From the NCBI GenBank assembly GCA_021806765.1, contig JAJZQR010000010.1:1-39503 (forward strand): a stretch of DNA of 39,503 bases. The letters run 5' to 3'. Every line of letters starts with the position of its first letter. Position 1 is the first letter of the stretch. The notes below the pieces were generated by a model that saw nothing but the letters and a program-made list of their open reading frames with translations, did no database searches and had not been told where the DNA came from. This DNA comes from Chloroflexota bacterium (GTDB lineage Bacteria; Chloroflexota; UBA6077). Shown piece by piece: positions 1-39,503 of this stretch. The translations under genes and the position numbers were made by a program.

Positions 1-387
1 GGTATCGCCCGCTGGATACAGCCCTATCCAGTCCTTGGCGGTGGGGTTGGGGATGTTGGCCCAGGTCACCGTCACGGAGTCGCCCGCCACTACTGAGGTG
101 GGGCTCGCGCTCAGGCTGGGCGCTGGAACCCCGGTGGGAGTGCTGGTGGCCGTTGCCACCGTCGTAGCCGTGGCTGTCGGCACGGTCGTCGCCGTGGAGG
201 TAGCCGTGACCGTTGGCTCCGTCGTCGCGGTGGCGGTCGGTTCCGTCGTAGCCGTGGCTGTGGCGACGATGGTCGCGGTCGCCGTCGGCGTGGGGGTGGA
301 TGTCTCCTGGGCGTGAGCCAGAATGGGCGTAAGGAGCAGGAGGGTGGTGACCAGGATGACTATGGCCCCTTTGCTGCTGTTGCTCAC
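1..387 (-). CDS. Secreted Thr/Ala/Pro-rich protein, 5' part only
   Basis: Reading the minus strand from GTG at 387 gives 129 codons with no stop before the window edge, so the 3' end is missing. AAGGAG lies 9 nt upstream. Residues 1-27 form a signal peptide (hydrophobic IVILVTTLLLLTPILAHA, likely cut near AHA-QE). Residues 30-80 are a linker of TATAT, TEPT and TATTVP units, typical of extracellular linkers in Chloroflexota. The last 45 residues begin an Ig/fibronectin-like beta domain (SVTVTWANI, then DWIGLYPAGD), a pattern I associate with N-terminal domains of secreted calcineurin-type phosphatases; the catalytic part, if any, is outside the window. An open plus-strand frame over the same bases is only the antisense of the Thr-rich linker. 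Confidence 0.72.
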   Translation of the reverse strand, partial: MSNSSKGAIVILVTTLLLLTPILAHAQETSTPTPTATATIVATATATTEPTATATTEPTVTATSTATTVPTATATTVATATSTPTGVPAPSLSASPTSVVAGDSVTVTWANIPNPTAKDWIGLYPAGDT

Positions 388-567
388 GTTTCCGCTCTCC
401 TTCAGTTGATGGTGGATCTCGAGTGCGCGCTCAAGTTGATGAACGAGGCGGCCGGGGATTTGTTACGAGGGGATCCGTTAGCGATCGGCGATCGGCCATC
501 AGCAGGGGACTGATCGGGGAATCCGCTGAAGCGAGAGGGGTGTGCCGCCTGGCGGCCGCCCGGGAGT

Positions 568-592
568 TGACGGCTGATAGCTGACGGCTATC
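568..592. repeat. Heptamer array at the dnaE2 3' end
   Basis: On the minus strand this reads TAGCCGT-CAGCTAT-CAGCCGT-CA, three heptamers of the CAGNNNY family. The first TAG is the stop codon of dnaE2 (590-588). The 388-587 spacer also holds GCGATCG twice near 482-496 and no gene that I can see. Confidence 0.6.
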
Positions 593-3500
593 TCCGGTGG
601 GGCCTCTTGCTGTTGCCGGCGGTGGTCATGGCCGTCTCCGGTAGGGAAGAGATCTTCCTCCCCATCAGGCTGGTCACCCGGTCCTGTTTCTGGAGCACCC
701 CCTCGATCAGCACGATCTGGTTGCTTTGGAGCACCCGGCGAAAGCGCTGGTACACCTGGGGCCTCAGGATGACGTTGGCGAGGCCGGTCTCGTCCTCCAG
801 GGTGAGGAAAACGTGGCCTTTGGCGGTAGGAGGGGCCTGCTCGCACACCACCAGCCCTCCCACCCGTATCACCAGGTTCTTGGGGAGTTGGGCCATCCGG
901 CCGCAGGGGACGGTGCCGATGTCCTCCAGGAACCCCCGGAACAGTTCCACGGCGTGGTGGCCCGGCGACATCCCCAGGAGGGAGTACTCGGCCGCCGTCG
1001 CCTCGTACAGGGTCGGCGCTGGTAGGTCGGGTGGTGGGGGATCCTCCAGGGGCAGGGGTGAGTGATGAGTGATGAGTGATGAGTGATGACCGTAGGGCAG
1101 GGGCTTGTCCCCTGCCGGCAACCCCGCCTCCCACAGCATCGCCCGCCGGGGGCGGTCGAAGCAGTCCATGGCCCCCACGGCGATCAGGTTCTCCACGGCC
1201 TCACGGGAGAGTCGGGTGCGGCGCAGGAAGTCCCGCAGCGATCGGTAGGGGCCGTGCTGCCGCTCCTCCTCCAGCCGCTGCAGAGCAGCCTCCCCCAGAC
1301 CATGGACGTAGCTGAAGCCGAGCCGGATGTTCATGTTTTCCACGGTGCACCGGGCGCGGCTGCGATTGACGTCCACCGGCAGGATCCGGATCCCGTGGCG
1401 CTTGGCGTCGTTGGCCACTACCTCGGGGGAGTAGAAGCCCATGGGCTGGTTGTTCAGGATGGCGGCGTAGAACTCCGGGGCGTAGTACCGCTTCAGATAG
1501 GCAGTGTCGTAGGCCGTCTTGGCGAAGGCGGCCGCGTGGCTCTTGCAGAAGCCGTAGGAGGCGAAGCCGGCCAGTTGCTTGAAGATTGTCTCGGCCGTCT
1601 CTAGATCCACCCCGTTGCGCTGGGCCCCCTCCAGAAAGCGAGCCTTGATCCTGGCCATCTCGGCGCCGGAGCGGTGCCTGTTCATAGCCCGCCGGAAGAG
1701 GTCCGCCTCCCCCGGGGTGAACCCCGCCGTCGCCACGGCCACCCGGATCACCTGCTCCTGGAACAGCACCACCCCCAGGGTCTCCGCCAGGATCGGCTCC
1801 AGGCTGGGGTGGAGGTAGGTCACCTCCTCCATCCCCTGGCGGCGGCGCAGGTAGGGGTGCACCATGTTCCCCTGGAGGGGACCCGGGCGGATGATGGAGA
1901 TCTCCACGATCAGGTCCTCGATGGAGCGGGGCTGCATCTTGGGCAGGGTCTGGCTCTGGGCCCGACTCTCCACCTGGAACACCCCGATGTTGTCGGGCTC
2001 GCACAGCATGTCGTAGACGGCCGGGTCGTCCAGGGATATCCGGTCCAGATCCAGAGCTATCCCCCGGCTCTCCCGGATCATCACCTGGGCGTCGTGGATC
2101 ACCGAGAGGGTGCGCAGCCCCAGCAGGTCCATCTTGATCAGCCCCATATCCTCCACGTCGTCTTTGTTGAACTGGACCACCACCCGGCCGAGGGCCGTCG
2201 CCCTCTCCAGGGGGGCGATCTCCACCAGGGGGGTGGCGGTGATCAGCATCCCCCCCACGTGGATGCTCAGGTGCCTGGGGAACCCCTCGATCTGCCGGCA
2301 GAAGTCCAGCAACTGCCGCCAGCTCTCCTCCTCCCCCAGCCCCTGGGGCATAAAGGAGTGCTGAGTGCTGAGTGCTGAGTGCTGAGGTGGGGAGGAGCCG
2401 GCTCCTGCCGGCGATTCCGCTGCCGCCTGGCCTTGCTGCTGGCTCTGGCGGCAGGGGACAAGCCCCTGCCCTACATTTTGGGTTTTACCCTCGCGTACAG
2501 CTTCGTCGGTCGTGAGGGCATCCATCTCCGCCTCCAGCTGCGAGGGCGAGTGGCGGTTGACGGCCTTGGCGAAGCGGTCCAACAGCTCCTGGGGCAGTCC
2601 CATCGCCTTTCCCACCTCCCGCAGGGCGTTGCGGGCTCGGTAGGTGACCACGTTGCACACCATGGCGGTGTGCTGCTGTCCGTACTTCTGGTAGACGTAC
2701 TGGAGGATCTGCTCCCGGTGGTTGGTGGAGAAGTCGATGTCGATGTCGGGCATCCCCGTCATCTCCTCACTCAGGAAGCGCTCGAAGAGGAGATTGTGGC
2801 GGAGAGGGTCCACCTTGGTGATCCCCAGGACGTAAGCTACCAGGGAGTCGGCGGCAGATCCCCGACCCTGGCCGGGGATCCCCTGCTCCCGAGCGTAACG
2901 CATGATGTCCCACACGATCAGAAAGTACTCGGCCAGCCCCGTTTTCTGGATCACCTCCAGCTCGTGGGCCAGCTGTTTGGAGACGGCAGGGGTGATGGGC
3001 CGGTACAGCTCCCTGGCCCCCTCGTGGCACAGCCGGTAGAGGTAGCTGAAGGGGGTCTCCTCCTCCGGCACCTGGAAGCCGGGGAAGCGGTAGCCCTTGA
3101 AGTTGAGATCCACGTCGCACTGGCCGGCGATGACCCGACTGTTGGCGACGGCCCCCGGGTAGCGGCGGAAGATGGCGGCCATCTGCCGGCCCGACTTCAG
3201 GTGGTATTCGGAGTTGGGGCGGCGCAGGCCAGCGGAGACGTCCAGGGTCGCCCGGTGCTTGATGCATACCAGGATGTCCTGGAGGCGGTGGCCCTCCCGG
3301 GCGGCGTAGTGGACGTCGTTGGTGGCCACGCACCCCACCCCTAGCCGGGCGGCCAGATCGGCCAGTTCGTCGCACAGCCAGTCGTCCTCAGGCTGCAGGT
3401 GGTGCTGTAGCTCTATCCAGAAGCTCTCGGCACCGAAGATTCGGAGCAGATCCTCGGCCGCCCTCCAGGCCCGACTCCGGCTGCCCGTCAGCAGTTGGCG

Positions 3501-3974
3501 GGCCACCTCTCCCTGGCGACACCCCGAGAGGCAGATCAGACCGGCCGAGTGCTCCGCCAGGGTGGAGGGCGCCAGGGCCGCGTGGTTCTTGCCGTGGGCG
3601 AGCTGGGCGGCGCTGATCAAACGGCAGAGGTTGGCGTACCCCTGCCGGTCCCGAGCCAGCAGGGTCAGGTGGCTACCCCCCTCCAGGGTGACCTCCGCCC
3701 CGACGATGGCCCGTATCCCCTCCTGGAGGGCCACCTGCCAGAAGCGGACGGCCCCGTACAGCCCGTCGTGGTCGGTGATGGCCAGGGCCTCCATCCCCAG
3801 TTCCCTGGCCCGGGCCACAAGATCCTCTGGATGAGAGGCCCCGTCCAGCATGGAGTAGTTGCTGTGGCAGTGCAGCTCGACGTAATCCGAGTGATGAGTG
3901 ATGAGTGATGAGTGATGAGTGGCCAACCCCGCAGGGGTCGGAGACGCCGCCGGCCCGCGGCTTTCCTCAGGCAT
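588..3974 (-). CDS. dnaE2: Error-prone DNA polymerase III alpha, DnaE2/ImuC type
   Basis: C-family polymerase of 1128 aa, expected to do mutagenic translesion synthesis with ImuA and ImuB during the SOS response. An N-terminal PHP domain (ELHCHSNYSMLDGAS, ITDHDGLYG) starts near residue 32. The palm catalytic motif MPDIDIDF is present, followed by KMDLLGLRTLSVI, a helix-hairpin-helix region (SYVHGLGEAAL) and an OB fold at the C-terminus. PVDVNRS and ITDHDGLYG are signatures I associate with DnaE2 rather than replicative DnaE1. ATG overlaps the imuB stop (ATGCCTGA), indicating translational coupling. Three low-complexity insertions derived from DNA repeats are in frame: residues ~18-29 (LITHHS), ~490-540 (VGQGLVPCRQ to LSTQHS) and ~950-972 (GDKPLPY, LITHHS). 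All lie between conserved blocks, so the enzyme is probably intact. Confidence 0.93.
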   Translation of the reverse strand: MPEESRGPAASPTPAGLATHHSSLITHHSDYVELHCHSNYSMLDGASHPEDLVARARELGMEALAITDHDGLYGAVRFWQVALQEGIRAIVGAEVTLEGGSHLTLLARDRQGYANLCRLISAAQLAHGKNHAALAPSTLAEHSAGLICLSGCRQGEVARQLLTGSRSRAWRAAEDLLRIFGAESFWIELQHHLQPEDDWLCDELADLAARLGVGCVATNDVHYAAREGHRLQDILVCIKHRATLDVSAGLRRPNSEYHLKSGRQMAAIFRRYPGAVANSRVIAGQCDVDLNFKGYRFPGFQVPEEETPFSYLYRLCHEGARELYRPITPAVSKQLAHELEVIQKTGLAEYFLIVWDIMRYAREQGIPGQGRGSAADSLVAYVLGITKVDPLRHNLLFERFLSEEMTGMPDIDIDFSTNHREQILQYVYQKYGQQHTAMVCNVVTYRARNALREVGKAMGLPQELLDRFAKAVNRHSPSQLEAEMDALTTDEAVREGKTQNVGQGLVPCRQSQQQGQAAAESPAGAGSSPPQHSALSTQHSFMPQGLGEEESWRQLLDFCRQIEGFPRHLSIHVGGMLITATPLVEIAPLERATALGRVVVQFNKDDVEDMGLIKMDLLGLRTLSVIHDAQVMIRESRGIALDLDRISLDDPAVYDMLCEPDNIGVFQVESRAQSQTLPKMQPRSIEDLIVEISIIRPGPLQGNMVHPYLRRRQGMEEVTYLHPSLEPILAETLGVVLFQEQVIRVAVATAGFTPGEADLFRRAMNRHRSGAEMARIKARFLEGAQRNGVDLETAETIFKQLAGFASYGFCKSHAAAFAKTAYDTAYLKRYYAPEFYAAILNNQPMGFYSPEVVANDAKRHGIRILPVDVNRSRARCTVENMNIRLGFSYVHGLGEAALQRLEEERQHGPYRSLRDFLRRTRLSREAVENLIAVGAMDCFDRPRRAMLWEAGLPAGDKPLPYGHHSSLITHHSPLPLEDPPPPDLPAPTLYEATAAEYSLLGMSPGHHAVELFRGFLEDIGTVPCGRMAQLPKNLVIRVGGLVVCEQAPPTAKGHVFLTLEDETGLANVILRPQVYQRFRRVLQSNQIVLIEGVLQKQDRVTSLMGRKISSLPETAMTTAGNSKRPHRR
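1060..1118. repeat. GAGTGAT x4 plus GTAG palindrome inside dnaE2
   Basis: Four exact GAGTGAT heptamers (1060-1087) are followed at 1092 by GTAGGGCAGGGG-CTTG-TCCCCTGCC, a palindrome also found at 2449-2474 and 10981-11006. The composite is read in frame by dnaE2 as GDKPLPY then HHSSLITHHS. Confidence 0.9.
2356..2474. repeat. GAGTGCT x4 plus palindromes inside dnaE2
   Basis: Four exact GAGTGCT heptamers (2356-2383), a GAGCCGGCTC palindrome near 2395-2413 and an inverted copy of the GTAGGGCAGGGG palindrome (2449-2474). Read in frame by dnaE2; this ~120 bp accounts for an insertion of about 45 residues between conserved polymerase blocks. Confidence 0.88.
3889..3920. repeat. GAGTGAT x4 near dnaE2 N-terminus
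   Basis: Four GAGTGAT units and a partial fifth. On the coding (minus) strand they read ATCACTC and translate as the cyclic heptapeptide ITHHSSL just before the PHP domain. Confidence 0.9.
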
Positions 3975-5580
3975 AGATCCGCTCCATGAACCAGGAAGGG
4001 GGTTGGGGGGTTAGGTCTCTATACACCACGCACAGTTGCCCGCTCTCGGTGATCAGCCGGAAGTAGTCCCTGTAGACCTCGCGTCGCCACCACTCCTCTC
4101 GCACCCGCCACCGGTTGCACACCTCCCTCACCGGCTCCTGACGACCCGCCAGGAAGAGGACTGCCGGCCACCCGATCTCGTCGACCATCACCCGCAACGG
4201 GACCGCTGCGACCTTCTCCCCCTCCACCTCTGCCAGGGGGCGGATGGCTTCCTCCCCGAACTGCTCCTCGGCCCGCTGCAAGGCCCGCCGCACTTTCTGA
4301 AGGTTGCCGGCCCGGCTGCGGAACAGCCCCAGCTGCTCCTCCCCCCGGCTACCGAAGCCGGAGAGGGAGAGGCGGAGGGAGGAGATGCGGTCCCTCTCTC
4401 CCCGGCCCTCTCCCCCACAAGGGGGGAGAGGGAGATCTGGAAGCCCCTCCCTCCTCGTGGGGGAGGGGTTGGGGAGAGGGGCGATTCTTCCCAGCAGCCT
4501 CCCCACAGCCCGCATCAACTCCCCGGCCTCGTCCGTGGGCTCGTGGAGGGTGGTGGCGAGCCGGACCGACTGACCGCCAGAGAAGCCCAACTGGAGGACC
4601 ACCTCCCGGCAGGCCAGGTATTCGGACCTCATCCGGATCGATAGCCTCTCGATCAAGGCAGAGGCGGTTGAGAACAGGAGGCCGGCCTGCTCGGTAGGTG
4701 GGTCGATCTCCACCACCTTCTCCAGGAGGCGAGGGGCCTCCCGGGGGACCAGCAGGGCGGCCTCTATCCCCCGGGCCAGCCGGTGGACCTCGACTCCCTC
4801 TGGCCCGAACTGCTCCCCCAGGGCGCCATCCGGCAGACCCGCCAGCTGTCCCAGGGTCCTGAGGCCCAGGAGGTCCATCCGGCGCCGCATCTCCTCCGAG
4901 CAGGGGAGCAACCCCACCGGCAAGGGGGCCAGGAAGGCGCGTTCCTTCCCCTCATTCACCACCAGAGCCGTCCCCGGCGCCGCCTGGAGGGCCGCCATCC
5001 GGGCCACGAACTTCCCGCTGCCTATTCCCACCCGGGGGCGGAGCCCCGTTCCCTCCTGCACCGCCGCCGCTATCCGTCGACCCAGCTCCCGGTCGGACCC
5101 GAAGAGCCGTTCCAACCCCTCTGCGTCCAGGTAGACGAGGACTGAGGACTGAGGACTATGGGCTGAGGAGTGCTGAGTGCTGGGTGCTGAGTGCTGAGTG
5201 CTGGGTGCTGAGTGCTGGGTGCTGGGTGCTGAGTGCGGAGTGCTGGGTGCTGAGTGCGGAGTGCTCAGTCCCCAGTCCTCAGTCCTCGTCTCGATGGTCG
5301 GGCTGAAGCCCTCCAGAACCTTCATCAACCGGTCGAAGGCCGCCCTGTACAGCTCCTCCTCCACCGGGAGGAAGACGGCCTCCGGACAGAGCCCCCGGGC
5401 CTGGCGGAGGGGCATCCCCTTGGCCACACCATAGGCGGCTGCCTCAGGGGAGCGGCTGCGCACCCTCTTGCGCTCGTGGGGCAGCCCCCCGACCACCACC
5501 GGCTGGCCGGCCAGCTCGGGGCGGCGGGCGAGTTCCACGGCGACCTCGAAGTCTGACACCAGGACGCAGGCGACCTTCAT
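3967..5580 (-). CDS. imuB: ImuB-like inactive Y-family polymerase subunit
   Basis: Y-family (DinB-like) protein, 537 aa from ATG 5580. In the known mutasome ImuB bridges DnaE2 to the sliding clamp and has no polymerase activity. The fold is recognisable: VSDFEVAVELARRPEL, then VLVYLDAEGLERLFGSD, VGIGSGKFVARMAA, the helix-hairpin-helix LLGLRTLGQLAGLPDGAL, and the C-terminal RWRVREEWWRREVYRDYF common in ImuB. The DMDAFF and S-x-DE acidic motifs of active enzymes are replaced (SDFEVA; VLVY before LDAEG), so it is probably non-catalytic. A ~50-residue heptamer-encoded insertion (~98-148) sits where the active-site motif would be; a second repeat insertion is at ~367-398. AGGTGG 5 nt upstream supports ATG 5580; an in-frame GTG at 5589 lacks a binding site. 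First gene of an SOS operon with dnaE2. Confidence 0.88.
   Translation of the reverse strand: MKVACVLVSDFEVAVELARRPELAGQPVVVGGLPHERKRVRSRSPEAAAYGVAKGMPLRQARGLCPEAVFLPVEEELYRAAFDRLMKVLEGFSPTIETRTEDWGLSTPHSAPSTPHSAPSTQHSAPSTQHSAPSTQHSSAHSPQSSVLVYLDAEGLERLFGSDRELGRRIAAAVQEGTGLRPRVGIGSGKFVARMAALQAAPGTALVVNEGKERAFLAPLPVGLLPCSEEMRRRMDLLGLRTLGQLAGLPDGALGEQFGPEGVEVHRLARGIEAALLVPREAPRLLEKVVEIDPPTEQAGLLFSTASALIERLSIRMRSEYLACREVVLQLGFSGGQSVRLATTLHEPTDEAGELMRAVGRLLGRIAPLPNPSPTRREGLPDLPLPPCGGEGRGERDRISSLRLSLSGFGSRGEEQLGLFRSRAGNLQKVRRALQRAEEQFGEEAIRPLAEVEGEKVAAVPLRVMVDEIGWPAVLFLAGRQEPVREVCNRWRVREEWWRREVYRDYFRLITESGQLCVVYRDLTPQPPSWFMERIYA
4385..4480. repeat. CT/GA-rich palindromic repeat inside imuB
   Basis: CCCTCTCCCC-type arms around AAGGGGGGAGAGGG and CTCGTGGGGGAGGGG form a palindromic dispersed repeat read in frame as PLPNPSPTRREG and LPPCGGEGRGE. 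Related CCCTCTCC/GGGGTGAGGG sequence occurs at 34485-34522 and 20514-20538. Confidence 0.75.
5138..5287. repeat. 150-bp heptamer element inside imuB
   Basis: The element is GAGGACT x3, then about 13 GAGTGCT/GGGTGCT-type units, then AGTCCYC x3, so its ends are inverted repeats of each other. On the minus strand it is stop-free and encodes repeats of APSTQHS and SPQSS. Confidence 0.9.
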
Positions 5581-5590
5581 GGGCACCACC

Positions 5591-5606
5591 TAGAACGTAT
5601 GTTCTA
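5591..5606. promoter_or_regulatory. SOS (LexA-type) operator of imuB-dnaE2
   Basis: TAGAACGTATGTTCTA contains GAAC-N4-GTTC, the operator core of Gram-positive-type LexA. It lies 11 bp upstream of imuB ATG and covers the predicted transcription start of the promoter at 5611-5639. It differs from the box at 22065-22080 by one base. Confidence 0.85.
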
Positions 5607-5610
5607 GGAG

Positions 5611-5639
5611 ATTGTGCCACTGGCCTCCGGGGGTGTCAA
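5611..5639 (-). promoter_or_regulatory. Sigma70-type promoter of imuB-dnaE2
   Basis: On the minus strand TTGACA (5639-5634), a 17-bp spacer and CACAAT (5616-5611). The start site would fall near 5604, inside the SOS operator, so a bound repressor would block initiation. Confidence 0.75.
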
Positions 5640-5677
5640 GAACTTTGTTCCCGAATCTCGAACTCATCGGAGGGAAG

Positions 5678-6238
5678 GTGCCGAAGGAAACGATCACCGA
5701 TCTCGAGTACGCCCTGCTGGGACTGCTGAGCGCCGCCCCCATGTCGGGCTACGATCTGAAGAAGGCCTTCGCCACGGCCCTCTCCCGCTTCAGCTCCAGC
5801 TCCGGCGGCCTCTACCCGGCCCTGAGACGGCTGGAGCAGCGAGGGCTGCTGGTTGCCCGCATCGAGAGGGAGGGCGAGCTGCGGGCCCGGCGGCTCTACC
5901 GGCTCACCGAAGCCGGGACTGCCGCCCTGGACGCATGGATCAGACAGCCCATCGACCAGGAGATGGTTGCCCGCAGGCTGGACCTGGTGCTGTTGCGCTT
6001 CGTGTTCCTGGAAGGGCGGGGCACTCGAGCCGAGGCTATCGCCTTTCTGGAGCAGCTCAAACACCAAGTCGTTCACTACCTGAGTCGTCTGGAGGCTCAG
6101 ATGGAGTCGCTCAAAGCTGTGGCGACCCTGCATCAGCGGCTGGCCGCCCAAAACGGGGTGGAAGGCTACCGCCGCCAGTTGGAGTGGGTCGAGTACGCCC
6201 TGGCCGAGTTGCGCTCGGCGGAAAGGAAGCCATCGTGA
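5678..6238 (+). CDS. PadR-family transcriptional regulator
   Basis: Small winged-helix regulator, 186 aa from GTG 5678 (GGAGGG upstream, spacing only 3 nt). The N-terminal domain shows the PadR pattern LEYALLGLLSAAPMSGYDL followed by SSGGLYPALRRLEQRGLL and RRLYRLTEAGTAAL. The C-terminal half is the helical dimerisation arm (LEQLKHQVVHYLSRLEAQ) of PadR/Vir proteins. The stop overlaps the GTG of the next gene (GTGA), so the two are cotranscribed; PadR regulators often control a neighbouring membrane protein. It diverges from imuB and its upstream region contains the SOS box, but I see no clear plus-strand promoter. A TTG at 5612 could extend the N-terminus, though the family normally starts just before the winged helix. 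Confidence 0.85.
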   Translation: MPKETITDLEYALLGLLSAAPMSGYDLKKAFATALSRFSSSSGGLYPALRRLEQRGLLVARIEREGELRARRLYRLTEAGTAALDAWIRQPIDQEMVARRLDLVLLRFVFLEGRGTRAEAIAFLEQLKHQVVHYLSRLEAQMESLKAVATLHQRLAAQNGVEGYRRQLEWVEYALAELRSAERKPS

Positions 6239-7134
6239 AGACCGCTGTCATCCTCTCGCTGAAACTGGCCCTGCTGACCCTCATCCTCTTCGTCTTCTTC
6301 TCTGTGGGGTCGGCGGTGACCGGGCTGGGAGGCTCCATCCCAGTTGACGACCCGCCGGCCTCGATGCGGGCCCTGCTGGCCGTCTGCTTCCTGGACACTC
6401 TCGCTCTCAGCTACCCCATCCTCCGCTCCAGGTGGAACGGGTGGCCGCTCGTAGTATCGCTCGCCCTTCTCTTCTTCGGGGTGATGACCTTCCTGTCCCA
6501 GATCGAAACCGTCGTGTTCCTCGAGCAGTTGGTGAGCAGAGTGTCCCCCGACCTCGTTCCCAAGCTGCTGGTCCAGGGGGTCATAGTCGCCGTCCTCTTC
6601 TCCCCCCTGGCCGTCCTGGTTCACGGCAAGATGAGGAGGACCAAAGAGATGTCGACGCCCAACCCCCGGCTGGTCATGCCCTGGAGCGAGTGGGCCTGGA
6701 AGCTTCCCTCCGTCGCCATCGCCTACTACCTGATCTATATGTCCTTCGGGATGTTCGTCTTCATCCCACTGGCGGGGCCGGCCTTCCAGCAGTTCTACGC
6801 GGGCCTTCAGATGCCCTGGTGGATGCCCCTCTTGCAGATGGGGCGGGCTATGATCTGGACTGCCCTGGCGCTGCCGGTTATCCGGATGATGAGGGGCAGA
6901 GCCTGGGAGGCCGGACTGGCCGTGGCCCTGCTCTTCTCCTTGCTGATGGGCGATCTCCTGCTGCTCCCGAACGCCATCATGCCCGACAGGATCCGGATAG
7001 GCCATCTGGTGGAGCTGCTGACCTCCAACTTCCTCTTCGGGTGGGTCGTGGTGTGGCTGCTGCACCGACACCACGCCTCCTGGCGCGATCTGTTCGGCCT
7101 GCCTTCAGCGAAGGGTGTGGTCACCGTTCAGTAG
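6235..7134 (+). CDS. Multi-pass membrane protein paired with PadR
   Basis: A 299-aa integral membrane protein starting at GTG overlapping the padR stop by 4 nt, with GGAAAGG/GGAAG upstream. Hydrophobic segments suggest about eight helices, e.g. LALLTLILFVFFSVGSAV, VVSLALLFFGVMTFL, VIVAVLFSPLAVLV, VAIAYYLIYMSFGMFVFI, LAVALLFSLLMGDLLLLP and NFLFGWVVVWLLH. I do not recognise a family and see no transport ATPase or catalytic motif. Translational coupling to the PadR regulator suggests membrane stress or drug response, but this is inference. It ends at a strong hairpin (7151-7205). Confidence 0.8.
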   Translation: MKTAVILSLKLALLTLILFVFFSVGSAVTGLGGSIPVDDPPASMRALLAVCFLDTLALSYPILRSRWNGWPLVVSLALLFFGVMTFLSQIETVVFLEQLVSRVSPDLVPKLLVQGVIVAVLFSPLAVLVHGKMRRTKEMSTPNPRLVMPWSEWAWKLPSVAIAYYLIYMSFGMFVFIPLAGPAFQQFYAGLQMPWWMPLLQMGRAMIWTALALPVIRMMRGRAWEAGLAVALLFSLLMGDLLLLPNAIMPDRIRIGHLVELLTSNFLFGWVVVWLLHRHHASWRDLFGLPSAKGVVTVQ

Positions 7135-7150
7135 GATGATCACCAGATCG

Positions 7151-7205
7151 AAGGATCGAGGCTTCAGGCGGGGTGGGAAAACCTCCATCTGAAACCTCGA
7201 TCCTT
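7151..7205. terminator. Hairpin after the membrane-protein gene
   Basis: AAGGATCGAGGCTTCAG (7151-7167) pairs with CTGAAACCTCGATCCTT (7189-7205): a 17-bp stem with one G-U pair and a 21-nt loop, 16 nt after the stop. No long U tract follows, so the terminator role is inferred. Confidence 0.55.
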
Positions 7206-7240
7206 TGGTGTCGACAACCGAGCGGCATAGGAAGAACGCT

Positions 7241-7309
7241 GTAGTAACGACTTCAGTCGTTCGTTCCCCGGCCGCGAGAAGGAGGACGAACGACTAAAGT
7301 CGTTACTAC
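7241..7309. repeat. GTAGTAACGACTTCAGTCGTT palindrome, copy 1
   Basis: Arms GTAGTAACGACTTCAGTCGT and its complement (one mismatch, CTAAAG) separated by about 20 nt, between the ends of convergent genes. Further copies at 17986 (degraded), 27562 and 38848. Confidence 0.9.
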
Positions 7310-7338
7310 GAGGCAGCGGATTCTCTGGGGATTGTGCC

Positions 7339-8286
7339 CTACCGCTCCCGCTTCAGGGCGATGGCTCGCTTCGCCGCGGACACCACGTCGGCCACCCCCA
7401 TGCCGTAGCGATCCAGCAGGGCGAGGTAGGGACCCGTCTCCGCGAAGCGGTCCTGGATCCCCACCCGGATCACCGGCACCGGAGCCCGCTCGGCCAGAAC
7501 CTCCGCTACCGCCCCGCCGAGGCCGCCGACGACCGAGTGCTCCTCCGCCGTCACGATGCAGCCCGTCTCCCGGGCCGCCTCCAGCAGCAGATCCACGTCC
7601 AGCGGCTTGATGGTGTGCATCTCCAGTACCCGGGCGTCGATCCCCAGCCGCTTCAGTTCCTCGGCCGCCTCCAGGGTCCGGCTCACCATCACCCCCGTGG
7701 CCACCAGGGTCACGTCGCTACCCTGACGCAGGGTCACCCCCTTGCCGATCTCGAAGGGATGGCCGGCGTCGAACAGCACCGGCACCTCGTTTCGGTTCAG
7801 CCGCAGGTAGACCGGACCCGGGTACTCGGCCGCTGCCTTCACCGCCAGCCGGGCCTCGGTGGCGTCGGCCGGCACCACCACGGCCATCTCGGGCAGGCCT
7901 CGCATGGCCGCCACGTCGCTGATGGCCTGATGGGTAGGACCATCGAAGGAGTCGGAGAGGCCGGCGTAGTGGGCCGCCAGCTTCACGTTTACCCTGGAGT
8001 AGGCGATGCAGGTCCGGATCTGCTCCGCGGCCCGGAAGGCCAGCAGGAAGGCGAAGGTGTTGACGAAGGGGACCTTACCCCCCAGGGCCAGCCCGACGGC
8101 CACGTCCACCATGCCCGCCTCGGCGATGCCGACGTTGAAGAACCGGTTGGGGAACTTGCTGCCGAAGTAGTGGGACTGAGTGGAGGCCGATACGTCGGCG
8201 TCCAGCACCACCACCTCCTCGTTGACGGCGCCGTACTCGGCCAGTGCCTGGCCGTACGCTACGCGCACAGATTGCATCTCAGCCAC
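7339..8286 (-). CDS. Transketolase, C-terminal subunit
   Basis: 315 aa covering the pyrimidine-binding and C-terminal domains of a two-piece transketolase, which moves a two-carbon ketol unit between sugars using thiamine diphosphate. NVGIAEAGMVDVAVGLA carries the Glu that activates the cofactor; FVNTFAFLLAFRAAEQIR, HYAGLSDSFDGPTHQ and VTAEEHSVVGGLGGAVAEVL are typical of the family. GTG at 8286 is preferred because GGAGGTG is 5-7 nt upstream; it overlaps the N-terminal subunit stop by 8 nt, so the subunits are translationally coupled. Split transketolases occur in many bacteria and archaea, and 1-deoxyxylulose-5-phosphate synthase-like or apulose-4-phosphate transketolase activities use the same architecture, so the substrate is uncertain. 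Confidence 0.9.
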   Translation of the reverse strand: MAEMQSVRVAYGQALAEYGAVNEEVVVLDADVSASTQSHYFGSKFPNRFFNVGIAEAGMVDVAVGLALGGKVPFVNTFAFLLAFRAAEQIRTCIAYSRVNVKLAAHYAGLSDSFDGPTHQAISDVAAMRGLPEMAVVVPADATEARLAVKAAAEYPGPVYLRLNRNEVPVLFDAGHPFEIGKGVTLRQGSDVTLVATGVMVSRTLEAAEELKRLGIDARVLEMHTIKPLDVDLLLEAARETGCIVTAEEHSVVGGLGGAVAEVLAERAPVPVIRVGIQDRFAETGPYLALLDRYGMGVADVVSAAKRAIALKRER

Positions 8287-9163
8287 GGTTCACCTCCGGA
8301 TCTGCCAGCTCGGACATAGCCTGCTCGTACTGCTCCGGGCTCGGCGCCCGACCGTGCCACGCGTTCCTGTTCTCCATGTAGGAGACGCCCTTCCCCTTGA
8401 CGGTGTGGGCGACGATGATGGTGGGCCTGGCGTGGATCTTCGGCGCCTCGTCCAGCGCATCCAGGATCTGGCGCATGTTGTGGCCGTCGATCTCGAGAAC
8501 GTGCCATCCGAAGGCCCGCCACTTGTCGATCACCGGCTCCAGCGGCATGATGTCGGCCACCATGCCGTCCAGCTGGACGCCGTTGTAGTCCAGGATGGCG
8601 GTGAGATTGTCCAATCGATACTTGGCGGCCATCATGGCGCCTTCCCAGACGACTCCTGCCTGGATCTCGCCGTCGCCCAGCAGGACGTAGGTCCGGTAGC
8701 TGGCCCCGTTCAGCCGGGCAGCCAGGGCCAGACCGGCGCCGATGGCGACACCGTGGCCCAACGCTCCGGCGGTCATCTCCACGCCGGGGGTCTTGTTACG
8801 GTCCGGGTGGCCCTGCAGGCGGGAGTCCAGTTGCCGCAGCGTGGCCAGCTCCGACTCCGGGAAGAAGCCGCGCATCGCCAGGGTCGCGTAGAGGGCCGGC
8901 GCCGCGTGCCCTTTGGAGAGGATGCAGCGATCCCGCTCCGCCCACTGGGGTTGGCTTGGATCGATCCGTAGCTGGTGGAAGTAGAGGGCGGCCAGGTAGT
9001 CGGCGGCGGAGAGGGATCCGCCGGGATGGCCGGAGCCGGCGCCGTAAACCATGGTCACCACGGCGCGACGGATCGCCCTGGCCCGTGCCTCCAGGTCGAG
9101 GACGGCCTGCTCTGTATGGTAGTTGTGCCGGCCTGCCACCGGCTCTGTTGCCGATAAGGACAT
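8279..9163 (-). CDS. Transketolase, N-terminal (TPP-binding) subunit
   Basis: 294 aa from ATG 9163, which has GGGAG 6 nt upstream; a TTG at 9181 would add six residues but overlaps that site. The pyrophosphate-binding domain is clear: GAGSGHPGGSLSAADYLAAL, RCILSKGHAAPALYA, GALGHGVAIGAGLALAAR, and the ThDP/Mg motif GDGEIQAGVVWEGAMMAA ending at LDYNGVQLDG. It forms the active enzyme with the C-terminal subunit encoded next. The upstream epimerase gene suggests a shared carbohydrate pathway. A heptamer inverted repeat separates the two. Confidence 0.92.
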   Translation of the reverse strand: MSLSATEPVAGRHNYHTEQAVLDLEARARAIRRAVVTMVYGAGSGHPGGSLSAADYLAALYFHQLRIDPSQPQWAERDRCILSKGHAAPALYATLAMRGFFPESELATLRQLDSRLQGHPDRNKTPGVEMTAGALGHGVAIGAGLALAARLNGASYRTYVLLGDGEIQAGVVWEGAMMAAKYRLDNLTAILDYNGVQLDGMVADIMPLEPVIDKWRAFGWHVLEIDGHNMRQILDALDEAPKIHARPTIIVAHTVKGKGVSYMENRNAWHGRAPSPEQYEQAMSELADPEVNRG

Positions 9164-9180
9164 CTGGTTCTCCCTTCGCA

Positions 9181-9268
9181 AGGACTGAGGACTGAGGACT
9201 GAGGACTGAGGACTGAGGACTGAGTAAGGTTCCCCACTCAGTCCTCAGTCCTAGTAGCTCAGTCCTGA
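9181..9268. repeat. Inverted heptamer arrays in the transketolase-epimerase gap
   Basis: About six AGGACTG units (9181-9224), a 10-nt loop region, then the complementary CAGTCCT units (9235-9268). It can fold into a long hairpin in RNA and may dampen readthrough from the epimerase to the transketolase genes. Confidence 0.88.
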
Positions 9269-9275
9269 GAAATCG

Positions 9276-10223
9276 CTACAGCGGGCGCTCGCGGCGGACC
9301 GTCGCCATCAGATCCTCGGCCATGGTCTCCAGGGAGAAGGATGGCCTCCACCCCAGATCCTCGGCCGCCGCCTCGATGCTGAGGTTCCACTCCCAGGAGA
9401 TCCTCCCCACCGCCGCCATATCGAGATCGGGCCGGAACTCGATCCTGGCGTCGGGGTAGCTCTTCCTGGCGACCTCCAGAAGCCCCACGGCCGTGGCCCG
9501 GCAGGTGCCGACGTTGTAGATCCGCCGGGGTGCCGAATCGGCGGTGGCGAGGGCCGCCAGGGCCCTGGCGGCGTCCTTGGCGTAGCAGATGGGGGTCGCC
9601 GCCTGCTCGTCCACCTCGATGACGTAGGGCTGCCCCAGGACGGCCCGCTCCAGGATCAGGGTGGTGTAGAGGGTGGCCGACCCCGCTGCTACCCGGAAGG
9701 GGCCCACGATGGCGGCCAGACGGGCGGCTCGGAAGTCCAGCCCGTAGCGGCGCTGGTAGTACAGCCCCAACTGCTCGGCCATGTATTTGCTCTGGCCGTA
9801 CCAGGTGAGGGGCTCGATCGGCACGTTCTCGGTGATGGGCTGGGGCACGTTGGGGCCGTAGACGGAGATGGTGCTGGCGAAGACCACCCGCGGGATGCCG
9901 GCCAACCTGGCCGCCTCGAAGACGTTGTGGGTCCCGCCCAGGTTCACCCGCATCCCCAGCTCAGGGTCCTTCTCGCATCCCATGGTCACCACACCCGCCA
10001 GGTGGACGATAGCGCTGAAGGGGCGGCTCTTGGCGACTGCCACCACGGCTTCCCGATCGGTCACGTCGCCCTGAAGGAAGGTCGCCTCGGGGGGAAGGGG
10101 TAGGCTCGACGCGGGGTCCGCGGCCACCCGGTCGAAGGCCACGGTCTCTATGTCTCGGCTTATCAGCTCCCTGGCCAGCCACCGGCCGATGTAGCCGGTG
10201 CCGCCAGTGACGAGGATCGCCAT
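9276..10223 (-). CDS. NAD-dependent epimerase/dehydratase (extended SDR)
   Basis: 315 aa, full length for an extended short-chain dehydrogenase. The Rossmann motif GGTGYIGRWLA is at residues 6-16, GDVTDREAV follows, then HLAGVV, the catalytic Ser in ASTISVYG and YGQSK (Tyr-x3-Lys). AGGAGG 7 nt upstream supports the ATG. It likely acts on a nucleotide sugar or sugar acid; UDP-glucose 4-epimerase-like and D-erythronate dehydrogenase-like members cannot be separated by eye. It is first in an operon with the split transketolase, behind a good promoter at 10383-10411, which fits a small carbohydrate pathway. Confidence 0.88.
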   Translation of the reverse strand: MAILVTGGTGYIGRWLARELISRDIETVAFDRVAADPASSLPLPPEATFLQGDVTDREAVVAVAKSRPFSAIVHLAGVVTMGCEKDPELGMRVNLGGTHNVFEAARLAGIPRVVFASTISVYGPNVPQPITENVPIEPLTWYGQSKYMAEQLGLYYQRRYGLDFRAARLAAIVGPFRVAAGSATLYTTLILERAVLGQPYVIEVDEQAATPICYAKDAARALAALATADSAPRRIYNVGTCRATAVGLLEVARKSYPDARIEFRPDLDMAAVGRISWEWNLSIEAAAEDLGWRPSFSLETMAEDLMATVRRERPL

Positions 10224-10382
10224 CGACGTACCTCCTGCTCTGGACTCTCGACGCTGAGTTCGCTGGGTCAGTCAGCGCAGCGGTTCTCGAGGTGCAACTT
10301 CCAACGGACCTGGGGCTACGGCCCATCTCTTCCGGGATAGCGACCTCTTCCTAATTGATGCTACTCTCCCGGGACGGTGGTT

Positions 10383-10411
10383 ATTATAGCTGCCCAGCCG
10401 CTTGTAGCCAA
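10383..10411 (-). promoter_or_regulatory. Promoter of the epimerase-transketolase operon
   Basis: On the minus strand TTGGCT (10411-10406), a 17-bp spacer and a perfect TATAAT (10388-10383). The leader would be about 150 nt. I see no T-box or riboswitch I know in it. The 10224-10524 gap otherwise holds no gene. Confidence 0.65.
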
Positions 10412-10524
10412 ACTGTGTCTGGTCCAAATGCCGTCGAGGGTGCTGTCATCGAAGCTCGCCGGCCAGTCTCTCTCGGGCTGGCGCCTCCTGATGATGATGG
10501 CGGAGCACGAGGTCCATCACCGCA

Positions 10525-11667
10525 TCAGGCCCGGGCGTAGCGGGCTTCCCCGGGCAGCGGAACGCCGGCGACCTCCAGGCCCGGGCGACATAGCTGCAGG
10601 GCGGGCGCGGTAGGCGGGAAGCGGTAGAAGAGCAGGTCTACTTCCGCCTCCCTCAGCGGCGGCGCTAGCTTGTTCTTGGCTACCTGGATCAGGGAACGGC
10701 ACCCCATCACGTCCCGACCCCGCCGGATCCACTCCCTCCGCTCTATCCCCAGCCTCACCGAGGCGAAGAAGCGCAGGGCCTGACCCCCTTTCGAGGACTG
10801 AGGACTGAGGACTGAGGACTGAGCGCAGAGCGCTGAATCCTGGGCCCTGAGTGTTGAGTGCAGAGGGCAGAGGGCTGCCGGGAGCGCGGGCGTCCCGCCC
10901 GCCCGGTGCTGAGTGCTGAGTGCTGAGTGCTGTGCCTGTGCGTAGGGCCGAGGACGTAGGGCTGAGGGCTGAGTTGGAACGTAGGGCAGGGGCTTGTCCC
11001 CTGCCGCTCCTTCTGTCCACGTGGGCGCCGCCTCGGTGAGGAAGACGAAGGCGATCCCGTTCCTGTCCACCGCCGATACCAATCGCCGCAGCGCCAGCGA
11101 AAGTGATGAGTGATGAGTGATGAGTGATAAGGGTCGAGCACTCTCCTCGTCTCCCCGTCGCCCCGTCTCCCCGTCCCAGGTCCTCTGCAAATCGAGGATC
11201 ATCAGTTGGATCCCCCCGCTGCGGGCCAACCGGATGGCCATCTCCAGCCCCTGGAGATGGCCGTCCGGCCTGGCTACCAGCAGGGATTGAAAGTCCACCC
11301 CCTGGGCCCTCATCTGCTCCGGATCCAGCCTCCGGCCCAGATCTACGTAGGCGGCTACCCCCTCGGACCGCTGGCACTGGACCACCAGATGGGCAGCCAG
11401 GGCCTGCTTGCCCGAGGAGTCCGGACCGAAGATCTCGCTGATCCGGCCGCAGGGCAATCCACCGATCCCCAGGGCCTCGTCCAGGGCGAGGAAACCGGTG
11501 GGGATCACCTCCACCTCGGGCTGGAGGGCGTCCCCCAGCCGCACCAGCGCCCCCCGCCCCCACCGCCCCTCGGCATCAGCGAGGAGCTTGGCCAGGCGAG
11601 GATCGAGGTTGGTTCTGGGTTCTGAGTTCTGGGTTCTGAGTTCTGAACCCATTACAGCACTCAGCAC
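10525..11667 (-). CDS. imuA: RecA-like ImuA protein, repeat-filled DNA loops
   Basis: 380 aa with the RecA core: IPTGFLALDEALGIGGLPCG, Walker A GPDSSGKQ, YVDLGRRLDPEQMRAQGVDF, Walker B LMILDL, FFASVRLGIERREW and LIQVAKNKLAPPLREAEVDL. It aligns with RecA end to end, but Walker A ends in Gln instead of Thr/Ser and RecA's catalytic Glu (DAEH) is Gly here, so ATP turnover is doubtful. The regions matching DNA-binding loops L1 (residues ~163-188) and L2 (~218-291) consist of repeat-encoded peptide. It is the last gene of the SOS-controlled phage block; GTG 11667 lies 7 nt after the holin-like gene, with GGAGGGG at its end as binding site. ImuA with ImuB and DnaE2 forms the mutasome of many bacteria. 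A diverged phage recombinase is the alternative. Confidence 0.78.
   Translation of the reverse strand: MLSAVMGSELRTQNSEPRTNLDPRLAKLLADAEGRWGRGALVRLGDALQPEVEVIPTGFLALDEALGIGGLPCGRISEIFGPDSSGKQALAAHLVVQCQRSEGVAAYVDLGRRLDPEQMRAQGVDFQSLLVARPDGHLQGLEMAIRLARSGGIQLMILDLQRTWDGETGRRGDEESARPLSLITHHSSLSLALRRLVSAVDRNGIAFVFLTEAAPTWTEGAAGDKPLPYVPTQPSALRPRPYAQAQHSALSTQHRAGGTPALPAALCPLHSTLRAQDSALCAQSSVLSPQSSKGGQALRFFASVRLGIERREWIRRGRDVMGCRSLIQVAKNKLAPPLREAEVDLLFYRFPPTAPALQLCRPGLEVAGVPLPGEARYARA
10793..11006. repeat. Composite repeat in the ImuA L2 region
   Basis: In order: GAGGACT units (10793-10822), a GC palindrome near 10877-10905 (GCGGGCGTCCCGCCCGC), GAGTGCT x4 (10905-10932), and a GTAGGGCAGGGGC palindrome (10981-11006). 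Read in frame as LSPQSS, RAGGTPALP, HSALSTQH and GDKPLPY. Confidence 0.88.
11102..11177. repeat. GAGTGAT array plus GGGGAGACGGGG repeat in the ImuA L1 region
   Basis: Four AGTGATG-type heptamers (11102-11131), then CTCCCCGTCGCCCCGTCTCC (11151-11177). The second motif recurs at 17898-17915 and 18850-18872, at the ends of the scaffold-like and portal genes. Confidence 0.85.
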
Positions 11668-11668
11668 T
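11611..11668. repeat. TTCTGAG/GAGTGCT arrays at the imuA start
   Basis: GGTTCTG/AGTTCTG heptamers encode RTQNSEPRTN at the N-terminus; two GAGTGCT-type units contain the GTG start codon itself. Confidence 0.85.
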
Positions 11669-11674
11669 TCTTAA

Positions 11675-11932
11675 TTACCCCTCCACCGCCTTCTTTGCCC
11701 CGCTGTACAGCCCGCTGGCGCTCAGCCCCAACGCCAGACCCCACATCACCGCGTCCAGCCACACCTGGGATCCAGGCAACTGTTGGGCGGCCACGTACCC
11801 CACAGAGATCGCCAGCCCGCACCCGATGGCCAGCGGTGTCGCCCAGAGCGTATCGAGCCCAACCCTCTTCGCGGCCTCCACCAGGCCGATGATCAGTGGT
11901 ATCGCCAGGACCCCAGCGTACTCGGTAGGCAT
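11675..11932 (-). CDS. Holin-like small membrane protein
   Basis: 85 aa with hydrophobic segments around residues 7-20 (VLAIPLIIGLVEAA), 32-48 (TPLAIGCGLAISVGYVA) and 58-76 (WLDAVMWGLALGLSASGL), ending in a short basic tail (GAKKAVEG). Size, topology and position directly after an amidase fit a phage holin that permeabilises the membrane for the endolysin. GGGAGG 8 nt upstream supports ATG 11932, two codons after the amidase stop. There is no enzymatic motif. Holin families are very diverse, so the assignment rests mainly on context. Confidence 0.7.
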   Translation of the reverse strand: MPTEYAGVLAIPLIIGLVEAAKRVGLDTLWATPLAIGCGLAISVGYVAAQQLPGSQVWLDAVMWGLALGLSASGLYSGAKKAVEG

Positions 11933-11935
11933 CGC

Positions 11936-12733
11936 TCACACCTCCCCCTCTCGGTATCGTCTCACCAGATCCAGCAGCCGCTCCCCTGGGCACTCAGTGG
12001 CATTGCCGTCGGCCACCAGCTCGCCGTGGCCGACCACCGCCCGTCGCTCTACCCCGAATCTGCCCCTCAGAACGTCCAGGCGGCCCACCAGCGCCCTTTC
12101 CTGCACCTCGGTACCTTCCCATCCAGGCCCGGCATCTACAGCCAGGTTGTAGGCCCTCCTGTTCGCCCCACGGCACGCCCAGACCACATCCTCAGCAGGC
12201 CGCGTCACCCACACCCGCCCGCCCCTGGAGATTCGTTCGTGGTACATCAGACTGTAGCCGCCCTGCACCCCAGGCTCTTCTTCGTCCCAATCGGCGGCGA
12301 TGTGGGCCAGCGCTTCCCTGCGGTACAGCTCCACCGGGTCGTACCCCTCAGAGAAGGGCGTCCCCGATCCGTCCCAGTGCACCACCAGCAGCGAGATCTC
12401 CCCGACCTCCCGCAGATCCAGCCGGTTCTTCAGCTCCACCGGCAGCCTCCCTACCAGATCGAGAGCCGAGGACTGAGGACTGAGGTCTGAGATAGACGGC
12501 TCAGTCCTCAGTCCTGAGTCCTCAGTCCTGGCCATCGCCGCCGGCAGGAACAGCGTCACGTTCCCCGCCGGCGAGTACCACATCAGCCCCCGGTCGGTCA
12601 TCTGCACCACTGCCGCCTGGGTGCCCCATCCGAGCCCGTGCTCCTCCTCCACCGGCCGCCCGACCACCCCCGTCCCCAGCTCGGCAGCCACCCGCCGGAA
12701 GCCCTCAGTTCGGAACTCTGCCACCCTTCCCAT
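11936..12733 (-). CDS. N-acetylmuramoyl-L-alanine amidase (endolysin)
   Basis: 265 aa. The C-terminal two-thirds is an Amidase_2/PGRP domain: the first zinc His in LLVVHWDGSGTPF, GYSLMYHERISRGGRVWV, CRGANRRAYNLAVD, and VGHGELVADGNATECPG with the second His and the Cys ligand. It would cut peptidoglycan between MurNAc and the stem peptide, releasing particles with the adjacent holin. Residues 1-65 form a separate N-terminal region of unknown role. A repeat-encoded linker (TEDSGLRTEPSISDLSPQSS) lies exactly between the two parts. It overlaps the preceding gene by 29 nt. Confidence 0.85.
   Translation of the reverse strand: MGRVAEFRTEGFRRVAAELGTGVVGRPVEEEHGLGWGTQAAVVQMTDRGLMWYSPAGNVTLFLPAAMARTEDSGLRTEPSISDLSPQSSALDLVGRLPVELKNRLDLREVGEISLLVVHWDGSGTPFSEGYDPVELYRREALAHIAADWDEEEPGVQGGYSLMYHERISRGGRVWVTRPAEDVVWACRGANRRAYNLAVDAGPGWEGTEVQERALVGRLDVLRGRFGVERRAVVGHGELVADGNATECPGERLLDLVRRYREGEV
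12468..12530. repeat. Inverted GAGGACT arrays inside the amidase gene
   Basis: GAGGACT x2-3, a short spacer, then four CAGTCCT-type units: a hairpin read in frame as an interdomain linker. Confidence 0.85.
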
Positions 12734-12962
12734 CCCCCTTCTCAGCAGCCGCCAGCCGGCCGTTCCCGCCGATCGCCCTCACCGCGTCCACCAGGCGGGT
12801 CAGCGCCTCAGTGTTTCGCTGGACCACCTCCAACAGCATCTCCTTGTCAGCCCGCTCCACCTCCGTCTGCCGGGTCCGATCGGAGTTGAGCCACCTCACC
12901 ACCACGTAGGCCAGCACCACGCTGACCCCGCCGTTGATGGCCACCTGCGCCAGCTCCGACAT
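12705..12962 (-). CDS. Small membrane-anchored coiled-coil phage protein
   Basis: 85 aa from ATG 12962, with GGAGGTG 5 nt upstream; a GTG 15 nt earlier would put the binding site inside the gene. A single transmembrane helix (VAINGGVSVVLAYVVVRWL) is followed by a charged heptad-rich helix (TEVERADKEMLLEVVQRNTEALTRLV split over residues ~32-60) and a Gly/Lys-rich tail. This resembles XhlA-like haemolysin/holin-associated proteins next to endolysins. It overlaps the amidase start, so the two are coupled. Function is inferred from layout. Confidence 0.7.
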   Translation of the reverse strand: MSELAQVAINGGVSVVLAYVVVRWLNSDRTRQTEVERADKEMLLEVVQRNTEALTRLVDAVRAIGGNGRLAAAEKGDGKGGRVPN

Positions 12963-12982
12963 CCCCCACCTCCACACAGGAC

Positions 12983-13166
12983 TGAGCTATGAGGTCCGAG
13001 GACTGAGCCGTCCATCTCATCACTCATCACTCGTCCCTCGTCTCACTCAGTCCCCAGCACTCAGCACTCAGCACCCAGCACTCAGCACCCAGCACCCAGC
13101 ACTCAGCACCCAGCACTCAGCACCCAGCACTCAGCACCCAGCACTCAGCACCCAGTCCCCAGTCCT
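12983..13166. repeat. Long mixed heptamer region with 16 CAG-type units
   Basis: GAGGACT and CATCACT-type units (12983-13045) lead into an unbroken run of 14 CAGCACT/CAGCACC and two CAGTCCY heptamers (13055-13166), the longest array in the window. The run touches the TAG stop of the propeller gene. Confidence 0.93.
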
Positions 13167-15927
13167 AACACTCCACCAGCCGGCACTTCGCCACCGTCTG
13201 CACCGCCCCGCCCACCAGCTCCCCCAGTGCCTCCTCCAGCCCCTCGAACCACACCGTGTACACTAGGCCGTCCAGATCCTCGAAGCTCACCACCTCACGG
13301 GCCCTCGCCGCCCATAGCTGACGGCTCAGCTCCACCCCGCTGAGCGCCTCCACCGTCCCATCCAGCAGCCGCAGCGGCACCCCGCCCGCCGGGATCCCCT
13401 CGCAGCGCACATCCATCGACCACCCCCGCTTGGCCCCCACCGCCGGCGCGTACTCCAGCCGGATCCCCGTCAGCACCGGACTCTCCGCCCCGCCAGGCCC
13501 CGCTAGCTCCACCCGCCAGGAGAGCCGTCGGCAGCTCGACCCCTCCCCGAAGTCGAATACCCTCCCGGTGGACCCCTCCACGTCGGAGGTCCCGAGGCTC
13601 ACCCACGTCCCGGTCACGCAGTCCACCTTCAACAGGCCCACGGTCGGGGTCGCCGTCCCGGTCCCCGTCAGCACGACCTTCCACCGCAGCTGATCCCCGG
13701 GGTAGGCAAAGGCCAGCTCCACCCCGCTGGTCGCAGATTCCCAGCTCGCCCCGTCCGCGCTCAGGTAGAGCTGCAGGGCGCAGCCCGCCGGCATCGTCGA
13801 CTCGACCACCGTCATCGTCGCCCGGGTCACGGTCCCCGAGCCCGGCACCGGCAGCACCGAGGAGACGGCCTCCCCCGTCGCCGCCCACAGCGGATCGAGC
13901 CCCACGTAATCGGCGCCGATCTCGGCCGGGTTCACGCTCCCTCCGGGATACGAGGACCTGAGCCCGAGGTACAACTTCCCGTCGGGTCCCAGGTAATCGG
14001 CCCATCCCTCGGTTGCCACCGTCTCGATGGTCCTGGCCGCCTCGCTGTCCCCTGCAGCCGCCGTGTTGCTACCCACGTAGTCCCAGCTGCCGGTCCGGTG
14101 GTTCCAGATCCGGAATATCACCCCCGGCGCAACGGTCCCGGCGCTGTCCCCCCTCCCGTAGGCCACGCCCCTGGGGTGGATCCCCGCGGGGTTGAGGCCC
14201 GAGAGGTCGAAGACGAACAGCTCGTGGGCATACAGCCCCGCCCCCGCGCCTCTCTGCACGGCCGCGGCCCCATCGACACCCGACACCGCCGAGTAGTCGC
14301 CGGCGGAGAACTCCCCGGCGAAGGCGCCGGGGGAGCTGTTGGGGTTGGGTGAGGTGAGCTTGTAGGCCAGGTGGGGCACGGTCAGGTTGCCAGGCAGCTT
14401 CCCGGCGAAGGTCTGCCCGGGCATCCCCTTCAGCCTCACCAGGGAGTCCTCCGTCCTCCAGTCCGCCGTGGTGGCGGCCGGGTTGCACCTGGCCAGGCCG
14501 TCGAAGTCCTCCAGGTACTGGTAGCTCTCCGACCCGTCCAGGGCGTAGGACACGGCCACAGACTCGCCAACGCCCAGCGGCTGGTGGCTCACGCTCACCC
14601 TCCGCAGCAGCTTCGGCTGGCCGGCATCGCCCCCGTCTATGTCGCTAAGCTGGGCGACCCCGCTCACCTGCAGCTGCAGGGGATCCCTCCGGTAGATGGC
14701 CCCGTCCCGGGCCAGGAACAGCTCCCCCTGGTACACGCTCAGAGCCCCCACCGTCCCCGCCGTCCCAACCGTCGCGGGGGTGCTCCACCCGAGGCGGCAG
14801 GACTCCATCTCCGCGTGGCCGCTCCCCCCACCTACCACCATCACGGGATCCAGCACGACCGCCGCCGGCAGCTTGCACAGCACCGCCGCACCCTGGGTCG
14901 GGTGCTCGTACCCCACGTAGAGCCGGCCGCCGCACACCGCCAGCCCCCGCAACGCCCCCGGCACCACCACGCCCTGGTCGGCCAGGTCGTAGGCCTCGAC
15001 CAACCGTGAGCCGTCGAAGGCCCGCACCTTACCGCCCACGCCCGATCCACAGAACAGGAGGTTATCGAACACGGTCCACCCGGCAACGTAGTCATCCGAG
15101 AAGGCGGACACCTCGGTCCACTCCCCGGAGGCGCTCCGGCCGTCGTAGCAGAGGATCCTCCCCTGCGGACCGTTCCCGGCGTCGGAGGTGGCGACGAACA
15201 GCCGGCCGCCGTATACGGCCATGGCCTCCACACGGCCCTCCCGGGCACCGTGCAGCGCTGTGGCCGTCGTGCCGTCCCACTGGTAGACCTTCGCCTCTCC
15301 GGAGGGCATCCGGCACCCCAGGAACAGCCGCTGCACGCTCGCCTTCGCCGTCGCGTCCCACACCTCGCAGCTCGCCATGGCGGTGATCCCGGCCACCCCG
15401 GCCACGTCGAAAGCCGTGCTCCAACCCACGCCGTCCCGGACGAACACGCCTCCATCCGCGTCGCTGCCGGCGTACAGCTTCTCCCCGTGCCGGGCCAGCG
15501 ACCCCATCGCCGCCTTCCCGGTGTCCCAGGCCATCGTCCAGGCCGACCCGTCGAAGGAGTAGATCTTCCCGGAGGATCCCGCCAGCGCGAAGAGCCTCCC
15601 GAGGAACGCCTCCATGGCCACGAATCGGGACTCCGGAGAGCTATAGGAGAGCCCCAGGCCGGGCGCCAGGGAGAGCTGCCCGGCGGTCCCGATCTCGACG
15701 CCTTGCCCGCCCCTCCATCTCCCCGTGTCCCCGCTTCCCCGCGTCCCCGCGTCGGCCACGCGCTGCCCGTCTCCCCGCCGCCAGTCCGCCTGCGACCACT
15801 CCCGCCAGCCGAGTGCTGAGTTCTGGGTTCTGGGTTCTGAGTTCGCGCCTACGGCCGACCGGCGGTAGCTGCCGGGCTTCACCAGAAACCCCTGCCCCCC
15901 AATGCTCACGTGGTACCTGCCGCCCAT
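13165..15927 (-). CDS. Phage fibre/propeller protein, probable receptor-binding or tail protein
   Basis: 920 aa from ATG 15927 (GGAGG 4 nt upstream); frames reaching back to 16011 run through a repeat array and are probably not translated. Residues ~90-400 hold beta-propeller blades with recurring GRLFALAGSSGKIYSF, EKLYAGSDADGGVFV, GRLFVATSDAG, NLLFCGSGVGGKVRAF and GRLYVGYEHPTQGAAV, like Kelch/NHL repeats. The C-terminal ~450 residues are beta-rich, with a LamG- or discoidin-like look (VLTGIRLEYAPAV). Its position after the capsid genes and before the lysis genes, and its size, suggest a tail spike or fibre. Two repeat-derived insertions occur near the N-terminus (TQNSALG and a GTRGSGDTGRW segment). 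The TAG stop joins a heptamer array. Confidence 0.68.
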   Translation of the reverse strand: MGGRYHVSIGGQGFLVKPGSYRRSAVGANSEPRTQNSALGWREWSQADWRRGDGQRVADAGTRGSGDTGRWRGGQGVEIGTAGQLSLAPGLGLSYSSPESRFVAMEAFLGRLFALAGSSGKIYSFDGSAWTMAWDTGKAAMGSLARHGEKLYAGSDADGGVFVRDGVGWSTAFDVAGVAGITAMASCEVWDATAKASVQRLFLGCRMPSGEAKVYQWDGTTATALHGAREGRVEAMAVYGGRLFVATSDAGNGPQGRILCYDGRSASGEWTEVSAFSDDYVAGWTVFDNLLFCGSGVGGKVRAFDGSRLVEAYDLADQGVVVPGALRGLAVCGGRLYVGYEHPTQGAAVLCKLPAAVVLDPVMVVGGGSGHAEMESCRLGWSTPATVGTAGTVGALSVYQGELFLARDGAIYRRDPLQLQVSGVAQLSDIDGGDAGQPKLLRRVSVSHQPLGVGESVAVSYALDGSESYQYLEDFDGLARCNPAATTADWRTEDSLVRLKGMPGQTFAGKLPGNLTVPHLAYKLTSPNPNSSPGAFAGEFSAGDYSAVSGVDGAAAVQRGAGAGLYAHELFVFDLSGLNPAGIHPRGVAYGRGDSAGTVAPGVIFRIWNHRTGSWDYVGSNTAAAGDSEAARTIETVATEGWADYLGPDGKLYLGLRSSYPGGSVNPAEIGADYVGLDPLWAATGEAVSSVLPVPGSGTVTRATMTVVESTMPAGCALQLYLSADGASWESATSGVELAFAYPGDQLRWKVVLTGTGTATPTVGLLKVDCVTGTWVSLGTSDVEGSTGRVFDFGEGSSCRRLSWRVELAGPGGAESPVLTGIRLEYAPAVGAKRGWSMDVRCEGIPAGGVPLRLLDGTVEALSGVELSRQLWAARAREVVSFEDLDGLVYTVWFEGLEEALGELVGGAVQTVAKCRLVEC
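15811..15845. repeat. GAGTTCT/GGGTTCT array inside the propeller gene
   Basis: Five heptamers read in frame as SEPRTQNSALG. A CCCCGCGTCCCCG repeat (15715-15758), related to that in the portal gene, is read 20 codons downstream. Confidence 0.82.
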
Positions 15928-15931
15928 CACC

Positions 15932-16015
15932 CCTCCAGTTCTGAGTTCTGAGTTCTGAGTTCTGGGATCCCACTCAGAACCCAGAACCCAGAACCCAGAA
16001 CCCGTCATCACGTCC
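15932..16015. repeat. 84-bp palindromic heptamer element, copy A
   Basis: Identical over 84 bp to 16411-16494. Starts with CCTCCAG (the ribosome-binding site of the next minus-strand gene), then TTCTGAG x3, GGGATCCC at the centre, CCAGAAC x4, then GTCATCACGTCC. The arms can form a long hairpin. Confidence 0.95.
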
Positions 16016-16029
16016 TCAGTCCCCAGTCC

Positions 16030-16404
16030 TCACAGGTAGCTTGCCGCCCCGATCACCACGGCCACCCGGTCCGCCGCCACCGCGAACCCCACCACCTGCA
16101 ACACGCTCCCAACCCCGCTGGGGTACGTCGACTGGATCCCCCCCGGCGTGGTCAGGCTCAGGTACTCGGTCTCGCCCGGCGTCAGCCCGGCAAAGCCCCC
16201 CACCTCCCCCATCAGGTGCATCGACCCCACGTCCCCGCTCCTATAGGAGGCTGCCGCTATCCCAGCGGCCTCTATCGGGGCACCCGCATTCCCGCTGGCC
16301 CTCACCAGCTTCCCGGCGCTCCACCCCACCAGGTCACCAGCCTTCACGCTATCCCCGTACGGTACATCCGGCACCGTCAGACCACCCCTAACCAGCTTGC
16401 CCAT
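16030..16404 (-). CDS. Capsid decoration/head-fibre protein
   Basis: 124 aa, located directly after the major capsid gene. Beta-rich, with VPYGDSVKAGDLVGWSAGKL, a central MGEVGGFAGLTPGETEYL and a terminal GSVLQVVGFAVAADRVAV. This layout (residence on the particle surface, small trimer-like beta domain, final QxVGxAxxxxxV) is what I know from DUF2190-like capsid cement proteins. GGAGGTG 5 nt upstream fixes the ATG. The stop TGA belongs to a TGAGGAC heptamer. Confidence 0.68.
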   Translation of the reverse strand: MGKLVRGGLTVPDVPYGDSVKAGDLVGWSAGKLVRASGNAGAPIEAAGIAAASYRSGDVGSMHLMGEVGGFAGLTPGETEYLSLTTPGGIQSTYPSGVGSVLQVVGFAVAADRVAVVIGAASYL

Positions 16405-16410
16405 CCTTCA

Positions 16411-16494
16411 CCTCCAGTTCTGAGTTCTGAGTTCTGAGTTCTGGGATCCCACTCAGAACCCAGAACCCAGAACCCAGAACCCGTCATCACGTCC
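16411..16494. repeat. 84-bp palindromic heptamer element, copy B
   Basis: Perfect duplicate of 15932-16015. Its right end contains TGATGA on the minus strand, the stop region of the major capsid gene. Confidence 0.95.
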
Positions 16495-17380
16495 CCAACA
16501 CTCCGATCAGCTTCCCGCACCTCAGCTGGTTGAACAGCGCGAGGCCGCAGTACCACCGGATCCTGACTCTGCTCGCGTCCTTCGTCTCCAGCTGACCCAC
16601 GTCGATCACCTCGATCCCGCCGTTCTGCAGGCCCGACAGGGCCTCCTCGGCGGCGAAGCTCAGGGCGTAGATGCTCGAGCAGACGCTGCTCGTCCCCTGG
16701 GTCTCGGCATCGCTGATCCAGTCGCTCACCTCCACCGGGATCCCGTCGTAGAGCATCACCTGCCGGCCGTAGCTGCTCTCCCCCCGCTCCACGTAGTGGG
16801 CGCTCGCCTGCAGCAAGCTCTTCAGCTTCCGCCGGCTCCGCTTGCTCATCAGCAGCACGTCCGGCTTCCCGGCCTTCACCCTGTCGATCAGGTCGTCCAG
16901 CATGGCCGTGGTCAGGCTCGCCCCGTTGGCCCCTGCCGTCACGACCTGATCGACGTTGGTGATCAGGTTCTTGACCCCGTTGAAGGAGTTGGGGTCCGTC
17001 GCCGTGCTCCCGTTGACGAAGGTGTCCTCGAACTTCTGGGCCACGGCCTTCGACTTCTTGGCCACCTGGATGGCCCTCTGGTCCTGGACGTTGCTGGCCG
17101 TGCGCTGGATGAAGTTATCCACGTCGGCATCCCCGCCCAGGATGGCCAGGGTGGCCGACTGCTGGGTGAAGGTCGCCGCGCCCTCGGCCCAGGTGGCGTT
17201 GACCGCGTAGAAGTCCGCCGAGCCCAGGGTATTCTCCTGGACGTACTTGTAGCTGTTGCCCTCGATGGTCATGAAGGGCAGCAGCTGCAGGATCGGCGAG
17301 TCCTTGATGATCGTCTCGATGACCCCACGCTGGAGAACGTCCGTCGCCAGCTTGGCAGCCTCAGTAAGCAAAAGTGCCAT
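16487..17380 (-). CDS. HK97-fold major capsid protein
   Basis: 297 aa. The N-terminal arm (VLQRGVIETIIKDSPILQLLPF) and E-loop-like part (GNSYKYVQENTLGSADFYAV, WAEGAATFTQQSATLAILGG) are followed by a helical spine (RAIQVAKKSKAVAQKFEDTFVNG) and a P-domain/A-domain run (LDDLIDRVKAGKPDVLLMSKR, GIPVEVSDWI, RVRIRWYCGLALFN), the order expected for HK97-fold capsid proteins encoded without a delta domain. No protease gene is nearby and a scaffold-like gene precedes it, so assembly probably uses a separate scaffold. GGAGGTGAGGG precedes the ATG. Preceded and followed by heptamer arrays. Confidence 0.88.
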   Translation of the reverse strand: MALLLTEAAKLATDVLQRGVIETIIKDSPILQLLPFMTIEGNSYKYVQENTLGSADFYAVNATWAEGAATFTQQSATLAILGGDADVDNFIQRTASNVQDQRAIQVAKKSKAVAQKFEDTFVNGSTATDPNSFNGVKNLITNVDQVVTAGANGASLTTAMLDDLIDRVKAGKPDVLLMSKRSRRKLKSLLQASAHYVERGESSYGRQVMLYDGIPVEVSDWISDAETQGTSSVCSSIYALSFAAEEALSGLQNGGIEVIDVGQLETKDASRVRIRWYCGLALFNQLRCGKLIGVLGT

Positions 17381-17387
17381 CCCTCAC

Positions 17388-17537
17388 CTCCAGTTCTGGG
17401 TTCTGCGTTCTGCGTTCTGGGATCTGAGTTATGAAGGTTCAACCCTCGCTACTCATCACTCATCACTCATCACTCGTCTCACTCAGTCCTCAGTCCTGTG
17501 TCCTCAGTCCTCAGTCCTCAGTCCCTAGTCCTCAGTC
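17388..17537. repeat. Mixed heptamer arrays between capsid and scaffold genes
   Basis: TTCTGGG/TTCTGCG units (17393-17425), CATCACT units (17454-17481) and CAGTCCT units (17484-17537). The array touches the TAG stop of the scaffold-like gene and the binding site of the capsid gene. Confidence 0.9.
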
Positions 17538-17924
17538 CTACTCCCGTTTGAGCCCGTGCGCGATCTTCTCCAAGGGGCTCATCCCCTCGACGTTGGGACC
17601 CTGGCGAACCGGGTTGCCGGCCGGAACCTGGGCGGACGCCACTTCCGCCAGAGCTGCCGCCCTGGCCGCTTCGAAGGCGCGGCGGGCTACCTCCACCGAC
17701 TCATCCAGTTCCACGATGGTGGAACCCGCCACCAGCTCAGGCACCACTTTTCCGGCGTTCTCCGCCAGCAGCACTCGCCGGTGGGACTCCAGCCATCGGG
17801 TCCGGGTCTCTTCCACCTCCCCTCGCAGCCGCTCGATCTCGATCCGGGGGTCGGGGGCCTGGGGGGCGGTTGAATCCCCCTCGCCCAGTCCCCCCGTCTC
17901 CCCGTCCAGAATTGCCTCCTCCAT
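17538..17924 (-). CDS. Scaffold-like phage protein
   Basis: 128 aa from ATG 17924 (GGAGG 8 nt upstream; a GTG three codons earlier overlaps the binding site). Acidic and helical: IEIERLRGEVEETRTRWLES and ELDESVEVARRAFEAARAAA are likely coiled coils, and the C-terminus is basic and short (SPLEKIAHGLKRE), a usual capsid-binding tail in scaffolds. Position immediately before the major capsid gene supports a scaffold or capsid assembly role. No sequence family recognised. The N-terminal DGETGGLGEG contains a GGGGAGACGGGG repeat shared with the portal and imuA genes. Confidence 0.62.
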   Translation of the reverse strand: MEEAILDGETGGLGEGDSTAPQAPDPRIEIERLRGEVEETRTRWLESHRRVLLAENAGKVVPELVAGSTIVELDESVEVARRAFEAARAAALAEVASAQVPAGNPVRQGPNVEGMSPLEKIAHGLKRE

Positions 17925-17985
17925 GCTTCTCACCTCCTTTCGTTCCGCTACATCGCTGGTTGTCGAAGGCAGCGCCCTCGGCCTG

Positions 17986-18044
17986 GTAGTAACGACTTCA
18001 GTCGTTCGTCTCCCTCGTACAGAAACGACTGCAGCCGTTGCTCC
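17986..18044. repeat. GTAGTAACGACTTCAGTCGTT palindrome, copy 2 (degraded)
   Basis: Left arm intact, right arm diverged (AACGACTGCAGCCGTTGCTCC). It sits in the 171-bp gap between adaptor and scaffold genes, with a GGCAGGAGCCAGCTCCTAC palindrome at 18081-18099, which overlaps the adaptor stop. Confidence 0.8.
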
Positions 18045-18095
18045 GAGAGTAACTCGGTCCCCGAGGGCGACCTGATCGCCGGCAGGAGCCAGCTC

Positions 18096-18716
18096 CTACG
18101 GGGCAGCCACCAGCCTGCCGGTCCTGACCCTGGCTGTCCGCACCCGGATCCCCTTCTCGTACTGCTGCCGGTAGAGGACAGCGGTGGTCTCGGCCGGCCG
18201 TCCCGCACGCCCCTCGAATCGCTGCCGCTTGGCCTCCTCGGTGGACAGACTCTGGAGGACCCCGGCGCAGGCGAAGGCCAGCAGCAGGTCCTCGTCGGCG
18301 GCAGGCACCGTCGACGGATCCCCGTCGGCGTTCAGGTTCGCGTGGGGCGCCAGGTAGCGCACCCCAAGGGACAGCCCCGATTCCGTCGGGGCGGGCTGGA
18401 GGATCAGCCTTCCACCGTAGACCTCGTACCGCGATCCACCGGCGCTACTGTCCCAAAGGGGCGACTGGCAGTCGCCCTGGCCGGTCGCCCCTGTAACTCC
18501 CGTCACCGCCAGGCAGTCGGCCGGTAGGTCGTACTCCCCCTGTCCCGCCACGATGGTTACCGTGGTCTCCCGCTGCCTGGGGAGGGCGCGACCGTAGTCC
18601 CGTATCGCGTCGTTCAGCTGGAGGTCCAGGGCCGCGTCGCTCCAGAGGTAACCCTCGGCCGCGTTATCGTTTAACAGCACTCGCAGCGCCGCTCGCAGTT
18701 CCGCCAGAGTCGACAT
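18096..18716 (-). CDS. Head-tail connector/adaptor protein
   Basis: 206 aa. The N-terminal half has the connector pattern of gp6/gp15-like adaptors: LAELRAALRVLLNDN, YLWSDAALDLQLNDAIRDYGRALP, then TTVTIVAGQGEYDLPADCLAVTGV. The C-terminal half (DEDLLLAFACAGVLQSL, AVLYRQQYEKGIRV) is helical. Adaptors form the ring under the portal; position next to the portal gene agrees. GGAGG 6 nt upstream supports the ATG. A palindrome within the gene (18457-18495) encodes QGDCQSPLWD between beta strands. Confidence 0.75.
   Translation of the reverse strand: MSTLAELRAALRVLLNDNAAEGYLWSDAALDLQLNDAIRDYGRALPRQRETTVTIVAGQGEYDLPADCLAVTGVTGATGQGDCQSPLWDSSAGGSRYEVYGGRLILQPAPTESGLSLGVRYLAPHANLNADGDPSTVPAADEDLLLAFACAGVLQSLSTEEAKRQRFEGRAGRPAETTAVLYRQQYEKGIRVRTARVRTGRLVAAP
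18457..18495. repeat. GGGGCGACTGGCAGTCGCC palindrome inside the adaptor gene
   Basis: GGGGCGACTG and CAGTCGCCC form the palindrome, with a third arm GGTCGCCCCTG following. Resembles dispersed GTAGGGGCG-type elements and is read in frame. Confidence 0.7.
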
Positions 18717-18738
18717 AACGATCCTCCATGTGATTGAT

Positions 18739-18846
18739 GTAGGGCGGGGTCTTGTGTCCGCCGCCGGAACAAACAGGATGTACAGGATAGGCAGGATATG
18801 AAGACTTAACGGCAGACCCTATCCTGGAAATCCTGTCTATCCTGTT
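18739..18846. repeat. GTAG palindrome remnant and ACAGGAT inverted repeats
   Basis: GTAGGGCGGGGTCTTGTGTC (18739-) is followed by ACAGGAT/GCAGGAT units (18767-18798) and their complements ATCCTG (18821-18846). The unit is about 9 nt (ACAGGATNN), unlike the heptamers. It fills most of the 139-bp portal-adaptor gap. Confidence 0.75.
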
Positions 18847-18855
18847 CCTTCCCCG

Positions 18856-20274
18856 TCACCCCGTCTCCCCGTCCGTAGCCCCTGCCTCTTCGGCAATCCT
18901 CTGCATCTCCGCCTCCGGGTTCTCCTCCCCCAGCCGGTCCATGGCCGTGCGGCGGGACCGGAGTCCGGCCGACACCAGGGCCACGTTGTTGCGCACCTCG
19001 GCCTCGCTATCGGTGGGCAGCAGCGGTGGCCAGATCACCCTGGACCGGTAGGGAGCGAAGCCACCCAGCCCCTTCAACTCCGCGATCCGCAACAGGTACC
19101 GGTTGCGCCGCCGCAGTCCGGCGTTCCACCAGGCCCGCTTCCGCAGGGTCTTCTGGATCAGCGGCTGAAGCTCCGTCTCCAGCGCCACCCCGCTCAGTAG
19201 CCGGCCCGAGTCGCCGAAGGCCGTCTTGGGGGTTTCGGCCACGTCGTGAAGCGCCCTCATCACTCGCTCGACGTGCTCGCCGACGGTCGGGGCCTGCCCC
19301 CGCCACTCCAGCAGTTCCACCTCCGCCCCCTCCGGGATGTCCCACACCGTCCCCGGCCCCACCGCCAGGTTGCTGTGCTCGCTCACCCCCTTGAAGATCA
19401 CCGGCGGATCGCTGTGGAAGCGGATCACGTCGGACATGTCGCTCATCCGCTCGTTCAGCTCCCTGTTCAGGGGCACTACGTCCTTCAGGTCGGAGACGCC
19501 CCAGAACTCGTTGGCCGGCCGGGCGTTGGGGATATGGACGAAGGGGATAAACCCGTAGGGGTTAGCCGTGCGCACCGCTTCCCGGTCGCCCACCGTCAGC
19601 GCGAACTCCGTCGGCGTCCACTCCTCCGTTACCTCCACGACGGGACGCGGGGACGCGGAGAAGGCGGGACGCGGAGATATGGGGCCCTTCTCCGTGTCTC
19701 CGCGTCCCCGTGTCCCCGCGTCATCCCAACGCAGGGCGGCCTCCTCCGCCGGCAGCCGGTAGACCAGGTAGACGGAGAGCAGGGCTGAGGGATCGTCGCC
19801 GGCCCACCGGGGAAAGAAGGTGAAGGGGTCGATGTTCACCACCCGTATCCCCTCCGTCCCCTGACCCCCGGCCCCCGGCCCCCAGAACAGCTTGAACACC
19901 GTGTCCCCCAGGATCGCCCCGTTCAGGGCCCCCTGGACGTCCACTGCCTCCAGGTCGTTCTCCTCGTACACCCGGTAGAGCAGTTCCTCGGCGGCAGCCG
20001 CCCGGGCCTGCTCCTCTGGTGAGGGGCCGGCCGGCGGGACGGCGAAATTGATCCCCCGCCCCAGCAGATAGGAGACCCCCTTGTCCACGATGGCCCTGGC
20101 GTAGTTCAGCACCAGGTTGCTGCGACCCTGCCGCGGCTTAGCCCACTGCCGGCCGTTGTAGAACTCCAGGTACTCGGCGTAGCGGCGGAGCCGGGCCTGG
20201 TCGGCCGCGGCCAGGGCGTTGCCCAGGGTTGCCGCCGAGGGCTGGGTGGGGTTGGGCAGGGGGCGCAGCGCCAT
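18856..20274 (-). CDS. Phage portal protein (SPP1 gp6-like)
   Basis: 472 aa from ATG 20274, with GGGAGG 6 nt upstream, overlapping the previous stop by one base (TGATG). Portal features: YLEFYNGRQW and NLVLNYARAIVDKGVSYLLGRG near the N-terminus, a beta-rich middle (IRVVNIDPFTFFPRW, YGFIPFVHIPNARP), and the long stem/clip helices (PLNRELNERMSDMSDVIR, RVMRALHDVAETPKTAFG, LSGVALETELQPLIQKTLRK). The portal ring is the entry and exit gate for DNA and docks terminase. An in-frame palindrome of CGGGGACGCGG units (19639-19722) gives a ~28-residue insertion TRGRGDTEKGPISPRPAFSAS in a loop. Confidence 0.88.
   Translation of the reverse strand: MALRPLPNPTQPSAATLGNALAAADQARLRRYAEYLEFYNGRQWAKPRQGRSNLVLNYARAIVDKGVSYLLGRGINFAVPPAGPSPEEQARAAAAEELLYRVYEENDLEAVDVQGALNGAILGDTVFKLFWGPGAGGQGTEGIRVVNIDPFTFFPRWAGDDPSALLSVYLVYRLPAEEAALRWDDAGTRGRGDTEKGPISPRPAFSASPRPVVEVTEEWTPTEFALTVGDREAVRTANPYGFIPFVHIPNARPANEFWGVSDLKDVVPLNRELNERMSDMSDVIRFHSDPPVIFKGVSEHSNLAVGPGTVWDIPEGAEVELLEWRGQAPTVGEHVERVMRALHDVAETPKTAFGDSGRLLSGVALETELQPLIQKTLRKRAWWNAGLRRRNRYLLRIAELKGLGGFAPYRSRVIWPPLLPTDSEAEVRNNVALVSAGLRSRRTAMDRLGEENPEAEMQRIAEEAGATDGETG
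19639..19722. repeat. GGGACGCGGGGACGCGGAG inverted repeat inside portal gene
   Basis: CGGGACGCGGGGACGCGG and GGACGCGGAGATA units face complementary TCTCCGCGTCCCCGTGTCCC units around GGGGCCC. It is a long palindrome with 7-9 nt sub-units, read in frame. Confidence 0.82.
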
Positions 20275-20408
20275 CACAACCCTCCCGCCAGGAATAGGAG
20301 GAGGACCATGAACCCGATGAACAGCAGCAATCCCAGCAGGTCCTCCACCAGCTCCCAGCCCTCGTAGCTCACCTCTTCTGCCATCCTGATCTCGCCGTAC
20401 CTTCTCAC
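20274..20408 (-). CDS. Very small membrane protein of the phage block
   Basis: About 44 aa if GTG 20408 is the start (AAGGAG 10 nt upstream); in-frame ATGs at 20432 and 20384 are alternatives. The C-terminal half is one hydrophobic helix (LVEDLLGLLLFIGFMVLLLF), and the N-terminal part is charged (RRYGEIRMAEEVSYEGW). The stop overlaps the portal ATG. Possibly a holin- or spanin-like accessory; no family recognised. Confidence 0.5.
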   Translation of the reverse strand: MRRYGEIRMAEEVSYEGWELVEDLLGLLLFIGFMVLLLFLAGGL

Positions 20409-20513
20409 CCTTTCGGATCTCCTTTCAGCCATCGATAGCCCGTGACTCAGAAGCCATAGGTCGTGCTTCATCCTTCGCCTTCCGTGGGATTACCTTTTGG
20501 ACCTAACCCCCTA

Positions 20514-20590
20514 CCCCCTTCCCCACGGGGGAAGGGGGAGCCCTCATTACTCATCACTCGTTACTCATCACTCGTTACTCATTGCCCGCC
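20514..20590. repeat. CCCCCTTCCCC palindrome and GAGTAAC/GAGTGAT array at terminase end
   Basis: CCCCCTTCCCCACGGGGGAAG (20514-) is a hairpin. 20546-20584 holds alternating CATCACT and CGTTACT heptamers, read by the terminase gene in the stop-containing direction: its TGA (20570-20568) is one of the heptamers. Confidence 0.88.
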
Positions 20591-22049
20591 GTCCCGTGGC
20601 CCGCCGGACGCCGGCCACCCCTGCCGCCTCCACCGCCAGGGCCGCCGACATCAGGAAATCGTCGTGGCCTCGCTCGGGCGGGACGTAGAAATCCATAGCC
20701 TGGTTGGCCCCCACGGCGTAGCGAGCCTGTTCCATCTGGAGCCAGAACCCCCGGCTTTCCGGGGAGCCGTCCTCTCGATACATCTTGAATCGACCGGCGT
20801 TGACGGCCCCCAGGAAGTCGTAGGCCAGCTTCGACTTGCTGGGCGCGGAGAAGACGAAGGGGACCACCACCTGCCGGCCCAGGGCCGAGGCCAGGAAGCC
20901 GGACACCCCGGCCCCCACGCCGGTGGCGTCCACCACCACCTTCCGGCACTCCCACACGTTCCGCAGCAGGTCCAGCATCTGGGAGTACTGGTCCCGGTGC
21001 TTCCGGCCCGTCCAGTAGTAGTGCTCCACCACCTTCAGCCGCGGTTCCAGCACCAGATCGGAGATGGTGGACCAGTCCAGTTCGGCCACGGTGATGACGG
21101 TGGAGTCCTTGCGGGGCTTCAGGGAGCGGAGGGCGGCGTCGGCCGCCTCCTCGTCCTCCCCCGCCAGATCGATCCCCGCCACATACTCCCTGCCGGATAC
21201 CGGAAGGTGGCAGCGGGGGTGATCGCCCTGCATCTGGGCCCGCTGCTGGTCGCTCAGGAAGCCCGAGGCCCCGGCCAGCGTCTCCAGGCAGTACTGGGTC
21301 CGCAGGATCGGATGATCCGCGCCTAGGCGGGCGATCTCCCCCTCCACGTAGTGGCCGTAGTCCGGGTTGAAGGCGGCGACCCGCTGCCAGTCGTACTGGA
21401 AGTGGCGCCGCACCCCGTCCCTGGCCTCCAGGGCCAGGTTCAGCTGCTTCTGCTCCTCCAGCAGGGTGTCGGCGGTCCACGAGGTGCCGTACAGGACGGT
21501 GGTGACGTTGGTGGTGGCGCCCATGGGGCGGAACTCCTTGGCGTACTTCTCCCGACTAACGTCCTGGGCCTCGTCCACCTCCAGCAGCAGGTGGGCTGTG
21601 GCTCCCACCACGTTGCTGGACTCCTCGGCGGAGAAGAACATCACCGAGGCTTTTCCCAGGGTCATCATGTAGCCGTAGCTAGACCCCCACCGCCCCCGGT
21701 TCCAGGGGTTGTCGAGGACCTGCCCCAGCCGTAGCTTGGAGTTGACGATCTGGGGCTTGAAGGTGGGCGCGCACTTGACGATGTTCCCTCCCCTCCGCTG
21801 GAACAGGTTCAGGAGGAACAGCTCCAACTGGGCGCTCAGCTCGTTCTTGCCCGCCTGCCTGGCCATCATCACGGTGAAGGTGAGTCCTTTCCGGTGGAGC
21901 ACCGAGTCCACGATCGCCCGGGCGGGCTCCAGCTGGTAGGGACGCAGCGGCCTGCCCGCCACGTAGCGGCTGAAGAGGGCGGGGTCGGTGAGCAGCCGTT
22001 TGAGCAGGGTGTGGTAGCGATCCTCTCCATGGCGGCCCAGGGCCTCCAC
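20568..22049 (-). CDS. Phage terminase large subunit (TerL)
   Basis: 493 aa, the DNA-packaging motor. The N-terminal ATPase has adenine/Walker A region MARQAGKNELSAQLELFLL, Walker B LLLEVDEAQD and the coupling region YGTSWTADTLLEEQ. The C-terminal RNase H-like nuclease has the first Asp in AGIDLAGED, the second in VVVDATGVGAGVSGFL and the third in GHDDFLMSAALAV. All key residues are present, so it could be functional. GTG 22049 lies only about 12 nt from TATAAT, so the message is nearly leaderless. First gene of the phage block and directly behind an SOS box. The last residues (MSNE) come from a heptamer array. No small terminase gene is visible. Confidence 0.9.
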   Translation of the reverse strand: MEALGRHGEDRYHTLLKRLLTDPALFSRYVAGRPLRPYQLEPARAIVDSVLHRKGLTFTVMMARQAGKNELSAQLELFLLNLFQRRGGNIVKCAPTFKPQIVNSKLRLGQVLDNPWNRGRWGSSYGYMMTLGKASVMFFSAEESSNVVGATAHLLLEVDEAQDVSREKYAKEFRPMGATTNVTTVLYGTSWTADTLLEEQKQLNLALEARDGVRRHFQYDWQRVAAFNPDYGHYVEGEIARLGADHPILRTQYCLETLAGASGFLSDQQRAQMQGDHPRCHLPVSGREYVAGIDLAGEDEEAADAALRSLKPRKDSTVITVAELDWSTISDLVLEPRLKVVEHYYWTGRKHRDQYSQMLDLLRNVWECRKVVVDATGVGAGVSGFLASALGRQVVVPFVFSAPSKSKLAYDFLGAVNAGRFKMYREDGSPESRGFWLQMEQARYAVGANQAMDFYVPPERGHDDFLMSAALAVEAAGVAGVRRATGRRAMSNE

Positions 22050-22060
22050 CTCCCATCCCC

Positions 22061-22066
22061 ATTATA
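22061..22066 (-). promoter_or_regulatory. -10 element of the phage block
   Basis: Perfect TATAAT on the minus strand, overlapping the last bases of the SOS box. The start site would be near 22054, leaving a leader of about 5 nt. The -35 is weak (TAGAAG with an 18-bp spacer at best). Confidence 0.6.
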
Positions 22067-22080
22067 GAACGTTTGTTCTA
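22065..22080. promoter_or_regulatory. SOS (LexA-type) operator of the phage block
   Basis: TAGAACGTTTGTTCTA, core GAAC-N4-GTTC, 15 of 16 bases identical to the imuB operator. It overlaps the -10 of terL, so LexA would exclude polymerase. Confidence 0.83.
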
Positions 22081-22128
22081 GTAGCTTCTACAGATATACG
22101 CCACCGAGGGAGCCGTTTTGTCCGGCAG

Positions 22129-22156
22129 TTGGTGGGGAAGAGGTTTCGTGTACAAT
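22129..22156 (+). promoter_or_regulatory. Promoter of ywbE
   Basis: TTGGTG (22129-22134), 16-bp spacer, TACAAT (22151-22156), 48 bp upstream of the GTG start. Confidence 0.45.
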
Positions 22157-22204
22157 CGCCGTGAAACGGAATGACGGGGTCCGAGACGAGAGGAGGAAGG
22201 TCAG

Positions 22205-22399
22205 GTGGCTAGCGGACAGCAACGGCAGGACGTGCGGGTGGGCGCCAGGGTGCGCATCGTCGAGAAGCAGAACCAGCGGATGGGCGTCACCACCGAGGGG
22301 GTTGTCAGGGAACTGCTGACCAGGTCGGCCTTCCATCCCCACGGTATCAAGGTGCGGCTGGAGAGCGGCCAGGTGGGAAGGGTGAAGGAGATCCTATAG
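22205..22399 (+). CDS. ywbE: YwbE-family protein (DUF2196)
   Basis: 64 aa, matching the full length of Bacillus YwbE, a small conserved protein of unknown function. Diagnostic stretches: VGARVRIVEKQNQRMG, TTEGVVRELLTRSAFHPHG and IKVRLESGQVGRVKEIL, all expected in this family, which has an SH3-like small beta-barrel look. GTG start with AGGAGG 8 nt upstream. Transcribed alone, away from the phage block. It shows the right edge of the block is reached. Confidence 0.88.
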   Translation: MASGQQRQDVRVGARVRIVEKQNQRMGVTTEGVVRELLTRSAFHPHGIKVRLESGQVGRVKEIL

Positions 22400-22403
22400 G
22401 CGG

Positions 22404-22739
22404 CTACTGGCGCACCGACTGTCGCTGATGGAGTATATCCCGCAGACTGCGAGGCTCTCTCGTGACTGGGAGCACCGCCATGTGGTCGGCGGTCTTGACC
22501 AGTCTGATCTCGACACCGGCGAGCCATTCCACCGAAGGGTTTCCCAGTTCTCTTCCGACAACCAGGAACAGATCCCTGGCTCGGGAGAGGCCAAGTTCCA
22601 GGCACACCGAGTTTTCCCCGAGAGAGCGTGCCTGGGCGACCAGCCTTCTCGCCTCCTGAAAGGTCTGCTGCGCCTGGTTATCTGCCAGCAGCTTTGCCCA
22701 GATCCTGGACGTCTCCTCTTTGGTCAGACTCGCTACCAT
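22404..22739 (-). CDS. Hypothetical protein
   Basis: 111 aa from ATG 22739, which has AAGGGGG 5 nt upstream. The N-terminal half is helical and charged (TKEETSRIWAKLLADNQAQQTFQEARRLVAQA split by short turns); the second half has beta-like strands (DLFLVVGREL, WLAGVEIRLVKTADHMAVLP). I recognise no family, signal peptide or membrane segment. Plus-strand open frames over it are antisense shadows. Convergent with ywbE, 4 bp apart. Confidence 0.55.
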   Translation of the reverse strand: MVASLTKEETSRIWAKLLADNQAQQTFQEARRLVAQARSLGENSVCLELGLSRARDLFLVVGRELGNPSVEWLAGVEIRLVKTADHMAVLPVTREPRSLRDILHQRQSVRQ

Positions 22740-22870
22740 CGGTTCCCCCTTCAAGCCCTGCCATGTCATCAGCCATATGATCGGGAATCGGATCGAAGGG
22801 AGCCATGGACGAAGGTCCCGATGAGAGCGGGCCGGCAGACCAGCATTCCATCGCCAGAGGTCTCTTGTGC

Positions 22871-23473
22871 CTACCGGGTTTGGCCGTCGATCAGGACCTT
22901 GCCGTCCGACAGCTTGACGCTATTCAGGTCGATCCCCACGTCCAGCGCGTTCAGATCCTTGCCGCCCATCGCTGTCTCGGCTTGTTGGACGAGCTGCTCC
23001 TTCACCGGGTCGGGTACCGGCAGTCCGGCGGCCTTCAGGGAAGTCACGTCCACGTTCAGGAGTCCCCCGCTGGTCCCGACCTTTACCTGGGCCTCGATGG
23101 GGACCTCCTGGCCGCCCAGGCTGGCAACGCCGGTCACGACCGCGCTGTCCTGCTGCAGCTTTACGTCCACGTTCTTGATGGGCTTATCGTCGCCTGGGAT
23201 GGAGGATAGCTCCTGGGCTACCTTGGCATTCACCTCTTCCTGGGTCAGCTCCAACGAGACCGGCTGTTTCGACCCGCTCTTAACCTGAGTCTCGAGGCTG
23301 CCGACCTTCTGATCGAAGCTGGCGGCGTTCTTCGCCGTCTGCGTGGGCGTCTGCGTGACCGTCGTGGGTTGGACGGTGGGCTTCGGGGCGGAGAGAGTTT
23401 GATATCCGAGGAAGGCGCCTCCCACCAGGAGGGCCAGCAGGATTAGACCACCAAGAGCTTTCACGGCTTTCAC
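22871..23473 (-). CDS. Membrane-anchored or secreted beta-rich protein
   Basis: 200 aa with an N-terminal hydrophobic helix (KALGGLILLALLVGGAFLGY) as signal anchor, then a Pro/Thr/Gln linker (PTVQPTTVTQTPTQTA). The exported domain alternates strands and helices: SLELTQEEVNAKVAQELSS, IKNVDVKLQQDSAVVTGVAS, VPIEAQVKVGTSGGLLNVDV, SVKLSDGKVLIDGQ. This outline recalls LmeA/DUF2993-like lipid-binding proteins, but only by shape. GTG 23473 with AAGGGAAAG just upstream. Confidence 0.72.
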   Translation of the reverse strand: MKAVKALGGLILLALLVGGAFLGYQTLSAPKPTVQPTTVTQTPTQTAKNAASFDQKVGSLETQVKSGSKQPVSLELTQEEVNAKVAQELSSIPGDDKPIKNVDVKLQQDSAVVTGVASLGGQEVPIEAQVKVGTSGGLLNVDVTSLKAAGLPVPDPVKEQLVQQAETAMGGKDLNALDVGIDLNSVKLSDGKVLIDGQTR

Positions 23474-23496
23474 CTTTCCCTTGAGACTGAAGGATG

Positions 23497-23525
23497 AGCA
23501 TAGTCATATGATACCTGGCCAGCAA
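23497..23525 (-). promoter_or_regulatory. Possible promoter of the exported protein gene
   Basis: Minus-strand TTGCTG (23525-23520), 17-bp spacer, TATGCT (23502-23497), 24 bp before the GTG. Confidence 0.35.
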
Positions 23526-23660
23526 CTTGATGTCTTCCGCCAGACCCTTCGAGGCGAAGACTGGACTTGGAGACGATAATCCGTCAGAATCAAATGAGTA
23601 CCGAGGGCTTGCATTCCTTGGCCGCCGTGCGGCCCCCATTTTCCGATGAGAGAGTTTTCG

Positions 23661-24923
23661 ATGGCTTCAAAGACGTTGCCCTTCACCAAGGAGCAGATCG
23701 CCGGGATCCTGGAGCAGTATCCCACCCCCTTCCACATCTACGACGAGGCGGCCATCCTGGCCAACGCCCGCCGGCTGAAGGCTGCCTTCGCGGGGCTCGA
23801 GGGCTTCAAGGAGTACTTCGCCGTCAAGGCGCTGCCCAACCCCTTCATCCTGAAGATCCTGAAGGAGGAGGGTTTCGGCACCGACTGCTCGTCCCTGCCC
23901 GAGCTGCTGCTCTCCGAGCGGGTCGGCATCCTGGGGGAGGACATCATGTTCACCTCCAACGACACGCCGCCCGAGGAGTTCGTCAAGGCTCGAGATCTGG
24001 GCGCCATCATCAACCTGGACGACGTCAGCCACATCCCCTTCCTGGAGAAGACGGCGGGCATTCCGGAGTTGATCTGCCTCCGCTACAACCCGGGTCCCCT
24101 CAAGAAGGGCAATGCCATCATCGGCCACCCCGAGGAGGCCAAGTACGGCTTCACCCGGGAGCAGCTGTTCGAGGGCTACCGGATGCTGCAGGAGAAGGGG
24201 GCCAGGAGGTTCGGCCTCCACACCATGGTGGCCTCCAACGAGCTGGACTCCAGCTACTTCGTCGAGACGGCCGCCATCCTCTTCGACCTGGTGGTGGAGA
24301 TCCACCAGAAGCTGGGGCTCCGCTTCGAGTTCATCAATATCGGCGGGGGCATCGGTATCCCCTACCGGCCCGAGCAGGAGCCCGTCTCCTACGAGAAGGT
24401 CGCCCAGGGGATTCAGGAGGCCTACCAGGAGAAGATCGTCAAGAACGGCCTGGCGCCGATAAAGCTGTTCATGGAGTGCGGCCGGATCATCACCGGTCCC
24501 TACGGCTACCTGGTGACCACGGTCCGGCACATCAAGAACAGCTACAAGGACTACGTGGGGCTGGACGCCTGCATGGCCAACCTGATGCGGCCGGCCATCT
24601 ACGGGGCCTACCACCACATCACCATCCTGGGGAAAGAGAGCCAGCCGGCAGCCCACCAGTACGACGTGACCGGCTCCCTCTGCGAGAACAACGACAAGTT
24701 CGCCATCGACAGGATGATGCCGGAGGTGGAGCGGGGCGATATCCTGGTGATCCACGACACGGGAGCCCACGGCTACTCCATGGGCTTCAACTACAACGGC
24801 AAGCTGCGCTCGGCGGAACTGCTGCTGCGGGAGAACGGCGAGGTCGTACCGATCCGGCGGGCCGAGACCCCCAGCGACTACTTCGCCACCCTGGACTTCG
24901 ATGCCCTGCAGGATTTCCACTAA
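23661..24923 (+). CDS. lysA: Diaminopimelate decarboxylase-like PLP enzyme
   Basis: 420 aa from ATG 23661 (GAGAG 6 nt upstream; ATG 23646 has no binding site). Fold III decarboxylase: PLP Lys56 in EYFAVKALPNP, phosphate loop NIGGGIGIPY, ECGRIITGPYG, and the cross-subunit CENNDKF (the CEs-x-D motif of the family has Asn-Asn here). It would decarboxylate meso-diaminopimelate to lysine in the cytoplasm; some relatives act on arginine or carboxynorspermidine, so the substrate is not certain. It stands alone and ends at a GTAG palindrome acting as a likely terminator. Confidence 0.85.
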   Translation: MASKTLPFTKEQIAGILEQYPTPFHIYDEAAILANARRLKAAFAGLEGFKEYFAVKALPNPFILKILKEEGFGTDCSSLPELLLSERVGILGEDIMFTSNDTPPEEFVKARDLGAIINLDDVSHIPFLEKTAGIPELICLRYNPGPLKKGNAIIGHPEEAKYGFTREQLFEGYRMLQEKGARRFGLHTMVASNELDSSYFVETAAILFDLVVEIHQKLGLRFEFINIGGGIGIPYRPEQEPVSYEKVAQGIQEAYQEKIVKNGLAPIKLFMECGRIITGPYGYLVTTVRHIKNSYKDYVGLDACMANLMRPAIYGAYHHITILGKESQPAAHQYDVTGSLCENNDKFAIDRMMPEVERGDILVIHDTGAHGYSMGFNYNGKLRSAELLLRENGEVVPIRRAETPSDYFATLDFDALQDFH

Positions 24924-24941
24924 GAACCGCTAACAAGTCCA

Positions 24942-24967
24942 GTAGGCGGGGTTGCCTCAACCCCGCC
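24942..24967. terminator. GTAG palindrome after lysA
   Basis: GTAGGCGGGGTTG-CCT-CAACCCCGCC, a perfect 10-11 bp stem 18 nt after the stop. The rest of 24968-25279 holds no gene that I can see; it has GC-rich palindromes such as GCCGGCCTGCCGGCC at 25170-25184. Confidence 0.6.
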
Positions 24968-25279
24968 GTCGAGACTGACCGACGGGCGGGTTGGGGCAAG
25001 AATGCTGCCAGCAAGCCCCGTATCGGTAGTAGACCCCATCTTGCCGATCCCATGAACCATGCCACGAAGGCGAAGAGGGCTGCCGTTTTGGGGTGAGTTG
25101 AAGGTCTGATTGGCCGTGGAGAGGTTGGGAGTGCCGGGCTGGTACTGGTTGTGCAGGTTTCTTCTTCGCCGGCCTGCCGGCCATGGCTCGGCCGGCTCGA
25201 GCCAGCCCAGGATGTCCATCGCAGGTGACAGAAGGCGCTGTCCAGGTCCGCGAAGCTCGCGTCTCGGGGGAGGCCGCAG

Positions 25280-27553
25280 ATGGAGGACGACCGCAAGACG
25301 AAGGAGCAGCTCCTGGTGGAGCTGGCCGAGGCTCGCCAGCGCATCGCCGAACTCGAGGCTCACGGGGTCGAGCCTGGGAGGGGCTTGTCCGCTGCGGAGG
25401 TGGAAGCTGCCCTGCGGGCCCTGCCCGACCTCTTCTTCCGGGTCGGCCCCGACTTCATCATCCTCGACTACAGGGTGGGGCGCCTGACCGATCTGCCCCT
25501 CCCTCCCGAGCCCATCCTCGGGAAGCGGACACGGGACGTCCTTCCCGTCAAAGTAGCCCGACTGCTGGAACGAGCCACCCTGAAGGCCCTGAAGGACAGG
25601 GCGATGGTTCCCCTGGAGTTCACCCTCGAACTTCCCCAGGGCGAGCAGATCTACGAGGCGAGAGTGGTGCCTCTGAGAGAAGATCAGGCCGTCCAGGTGA
25701 TCCGGAACGTCACCGACCGAAGACGGGCCGAGGAGGCACTGAAAGCCGCCAACCGGTCCCTCCAGATCTACGCCCGGCTGGTCGAGAGCTCCCCCGATCG
25801 GATCTCCGTGGTCGATCGCCACCACGTCTTTTGCATGGTGAACCCCACCTACGCCCGGATGCAAGGCCGTCCGGCCTCCGACTTCGTGGGCCATCCCGTC
25901 GCCGAATTCTTTCGCCGGGAGGAGTACGAGAGCCTGATCCGTCCCAACCTGGATCGCTGCTTTGCTGGGGAGTCCGTCCACTACCAGGCCTGGTTCACAT
26001 ACCCGGTGCCCGGCCGGCGCTACATGGACGCCCGTTACTACCCGCTCGTCGAGCGAGGCCGGGTGGACTACGCCGTCCTGCAGATCCGTGACGTCACCGA
26101 GGCTCACCTGGCGGAGGAGCAGCTTCGGGAGAACGAGGAGCGTTTCCGGCTGATCGTCGACAACTCCCCGGACACCATATACCACCAGGATCGCGACCTC
26201 CGATACATCTGGATCTTCAACCCGGTGTCTCCCTTGACCGAGGCGCGGGTGCTGGGGAAGACCGATTTCGATCTCTTCTCCCCCGAGGATGCGGAGCGGC
26301 TCAAGGAGATCAAGCGAAAGGTGCTGGAGACCGGGGTGGGGGATAGGGTTGAGGAGCACCTCATCGTCGACGGGATCGAGCACTGGTTGGAGGTGGCGCT
26401 GCAGCCTCGAAGGGACCAACGGGGCGAGATCGTGGGGCTGTGGGGCTACTGCCGGGATATCACCAATCGCAAGCGGGCAGAGGAAGCGCTGCGGGAGAGC
26501 CAGGAGCGGTATCGCAACCTGGTGGAGACCACCAGCGATTGGGTGTGGGAAGTGGACGTGGATACCGTCTACAGCTACGTGAGCCCTCGGGTTCGAGACC
26601 TTCTCGGCTATTCCCCTGAGGAGTTGCTGGGCAGAACCCCCTTCGATCTGATGCCGCCCGAGGAGGCTCAGCGGGTGGAGGAAGGCTTCTGGCCGACCCT
26701 GGCCGAGCGTGAGCCCTTCCGCTTCCTGGAGAACGCCAACCGCCACAGCGATGGCCACCTGGTCGTGCTGGAGACCAGCGCGATCCCGGTCTTCGACGAA
26801 GCCGGCAAGTTCTATGGCTACCGGGGTATCGATCGGGACATCACGGAGCGGAAACAGGTGGAGCGGCTACGGGAGGAGTACCTCTCCCTCATCTCTCACG
26901 ACCTCCGAGCCCCCCTTGCCGTCATCATGGGGCAGGCCGACTGGCTCCGCCGGCTGCTGGAGAAGAGGGGGCTGGAGCGGGAAACCGGCAGCGCCGAGTC
27001 CATCCTGAAGGGCGCCAGGCGGATGAACTCCATGATCCAGGACCTCGTGGAGTCTGCCCGCCTGGAGGCCGGGCGGATGGAGATGCGCAAGGAACTCGTC
27101 AACCTGCCGGAGCTGGCCTCCGAGGTGATCCAGCGGGTGGGCACCCTCCAGGAACGGGCGAGGTTGCAGTTGGAGCCTCTGGAGTGGGTTCCACCTGTCC
27201 CGGCGGACCCGGAGCGGATCGAGCGGGTGTTGATGAACCTGATCACCAATGCCCTGAAGTACTCGCCGGCGGATAGACCGGTGATGATTCGGGTGAGACA
27301 TCGGGATGGGGAGGCCCTGGTATCGGTGACGGACCAGGGCCTGGGGATCCTTCCCGAGGACATGCCCTTTCTCTTCGAGCGTTTCTTCCGGGCGAAGACG
27401 GGGAAGAAGGCAGAGGGGCTTGGGCTGGGCCTCTACATCAGCCGCCTGATCGTGGAGGCCCACGGGGGCCGGATCTGGGCGGAGAGCCAGGTGGGCAAGG
27501 GGAGCACCTTCTTCTTCACCCTGCCCATGGAGGAGATCCCGCAACGCCCGTAG
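25280..27553 (+). CDS. Soluble multi-PAS sensor histidine kinase
   Basis: 757 aa with no membrane helix. After a short coiled coil (LLVELAEARQRIAELE) four PAS domains follow at about 45-155, 160-275, 285-405 and 410-525, recognisable by repeats of VTDRRRAEEALK, VTEAHLAEEQL, ITNRKRAEEAL and ITERKQVERL at their ends. The HisKA domain has the phosphoacceptor His540 in SLISHDLRAPLAVIMG; the ATPase domain has NLITNALKYSP (N box), DQGLGI (G1), FERFFRA (F box) and GLGLGLYI (G2). Complete and probably active, sensing an internal signal through PAS. No response regulator gene is adjacent; the orphan receiver at 33864 is a possible partner only by guess. Confidence 0.93.
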   Translation: MEDDRKTKEQLLVELAEARQRIAELEAHGVEPGRGLSAAEVEAALRALPDLFFRVGPDFIILDYRVGRLTDLPLPPEPILGKRTRDVLPVKVARLLERATLKALKDRAMVPLEFTLELPQGEQIYEARVVPLREDQAVQVIRNVTDRRRAEEALKAANRSLQIYARLVESSPDRISVVDRHHVFCMVNPTYARMQGRPASDFVGHPVAEFFRREEYESLIRPNLDRCFAGESVHYQAWFTYPVPGRRYMDARYYPLVERGRVDYAVLQIRDVTEAHLAEEQLRENEERFRLIVDNSPDTIYHQDRDLRYIWIFNPVSPLTEARVLGKTDFDLFSPEDAERLKEIKRKVLETGVGDRVEEHLIVDGIEHWLEVALQPRRDQRGEIVGLWGYCRDITNRKRAEEALRESQERYRNLVETTSDWVWEVDVDTVYSYVSPRVRDLLGYSPEELLGRTPFDLMPPEEAQRVEEGFWPTLAEREPFRFLENANRHSDGHLVVLETSAIPVFDEAGKFYGYRGIDRDITERKQVERLREEYLSLISHDLRAPLAVIMGQADWLRRLLEKRGLERETGSAESILKGARRMNSMIQDLVESARLEAGRMEMRKELVNLPELASEVIQRVGTLQERARLQLEPLEWVPPVPADPERIERVLMNLITNALKYSPADRPVMIRVRHRDGEALVSVTDQGLGILPEDMPFLFERFFRAKTGKKAEGLGLGLYISRLIVEAHGGRIWAESQVGKGSTFFFTLPMEEIPQRP

Positions 27554-27561
27554 GCGCGCTC

Positions 27562-27629
27562 GTAGTAACGACTTCAGTCGTTCGTGCCTCGTGGCCCGCC
27601 TGAGGACGAACGGCTGAAGCCGTTACTAC
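27562..27629. repeat. GTAGTAACGACTTCAGTCGTT palindrome, copy 3
   Basis: 68-bp inverted repeat nine bases after the kinase stop, with arms GTAGTAACGACTTCAGTCGT and its complement (two compensating-type changes CGGCTGAAGCCG). Likely RNA hairpin separating the kinase from the next gene. Confidence 0.9.
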
Positions 27630-27736
27630 AGTGGGAGATCCCCGTAACGCAGCCCGTACATTTGCCGTTCAACCAGCGACTATTACTCTCGAAAGGGATG
27701 TGAATCCGCGGCAACACTCGCTTCAGGAGAGATAGG

Positions 27737-28684
27737 ATGCAGAAGGTACATGCTCATTGGACTAGGATTGGGAGAACACGCTCGGCACTGGTAGCCGGGA
27801 CGGCTGCCTGCGCTATCTTCGCGGCGGCCCTCGTTCCCGCGGTGGCCGCGCCGGAGGGCACCGATCCCACCCCCACGGCAACGGCTACCGTCGCCCAGCA
27901 GGCTCCCGAGAAGGTGCGGGACAATCACCAGCGGCTGGAGAAGCTGCTCCAGCGGGAGCAGAAGGAGTTGGATCGGGAGCAGAAGGTGCTCACCCGTGCC
28001 AACGACGTCATCTCCAAGACCCAGGATCGCATCAACAACCTGAAGTCCAAGGGCCAGGACACCTCTCACCTCGAGGCTGCCCTGTCCGGCTTCCAGAATG
28101 ACGTCAACTCCGCTCAGAACAGCTACAACTCGGCTAAGAGCACCCTGGATGCCAAGACCGGCTTCGACGGCAACGGCCAGGTGACCGACGTTACCCAGGC
28201 GAGGAACACCCTGAACACCGCGCAGAAGGCGATGCAGCAGTTCCGGCAGGCCGCGAGGCAGGCCACCAGGGATTTCCGCACGGCCAGAAGCCATCTAACC
28301 CAGGAAAACCGGCTCGCCCGCGAGCAGAAGCAGCTGAGTGCTGAGCAGAAGCGACTGGACCAGGCCAACAAGACGGCCACCAACACCCAGAGCTTCATCG
28401 ACAAGCAGAAGTCCAACGGCAAAGATACCTCGAAGGTAGAGGCAGCCCTGGGCGACTTCAAGACGGCCATAACCTCAGCTCAGGGCAGCTTCGACTCCGC
28501 CAAGAGTACCTTGGATGCGAGGGCAGGCTTCGACGGCAACGGCCAGGTGACCGACGCTGCCCAGGCCAGGGGCACCCTGCAGACCGTGGCCAAGGCCTTC
28601 CAGCAGATGAACCAGACCCTGGGGCAGGCCGGCAGGGTCCTGCGCCAGGCCATCAAAGACTTCCGAGCGGCCAATAAGGCGTAG
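27737..28684 (+). CDS. Secreted coiled-coil protein with an internal duplication
   Basis: 315 aa. Signal peptide about 1-38 (SALVAGTAACAIFAAALVPAVAAP), a TPTATATVA linker, then two copies of a ~105-residue unit (about 64-172 and 196-304). Each unit has LxREQKxL, a helix ending in KSKGQDTSHLEAAL or KSNGKDTSKVEAAL, the signature STLDAKTGFDGNGQVTD or STLDARAGFDGNGQVTD, and a Gln-rich helix (QARNTLNTAQKAMQQFRQA). All-helical, probably rod-like outside the cell. DGNGQVTD looks a little like a calcium loop but lacks the full ligand pattern. GGAGAG 7 nt upstream sets the ATG. Function unknown. Confidence 0.82.
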   Translation: MQKVHAHWTRIGRTRSALVAGTAACAIFAAALVPAVAAPEGTDPTPTATATVAQQAPEKVRDNHQRLEKLLQREQKELDREQKVLTRANDVISKTQDRINNLKSKGQDTSHLEAALSGFQNDVNSAQNSYNSAKSTLDAKTGFDGNGQVTDVTQARNTLNTAQKAMQQFRQAARQATRDFRTARSHLTQENRLAREQKQLSAEQKRLDQANKTATNTQSFIDKQKSNGKDTSKVEAALGDFKTAITSAQGSFDSAKSTLDARAGFDGNGQVTDAAQARGTLQTVAKAFQQMNQTLGQAGRVLRQAIKDFRAANKA

Positions 28685-28719
28685 CCCTGCGGACAGGTCA
28701 AACCTCGCTTCGTACACTG

Positions 28720-28760
28720 GTAGGGGCGAAGCCTTCGCCGGGCGAAGGCTTCGCCCCTAC
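28720..28760. terminator. GTAGGGGCGAAGCCTTCGCC palindrome between convergent genes
   Basis: 41-bp near-perfect palindrome (GTAGGGGCGAAGCCTTCGCC and its complement) between the coiled-coil gene and the helicase gene; well placed as a bidirectional terminator. Confidence 0.7.
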
Positions 28761-28799
28761 TCCGTTTCTATCAGCGCCTGGACGTATTGTCAGCAGTGC

Positions 28800-30071
28800 T
28801 CAGTTCAGCGTCGCCTCGGGGCGGATGGCGGATGACCGCCGCTGGAAGGAGGGCCTCCTGGTCGACGGGACTCTGGGGCGTATCTCCCTCTCCTGGACCG
28901 AGACCGGCGTCGTGCTGCCGGGCCATGGCTGCCGCGGCAAACGCCGCCCCAGGGCCCGCTCGATCTGCCGCCACTTGGGTCCGTCCTCGGGGGTCAGCAG
29001 GGTGATTGCCACTCCCTCGTGCCCCATCCGGCCCGTCCGGCCGGCCCGGTGGGTGAACATCTCTGCCGACTCGGGCAGTTCGTAGTTGATCACCCCTTCG
29101 ATGCCCTGGACGTCCAGACCCCGAGCCGCCACGTTGGTCGCCAGCAGGATCTGTACTCTGCCCGATCGGAAGCTGGACAACACCCGCTCCCGGGCACTCT
29201 GGTCGAGGTTTCCCTGCAGCGCTGCCACCGGGTAGCCCCGGCGGTTGAGGTCGCGGGCCAGCCTCTCTACGCCATGTTTGGTCCGGCCAAACACCAGGAC
29301 CGGGCCATCGCCTCGGTGATCCAGGATCGTGCAGAGGGCCTCCAGTTTGGCATCGGCGGCCACCTCGAACACCACCTGCTGGATCTCAGGGACTGCCTCG
29401 CTGTCGCTGTCCACTCGGACGGTGACCGGGTTGTGAAGGTGTCGCCTGACCGTCGACATGATCCATTCCGGCACCGTGGCGGAGAAGAGGACCGTCTGCC
29501 GCTCCTCGGGCATCATGGAAAGGATCTTCTCCACCTCAGGCGCGAAGCCTCTGTCCAGCATCTCATCGCCTTCGTCCAGGACGAAGATCCGCAGATGCTG
29601 GGGCAGCAGGTTCCCCTGCCACAGGTGGTCGAGGACTCGCCCCGGCGTGCCGACGACGATCTGTGCCCCGTTCAGGAGCGCCTCCCGCTCGGGTTCCAGG
29701 GGCCTGCCGCCGTAGGTCAGGGTTGTCCATAGCTTGTGAGGCTCGGAGAGCCGCTCCATCACCGCGGCCACCTGAATCGCCAACTCTCGGGTGTGGGTGA
29801 TGATCATGGCCTGAATCCCGCGAACGTTGGGGTCGCACCCCTCGACGATGGGGATGCCGAAGGCGAGGGTCTTGCCGGAGCCGGTGCGGGCCTGTCCGAC
29901 CACGTCCAGCCCCTGCATGATGGGGGGGATCCCTTGAGCCTGGATGGGGGTGGGGATGGAAATCGCCATCCCCTCCAACGCGGCCAGGGTCTCCGGCCGC
30001 AGACTAAGTTCAGTAAAGGAAGCTACCGGATCTACCAACGGCTGCGGCTGCTCCTCTGGGACTCGAAGCAA
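28800..30071 (-). CDS. DEAD-box RNA helicase
   Basis: 423 aa, ATP-dependent RNA helicase. Motifs: Q motif near residue 19 (FTELSLRPETL, IPTPIQAQ), Walker A ARTGSGKT, Ia HTRELAIQV, GG, TPGR, motif II LDEGDEML, motif III SAT, then LVFGRTK, ATNVAARGLD and HRAGRTGRMG. Motif II is DEGD rather than DEAD; the Ala position tolerates small residues, so activity is likely. A basic Arg/Pro tail (RPRVPSTRRPSFQRR) could bind RNA. Start unclear: TTG 30071 or TTG 30038, both inside the upstream zinc-ribbon gene, which points to coupled translation. Confidence 0.9.
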   Translation of the reverse strand: MLRVPEEQPQPLVDPVASFTELSLRPETLAALEGMAISIPTPIQAQGIPPIMQGLDVVGQARTGSGKTLAFGIPIVEGCDPNVRGIQAMIITHTRELAIQVAAVMERLSEPHKLWTTLTYGGRPLEPEREALLNGAQIVVGTPGRVLDHLWQGNLLPQHLRIFVLDEGDEMLDRGFAPEVEKILSMMPEERQTVLFSATVPEWIMSTVRRHLHNPVTVRVDSDSEAVPEIQQVVFEVAADAKLEALCTILDHRGDGPVLVFGRTKHGVERLARDLNRRGYPVAALQGNLDQSARERVLSSFRSGRVQILLATNVAARGLDVQGIEGVINYELPESAEMFTHRAGRTGRMGHEGVAITLLTPEDGPKWRQIERALGRRLPRQPWPGSTTPVSVQEREIRPRVPSTRRPSFQRRSSAIRPEATLN

Positions 30072-30334
30072 TCGGAGCAGTAGACGGGGCGGTCGCTTCG
30101 GGGCTCAAAGGGCACCTGAGTATCCTTGCCGCACTGGGCACAGACGGCGGGGAACATCTGCCGCTCTCGTCGATCGGAGCCGCCACCACCCTGGCTGCGC
30201 TTGCGGGCAGCCCGGCAGTCCGGGCACCGGGTGGGCTCGTTGGCGAACCCCTTGTTGGCGTAGAACTCCTGCTCACCGGCGGTGAACACGAAGCTCATTC
30301 CGCAGTCCCGGCAGGTTAGGGTCTTGTCTTGCAT
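30032..30334 (-). CDS. Double zinc-ribbon protein
   Basis: 100 aa from ATG 30334 with AAGGAG 10 nt upstream. Two CxxC-x(n)-CxxC ribbons: LTCRDCGMSF to TRCPDCRAARK, matching the zf-trcl pattern with FTAGEQEFYANKGF, and AVCAQCGKDTQVPF to YCSDCFESQR. Such proteins are often encoded next to DEAD-box helicases and cold-shock genes and are presumed to bind nucleic acid or ribosomes. Overlaps the helicase start by up to 40 nt. Confidence 0.85.
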   Translation of the reverse strand: MQDKTLTCRDCGMSFVFTAGEQEFYANKGFANEPTRCPDCRAARKRSQGGGGSDRRERQMFPAVCAQCGKDTQVPFEPRSDRPVYCSDCFESQRSSRSRW

Positions 30335-30609
30335 CTCGCGCTGACTCCTTAGGTCAGAGAAATTGGGCTGGTCGGTCAGCGCGACAAGGGAAGGGGGGAA
30401 GGGAAGGACCAATAGGCCCTACTCCAAGCCCAGCCGAAGTAGCAAACTGCCGATTCCTACCACTGTTGGCAGTATAGCACAGGCCGTGCTAATGTGCCAT
30501 TGTGTATTTGCTCTGAAAGCCCCTCAATCACATTTGTTCGGCTTGACGCTGGAAAGAAACCTCCAAAGGTGATCGATGCCCAGGCTCTTACTGCCACGGC
30601 GTGTTCCAG

Positions 30610-30639
30610 TTGGAGCCTGCTGCCCTTTTGAGGTATCAT
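30610..30639 (+). promoter_or_regulatory. Possible promoter of the aminotransferase
   Basis: TTGGAG (30610-30615), 18-bp spacer, TATCAT (30634-30639). The 30335-30609 spacer shows no other gene. Confidence 0.35.
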
Positions 30640-30691
30640 GGCGTTCCACTGGGGTCCGCTTCTTTGAAGCCTATTCTGGGGTGCGCCCCCC

Positions 30692-31936
30692 GTGGCGCAA
30701 TTCCTACGTCTGGAAGTCAGCAGGAAAGTGTTGAAGGAACAGCCGTTGAAGTACCATTTTGCCGATAGGATGGCCAAACCTCACCGCTCTTTCGTCACTG
30801 AGATCCTGAAGGTCGCCGAGGATCCCGAGATCATCTCCTTCGCGGGGGGGTTGCCCAACCCCCGGTTCTTCCCTGTAAGGGAGCTGGCCGAGGCCACGGC
30901 CAGGGTGATGGCCCAGGACGGCCAGAGCATCCTCCAGTACTCCACCACTCAGGGTTATCTGCCCTTGAGAGAGTACATCGCCCAGAGGTACCGGCTGAAG
31001 ACGGGACTGCAGGTCTCTGCCGAGGAGATCCTGATTACCAACGGATCTCAGCAGGGCTTCGATCTGCTGGGGAAGGTCTTCTTGAACAGGGGGGACGGGA
31101 TCATCCTGGAGCGCCCCGCCTACCACGGTGCCATCCAGGCCTTCGGCATGTACCAGCCTGCTTTCGAGACGGTGCCCCTGTTGGAGGATGGCATCGACAC
31201 GGAGTTGCTGGCGAGAGCCTGCCAGATCCCGGGCATCAAGTTCCTCTACACGGTCCCCAACTTCCAGAACCCCTCCGGGTTGAGCTACTCCGACGCCCGG
31301 CGAGGGGAAGTCGCCCGCCTCATGTATCGCCACGGTATCATGCTGATCGAGGATGACCCCTACGGCGAACTGCGCTTCACGGGCAAGCACCTGCCTACCA
31401 TGAGGAGCTACCTGGAAAGCGCCCTTCTGCTGGGGACCTTCTCCAAGACCGTTGCCCCGGGGCTCAGACTGGGGTGGGTGTGTGCGGATCGAGAGGTCAT
31501 CGAGCAACTCTCCTATGCCAAGCAGGCCACCGACTTCCACTCCAGCTACTTCGCCCAGAGGGTCCTCTACCAGTACCTGATCGATAACGACTTCGATGCG
31601 CACATCGCCGTCCTGACCGGTGCCTACAGGGAGCAGGCGGAGGCGATGCTCTCCGCCATTGCGGCCTACTTCCCGCCGGAGGTCCGCTACACCAGGCCGG
31701 AGGGTGGGATGTTCATCTTCGCCACCCTTCCCGATGGCCTTTCGGCCCTGGAGCTGTTCGACCTCACGGCCCAGGAGAAGGTGGCTTTTGTGCCGGGCCA
31801 GGCCTTCCATCCTTATGGCGATGGGGGCGACAACTGCCTGCGCTTGAGCTACTCCACCTTAGACGGGGAGACCATCCAGGAGGGGATCCGGCGGCTGGGC
31901 CGAGTGATGAAGAGGCAGTTGGCCGAGAGAAGGTAG
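30692..31936 (+). CDS. PLP-dependent aminotransferase (LysN / 2-aminoadipate type)
   Basis: Up to 414 aa. Fold-I class I/II aminotransferase resembling 2-aminoadipate transaminase and MocR-type C-terminal domains: IISFAGGLPNPRFFP, YSTTQGYLPLREYIA, ITNGSQQGFDLLGKV, NFQNPSG, IEDDPYGELRF, the PLP Lys in LLGTFSKTVAPGLRLGW and the carboxylate-binding Arg in CLRLSYST. It likely moves an amino group between 2-oxoglutarate and a broad substrate (aromatic, branched or aminoadipate). Start uncertain: GTG 30692 has a weak site, and GTG 30728 or ATG 30770 would be nearer to the usual N-terminus. Followed after 57 nt by the AAC(3)-like gene. Confidence 0.88.
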   Translation: MAQFLRLEVSRKVLKEQPLKYHFADRMAKPHRSFVTEILKVAEDPEIISFAGGLPNPRFFPVRELAEATARVMAQDGQSILQYSTTQGYLPLREYIAQRYRLKTGLQVSAEEILITNGSQQGFDLLGKVFLNRGDGIILERPAYHGAIQAFGMYQPAFETVPLLEDGIDTELLARACQIPGIKFLYTVPNFQNPSGLSYSDARRGEVARLMYRHGIMLIEDDPYGELRFTGKHLPTMRSYLESALLLGTFSKTVAPGLRLGWVCADREVIEQLSYAKQATDFHSSYFAQRVLYQYLIDNDFDAHIAVLTGAYREQAEAMLSAIAAYFPPEVRYTRPEGGMFIFATLPDGLSALELFDLTAQEKVAFVPGQAFHPYGDGGDNCLRLSYSTLDGETIQEGIRRLGRVMKRQLAERR

Positions 31937-31993
31937 CTTCTGCCGGGGTTTCCACTCCACGCCCCTGTTTCCCGTTGGGAGCGGAAGAAGTGC

Positions 31994-32827
31994 ATGGGTG
32001 AACTGGACGCGATCCAGAGGGCATCCTCGCCTCGCACTCGGGAGAGTCTCGCCCGCGATCTGCGCCGCCTGGGCGTGGCCCCGGGCATGACCCTGCTGGT
32101 GCACTCTTCCCTCAGTTCCCTGGGATGGGTTTGCGGGGGAGCTGTGGCGGTGATCCAGGCCCTCATGGACGCGATCACGCCCGGCGGGACCCTGGTCATG
32201 CCCGCCCATTCCGGCGATTGCTCCGATCCGGCAAACTGGGGCAATCCCCCCGTGCCCGAGGCGTGGTGGCAGCCCATCCGAGACACTATGCCCGCCTTCG
32301 ATCCTCTCCGAACCCCCACTCGAGGAATGGGGCGGATCGCCGATCTATTCCGAAGCTGGCCGGAGGTTCTTCGTAGCTCCCATCCGGCCCTCTCCTTTGC
32401 CGCCTGGGGCGCCCACGCGGAGACCATCGTGGCCTGCCACTCTCTCAACCATTCTCTGGGAGAGCAATCGCCCCTGGCTCGGATCTACGATTTGGACGGC
32501 CGCATACTGCTGCTGGGGGTGGGCTACGACTCCAACACTTCCTTTCACCTGGCGGAGTACCGGGTCCCCGGGCCCGAGCACCTGGTAGCCGGTGCCCCAA
32601 TCCTGGAAGGGGGGCGGCGCCTCTGGAAGAGCTACACCGACATCGTCTTCGACGTGGAGAGCTTCCCGGCCATTGGGGAGGCTTTCGAGCGAGCAGGCAA
32701 GGTGCGGGTGGGAAAGGTGGGCTCTGCCGAGGCCAGGCTTTTCTCCCAGCGCGAGGCCGTGGACTTCGCCGAAAGATGGATCGGCATCCACCGGGCGGGA
32801 GGCGTTCCTCCTGATGCCGGCGTTTGA
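31994..32827 (+). CDS. AAC(3)-family N-acetyltransferase
   Basis: 277 aa, the usual length. Key stretches: GMTLLVHSSLSSLGWVCGGA, LMDAITPGGTLVMPAHSGD, DPLRTPTRGMGRIADLFRSW, RSSHPALSFAAWG and ILLLGVGYDSNTSFHLAEY, all typical of the aminoglycoside 3-N-acetyltransferase (Antibiotic_NAT) superfamily. Many chromosomal members are of unknown substrate (YokD-like), so resistance should not be assumed. GGAAGAAG 7 nt upstream of ATG. Confidence 0.85.
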   Translation: MGELDAIQRASSPRTRESLARDLRRLGVAPGMTLLVHSSLSSLGWVCGGAVAVIQALMDAITPGGTLVMPAHSGDCSDPANWGNPPVPEAWWQPIRDTMPAFDPLRTPTRGMGRIADLFRSWPEVLRSSHPALSFAAWGAHAETIVACHSLNHSLGEQSPLARIYDLDGRILLLGVGYDSNTSFHLAEYRVPGPEHLVAGAPILEGGRRLWKSYTDIVFDVESFPAIGEAFERAGKVRVGKVGSAEARLFSQREAVDFAERWIGIHRAGGVPPDAGV

Positions 32828-32930
32828 GACCCTCCCCCTCTACCTGCGCGATCCCGATGGCAATCTGATCGAGATATCACGCTACCGTGGGTCAGCTATC
32901 GGATACCCTGACCAATCCTCTCCCTCCTGA
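32814..32930 (+). pseudogene. Remnant of a VOC/glyoxalase-like gene
   Basis: In the frame overlapping the AAC(3) stop, 38 codons read PAFETLPLYLRDPDGNLIEIS then a stop. LYLRDPDGNLIEIS is the typical C-terminal strand and metal-ligand Glu motif of vicinal oxygen chelate (glyoxalase/bleomycin-resistance) proteins. The rest of that domain is not upstream; the AAC(3) gene runs there instead. I read it as the 3' end of a deleted gene. Confidence 0.6.
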
Positions 32931-33025
32931 AGGCTCGATCCCGTCGGAGGTTTGGTTCAGCGGTACCGAGAGGCTCGTCAGCTAGAGGTGCCTCGACGTC
33001 GCGGATCCTCGGTCGGGACGGGCGA

Positions 33026-33685
33026 TCAGCTGAAGCGCAGCCGTAGAAGGGTGAGGAGGGCGGGCATCCCGTCGCGCCAGGCCGAGAGCTTTTTGTCTCC
33101 CCGGGGCCGGTAGCTGATGGGGACCTCGTGGATCCGGAACCCCCTGCGCAGTAGCTTCGCCGTGATCTCTGGCTCCAGGTCGAACCGGTTGCACTGGATA
33201 TCGAGCTGGAGGAAGAGGTCGGTGGGGATCAGCTTGTAGCAGGTCTCCATATCGTGGACGCGCGCTCCGTACAGGATGCCTGTCATCAAGGAGAGGAAAC
33301 GGTTGCCGTTCCGGAACAGCCACTTCTGTCCATCCAGGTTTCGTACCCCGTAGACTATCTGGGCCTGCCGCTGCAGGATCGGATGGAGCAGTTTGACGTA
33401 TTCCTCGGGGTCGTACTCCAGGTCGGCATCCTGGATGATGGCTACGTCGCCGGTGGCGGCCTTCAAGGCGGTGCGAATAGCCGCACCCTTACCCTGGTTG
33501 TGGCTGTGGTGGATCACCCTGAGGCCCTCGATGGACAGGCGATCCAGGATCTCACCGGTGCCGTCGCGAGAGCAATCGTTCACCACGATGATCTCTTTGG
33601 GCACCGGCACGGCTGCCACGCGACGCACGATCTCTTCGATGGAGTCGCGCTCGTTGAAAACGGGGATCAGGACAGAGAGCTTCAG
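33026..33685 (-). CDS. GT2 glycosyltransferase (dolichol-phosphate-mannose-synthase-like), CTG start
   Basis: 219 aa if CTG 33685 is used. Family 2 glycosyltransferase: LSVLIPVFNERDSIEEIV, IIVVNDCSRDGTGEIL, NQGKGAAIRTAL, DxD motif in IIQDADLEYDPEEY, GVRNLD, DMETCYKLIPTDLF and FDLEPEITAKLLRRG. It likely transfers a sugar from a nucleotide donor to a lipid carrier at the membrane. The first in-frame ATG/GTG/TTG lies at about 33628 and would remove the first strand of the Rossmann fold; an in-frame TAA lies only 9 codons before CTG and GGAGG is 8 nt before CTG, so CTG is the best start. A TATAAT promoter sits 36-41 bp upstream. Confidence 0.85.
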   Translation of the reverse strand: MKLSVLIPVFNERDSIEEIVRRVAAVPVPKEIIVVNDCSRDGTGEILDRLSIEGLRVIHHSHNQGKGAAIRTALKAATGDVAIIQDADLEYDPEEYVKLLHPILQRQAQIVYGVRNLDGQKWLFRNGNRFLSLMTGILYGARVHDMETCYKLIPTDLFLQLDIQCNRFDLEPEITAKLLRRGFRIHEVPISYRPRGDKKLSAWRDGMPALLTLLRLRFS

Positions 33686-33720
33686 GGTCTGAGCCTCCGT
33701 AACAGCAGCGAGGTCGCGGC

Positions 33721-33748
33721 ATTATACCACGATAGAACAAGATCGTAA
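33721..33748 (-). promoter_or_regulatory. Promoter of the glycosyltransferase
   Basis: Minus strand TTACGA (33748-33743), 16-bp spacer, perfect TATAAT (33726-33721). Start site near 33714, leader about 29 nt, with GGAGG at 33698-33694. Confidence 0.55.
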
Positions 33749-33774
33749 TTACCCCTGCGTGCGTGGCGTGCGTG

Positions 33775-33803
33775 TTGACCCCCCGGAGACAACATCATAC
33801 ACT
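33775..33803 (+). promoter_or_regulatory. Promoter of the response-regulator operon
   Basis: TTGACC (33775-33780), 17-bp spacer, TACACT (33798-33803). Five of six -35 bases match. Confidence 0.6.
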
Positions 33804-33863
33804 TATCGGTGAGGGCCCCTGGTAGTCTGCTATGGGTGAGCGTTACGTTCGTGGAGGCGTTCT

Positions 33864-34256
33864 GTGGATCAGCGGCGAGTGTTGATTGTGGAGGATGAAC
33901 CTGACAATCAGGAGATAGTGCGCGCCGTGGTGGAGGACATGGTTGGCTGTCGCGCCATGCTGGCTGCCGATGGTGTTGAAGCCCTGGCCGCGATCTCGGA
34001 GGAGTTGCCGAGTCTGGTGCTTCTCGATCTGATGCTCCCCAAGATGGACGGCTACGAGGTTGCCAGACGGATCAGGAAAGATCCTCGCAGTTGCCATATC
34101 CCGATCATCGCCATCACCGCCCTGGCTCGACCGGCCGACCTGGCCCGGGCCCTGGATGCCGGATGTGACGACTACGTGGATAAGCCCTTCGACCTGGATA
34201 CCCTCGAAATGAAGGTCCGGGCCAGGGTATTCTCCGATCCAGGGACCCCCTCGTGA
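33864..34256 (+). CDS. Single-domain response regulator (receiver)
   Basis: 130 aa, CheY-type. Acidic pair EDE (10-12), phospho-acceptor Asp55 in LVLLDLMLPKMDGYE, Thr/Ala in AITALA, and Lys in DKPFDLDTLEMKV. No output domain, so it acts by protein contact or is a phosphorelay element. GTG start with GGAGG 6 nt upstream. The next gene overlaps its stop by 4 nt. Orphan: the only kinase in the window is 6 kb away. Confidence 0.92.
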   Translation: MDQRRVLIVEDEPDNQEIVRAVVEDMVGCRAMLAADGVEALAAISEELPSLVLLDLMLPKMDGYEVARRIRKDPRSCHIPIIAITALARPADLARALDAGCDDYVDKPFDLDTLEMKVRARVFSDPGTPS

Positions 34257-34516
34257 CCGAGCAGGAGATCCTTCTGGTGGTTGGGCTGGCCGGCCTCGCC
34301 GTGGCCATTACCCTGGGGGACCTGGTTCTCTCCCTGGTGCGCCATTGGCGTAGGGCGGCGCGGGCTCGAAAGCTCGACGGCGTGCCAGATGGTCCTATGG
34401 GGGAAAGGACTGCCGTCGAGTCAGGGAGCGAGTCGATCGGCCGCCGGCTCGTCGCTATCGAGGCCGCTGCGGAGGAATCCCTATCCTCCTCTCCCTTCGA
34501 AAGAAGGTCGGGGTGA
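34253..34516 (+). CDS. Small single-helix membrane protein
   Basis: 87 aa. GTG overlaps the response-regulator stop (GTGA), so the two are coupled. One transmembrane helix (ILLVVGLAGLAVAITLGDLVL), then basic RHWRRAARARK and a disordered acidic tail. The last 15 residues come from the CCCTTCGAAAGAAGGTCGGGG-like CT/GA repeat seen in imuB, so the C-terminus may be accidental. No family recognised; it may anchor the regulator to the membrane. Confidence 0.6.
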   Translation: MTEQEILLVVGLAGLAVAITLGDLVLSLVRHWRRAARARKLDGVPDGPMGERTAVESGSESIGRRLVAIEAAAEESLSSSPFERRSG

Positions 34517-34531
34517 GGGCGAGGTGACTCG

Positions 34532-34909
34532 TTGATCGTCAAACAGGCGGGCGGTGTGGTGTTGATGGGGGACCAGGTGGTGCTGCGCCGCACCCCGAAG
34601 GGTGAGTACCTCTTCCCCAAAGGCCACATGGAACCGGGCGAAACGGAGGAGGAGACGGCATGCCGAGAGGTTGCTGAGGAGACCGGCGTGGAGGCCGAAA
34701 TCGTCGCCCCTCTCGGGGAAGTCTCCTTCAGCTACCAGGGCGATGAGTACCGGGTCGCTATGTTTCTCATGCGGGTGACCCGCTGGCTTCCCGACTGGAC
34801 AGAGCATCTGGAGCGGGACACGGTGGTGGCGCCGAGAGATCGTGTGGCCGCTTTGCTCAGCTTCGAGAGCTATCGGCAGCTCTGGGCCAGGGCCGAACAA
34901 ATGATGTAG
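34532..34909 (+). CDS. Nudix hydrolase
   Basis: 125 aa. The Nudix box is complete: G-x5-E-x7-REVAEETGV (GHMEPGETEEETACREVAEE then TGV). Members cut nucleoside diphosphates linked to another group X; the substrate here is unknown, with Ap4A- or MutT-like activity possible. TTG start with GAGGTG 5 nt upstream. The TAG stop is the first bases of a GTAG palindrome. Confidence 0.9.
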   Translation: MIVKQAGGVVLMGDQVVLRRTPKGEYLFPKGHMEPGETEEETACREVAEETGVEAEIVAPLGEVSFSYQGDEYRVAMFLMRVTRWLPDWTEHLERDTVVAPRDRVAALLSFESYRQLWARAEQMM

Positions 34910-34931
34910 CCGCAGGCTTCAGCCTGCGCAT
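34906..34931. terminator. GTAGCCGCAGGCTTCAGCCTGC palindrome after the Nudix gene
   Basis: GCAGGCTTCAGCCTGC is a 7-bp stem with a tight loop, headed by GTAG that contains the Nudix stop codon. Confidence 0.6.
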
Positions 34932-34969
34932 CCCCCGATCCTCGACCTTCTATCTAGACGGCCCCGTTC

Positions 34970-34998
34970 TTGCTCAGCCTTCGGCGATAATCTATGAT
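34970..34998 (+). promoter_or_regulatory. Possible murT promoter
   Basis: TTGCTC (34970-34975), 17-bp spacer, TATGAT (34993-34998), 27 bp before ATG. Confidence 0.45.
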
Positions 34999-35024
34999 CT
35001 GTCCAGTTTCTTAGGGAGTAGATT

Positions 35025-36413
35025 ATGCATCCGCGCCTGGCAGCCGCGGTGGCCGCCGGCCAGTTGGCCACTTTTGTCGTTCGGCGTCTCGGCGTTGGTG
35101 GTGGTACCACGGCGCCGGGCCATCTGGTGAGAGCCCTGGATCCCAACGCCATCGCCAGCATCGCCACCCGTATACCCCGGGGCACCATTGTGGTCACCGG
35201 TACCAACGGCAAGACGACCACCTCCCGGATGATCTCTACCCTCCTTCGCAAGGCCAGCCTCAGGGTTATGCACAACCGATCCGGCGCAAATCTTATCGCC
35301 GGCATCGCCTCAACCCTGGTCAACGGATCGACCCTGGCAGGAAGGCCCAAAGCGGACGTGGGGCTCTTCGAGGTGGACGAGGCAGCCTTCCCCACGGCCG
35401 TCCAGGAGTTGCGGCCGAGGCTGTGTGTCCTGACCAATCTCTTCCGGGATCAACTGGATCGCTACGGAGAGGTGGACTACCTGTCCCGCCTTTGGAGGGA
35501 GACCTTGAGTTCCCTCCCCCCCTCCTCCACCGTGCTGCTGAACGCCGACGACCCCAGGGTAGCCAGCCTCGGTGAGGGCCTCTCCTGCCGGGTGCTTTAC
35601 TACGGCATCGAGGATCGGACCCTGGCTGGAACCACCCTGGCTCACGCCTCGGATTCCCGCTTCTGTCTCCGCTGCGGCACTCCTTACGACTACCCCGCGG
35701 TGTTCTACAGCCATCTGGGGCACTACCACTGCCCTTCCTGTGGCATGACGCGCCCGATGCCCGAACTGCGTGCCATGGCTTGTCAGCTGCTGGGTATCGA
35801 GGGGAGCCGTCTGCAGGTGGAAGCCCCCACGGGCAGCGTGGAGTTGGAGGTCCGGGTCCCCGGCCTGTACAATGTCTACAACGCCCTGGCGGCCACGGGG
35901 GTGGGTGTGGCCATGGGGATCGATCTGGAGACCATCCGGGCCGGGCTGGCGGATTTCTCCGCGGCTTTCGGTCGGGTGGAGCGGGTGCAGCTTCAGGGCA
36001 GACAGCTTTTCCTGGCCCTGGTGAAGAACCCTGTGGGCTTCAACGAGGTGCTGTCCACCCTGCTGAGAGAGCCGGGCCAGAGGGCTCTGATGATCGTCAT
36101 CAACGATTTGTTCGCGGATGGCACCGACGTCTCCTGGCTATGGGACGTGGATTTCGAGATGCTCGCCGGCCGAGTGCAGTTCGCGGTCACTTCGGGGCTC
36201 AGGGCTGCGGATATGGCGGTCCGGCTGAAGTATGCCGGAGTCGACTCCCGGCTGATCACCGTGGAGGCAGACAGTGCTAAGGCACTGCAGCGGGCCCTGG
36301 AGGAGATCCCCGAAGGCGACACCCTCTACCTGCTGCCCACCTACACCGCCATGCTGGACGTGAGGGGCAAGTTGGTCGATGCCGGCCACCTCTCCCCCTT
36401 CTGGGAGGACTGA
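35025..36413 (+). CDS. murT: Lipid II isoglutaminyl synthase, MurT subunit
   Basis: 462 aa Mur-ligase-like subunit that activates the stem-peptide D-Glu of lipid II with ATP so that GatD-derived ammonia makes D-isoglutamine. Mur ATP loop GTNGKTTTSRMI near residue 60, HNRSGANLIAGIAS, FEVDEAAFP, VLTNLFRDQLDRYGE, then a Cys4 zinc ribbon (CLRCGTPYDY and YHCPSCGMTRP), GLYNVYNALAATG and the C-terminal DUF1727 region (NPVGFNEVL, INDLFADGTDVSWLWDVDFE). All parts are present. GGGAG 6 nt upstream. Followed by gatD and murJ, forming a cell-wall gene set. Confidence 0.93.
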   Translation: MHPRLAAAVAAGQLATFVVRRLGVGGGTTAPGHLVRALDPNAIASIATRIPRGTIVVTGTNGKTTTSRMISTLLRKASLRVMHNRSGANLIAGIASTLVNGSTLAGRPKADVGLFEVDEAAFPTAVQELRPRLCVLTNLFRDQLDRYGEVDYLSRLWRETLSSLPPSSTVLLNADDPRVASLGEGLSCRVLYYGIEDRTLAGTTLAHASDSRFCLRCGTPYDYPAVFYSHLGHYHCPSCGMTRPMPELRAMACQLLGIEGSRLQVEAPTGSVELEVRVPGLYNVYNALAATGVGVAMGIDLETIRAGLADFSAAFGRVERVQLQGRQLFLALVKNPVGFNEVLSTLLREPGQRALMIVINDLFADGTDVSWLWDVDFEMLAGRVQFAVTSGLRAADMAVRLKYAGVDSRLITVEADSAKALQRALEEIPEGDTLYLLPTYTAMLDVRGKLVDAGHLSPFWED

Positions 36414-36416
36414 TGT

Positions 36417-36478
36417 GAGCTATCAGCTATCAGCTATCAGCACCCAGAACCCAGAACCCAGAACTCAGAACTCTCGAC
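36417..36478. repeat. Heptamer array between murT and gatD
   Basis: GCTATCA x3 (36418-36440), then CCCAGAA/CTCAGAA heptamers. The only sizeable array in the right half of the window. Confidence 0.85.
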
Positions 36479-36500
36479 CGAGCACTCAGGACTCGATGAC

Positions 36501-37262
36501 ATGAAGCTCACCCTCTGCCACCTGTATCCGGATCTGATGAACATCTACGGGGATCGGGGGAACATCATCTCCCTGGTCCAGCGCTCCCGTTGGCGAGGGA
36601 TCGAGATCGAGGTCGTCCCCATCGGCCTGGGACACGAGCTGGACCCCGACCGCTGCGACCTCCTCTTTTTTGGCGGCGGTCAGGACAAGGAGCAGACCCT
36701 GGTGGCCGACGACTTTCGCACCCTCCAGGCGCCGGCGGTCCATCGGTTCGTGGAGGAGGATGGTGTGCTGCTCAGCATCTGCGGTGGCTACCAACTGCTG
36801 GGGAAGTACTTCCGCACCCACACTGGTGAGATCCTGGAGGGGATCGGTGTCTTCGACGCCTGGACTGTGGCCGGCAACAAACGCTGCATCGGCAATGTCC
36901 TGATGCAGTGCGACTTCGATGGCAGCAACCGCACCCTGGTGGGCTTCGAAAACCACAGCGGCAAGACCTTTCTGGGTACCGGCTGCCGTCCGCTGGGCCG
37001 CATCCTCTCGGGCTTCGGCAACAACGGCGAGGACGGGACCGAGGGCGCCGTCTACCGAAACGCCTTCGGCTGCTACCTGCACGGTTCCCTGCTGCCCAAG
37101 AACCCCTGGTTCACCGACCACCTGCTCCTCACGGCGCTCCGCCGTCGCTACGGGGCCCACCAGCAGTTGGCGGCTCTGGACGACACCCTGGAGAACCAGG
37201 CCCACGAAGCCGTCGCCGATCGCATCCGAAAGCTGGGCAAGGTGGACAGCGGCGTGGTGTGA
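36501..37262 (+). CDS. gatD: Lipid II isoglutaminyl synthase, glutaminase subunit GatD
   Basis: 253 aa, class-I glutamine amidotransferase of the CobB/CobQ type that provides ammonia to MurT. N-terminal LTLCHLYPDLMNIYGDRGN, GGGQDKEQ, nucleophile Cys in LLSICGGYQLLG, GFENHSGKT and catalytic His in YLHGSLLPKNPWF. Starts 87 nt after murT. The complex works on the inner face of the membrane, and MurJ encoded next flips the product. Confidence 0.93.
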   Translation: MKLTLCHLYPDLMNIYGDRGNIISLVQRSRWRGIEIEVVPIGLGHELDPDRCDLLFFGGGQDKEQTLVADDFRTLQAPAVHRFVEEDGVLLSICGGYQLLGKYFRTHTGEILEGIGVFDAWTVAGNKRCIGNVLMQCDFDGSNRTLVGFENHSGKTFLGTGCRPLGRILSGFGNNGEDGTEGAVYRNAFGCYLHGSLLPKNPWFTDHLLLTALRRRYGAHQQLAALDDTLENQAHEAVADRIRKLGKVDSGVV

Positions 37263-37273
37263 GGGGTAAAACC

Positions 37274-38851
37274 ATGTCCAACGCTGAGGCCGCCCGCCGG
37301 AATCGCAGCCTGGCGATGGGGGCCGCCATCCTGATGGCCGGCTTCGTCGGAAGCCGGGTCCTGGGACTGGCCCGTACCATGGTTATCAGCAACCAGTTCG
37401 GGGCCACCCGCGAGTACGAGGCCTACCTGGCCGCCGTCCGCATCTCCGACACCCTATTCCAGGTTCTGGCAGGCGGAGCCGTGGCCTCCGCCTTCATACC
37501 GGTCTTCGCCGCCTATCTGGCCCGGAGCGACATGGACCGGGCCTGGAGGCTGGCCAGCTCTCTGCTCACCATAGCGGCCGTCGTCATGACCCCTATCTCG
37601 GTGCTGCTCATGGTGTTCGCTCCCCAGGTGATGGCTCTCTTCACCCCCGGGTGGGATCCGGAGAGCCAGCATCTGGCGGCCAACCTGGCTCGGATCCTCC
37701 TCTTCTCGCCGGTGATCTTTGCCGTCAGCACCTTCGTGTCCAGCATCCTGAACTCCTTCAACCGCTTCTTCCTGGCTTCCCTGGCCCCGATGATGTACAA
37801 CCTTTCCATTATCCTCGGGGCCCTCCTGCTGGGTGGGCGCTTCGGTGTCTACGGCCTGGCCATCGGAGCCGCGGTTGGGGCCCTGATGCACCTGCTGGTG
37901 CAGCTGCCCGGCCTCGTGCGGGAGAGGATGGAGTTTCGTCCGGTCCTCGACCTCGCCCACGAGGGGGTGCGAGAGGTGGGCCGGTTGATGGTCCCCCGAA
38001 CCCTGGGGCTCGGGGTGGTGCAGGTCAACTACCTGGTGAACGTGGTGCTGGCCTCCCAGCTGCCGGCAGGCAGCCTCGCCTACCTGGACTACGCCTGGAT
38101 GCTCACCATGCTGCCCCTGGGGGTCTTCGCCATGGCCATATCCACGGCGGTCTTCCCCACCCTGGCGGAGCAGAGCGCCTTGGCGGAGTTGGAGGCCCTG
38201 CGGCGGACCGTCCTCTCCACCCTGAGGCTGATCCTCTACCTCACCATCCCCGCCAGTATCGGGCTGGTGGTGTTGGGCGAGCCGATCGTGGCTCTGTTGC
38301 TGCAGCATGGCGATTTCAGCCCCGAGGCGACCAGGGCCACGGCCTACGCCCTCTCCTTCTATGCCCTGGGTCTCACGGGCTGGGCGACCGCGGAGATCGT
38401 GGATAGGGCCTTCTATGCCCTACACGACACCAGGACGCCGGTGACCGTGGCCTTTGGCGCCTTTCTGGTGAACGTGGTGCTCAGCCTGGTGTTGATGCGT
38501 TACCTCTCCTTTGGTGGCCTCGCCCTGGCCAACGCCATCGGCGGGCTGGTCGAGGGAGGCACTCTGGTGGTATTGCTGGGGCGCCGGTTGGAGGGGATCA
38601 ATCTGCCCCGTCTGGCCTTCCCCGTGGCCGTCTTCGTCTTCTGGGCGGCGGCCCAGGGGATCGTGGCCGCCGCCGTGGCCGACTATCTGAGGGCCATCCT
38701 GAATCTGGCGACCCTCTACGGGCGTTTCCTGCAGGTGCTTCTGGCGGTGGGGGCGGGCGCCCTGGTCTACGCGGGGCTCTCCTACGCCATGAAGTCCCAG
38801 GAGTTGATGTCCATGCTGGCGACTGTGCGTCGGCGGCTGCGCAGGGCGTAG
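37274..38851 (+). CDS. murJ: Lipid II flippase MurJ
   Basis: 525 aa from ATG 37274 (GAGGGG 7 nt upstream), 11 nt after gatD. MOP-superfamily flippase with about 14 helices. Signatures: GFVGSRVLGLARTMVISNQFG, EAYLAAVRISDTLFQVLAGGAVASAFIP split across helix 1-2, FALASLAP-like FNRFFLASLAPMMYN, PRTLGLGVVQVNYLVN, ALLLQHGDFSPEAT and FYALHDTRTPV. It moves lipid II across the cytoplasmic membrane. The TAG stop is supplied by the start of a GTAGTAACG palindrome. Confidence 0.93.
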   Translation: MSNAEAARRNRSLAMGAAILMAGFVGSRVLGLARTMVISNQFGATREYEAYLAAVRISDTLFQVLAGGAVASAFIPVFAAYLARSDMDRAWRLASSLLTIAAVVMTPISVLLMVFAPQVMALFTPGWDPESQHLAANLARILLFSPVIFAVSTFVSSILNSFNRFFLASLAPMMYNLSIILGALLLGGRFGVYGLAIGAAVGALMHLLVQLPGLVRERMEFRPVLDLAHEGVREVGRLMVPRTLGLGVVQVNYLVNVVLASQLPAGSLAYLDYAWMLTMLPLGVFAMAISTAVFPTLAEQSALAELEALRRTVLSTLRLILYLTIPASIGLVVLGEPIVALLLQHGDFSPEATRATAYALSFYALGLTGWATAEIVDRAFYALHDTRTPVTVAFGAFLVNVVLSLVLMRYLSFGGLALANAIGGLVEGGTLVVLLGRRLEGINLPRLAFPVAVFVFWAAAQGIVAAAVADYLRAILNLATLYGRFLQVLLAVGAGALVYAGLSYAMKSQELMSMLATVRRRLRRA

Positions 38852-38915
38852 TAACGACTTCAGTCGTTGGTCCCCGGCGTCTCCAGCAAGGACGAACGAC
38901 TGAAGTCGTTACTAC
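38848..38915. repeat. GTAGTAACGACTTCAGTCGTT palindrome, copy 4
   Basis: 68-bp inverted repeat with perfect terminal arms; its first GTAG holds the murJ stop codon. It is placed between convergent genes, as expected for a bidirectional terminator. Confidence 0.9.
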
Positions 38916-38934
38916 AATGATCGGGCTTCCGCTT

Positions 38935-39138
38935 CTAGGCGCGGTGGCTAAAGGGGAACCACCCGGCCAGGTGGTGGATGTACAGAATGATGGCCAGGGG
39001 CATCAGGATCATCGACAGGTAGTTGAAGGGGCTCTGGCCCTCCTGCAGCCCCATCGCCAGAGCCAGCAGGTTCACCAACCCCACGATCCAGCAGGTTCCA
39101 TACAGCATAGCGCCGAAGAAGACTCCTACCTTCTTCAC
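38935..39138 (-). CDS. Small two-helix membrane protein
   Basis: 67 aa from GTG 39138. Hydrophobic segments VGVFFGAMLYGTCWIVGLVN and LSMILMPLAIILYIHHLAGW flank a short loop. No family recognised. It is downstream of the transporter gene, separated by a GC-rich hairpin, and may be a subunit or unrelated. Confidence 0.62.
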   Translation of the reverse strand: MKKVGVFFGAMLYGTCWIVGLVNLLALAMGLQEGQSPFNYLSMILMPLAIILYIHHLAGWFPFSHRA

Positions 39139-39187
39139 TTCATTGCCGCCTCTATCCCCTCCCCACCTGGAGAAAGGGGTTAGTTAT

Positions 39188-39216
39188 GGGGGGCGGCCGC
39201 TCGACGACCGCCCCCC
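39188..39216. terminator. GC hairpin between transporter and small membrane genes
   Basis: GGGGGGCGG (39188-39196) and CCGCCCCCC (39208-39216) with an 11-nt loop, 8 nt after the transporter stop on the minus strand. No U tract; may allow partial readthrough. Confidence 0.55.
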
Positions 39217-39223
39217 GGGTTCC

Positions 39224-39503
39224 CTAGAACTTCATCCCGAACACCTGGTACAGCACCAGCATCACCACGAAGAACAGGAAGAAGAGGGAGCACAGCACGA
39301 GAGAGATCTCGCGCCACAGGGAGGGTCTCAGCTCCGGCGGCAGGAACTTCCGGTTCACCACGATGGTGTGCACGCTCAGGAACACGAAGGTCAAGCCGGC
39401 CATGTTGGCCCCGATCTGGATCAGCAGGAAGGGCTGGGCCAGGTTCAGGGCAACGCAGCCCCAGATGGCGAAGGCCAGCAGGATGGTGTAGTAAACCCTC
39501 CGG
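39224..39503 (-). CDS. Multi-pass transporter, C-terminal part (Nramp-like)
   Basis: 93 codons in frame from the window edge to TAG 39226-39224; the N-terminal part is outside. Three hydrophobic segments (YTILLAFAIWGCVALNLAQP, MAGLTFVFLSVHTIVVN and ISLVLCSLFFLFFVVMLVLY) with NRKFLPPELRPSLWR between the last two. This end is like those of Nramp-type metal transporters I recall, but other families remain possible without the N-terminus. Confidence 0.6.
   Translation of the reverse strand, partial: RRVYYTILLAFAIWGCVALNLAQPFLLIQIGANMAGLTFVFLSVHTIVVNRKFLPPELRPSLWREISLVLCSLFFLFFVVMLVLYQVFGMKF

What the first reader, a model, noticed from the sequence alone, without database searches (positions are those of the whole stretch)
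10525..22080. SOS-controlled capsid/lysis operon that ends in a RecA-like ImuA
Seen: twelve same-strand genes run from an SOS box through terminase, portal, adaptor, scaffold, capsid, decoration, fibre, lysis genes and finally a RecA-like protein, with short gaps and several overlaps. Known: ImuA acts with ImuB and DnaE2 in damage-induced mutagenesis, and phage-derived gene transfer agents package host DNA and can be tied to the SOS system. Inference: one damage signal would make particles, lyse cells and, through ImuA, support mutagenic or recombinational handling of DNA. ImuA at the end of a capsid operon is an arrangement I do not know from any described system.
Basis: partly seen in the sequence, partly recalled or inferred. 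Interest (0 to 1): 0.85.

Follow-up and report, generated by a model that had tools for sequence, protein, structure and literature searches.

The report
SOS-switched capsid operon ending in imuA
A bacterium of the phylum Chloroflexota carries a short set of virus-capsid and cell-lysis genes behind a DNA-damage switch; relatives keep a similar capsid gene that has descended with its hosts, so it looks like a tamed virus particle, and in this branch a gene of the mutation machinery (imuA) sits at the end of the set.

Summary
The operon is real. On the minus strand (22078-10525) a perfect SOS box running into TATAAT precedes terminase, small membrane protein, portal, SU10-type adaptor, scaffold, capsid, decoration, beta-propeller tail protein, membrane protein, amidase and membrane protein; imuA starts 7 bp later. 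No integrase was recognised; host genes flank it. The window's only other perfect box precedes imuB-dnaE2. The capsid gene matches strongly in 43 of 400 Chloroflexota genomes. For 35 genomes its tree shares 14 of 32 splits with RecA's (shuffles: at most 2), with dN/dS 0.06-0.20. SOS boxes lie within 1 kb upstream of it in 16 of 80 genome loci (composition-matched palindromes: mean 0.75), but in none of 11 Thermomicrobia-titled loci and none of 80 IMG/VR loci. I read it as an anciently domesticated podovirus-like particle, SOS-induced here: a candidate gene transfer agent. Packaging and transfer are inferred. The ImuA link is confined to this lineage: 7 of 29 relatives share an exact contig length with capsid or terminase hits, and no sampled genome scored like the family.

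The parts
22067..22078 (-). SOS (LexA-type) box GAACAAACGTTC, followed directly by TATAAT
20568..22049 (-). large terminase, 493 aa
   Evidence: PHROG 4.5e-6; motifs kept in 26 aligned homologues
20274..20471 (-). small protein with a hydrophobic stretch, 65 aa, function unknown
   Evidence: ORF, no family; hydrophobic stretch by eye
18856..20277 (-). portal protein
   Evidence: SPP1_portal 2.3e-28, PHROG 2.6e-48
18096..18716 (-). head-tail adaptor (SU10 type)
   Evidence: SU10_adaptor 6.9e-20
17538..17933 (-). probable scaffold
   Evidence: PHROG scaffold 0.007; position; homologues in relatives
16487..17380 (-). major capsid protein
   Evidence: PHROG 2.8e-77, NCBIfam 228 bits
16030..16404 (-). 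probable decoration protein
   Evidence: position; weak PHROG of unknown function 2e-4
13165..16011 (-). beta-propeller tail protein, nozzle/fibre-like, 948 aa
   Evidence: model and fold matches
12705..12977 (-). small membrane-type protein, 90 aa, possible holin
   Evidence: ORF and position; no family above its cut-off
11936..12733 (-). N-acetylmuramoyl-L-alanine amidase (endolysin)
   Evidence: Amidase_2 7e-8, PHROG endolysin 1.8e-6
11675..11932 (-). small membrane-type protein, 85 aa, possible holin, homologues in blocks of relatives
   Evidence: no family; homologues in L001, L002, L006, L031
10525..11667 (-). ImuA (RecA-like), last gene of the operon
   Evidence: Pfam RecA 9.2e-56; tree with imuB-linked ImuA
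5593..5604 (-). second perfect SOS box, directly before imuB
3967..5589 (-). ImuB (Y-family polymerase-like)
   Evidence: Pfam IMS 4.1e-28
588..3974 (-). DnaE2 (error-prone polymerase)
   Evidence: NCBIfam error-prone DNA polymerase, 1132 bits, cut-off 939

Best explanation
The block is a domesticated, podovirus-like particle operon inherited with the chromosome: a candidate gene transfer agent of Chloroflexota. (1) DNA damage removes LexA from a box at the -10 and the operon fires (box shown; regulation inferred). (2) Scaffold, capsid, portal and decoration proteins build a head (families shown, two weakly; assembly inferred). (3) The terminase, with its ATPase and nuclease motifs kept, fills the head with DNA; as no integrase or replication gene was recognised, mostly host DNA (inferred). 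(4) Adaptor and propeller protein close the head and bind recipients (inferred). (5) Amidase and small membrane proteins lyse the cell (inferred). (6) In this lineage imuA is read from the same operon, while imuB-dnaE2 have their own SOS box; ImuA most likely joins ImuB in the mutasome of damaged cells (inferred).
For: Capsid gene strong in 43 of 400 Chloroflexota genomes and under purifying selection, as are terminase and portal (dN/dS 0.06-0.20 in six comparisons). Capsid and RecA trees share 14 of 32 splits for 35 genomes, shuffles at most 2; Mantel 0 of 5000. SOS box upstream of the capsid gene in 16 of 80 genome loci, mean 0.75 for matched palindromes; 9 of 18 such boxes with TTGAC just before, background 1.9%. 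Nearest phage proteins only 43% (capsid) and 32% (terminase) identical among 50,697 phage records. No listed integrase match within 20 kb of the capsid gene in 48 genomes (list cut). Lysis gene, terminase and portal present.
Against: No particle or packaged DNA is shown. 64 of 80 genome loci have no perfect box within 1 kb upstream of the capsid gene (5 of these have one before terminase or portal), none of the 80 IMG/VR loci has one, and none of the 16 positive loci bears a Thermomicrobia-type title (11 of 80 do). 357 of 400 genomes lack a strong match. Tree agreement is partial: 18 of 32 splits differ, Spearman 0.39. In many loci the block is split or cut by contig ends. MAG contigs can be misbinned.
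Confidence: 0.6

Rival explanations
1. PBSX-like element: a host-maintained, SOS-induced particle that lyses the producer and kills or sacrifices cells; it may package host DNA but does not deliver it.
For: SOS box, lysis gene, vertical descent fit equally; PBSX packages 13.4-kb chromosomal pieces and is said to act like a tailocin (PMC12946183, passages read).
Against: No tail tube, sheath or tape measure recognised, so no tailocin-type killing device is apparent; a propeller tail protein is kept.
Confidence: 0.2
2. A small phage, prophage or capsid-carrying satellite that still moves between hosts.
For: Only 43 of 400 genomes have a strong match; IMG/VR holds at least 489 contigs with a relative of the capsid gene.
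Against: Gene tree follows hosts; no listed integrase nearby; the longest of the 80 IMG/VR contigs kept is 27,246 bp; no close phage.
Confidence: 0.13
3. A decayed prophage remnant without function.
For: Blocks are split in several genomes.
Against: dN/dS 0.06-0.20, open frames, terminase motifs kept, SOS boxes.
Confidence: 0.05
4. About imuA alone: it is an incidental neighbour. The block and an imuA-imuB-dnaE2 region came to lie side by side, and imuA serves only the mutasome.
For: imuB-dnaE2 lie 5 kb further on the same strand with their own SOS box; imuA lies next to imuB elsewhere in Chloroflexota (L172, L288, L290); the nearest block-bearing genomes show no such ImuA.
Against: The link seems to recur on four long contigs (19,091, 74,146, 41,964, 52,458 bp) whose ImuA are only 51-70% identical to the window's; the capsid gene also lies by imuB/dnaE2 in two distant loci (L057, L029).
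Confidence: 0.45

Closest known systems
Alphaproteobacterial gene transfer agents (RcGTA, Caulobacter GTA)
   Same: Phage-derived head genes in the chromosome, descent with hosts, lysis gene; Caulobacter GTA helps survival after DNA damage through recombination in recipients (PMC9632790, passages read).
   Different: Podovirus-like with no recognised tail tube or tape measure; SOS-type boxes at the operon itself instead of GafA/RogA-type control; other phylum; imuA in the operon. RcGTA's tail type is recalled.
PBSX of Bacillus subtilis
   Same: DNA-damage-induced, host-maintained, packages chromosomal DNA (PMC12946183, passages read).
   Different: PBSX has a full tail (recalled) and acts like a tailocin; here only head, adaptor and one propeller-type tail protein were recognised; Chloroflexota.
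SU10 / epsilon15-type podoviruses
   Same: Capsid, portal and adaptor families; propeller protein with matches to P22 gp10, Sf6 gp8 and T7 tail chains.
   Different: No replication or integration gene recognised; chromosomal, follows host phylogeny; phage capsids at most 43% identical.
ImuA-ImuB-DnaE2 mutasome
   Same: All three genes within 11 kb on one strand; ImuB with QLGLF and a RecA-N-terminus-like stretch by eye, as described for mycobacterial ImuB (PMC11791113, passages read).
   Different: imuA is separated from imuB-dnaE2 by epimerase and transketolase genes and lies 7 bp behind a capsid operon; P-loop GPDSSGKQA.

Membership tests
Gene transfer agent (GTA) | phage-derived structural genes in the chromosome, with terminase and portal | tested here: met
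Gene transfer agent (GTA) | no integrase or own replication genes | tested here: inconclusive
   none recognised among the window proteins searched or read; no listed integrase within 20 kb of the capsid gene in 48 genomes, but the list was cut and many contigs are short
Gene transfer agent (GTA) | long vertical inheritance with the host | tested here: met
   14 of 32 splits shared, shuffles at most 2; dN/dS 0.06-0.20; agreement partial
Gene transfer agent (GTA) | particles carry mostly random host DNA | not testable with these tools
   needs particles
Gene transfer agent (GTA) | DNA delivered to recipients | not testable with these tools
   needs transfer assay
SOS regulon | LexA-type box in the promoter of the operon | tested here: met
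   window box before TATAAT; 16 of 80 relatives' loci, mean 0.75 for matched palindromes; 0 of 80 IMG/VR loci
SOS regulon | induction by DNA damage | not testable with these tools
   no expression data
ImuA | RecA-type domain, and clade with imuB-linked ImuA | tested here: met
   Pfam RecA 9.2e-56; one clade with L172, L288, L290, support 0.97
ImuA | curated NCBIfam ImuA model | tested here: not met
   34 bits, cut-off 150; the RecA model is not met either (187, cut-off 325)
ImuA | operon with imuB and dnaE2 | tested here: not met
   imuB lies 4.9 kb on, behind other genes and with its own SOS box
Tailocin / PBSX-like killer | tail tube, sheath or tape measure | tested here: inconclusive
   none recognised in the block proteins searched; PBSX itself also has a head (recalled)

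The most novel reading that the evidence does not exclude
Chloroflexota inherited a short-tailed gene transfer agent before Dehalococcoidia, Thermomicrobia-like and UBA6077-like lineages parted, and in at least two of these it is driven directly by LexA. In the window's lineage the particle operon also makes the mutasome subunit ImuA, so one damage signal ties export of host DNA and self-lysis to error-prone or recombinational handling of DNA in cells that do not lyse or that receive the DNA.
Probability: 0.25. Interest if true: 0.92.

Novelty: new variant of a known kind. Interest (0 to 1): 0.76.

Why it matters
Few gene transfer agents are known: the 2023 framework named three families, of Alphaproteobacteria and a spirochaete (PMC9953437, passages read). 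A capsid gene set that has followed a bacterial phylum, with SOS boxes at its promoters in two of its groups, would be a further independent domestication, would place particle production directly under the damage response, and would offer largely uncultured lineages a route of gene exchange. Cultured carriers of the capsid gene exist (Thermalbibacter longus CFH 74404, L063; Thermomicrobium sp. CFH 73360, L080), so packaging can be tested, although these two show no perfect box upstream of the capsid gene.

Tried and rejected
Own-genome search: no genome held for the window. ImuA profile in IMG/VR: 46 loci, the best 33% identical over most of the query, none of this subfamily. ImuA profile over 400 phylum genomes: best score 248 bits; 11 of the 30 family members scored 358-489 bits when left out of the model, RecA at most 247, so no family member is seen there; only up to five candidates per genome were scored, all in the 29 genomes, with the same outcome. 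Copy numbers rest on the same limit. Palindrome ranking without composition matching: GAACN4GTTC came 17th upstream of the capsid gene behind GC-rich palindromes, and 125th (3 or fewer of 22) upstream of terminase; it was first upstream of portal (5 of 25). With composition matching it is first upstream of the capsid gene; against the density of boxes elsewhere in the same loci, 2.4 were expected and 16 loci (18 boxes) seen. IMG/VR loci: no GAACN4GTTC upstream of the capsid gene, and no replacement operator that I could name. A sensor-kinase family near many blocks was judged a common family, not a part. DnaE2 in 48 block genomes: near the capsid gene only in G002 and G003 among the rows listed. 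Literature: ImuA + prophage + capsid, 0 papers; gene transfer agent(s) or domesticated prophage with Chloroflexi, Dehalococcoid or Chloroflexota: 25, 4, 7 and 0 papers, of which 15, 4, 7 and 0 were listed; no listed title or opening of an abstract was on such a system. Searches were seen as listings only, apart from the papers named as read in passages. The library lacks bioRxiv and most subscription papers.

Full report
What is there. The window (39,503 bp, 65.6% G+C) looks like a piece of a Chloroflexota chromosome: of the eight best capsid relatives whose name gives an organism, seven are called Chloroflexi or Chloroflexota and one Sphingomonadaceae, and the block is flanked by DnaE2, ImuB, transketolase halves, an epimerase, a sensor kinase and cell-wall genes (some named by eye). 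On the minus strand from 22,049 to 10,525 run twelve genes: large terminase, small membrane protein, portal, adaptor, probable scaffold, major capsid protein, probable decoration protein, a 948-residue propeller protein, a small membrane protein, amidase, a second small membrane protein and a RecA-like protein. The last gap is 7 bp. The two perfect GAACN4GTTC sites lie directly before the terminase gene, where the box runs into TATAAT, and directly before imuB. imuA has no perfect box of its own; the nearest upstream is that of the capsid operon, 10.4 kb away. No promoter-like site was found between hol2 and imuA, but that scan performs no better than shuffles.

Distribution. A capsid profile over 400 Chloroflexota genomes matches 47: 43 at E 3.4e-89 or better and 4 weakly or in pieces; 42 of the 43 show one match, with up to five candidates scored per genome. 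In the class of the nearest genome held, 9 of 29 match, 8 strongly, all candidates scored. A scan of one genome for each of 84,980 species gave 183 relatives, of which the best 80 were kept. Nearest phage capsids are 43% identical and the nearest phage terminase 32% (50,697 records); capsids of 35 Chloroflexota genomes are 42-94% identical to each other.

Inheritance. For 35 genomes with both genes in hand (of the 48 handles used), the capsid and RecA trees share 14 of 32 splits; label shuffles share 0.17 on average and never more than 2 (1000 shuffles). Seven groups that I chose after seeing the trees, among them UBA6077-like, Thermomicrobia-like and Dehalococcoidales-like ones (names recalled or from record titles), are monophyletic in both. 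The Mantel correlation is moderate (Spearman 0.39, Pearson 0.62, 0 of 5000 permutations), and 18 splits differ. dN/dS is 0.06-0.20 in six comparisons: capsid four times, terminase and portal once each. This is what a kept, inherited element shows, and not what I would expect of a phage that changes hosts often.

Control. In 16 of 80 genome loci a perfect SOS box lies within 1 kb upstream of the capsid gene; 96 palindromes of like composition (GAAC included) average 0.75 and the next best reaches 3. By the density of such boxes elsewhere in the same loci 2.4 were expected. Nine of the 18 boxes have TTGAC in the 30 nt before, against 1.9% background, and 12 of 18 are followed directly by TA; of 35 boxes elsewhere, 8 and 11 do, either orientation counted. 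Printed side by side (26 hand-picked boxes), many Dehalococcoidia-type loci read TTGACA, box, then a TA-rich stretch: a promoter with the box between -35 and -10. Five more loci have a box within 450 bp upstream of terminase or portal. In the window's own group (window plus 8 genomes) six of nine have a box before the first recognised block gene: window, G001, G004, G005, G049, G076; in the stretches fetched for G006, G099 and G216 there is none (G216's contig is only 4.4 kb). Against: none of the 16 loci bears a Thermomicrobia-type title although 11 of the 80 do (one of the 11, L060, has a box 386 bp before portal), and none of 80 IMG/VR loci has a box upstream of the capsid gene. So direct SOS control is supported for two groups and not for the whole phylum.

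ImuA. It falls below the NCBIfam cut-offs of both ImuA and RecA, but it forms one clade (support 0.97) with three Chloroflexota ImuA that lie beside imuB, separate from the ten RecA used. Its P-loop reads GPDSSGKQA where RecA reads GPESSGKTT. ImuB carries EQLGLF followed by a RecA-N-terminus-like stretch (by eye), like the clamp-binding and ImuA'-binding motifs of mycobacterial ImuB (PMC11791113, passages read). Of 29 other members of this ImuA subfamily, 7 lie on contigs whose exact length recurs in the capsid or terminase lists with an overlapping source: 19,091, 74,146, 41,964, 52,458, 9,539, 6,323 and 5,064 bp; of the 8 on contigs of 9 kb or more, 5. Conversely, of 12 other contigs of 9 kb or more with a listed capsid or terminase at least 80% identical, 5 show it. 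Equal long lengths can hardly be chance; the shortest two are less certain and imply a closer spacing than in the window. The nearest genome held, G001 (capsid 82%), shows no such gene, and its block ends with the hol2 homologue and then a convergent gene. So the link is probably real but confined to one lineage. Two distant loci have the capsid gene next to mutasome genes: L057 (capsid, SOS box, imuB, dnaE2) and L029/L303 (block, C-terminal remnant of imuB, dnaE2 68% identical to the window's). Two of 80 is only somewhat above what chance neighbours would give (about 0.4, my estimate).

Reading. The best account is a particle operon that Chloroflexota domesticated long ago, SOS-induced in the window, most like a gene transfer agent, with imuA as a lineage-specific addition. 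Packaging of host DNA, delivery, and any role of ImuA in either are inferred.

Noticed in passing
L303 13245-15503 (G003; same contig as L029): Behind a capsid block lies a dnaE2 68% identical to the window's, preceded by only a C-terminal remnant of imuB, although the capsids are only 52% identical.
   Followed up: partly
window 1059-1089, 2356-2386, 5168-5269, 10793-10932, 13044-13162, 17393-17539 and others: Many short tandem arrays of 7-base units between and inside genes, also inside imuA, imuB and dnaE2, where they add low-complexity inserts.
   Followed up: no
L020 3606-3866; also L035 3681 and L079 7197: A small helix-turn-helix protein (Pfam HTH_23; PHROG late transcriptional activator, tested for L020) is the first gene behind an SOS box before portal: a possible second regulatory step.
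   Followed up: partly
L020 10702-12681 and ten homologues: A tail protein whose model joins a baseplate-hub fold and a lectin-like propeller.
   Followed up: partly
IMG/VR loci L081-L160: At least 489 IMG/VR contigs carry a relative of this capsid gene; the 80 kept are at most 27,246 bp long and may be host chromosome pieces counted as viruses.
   Followed up: no
window 31994-32827: ORF that by eye resembles aminoglycoside N-acetyltransferases of the AAC(3) type; not searched.
   Followed up: no
L289 (G091) 1096-2073: A RecA-like protein that is sister to the window's ImuA subfamily (support 0.92), with no imuB match in the 3.5 kb held.
   Followed up: no
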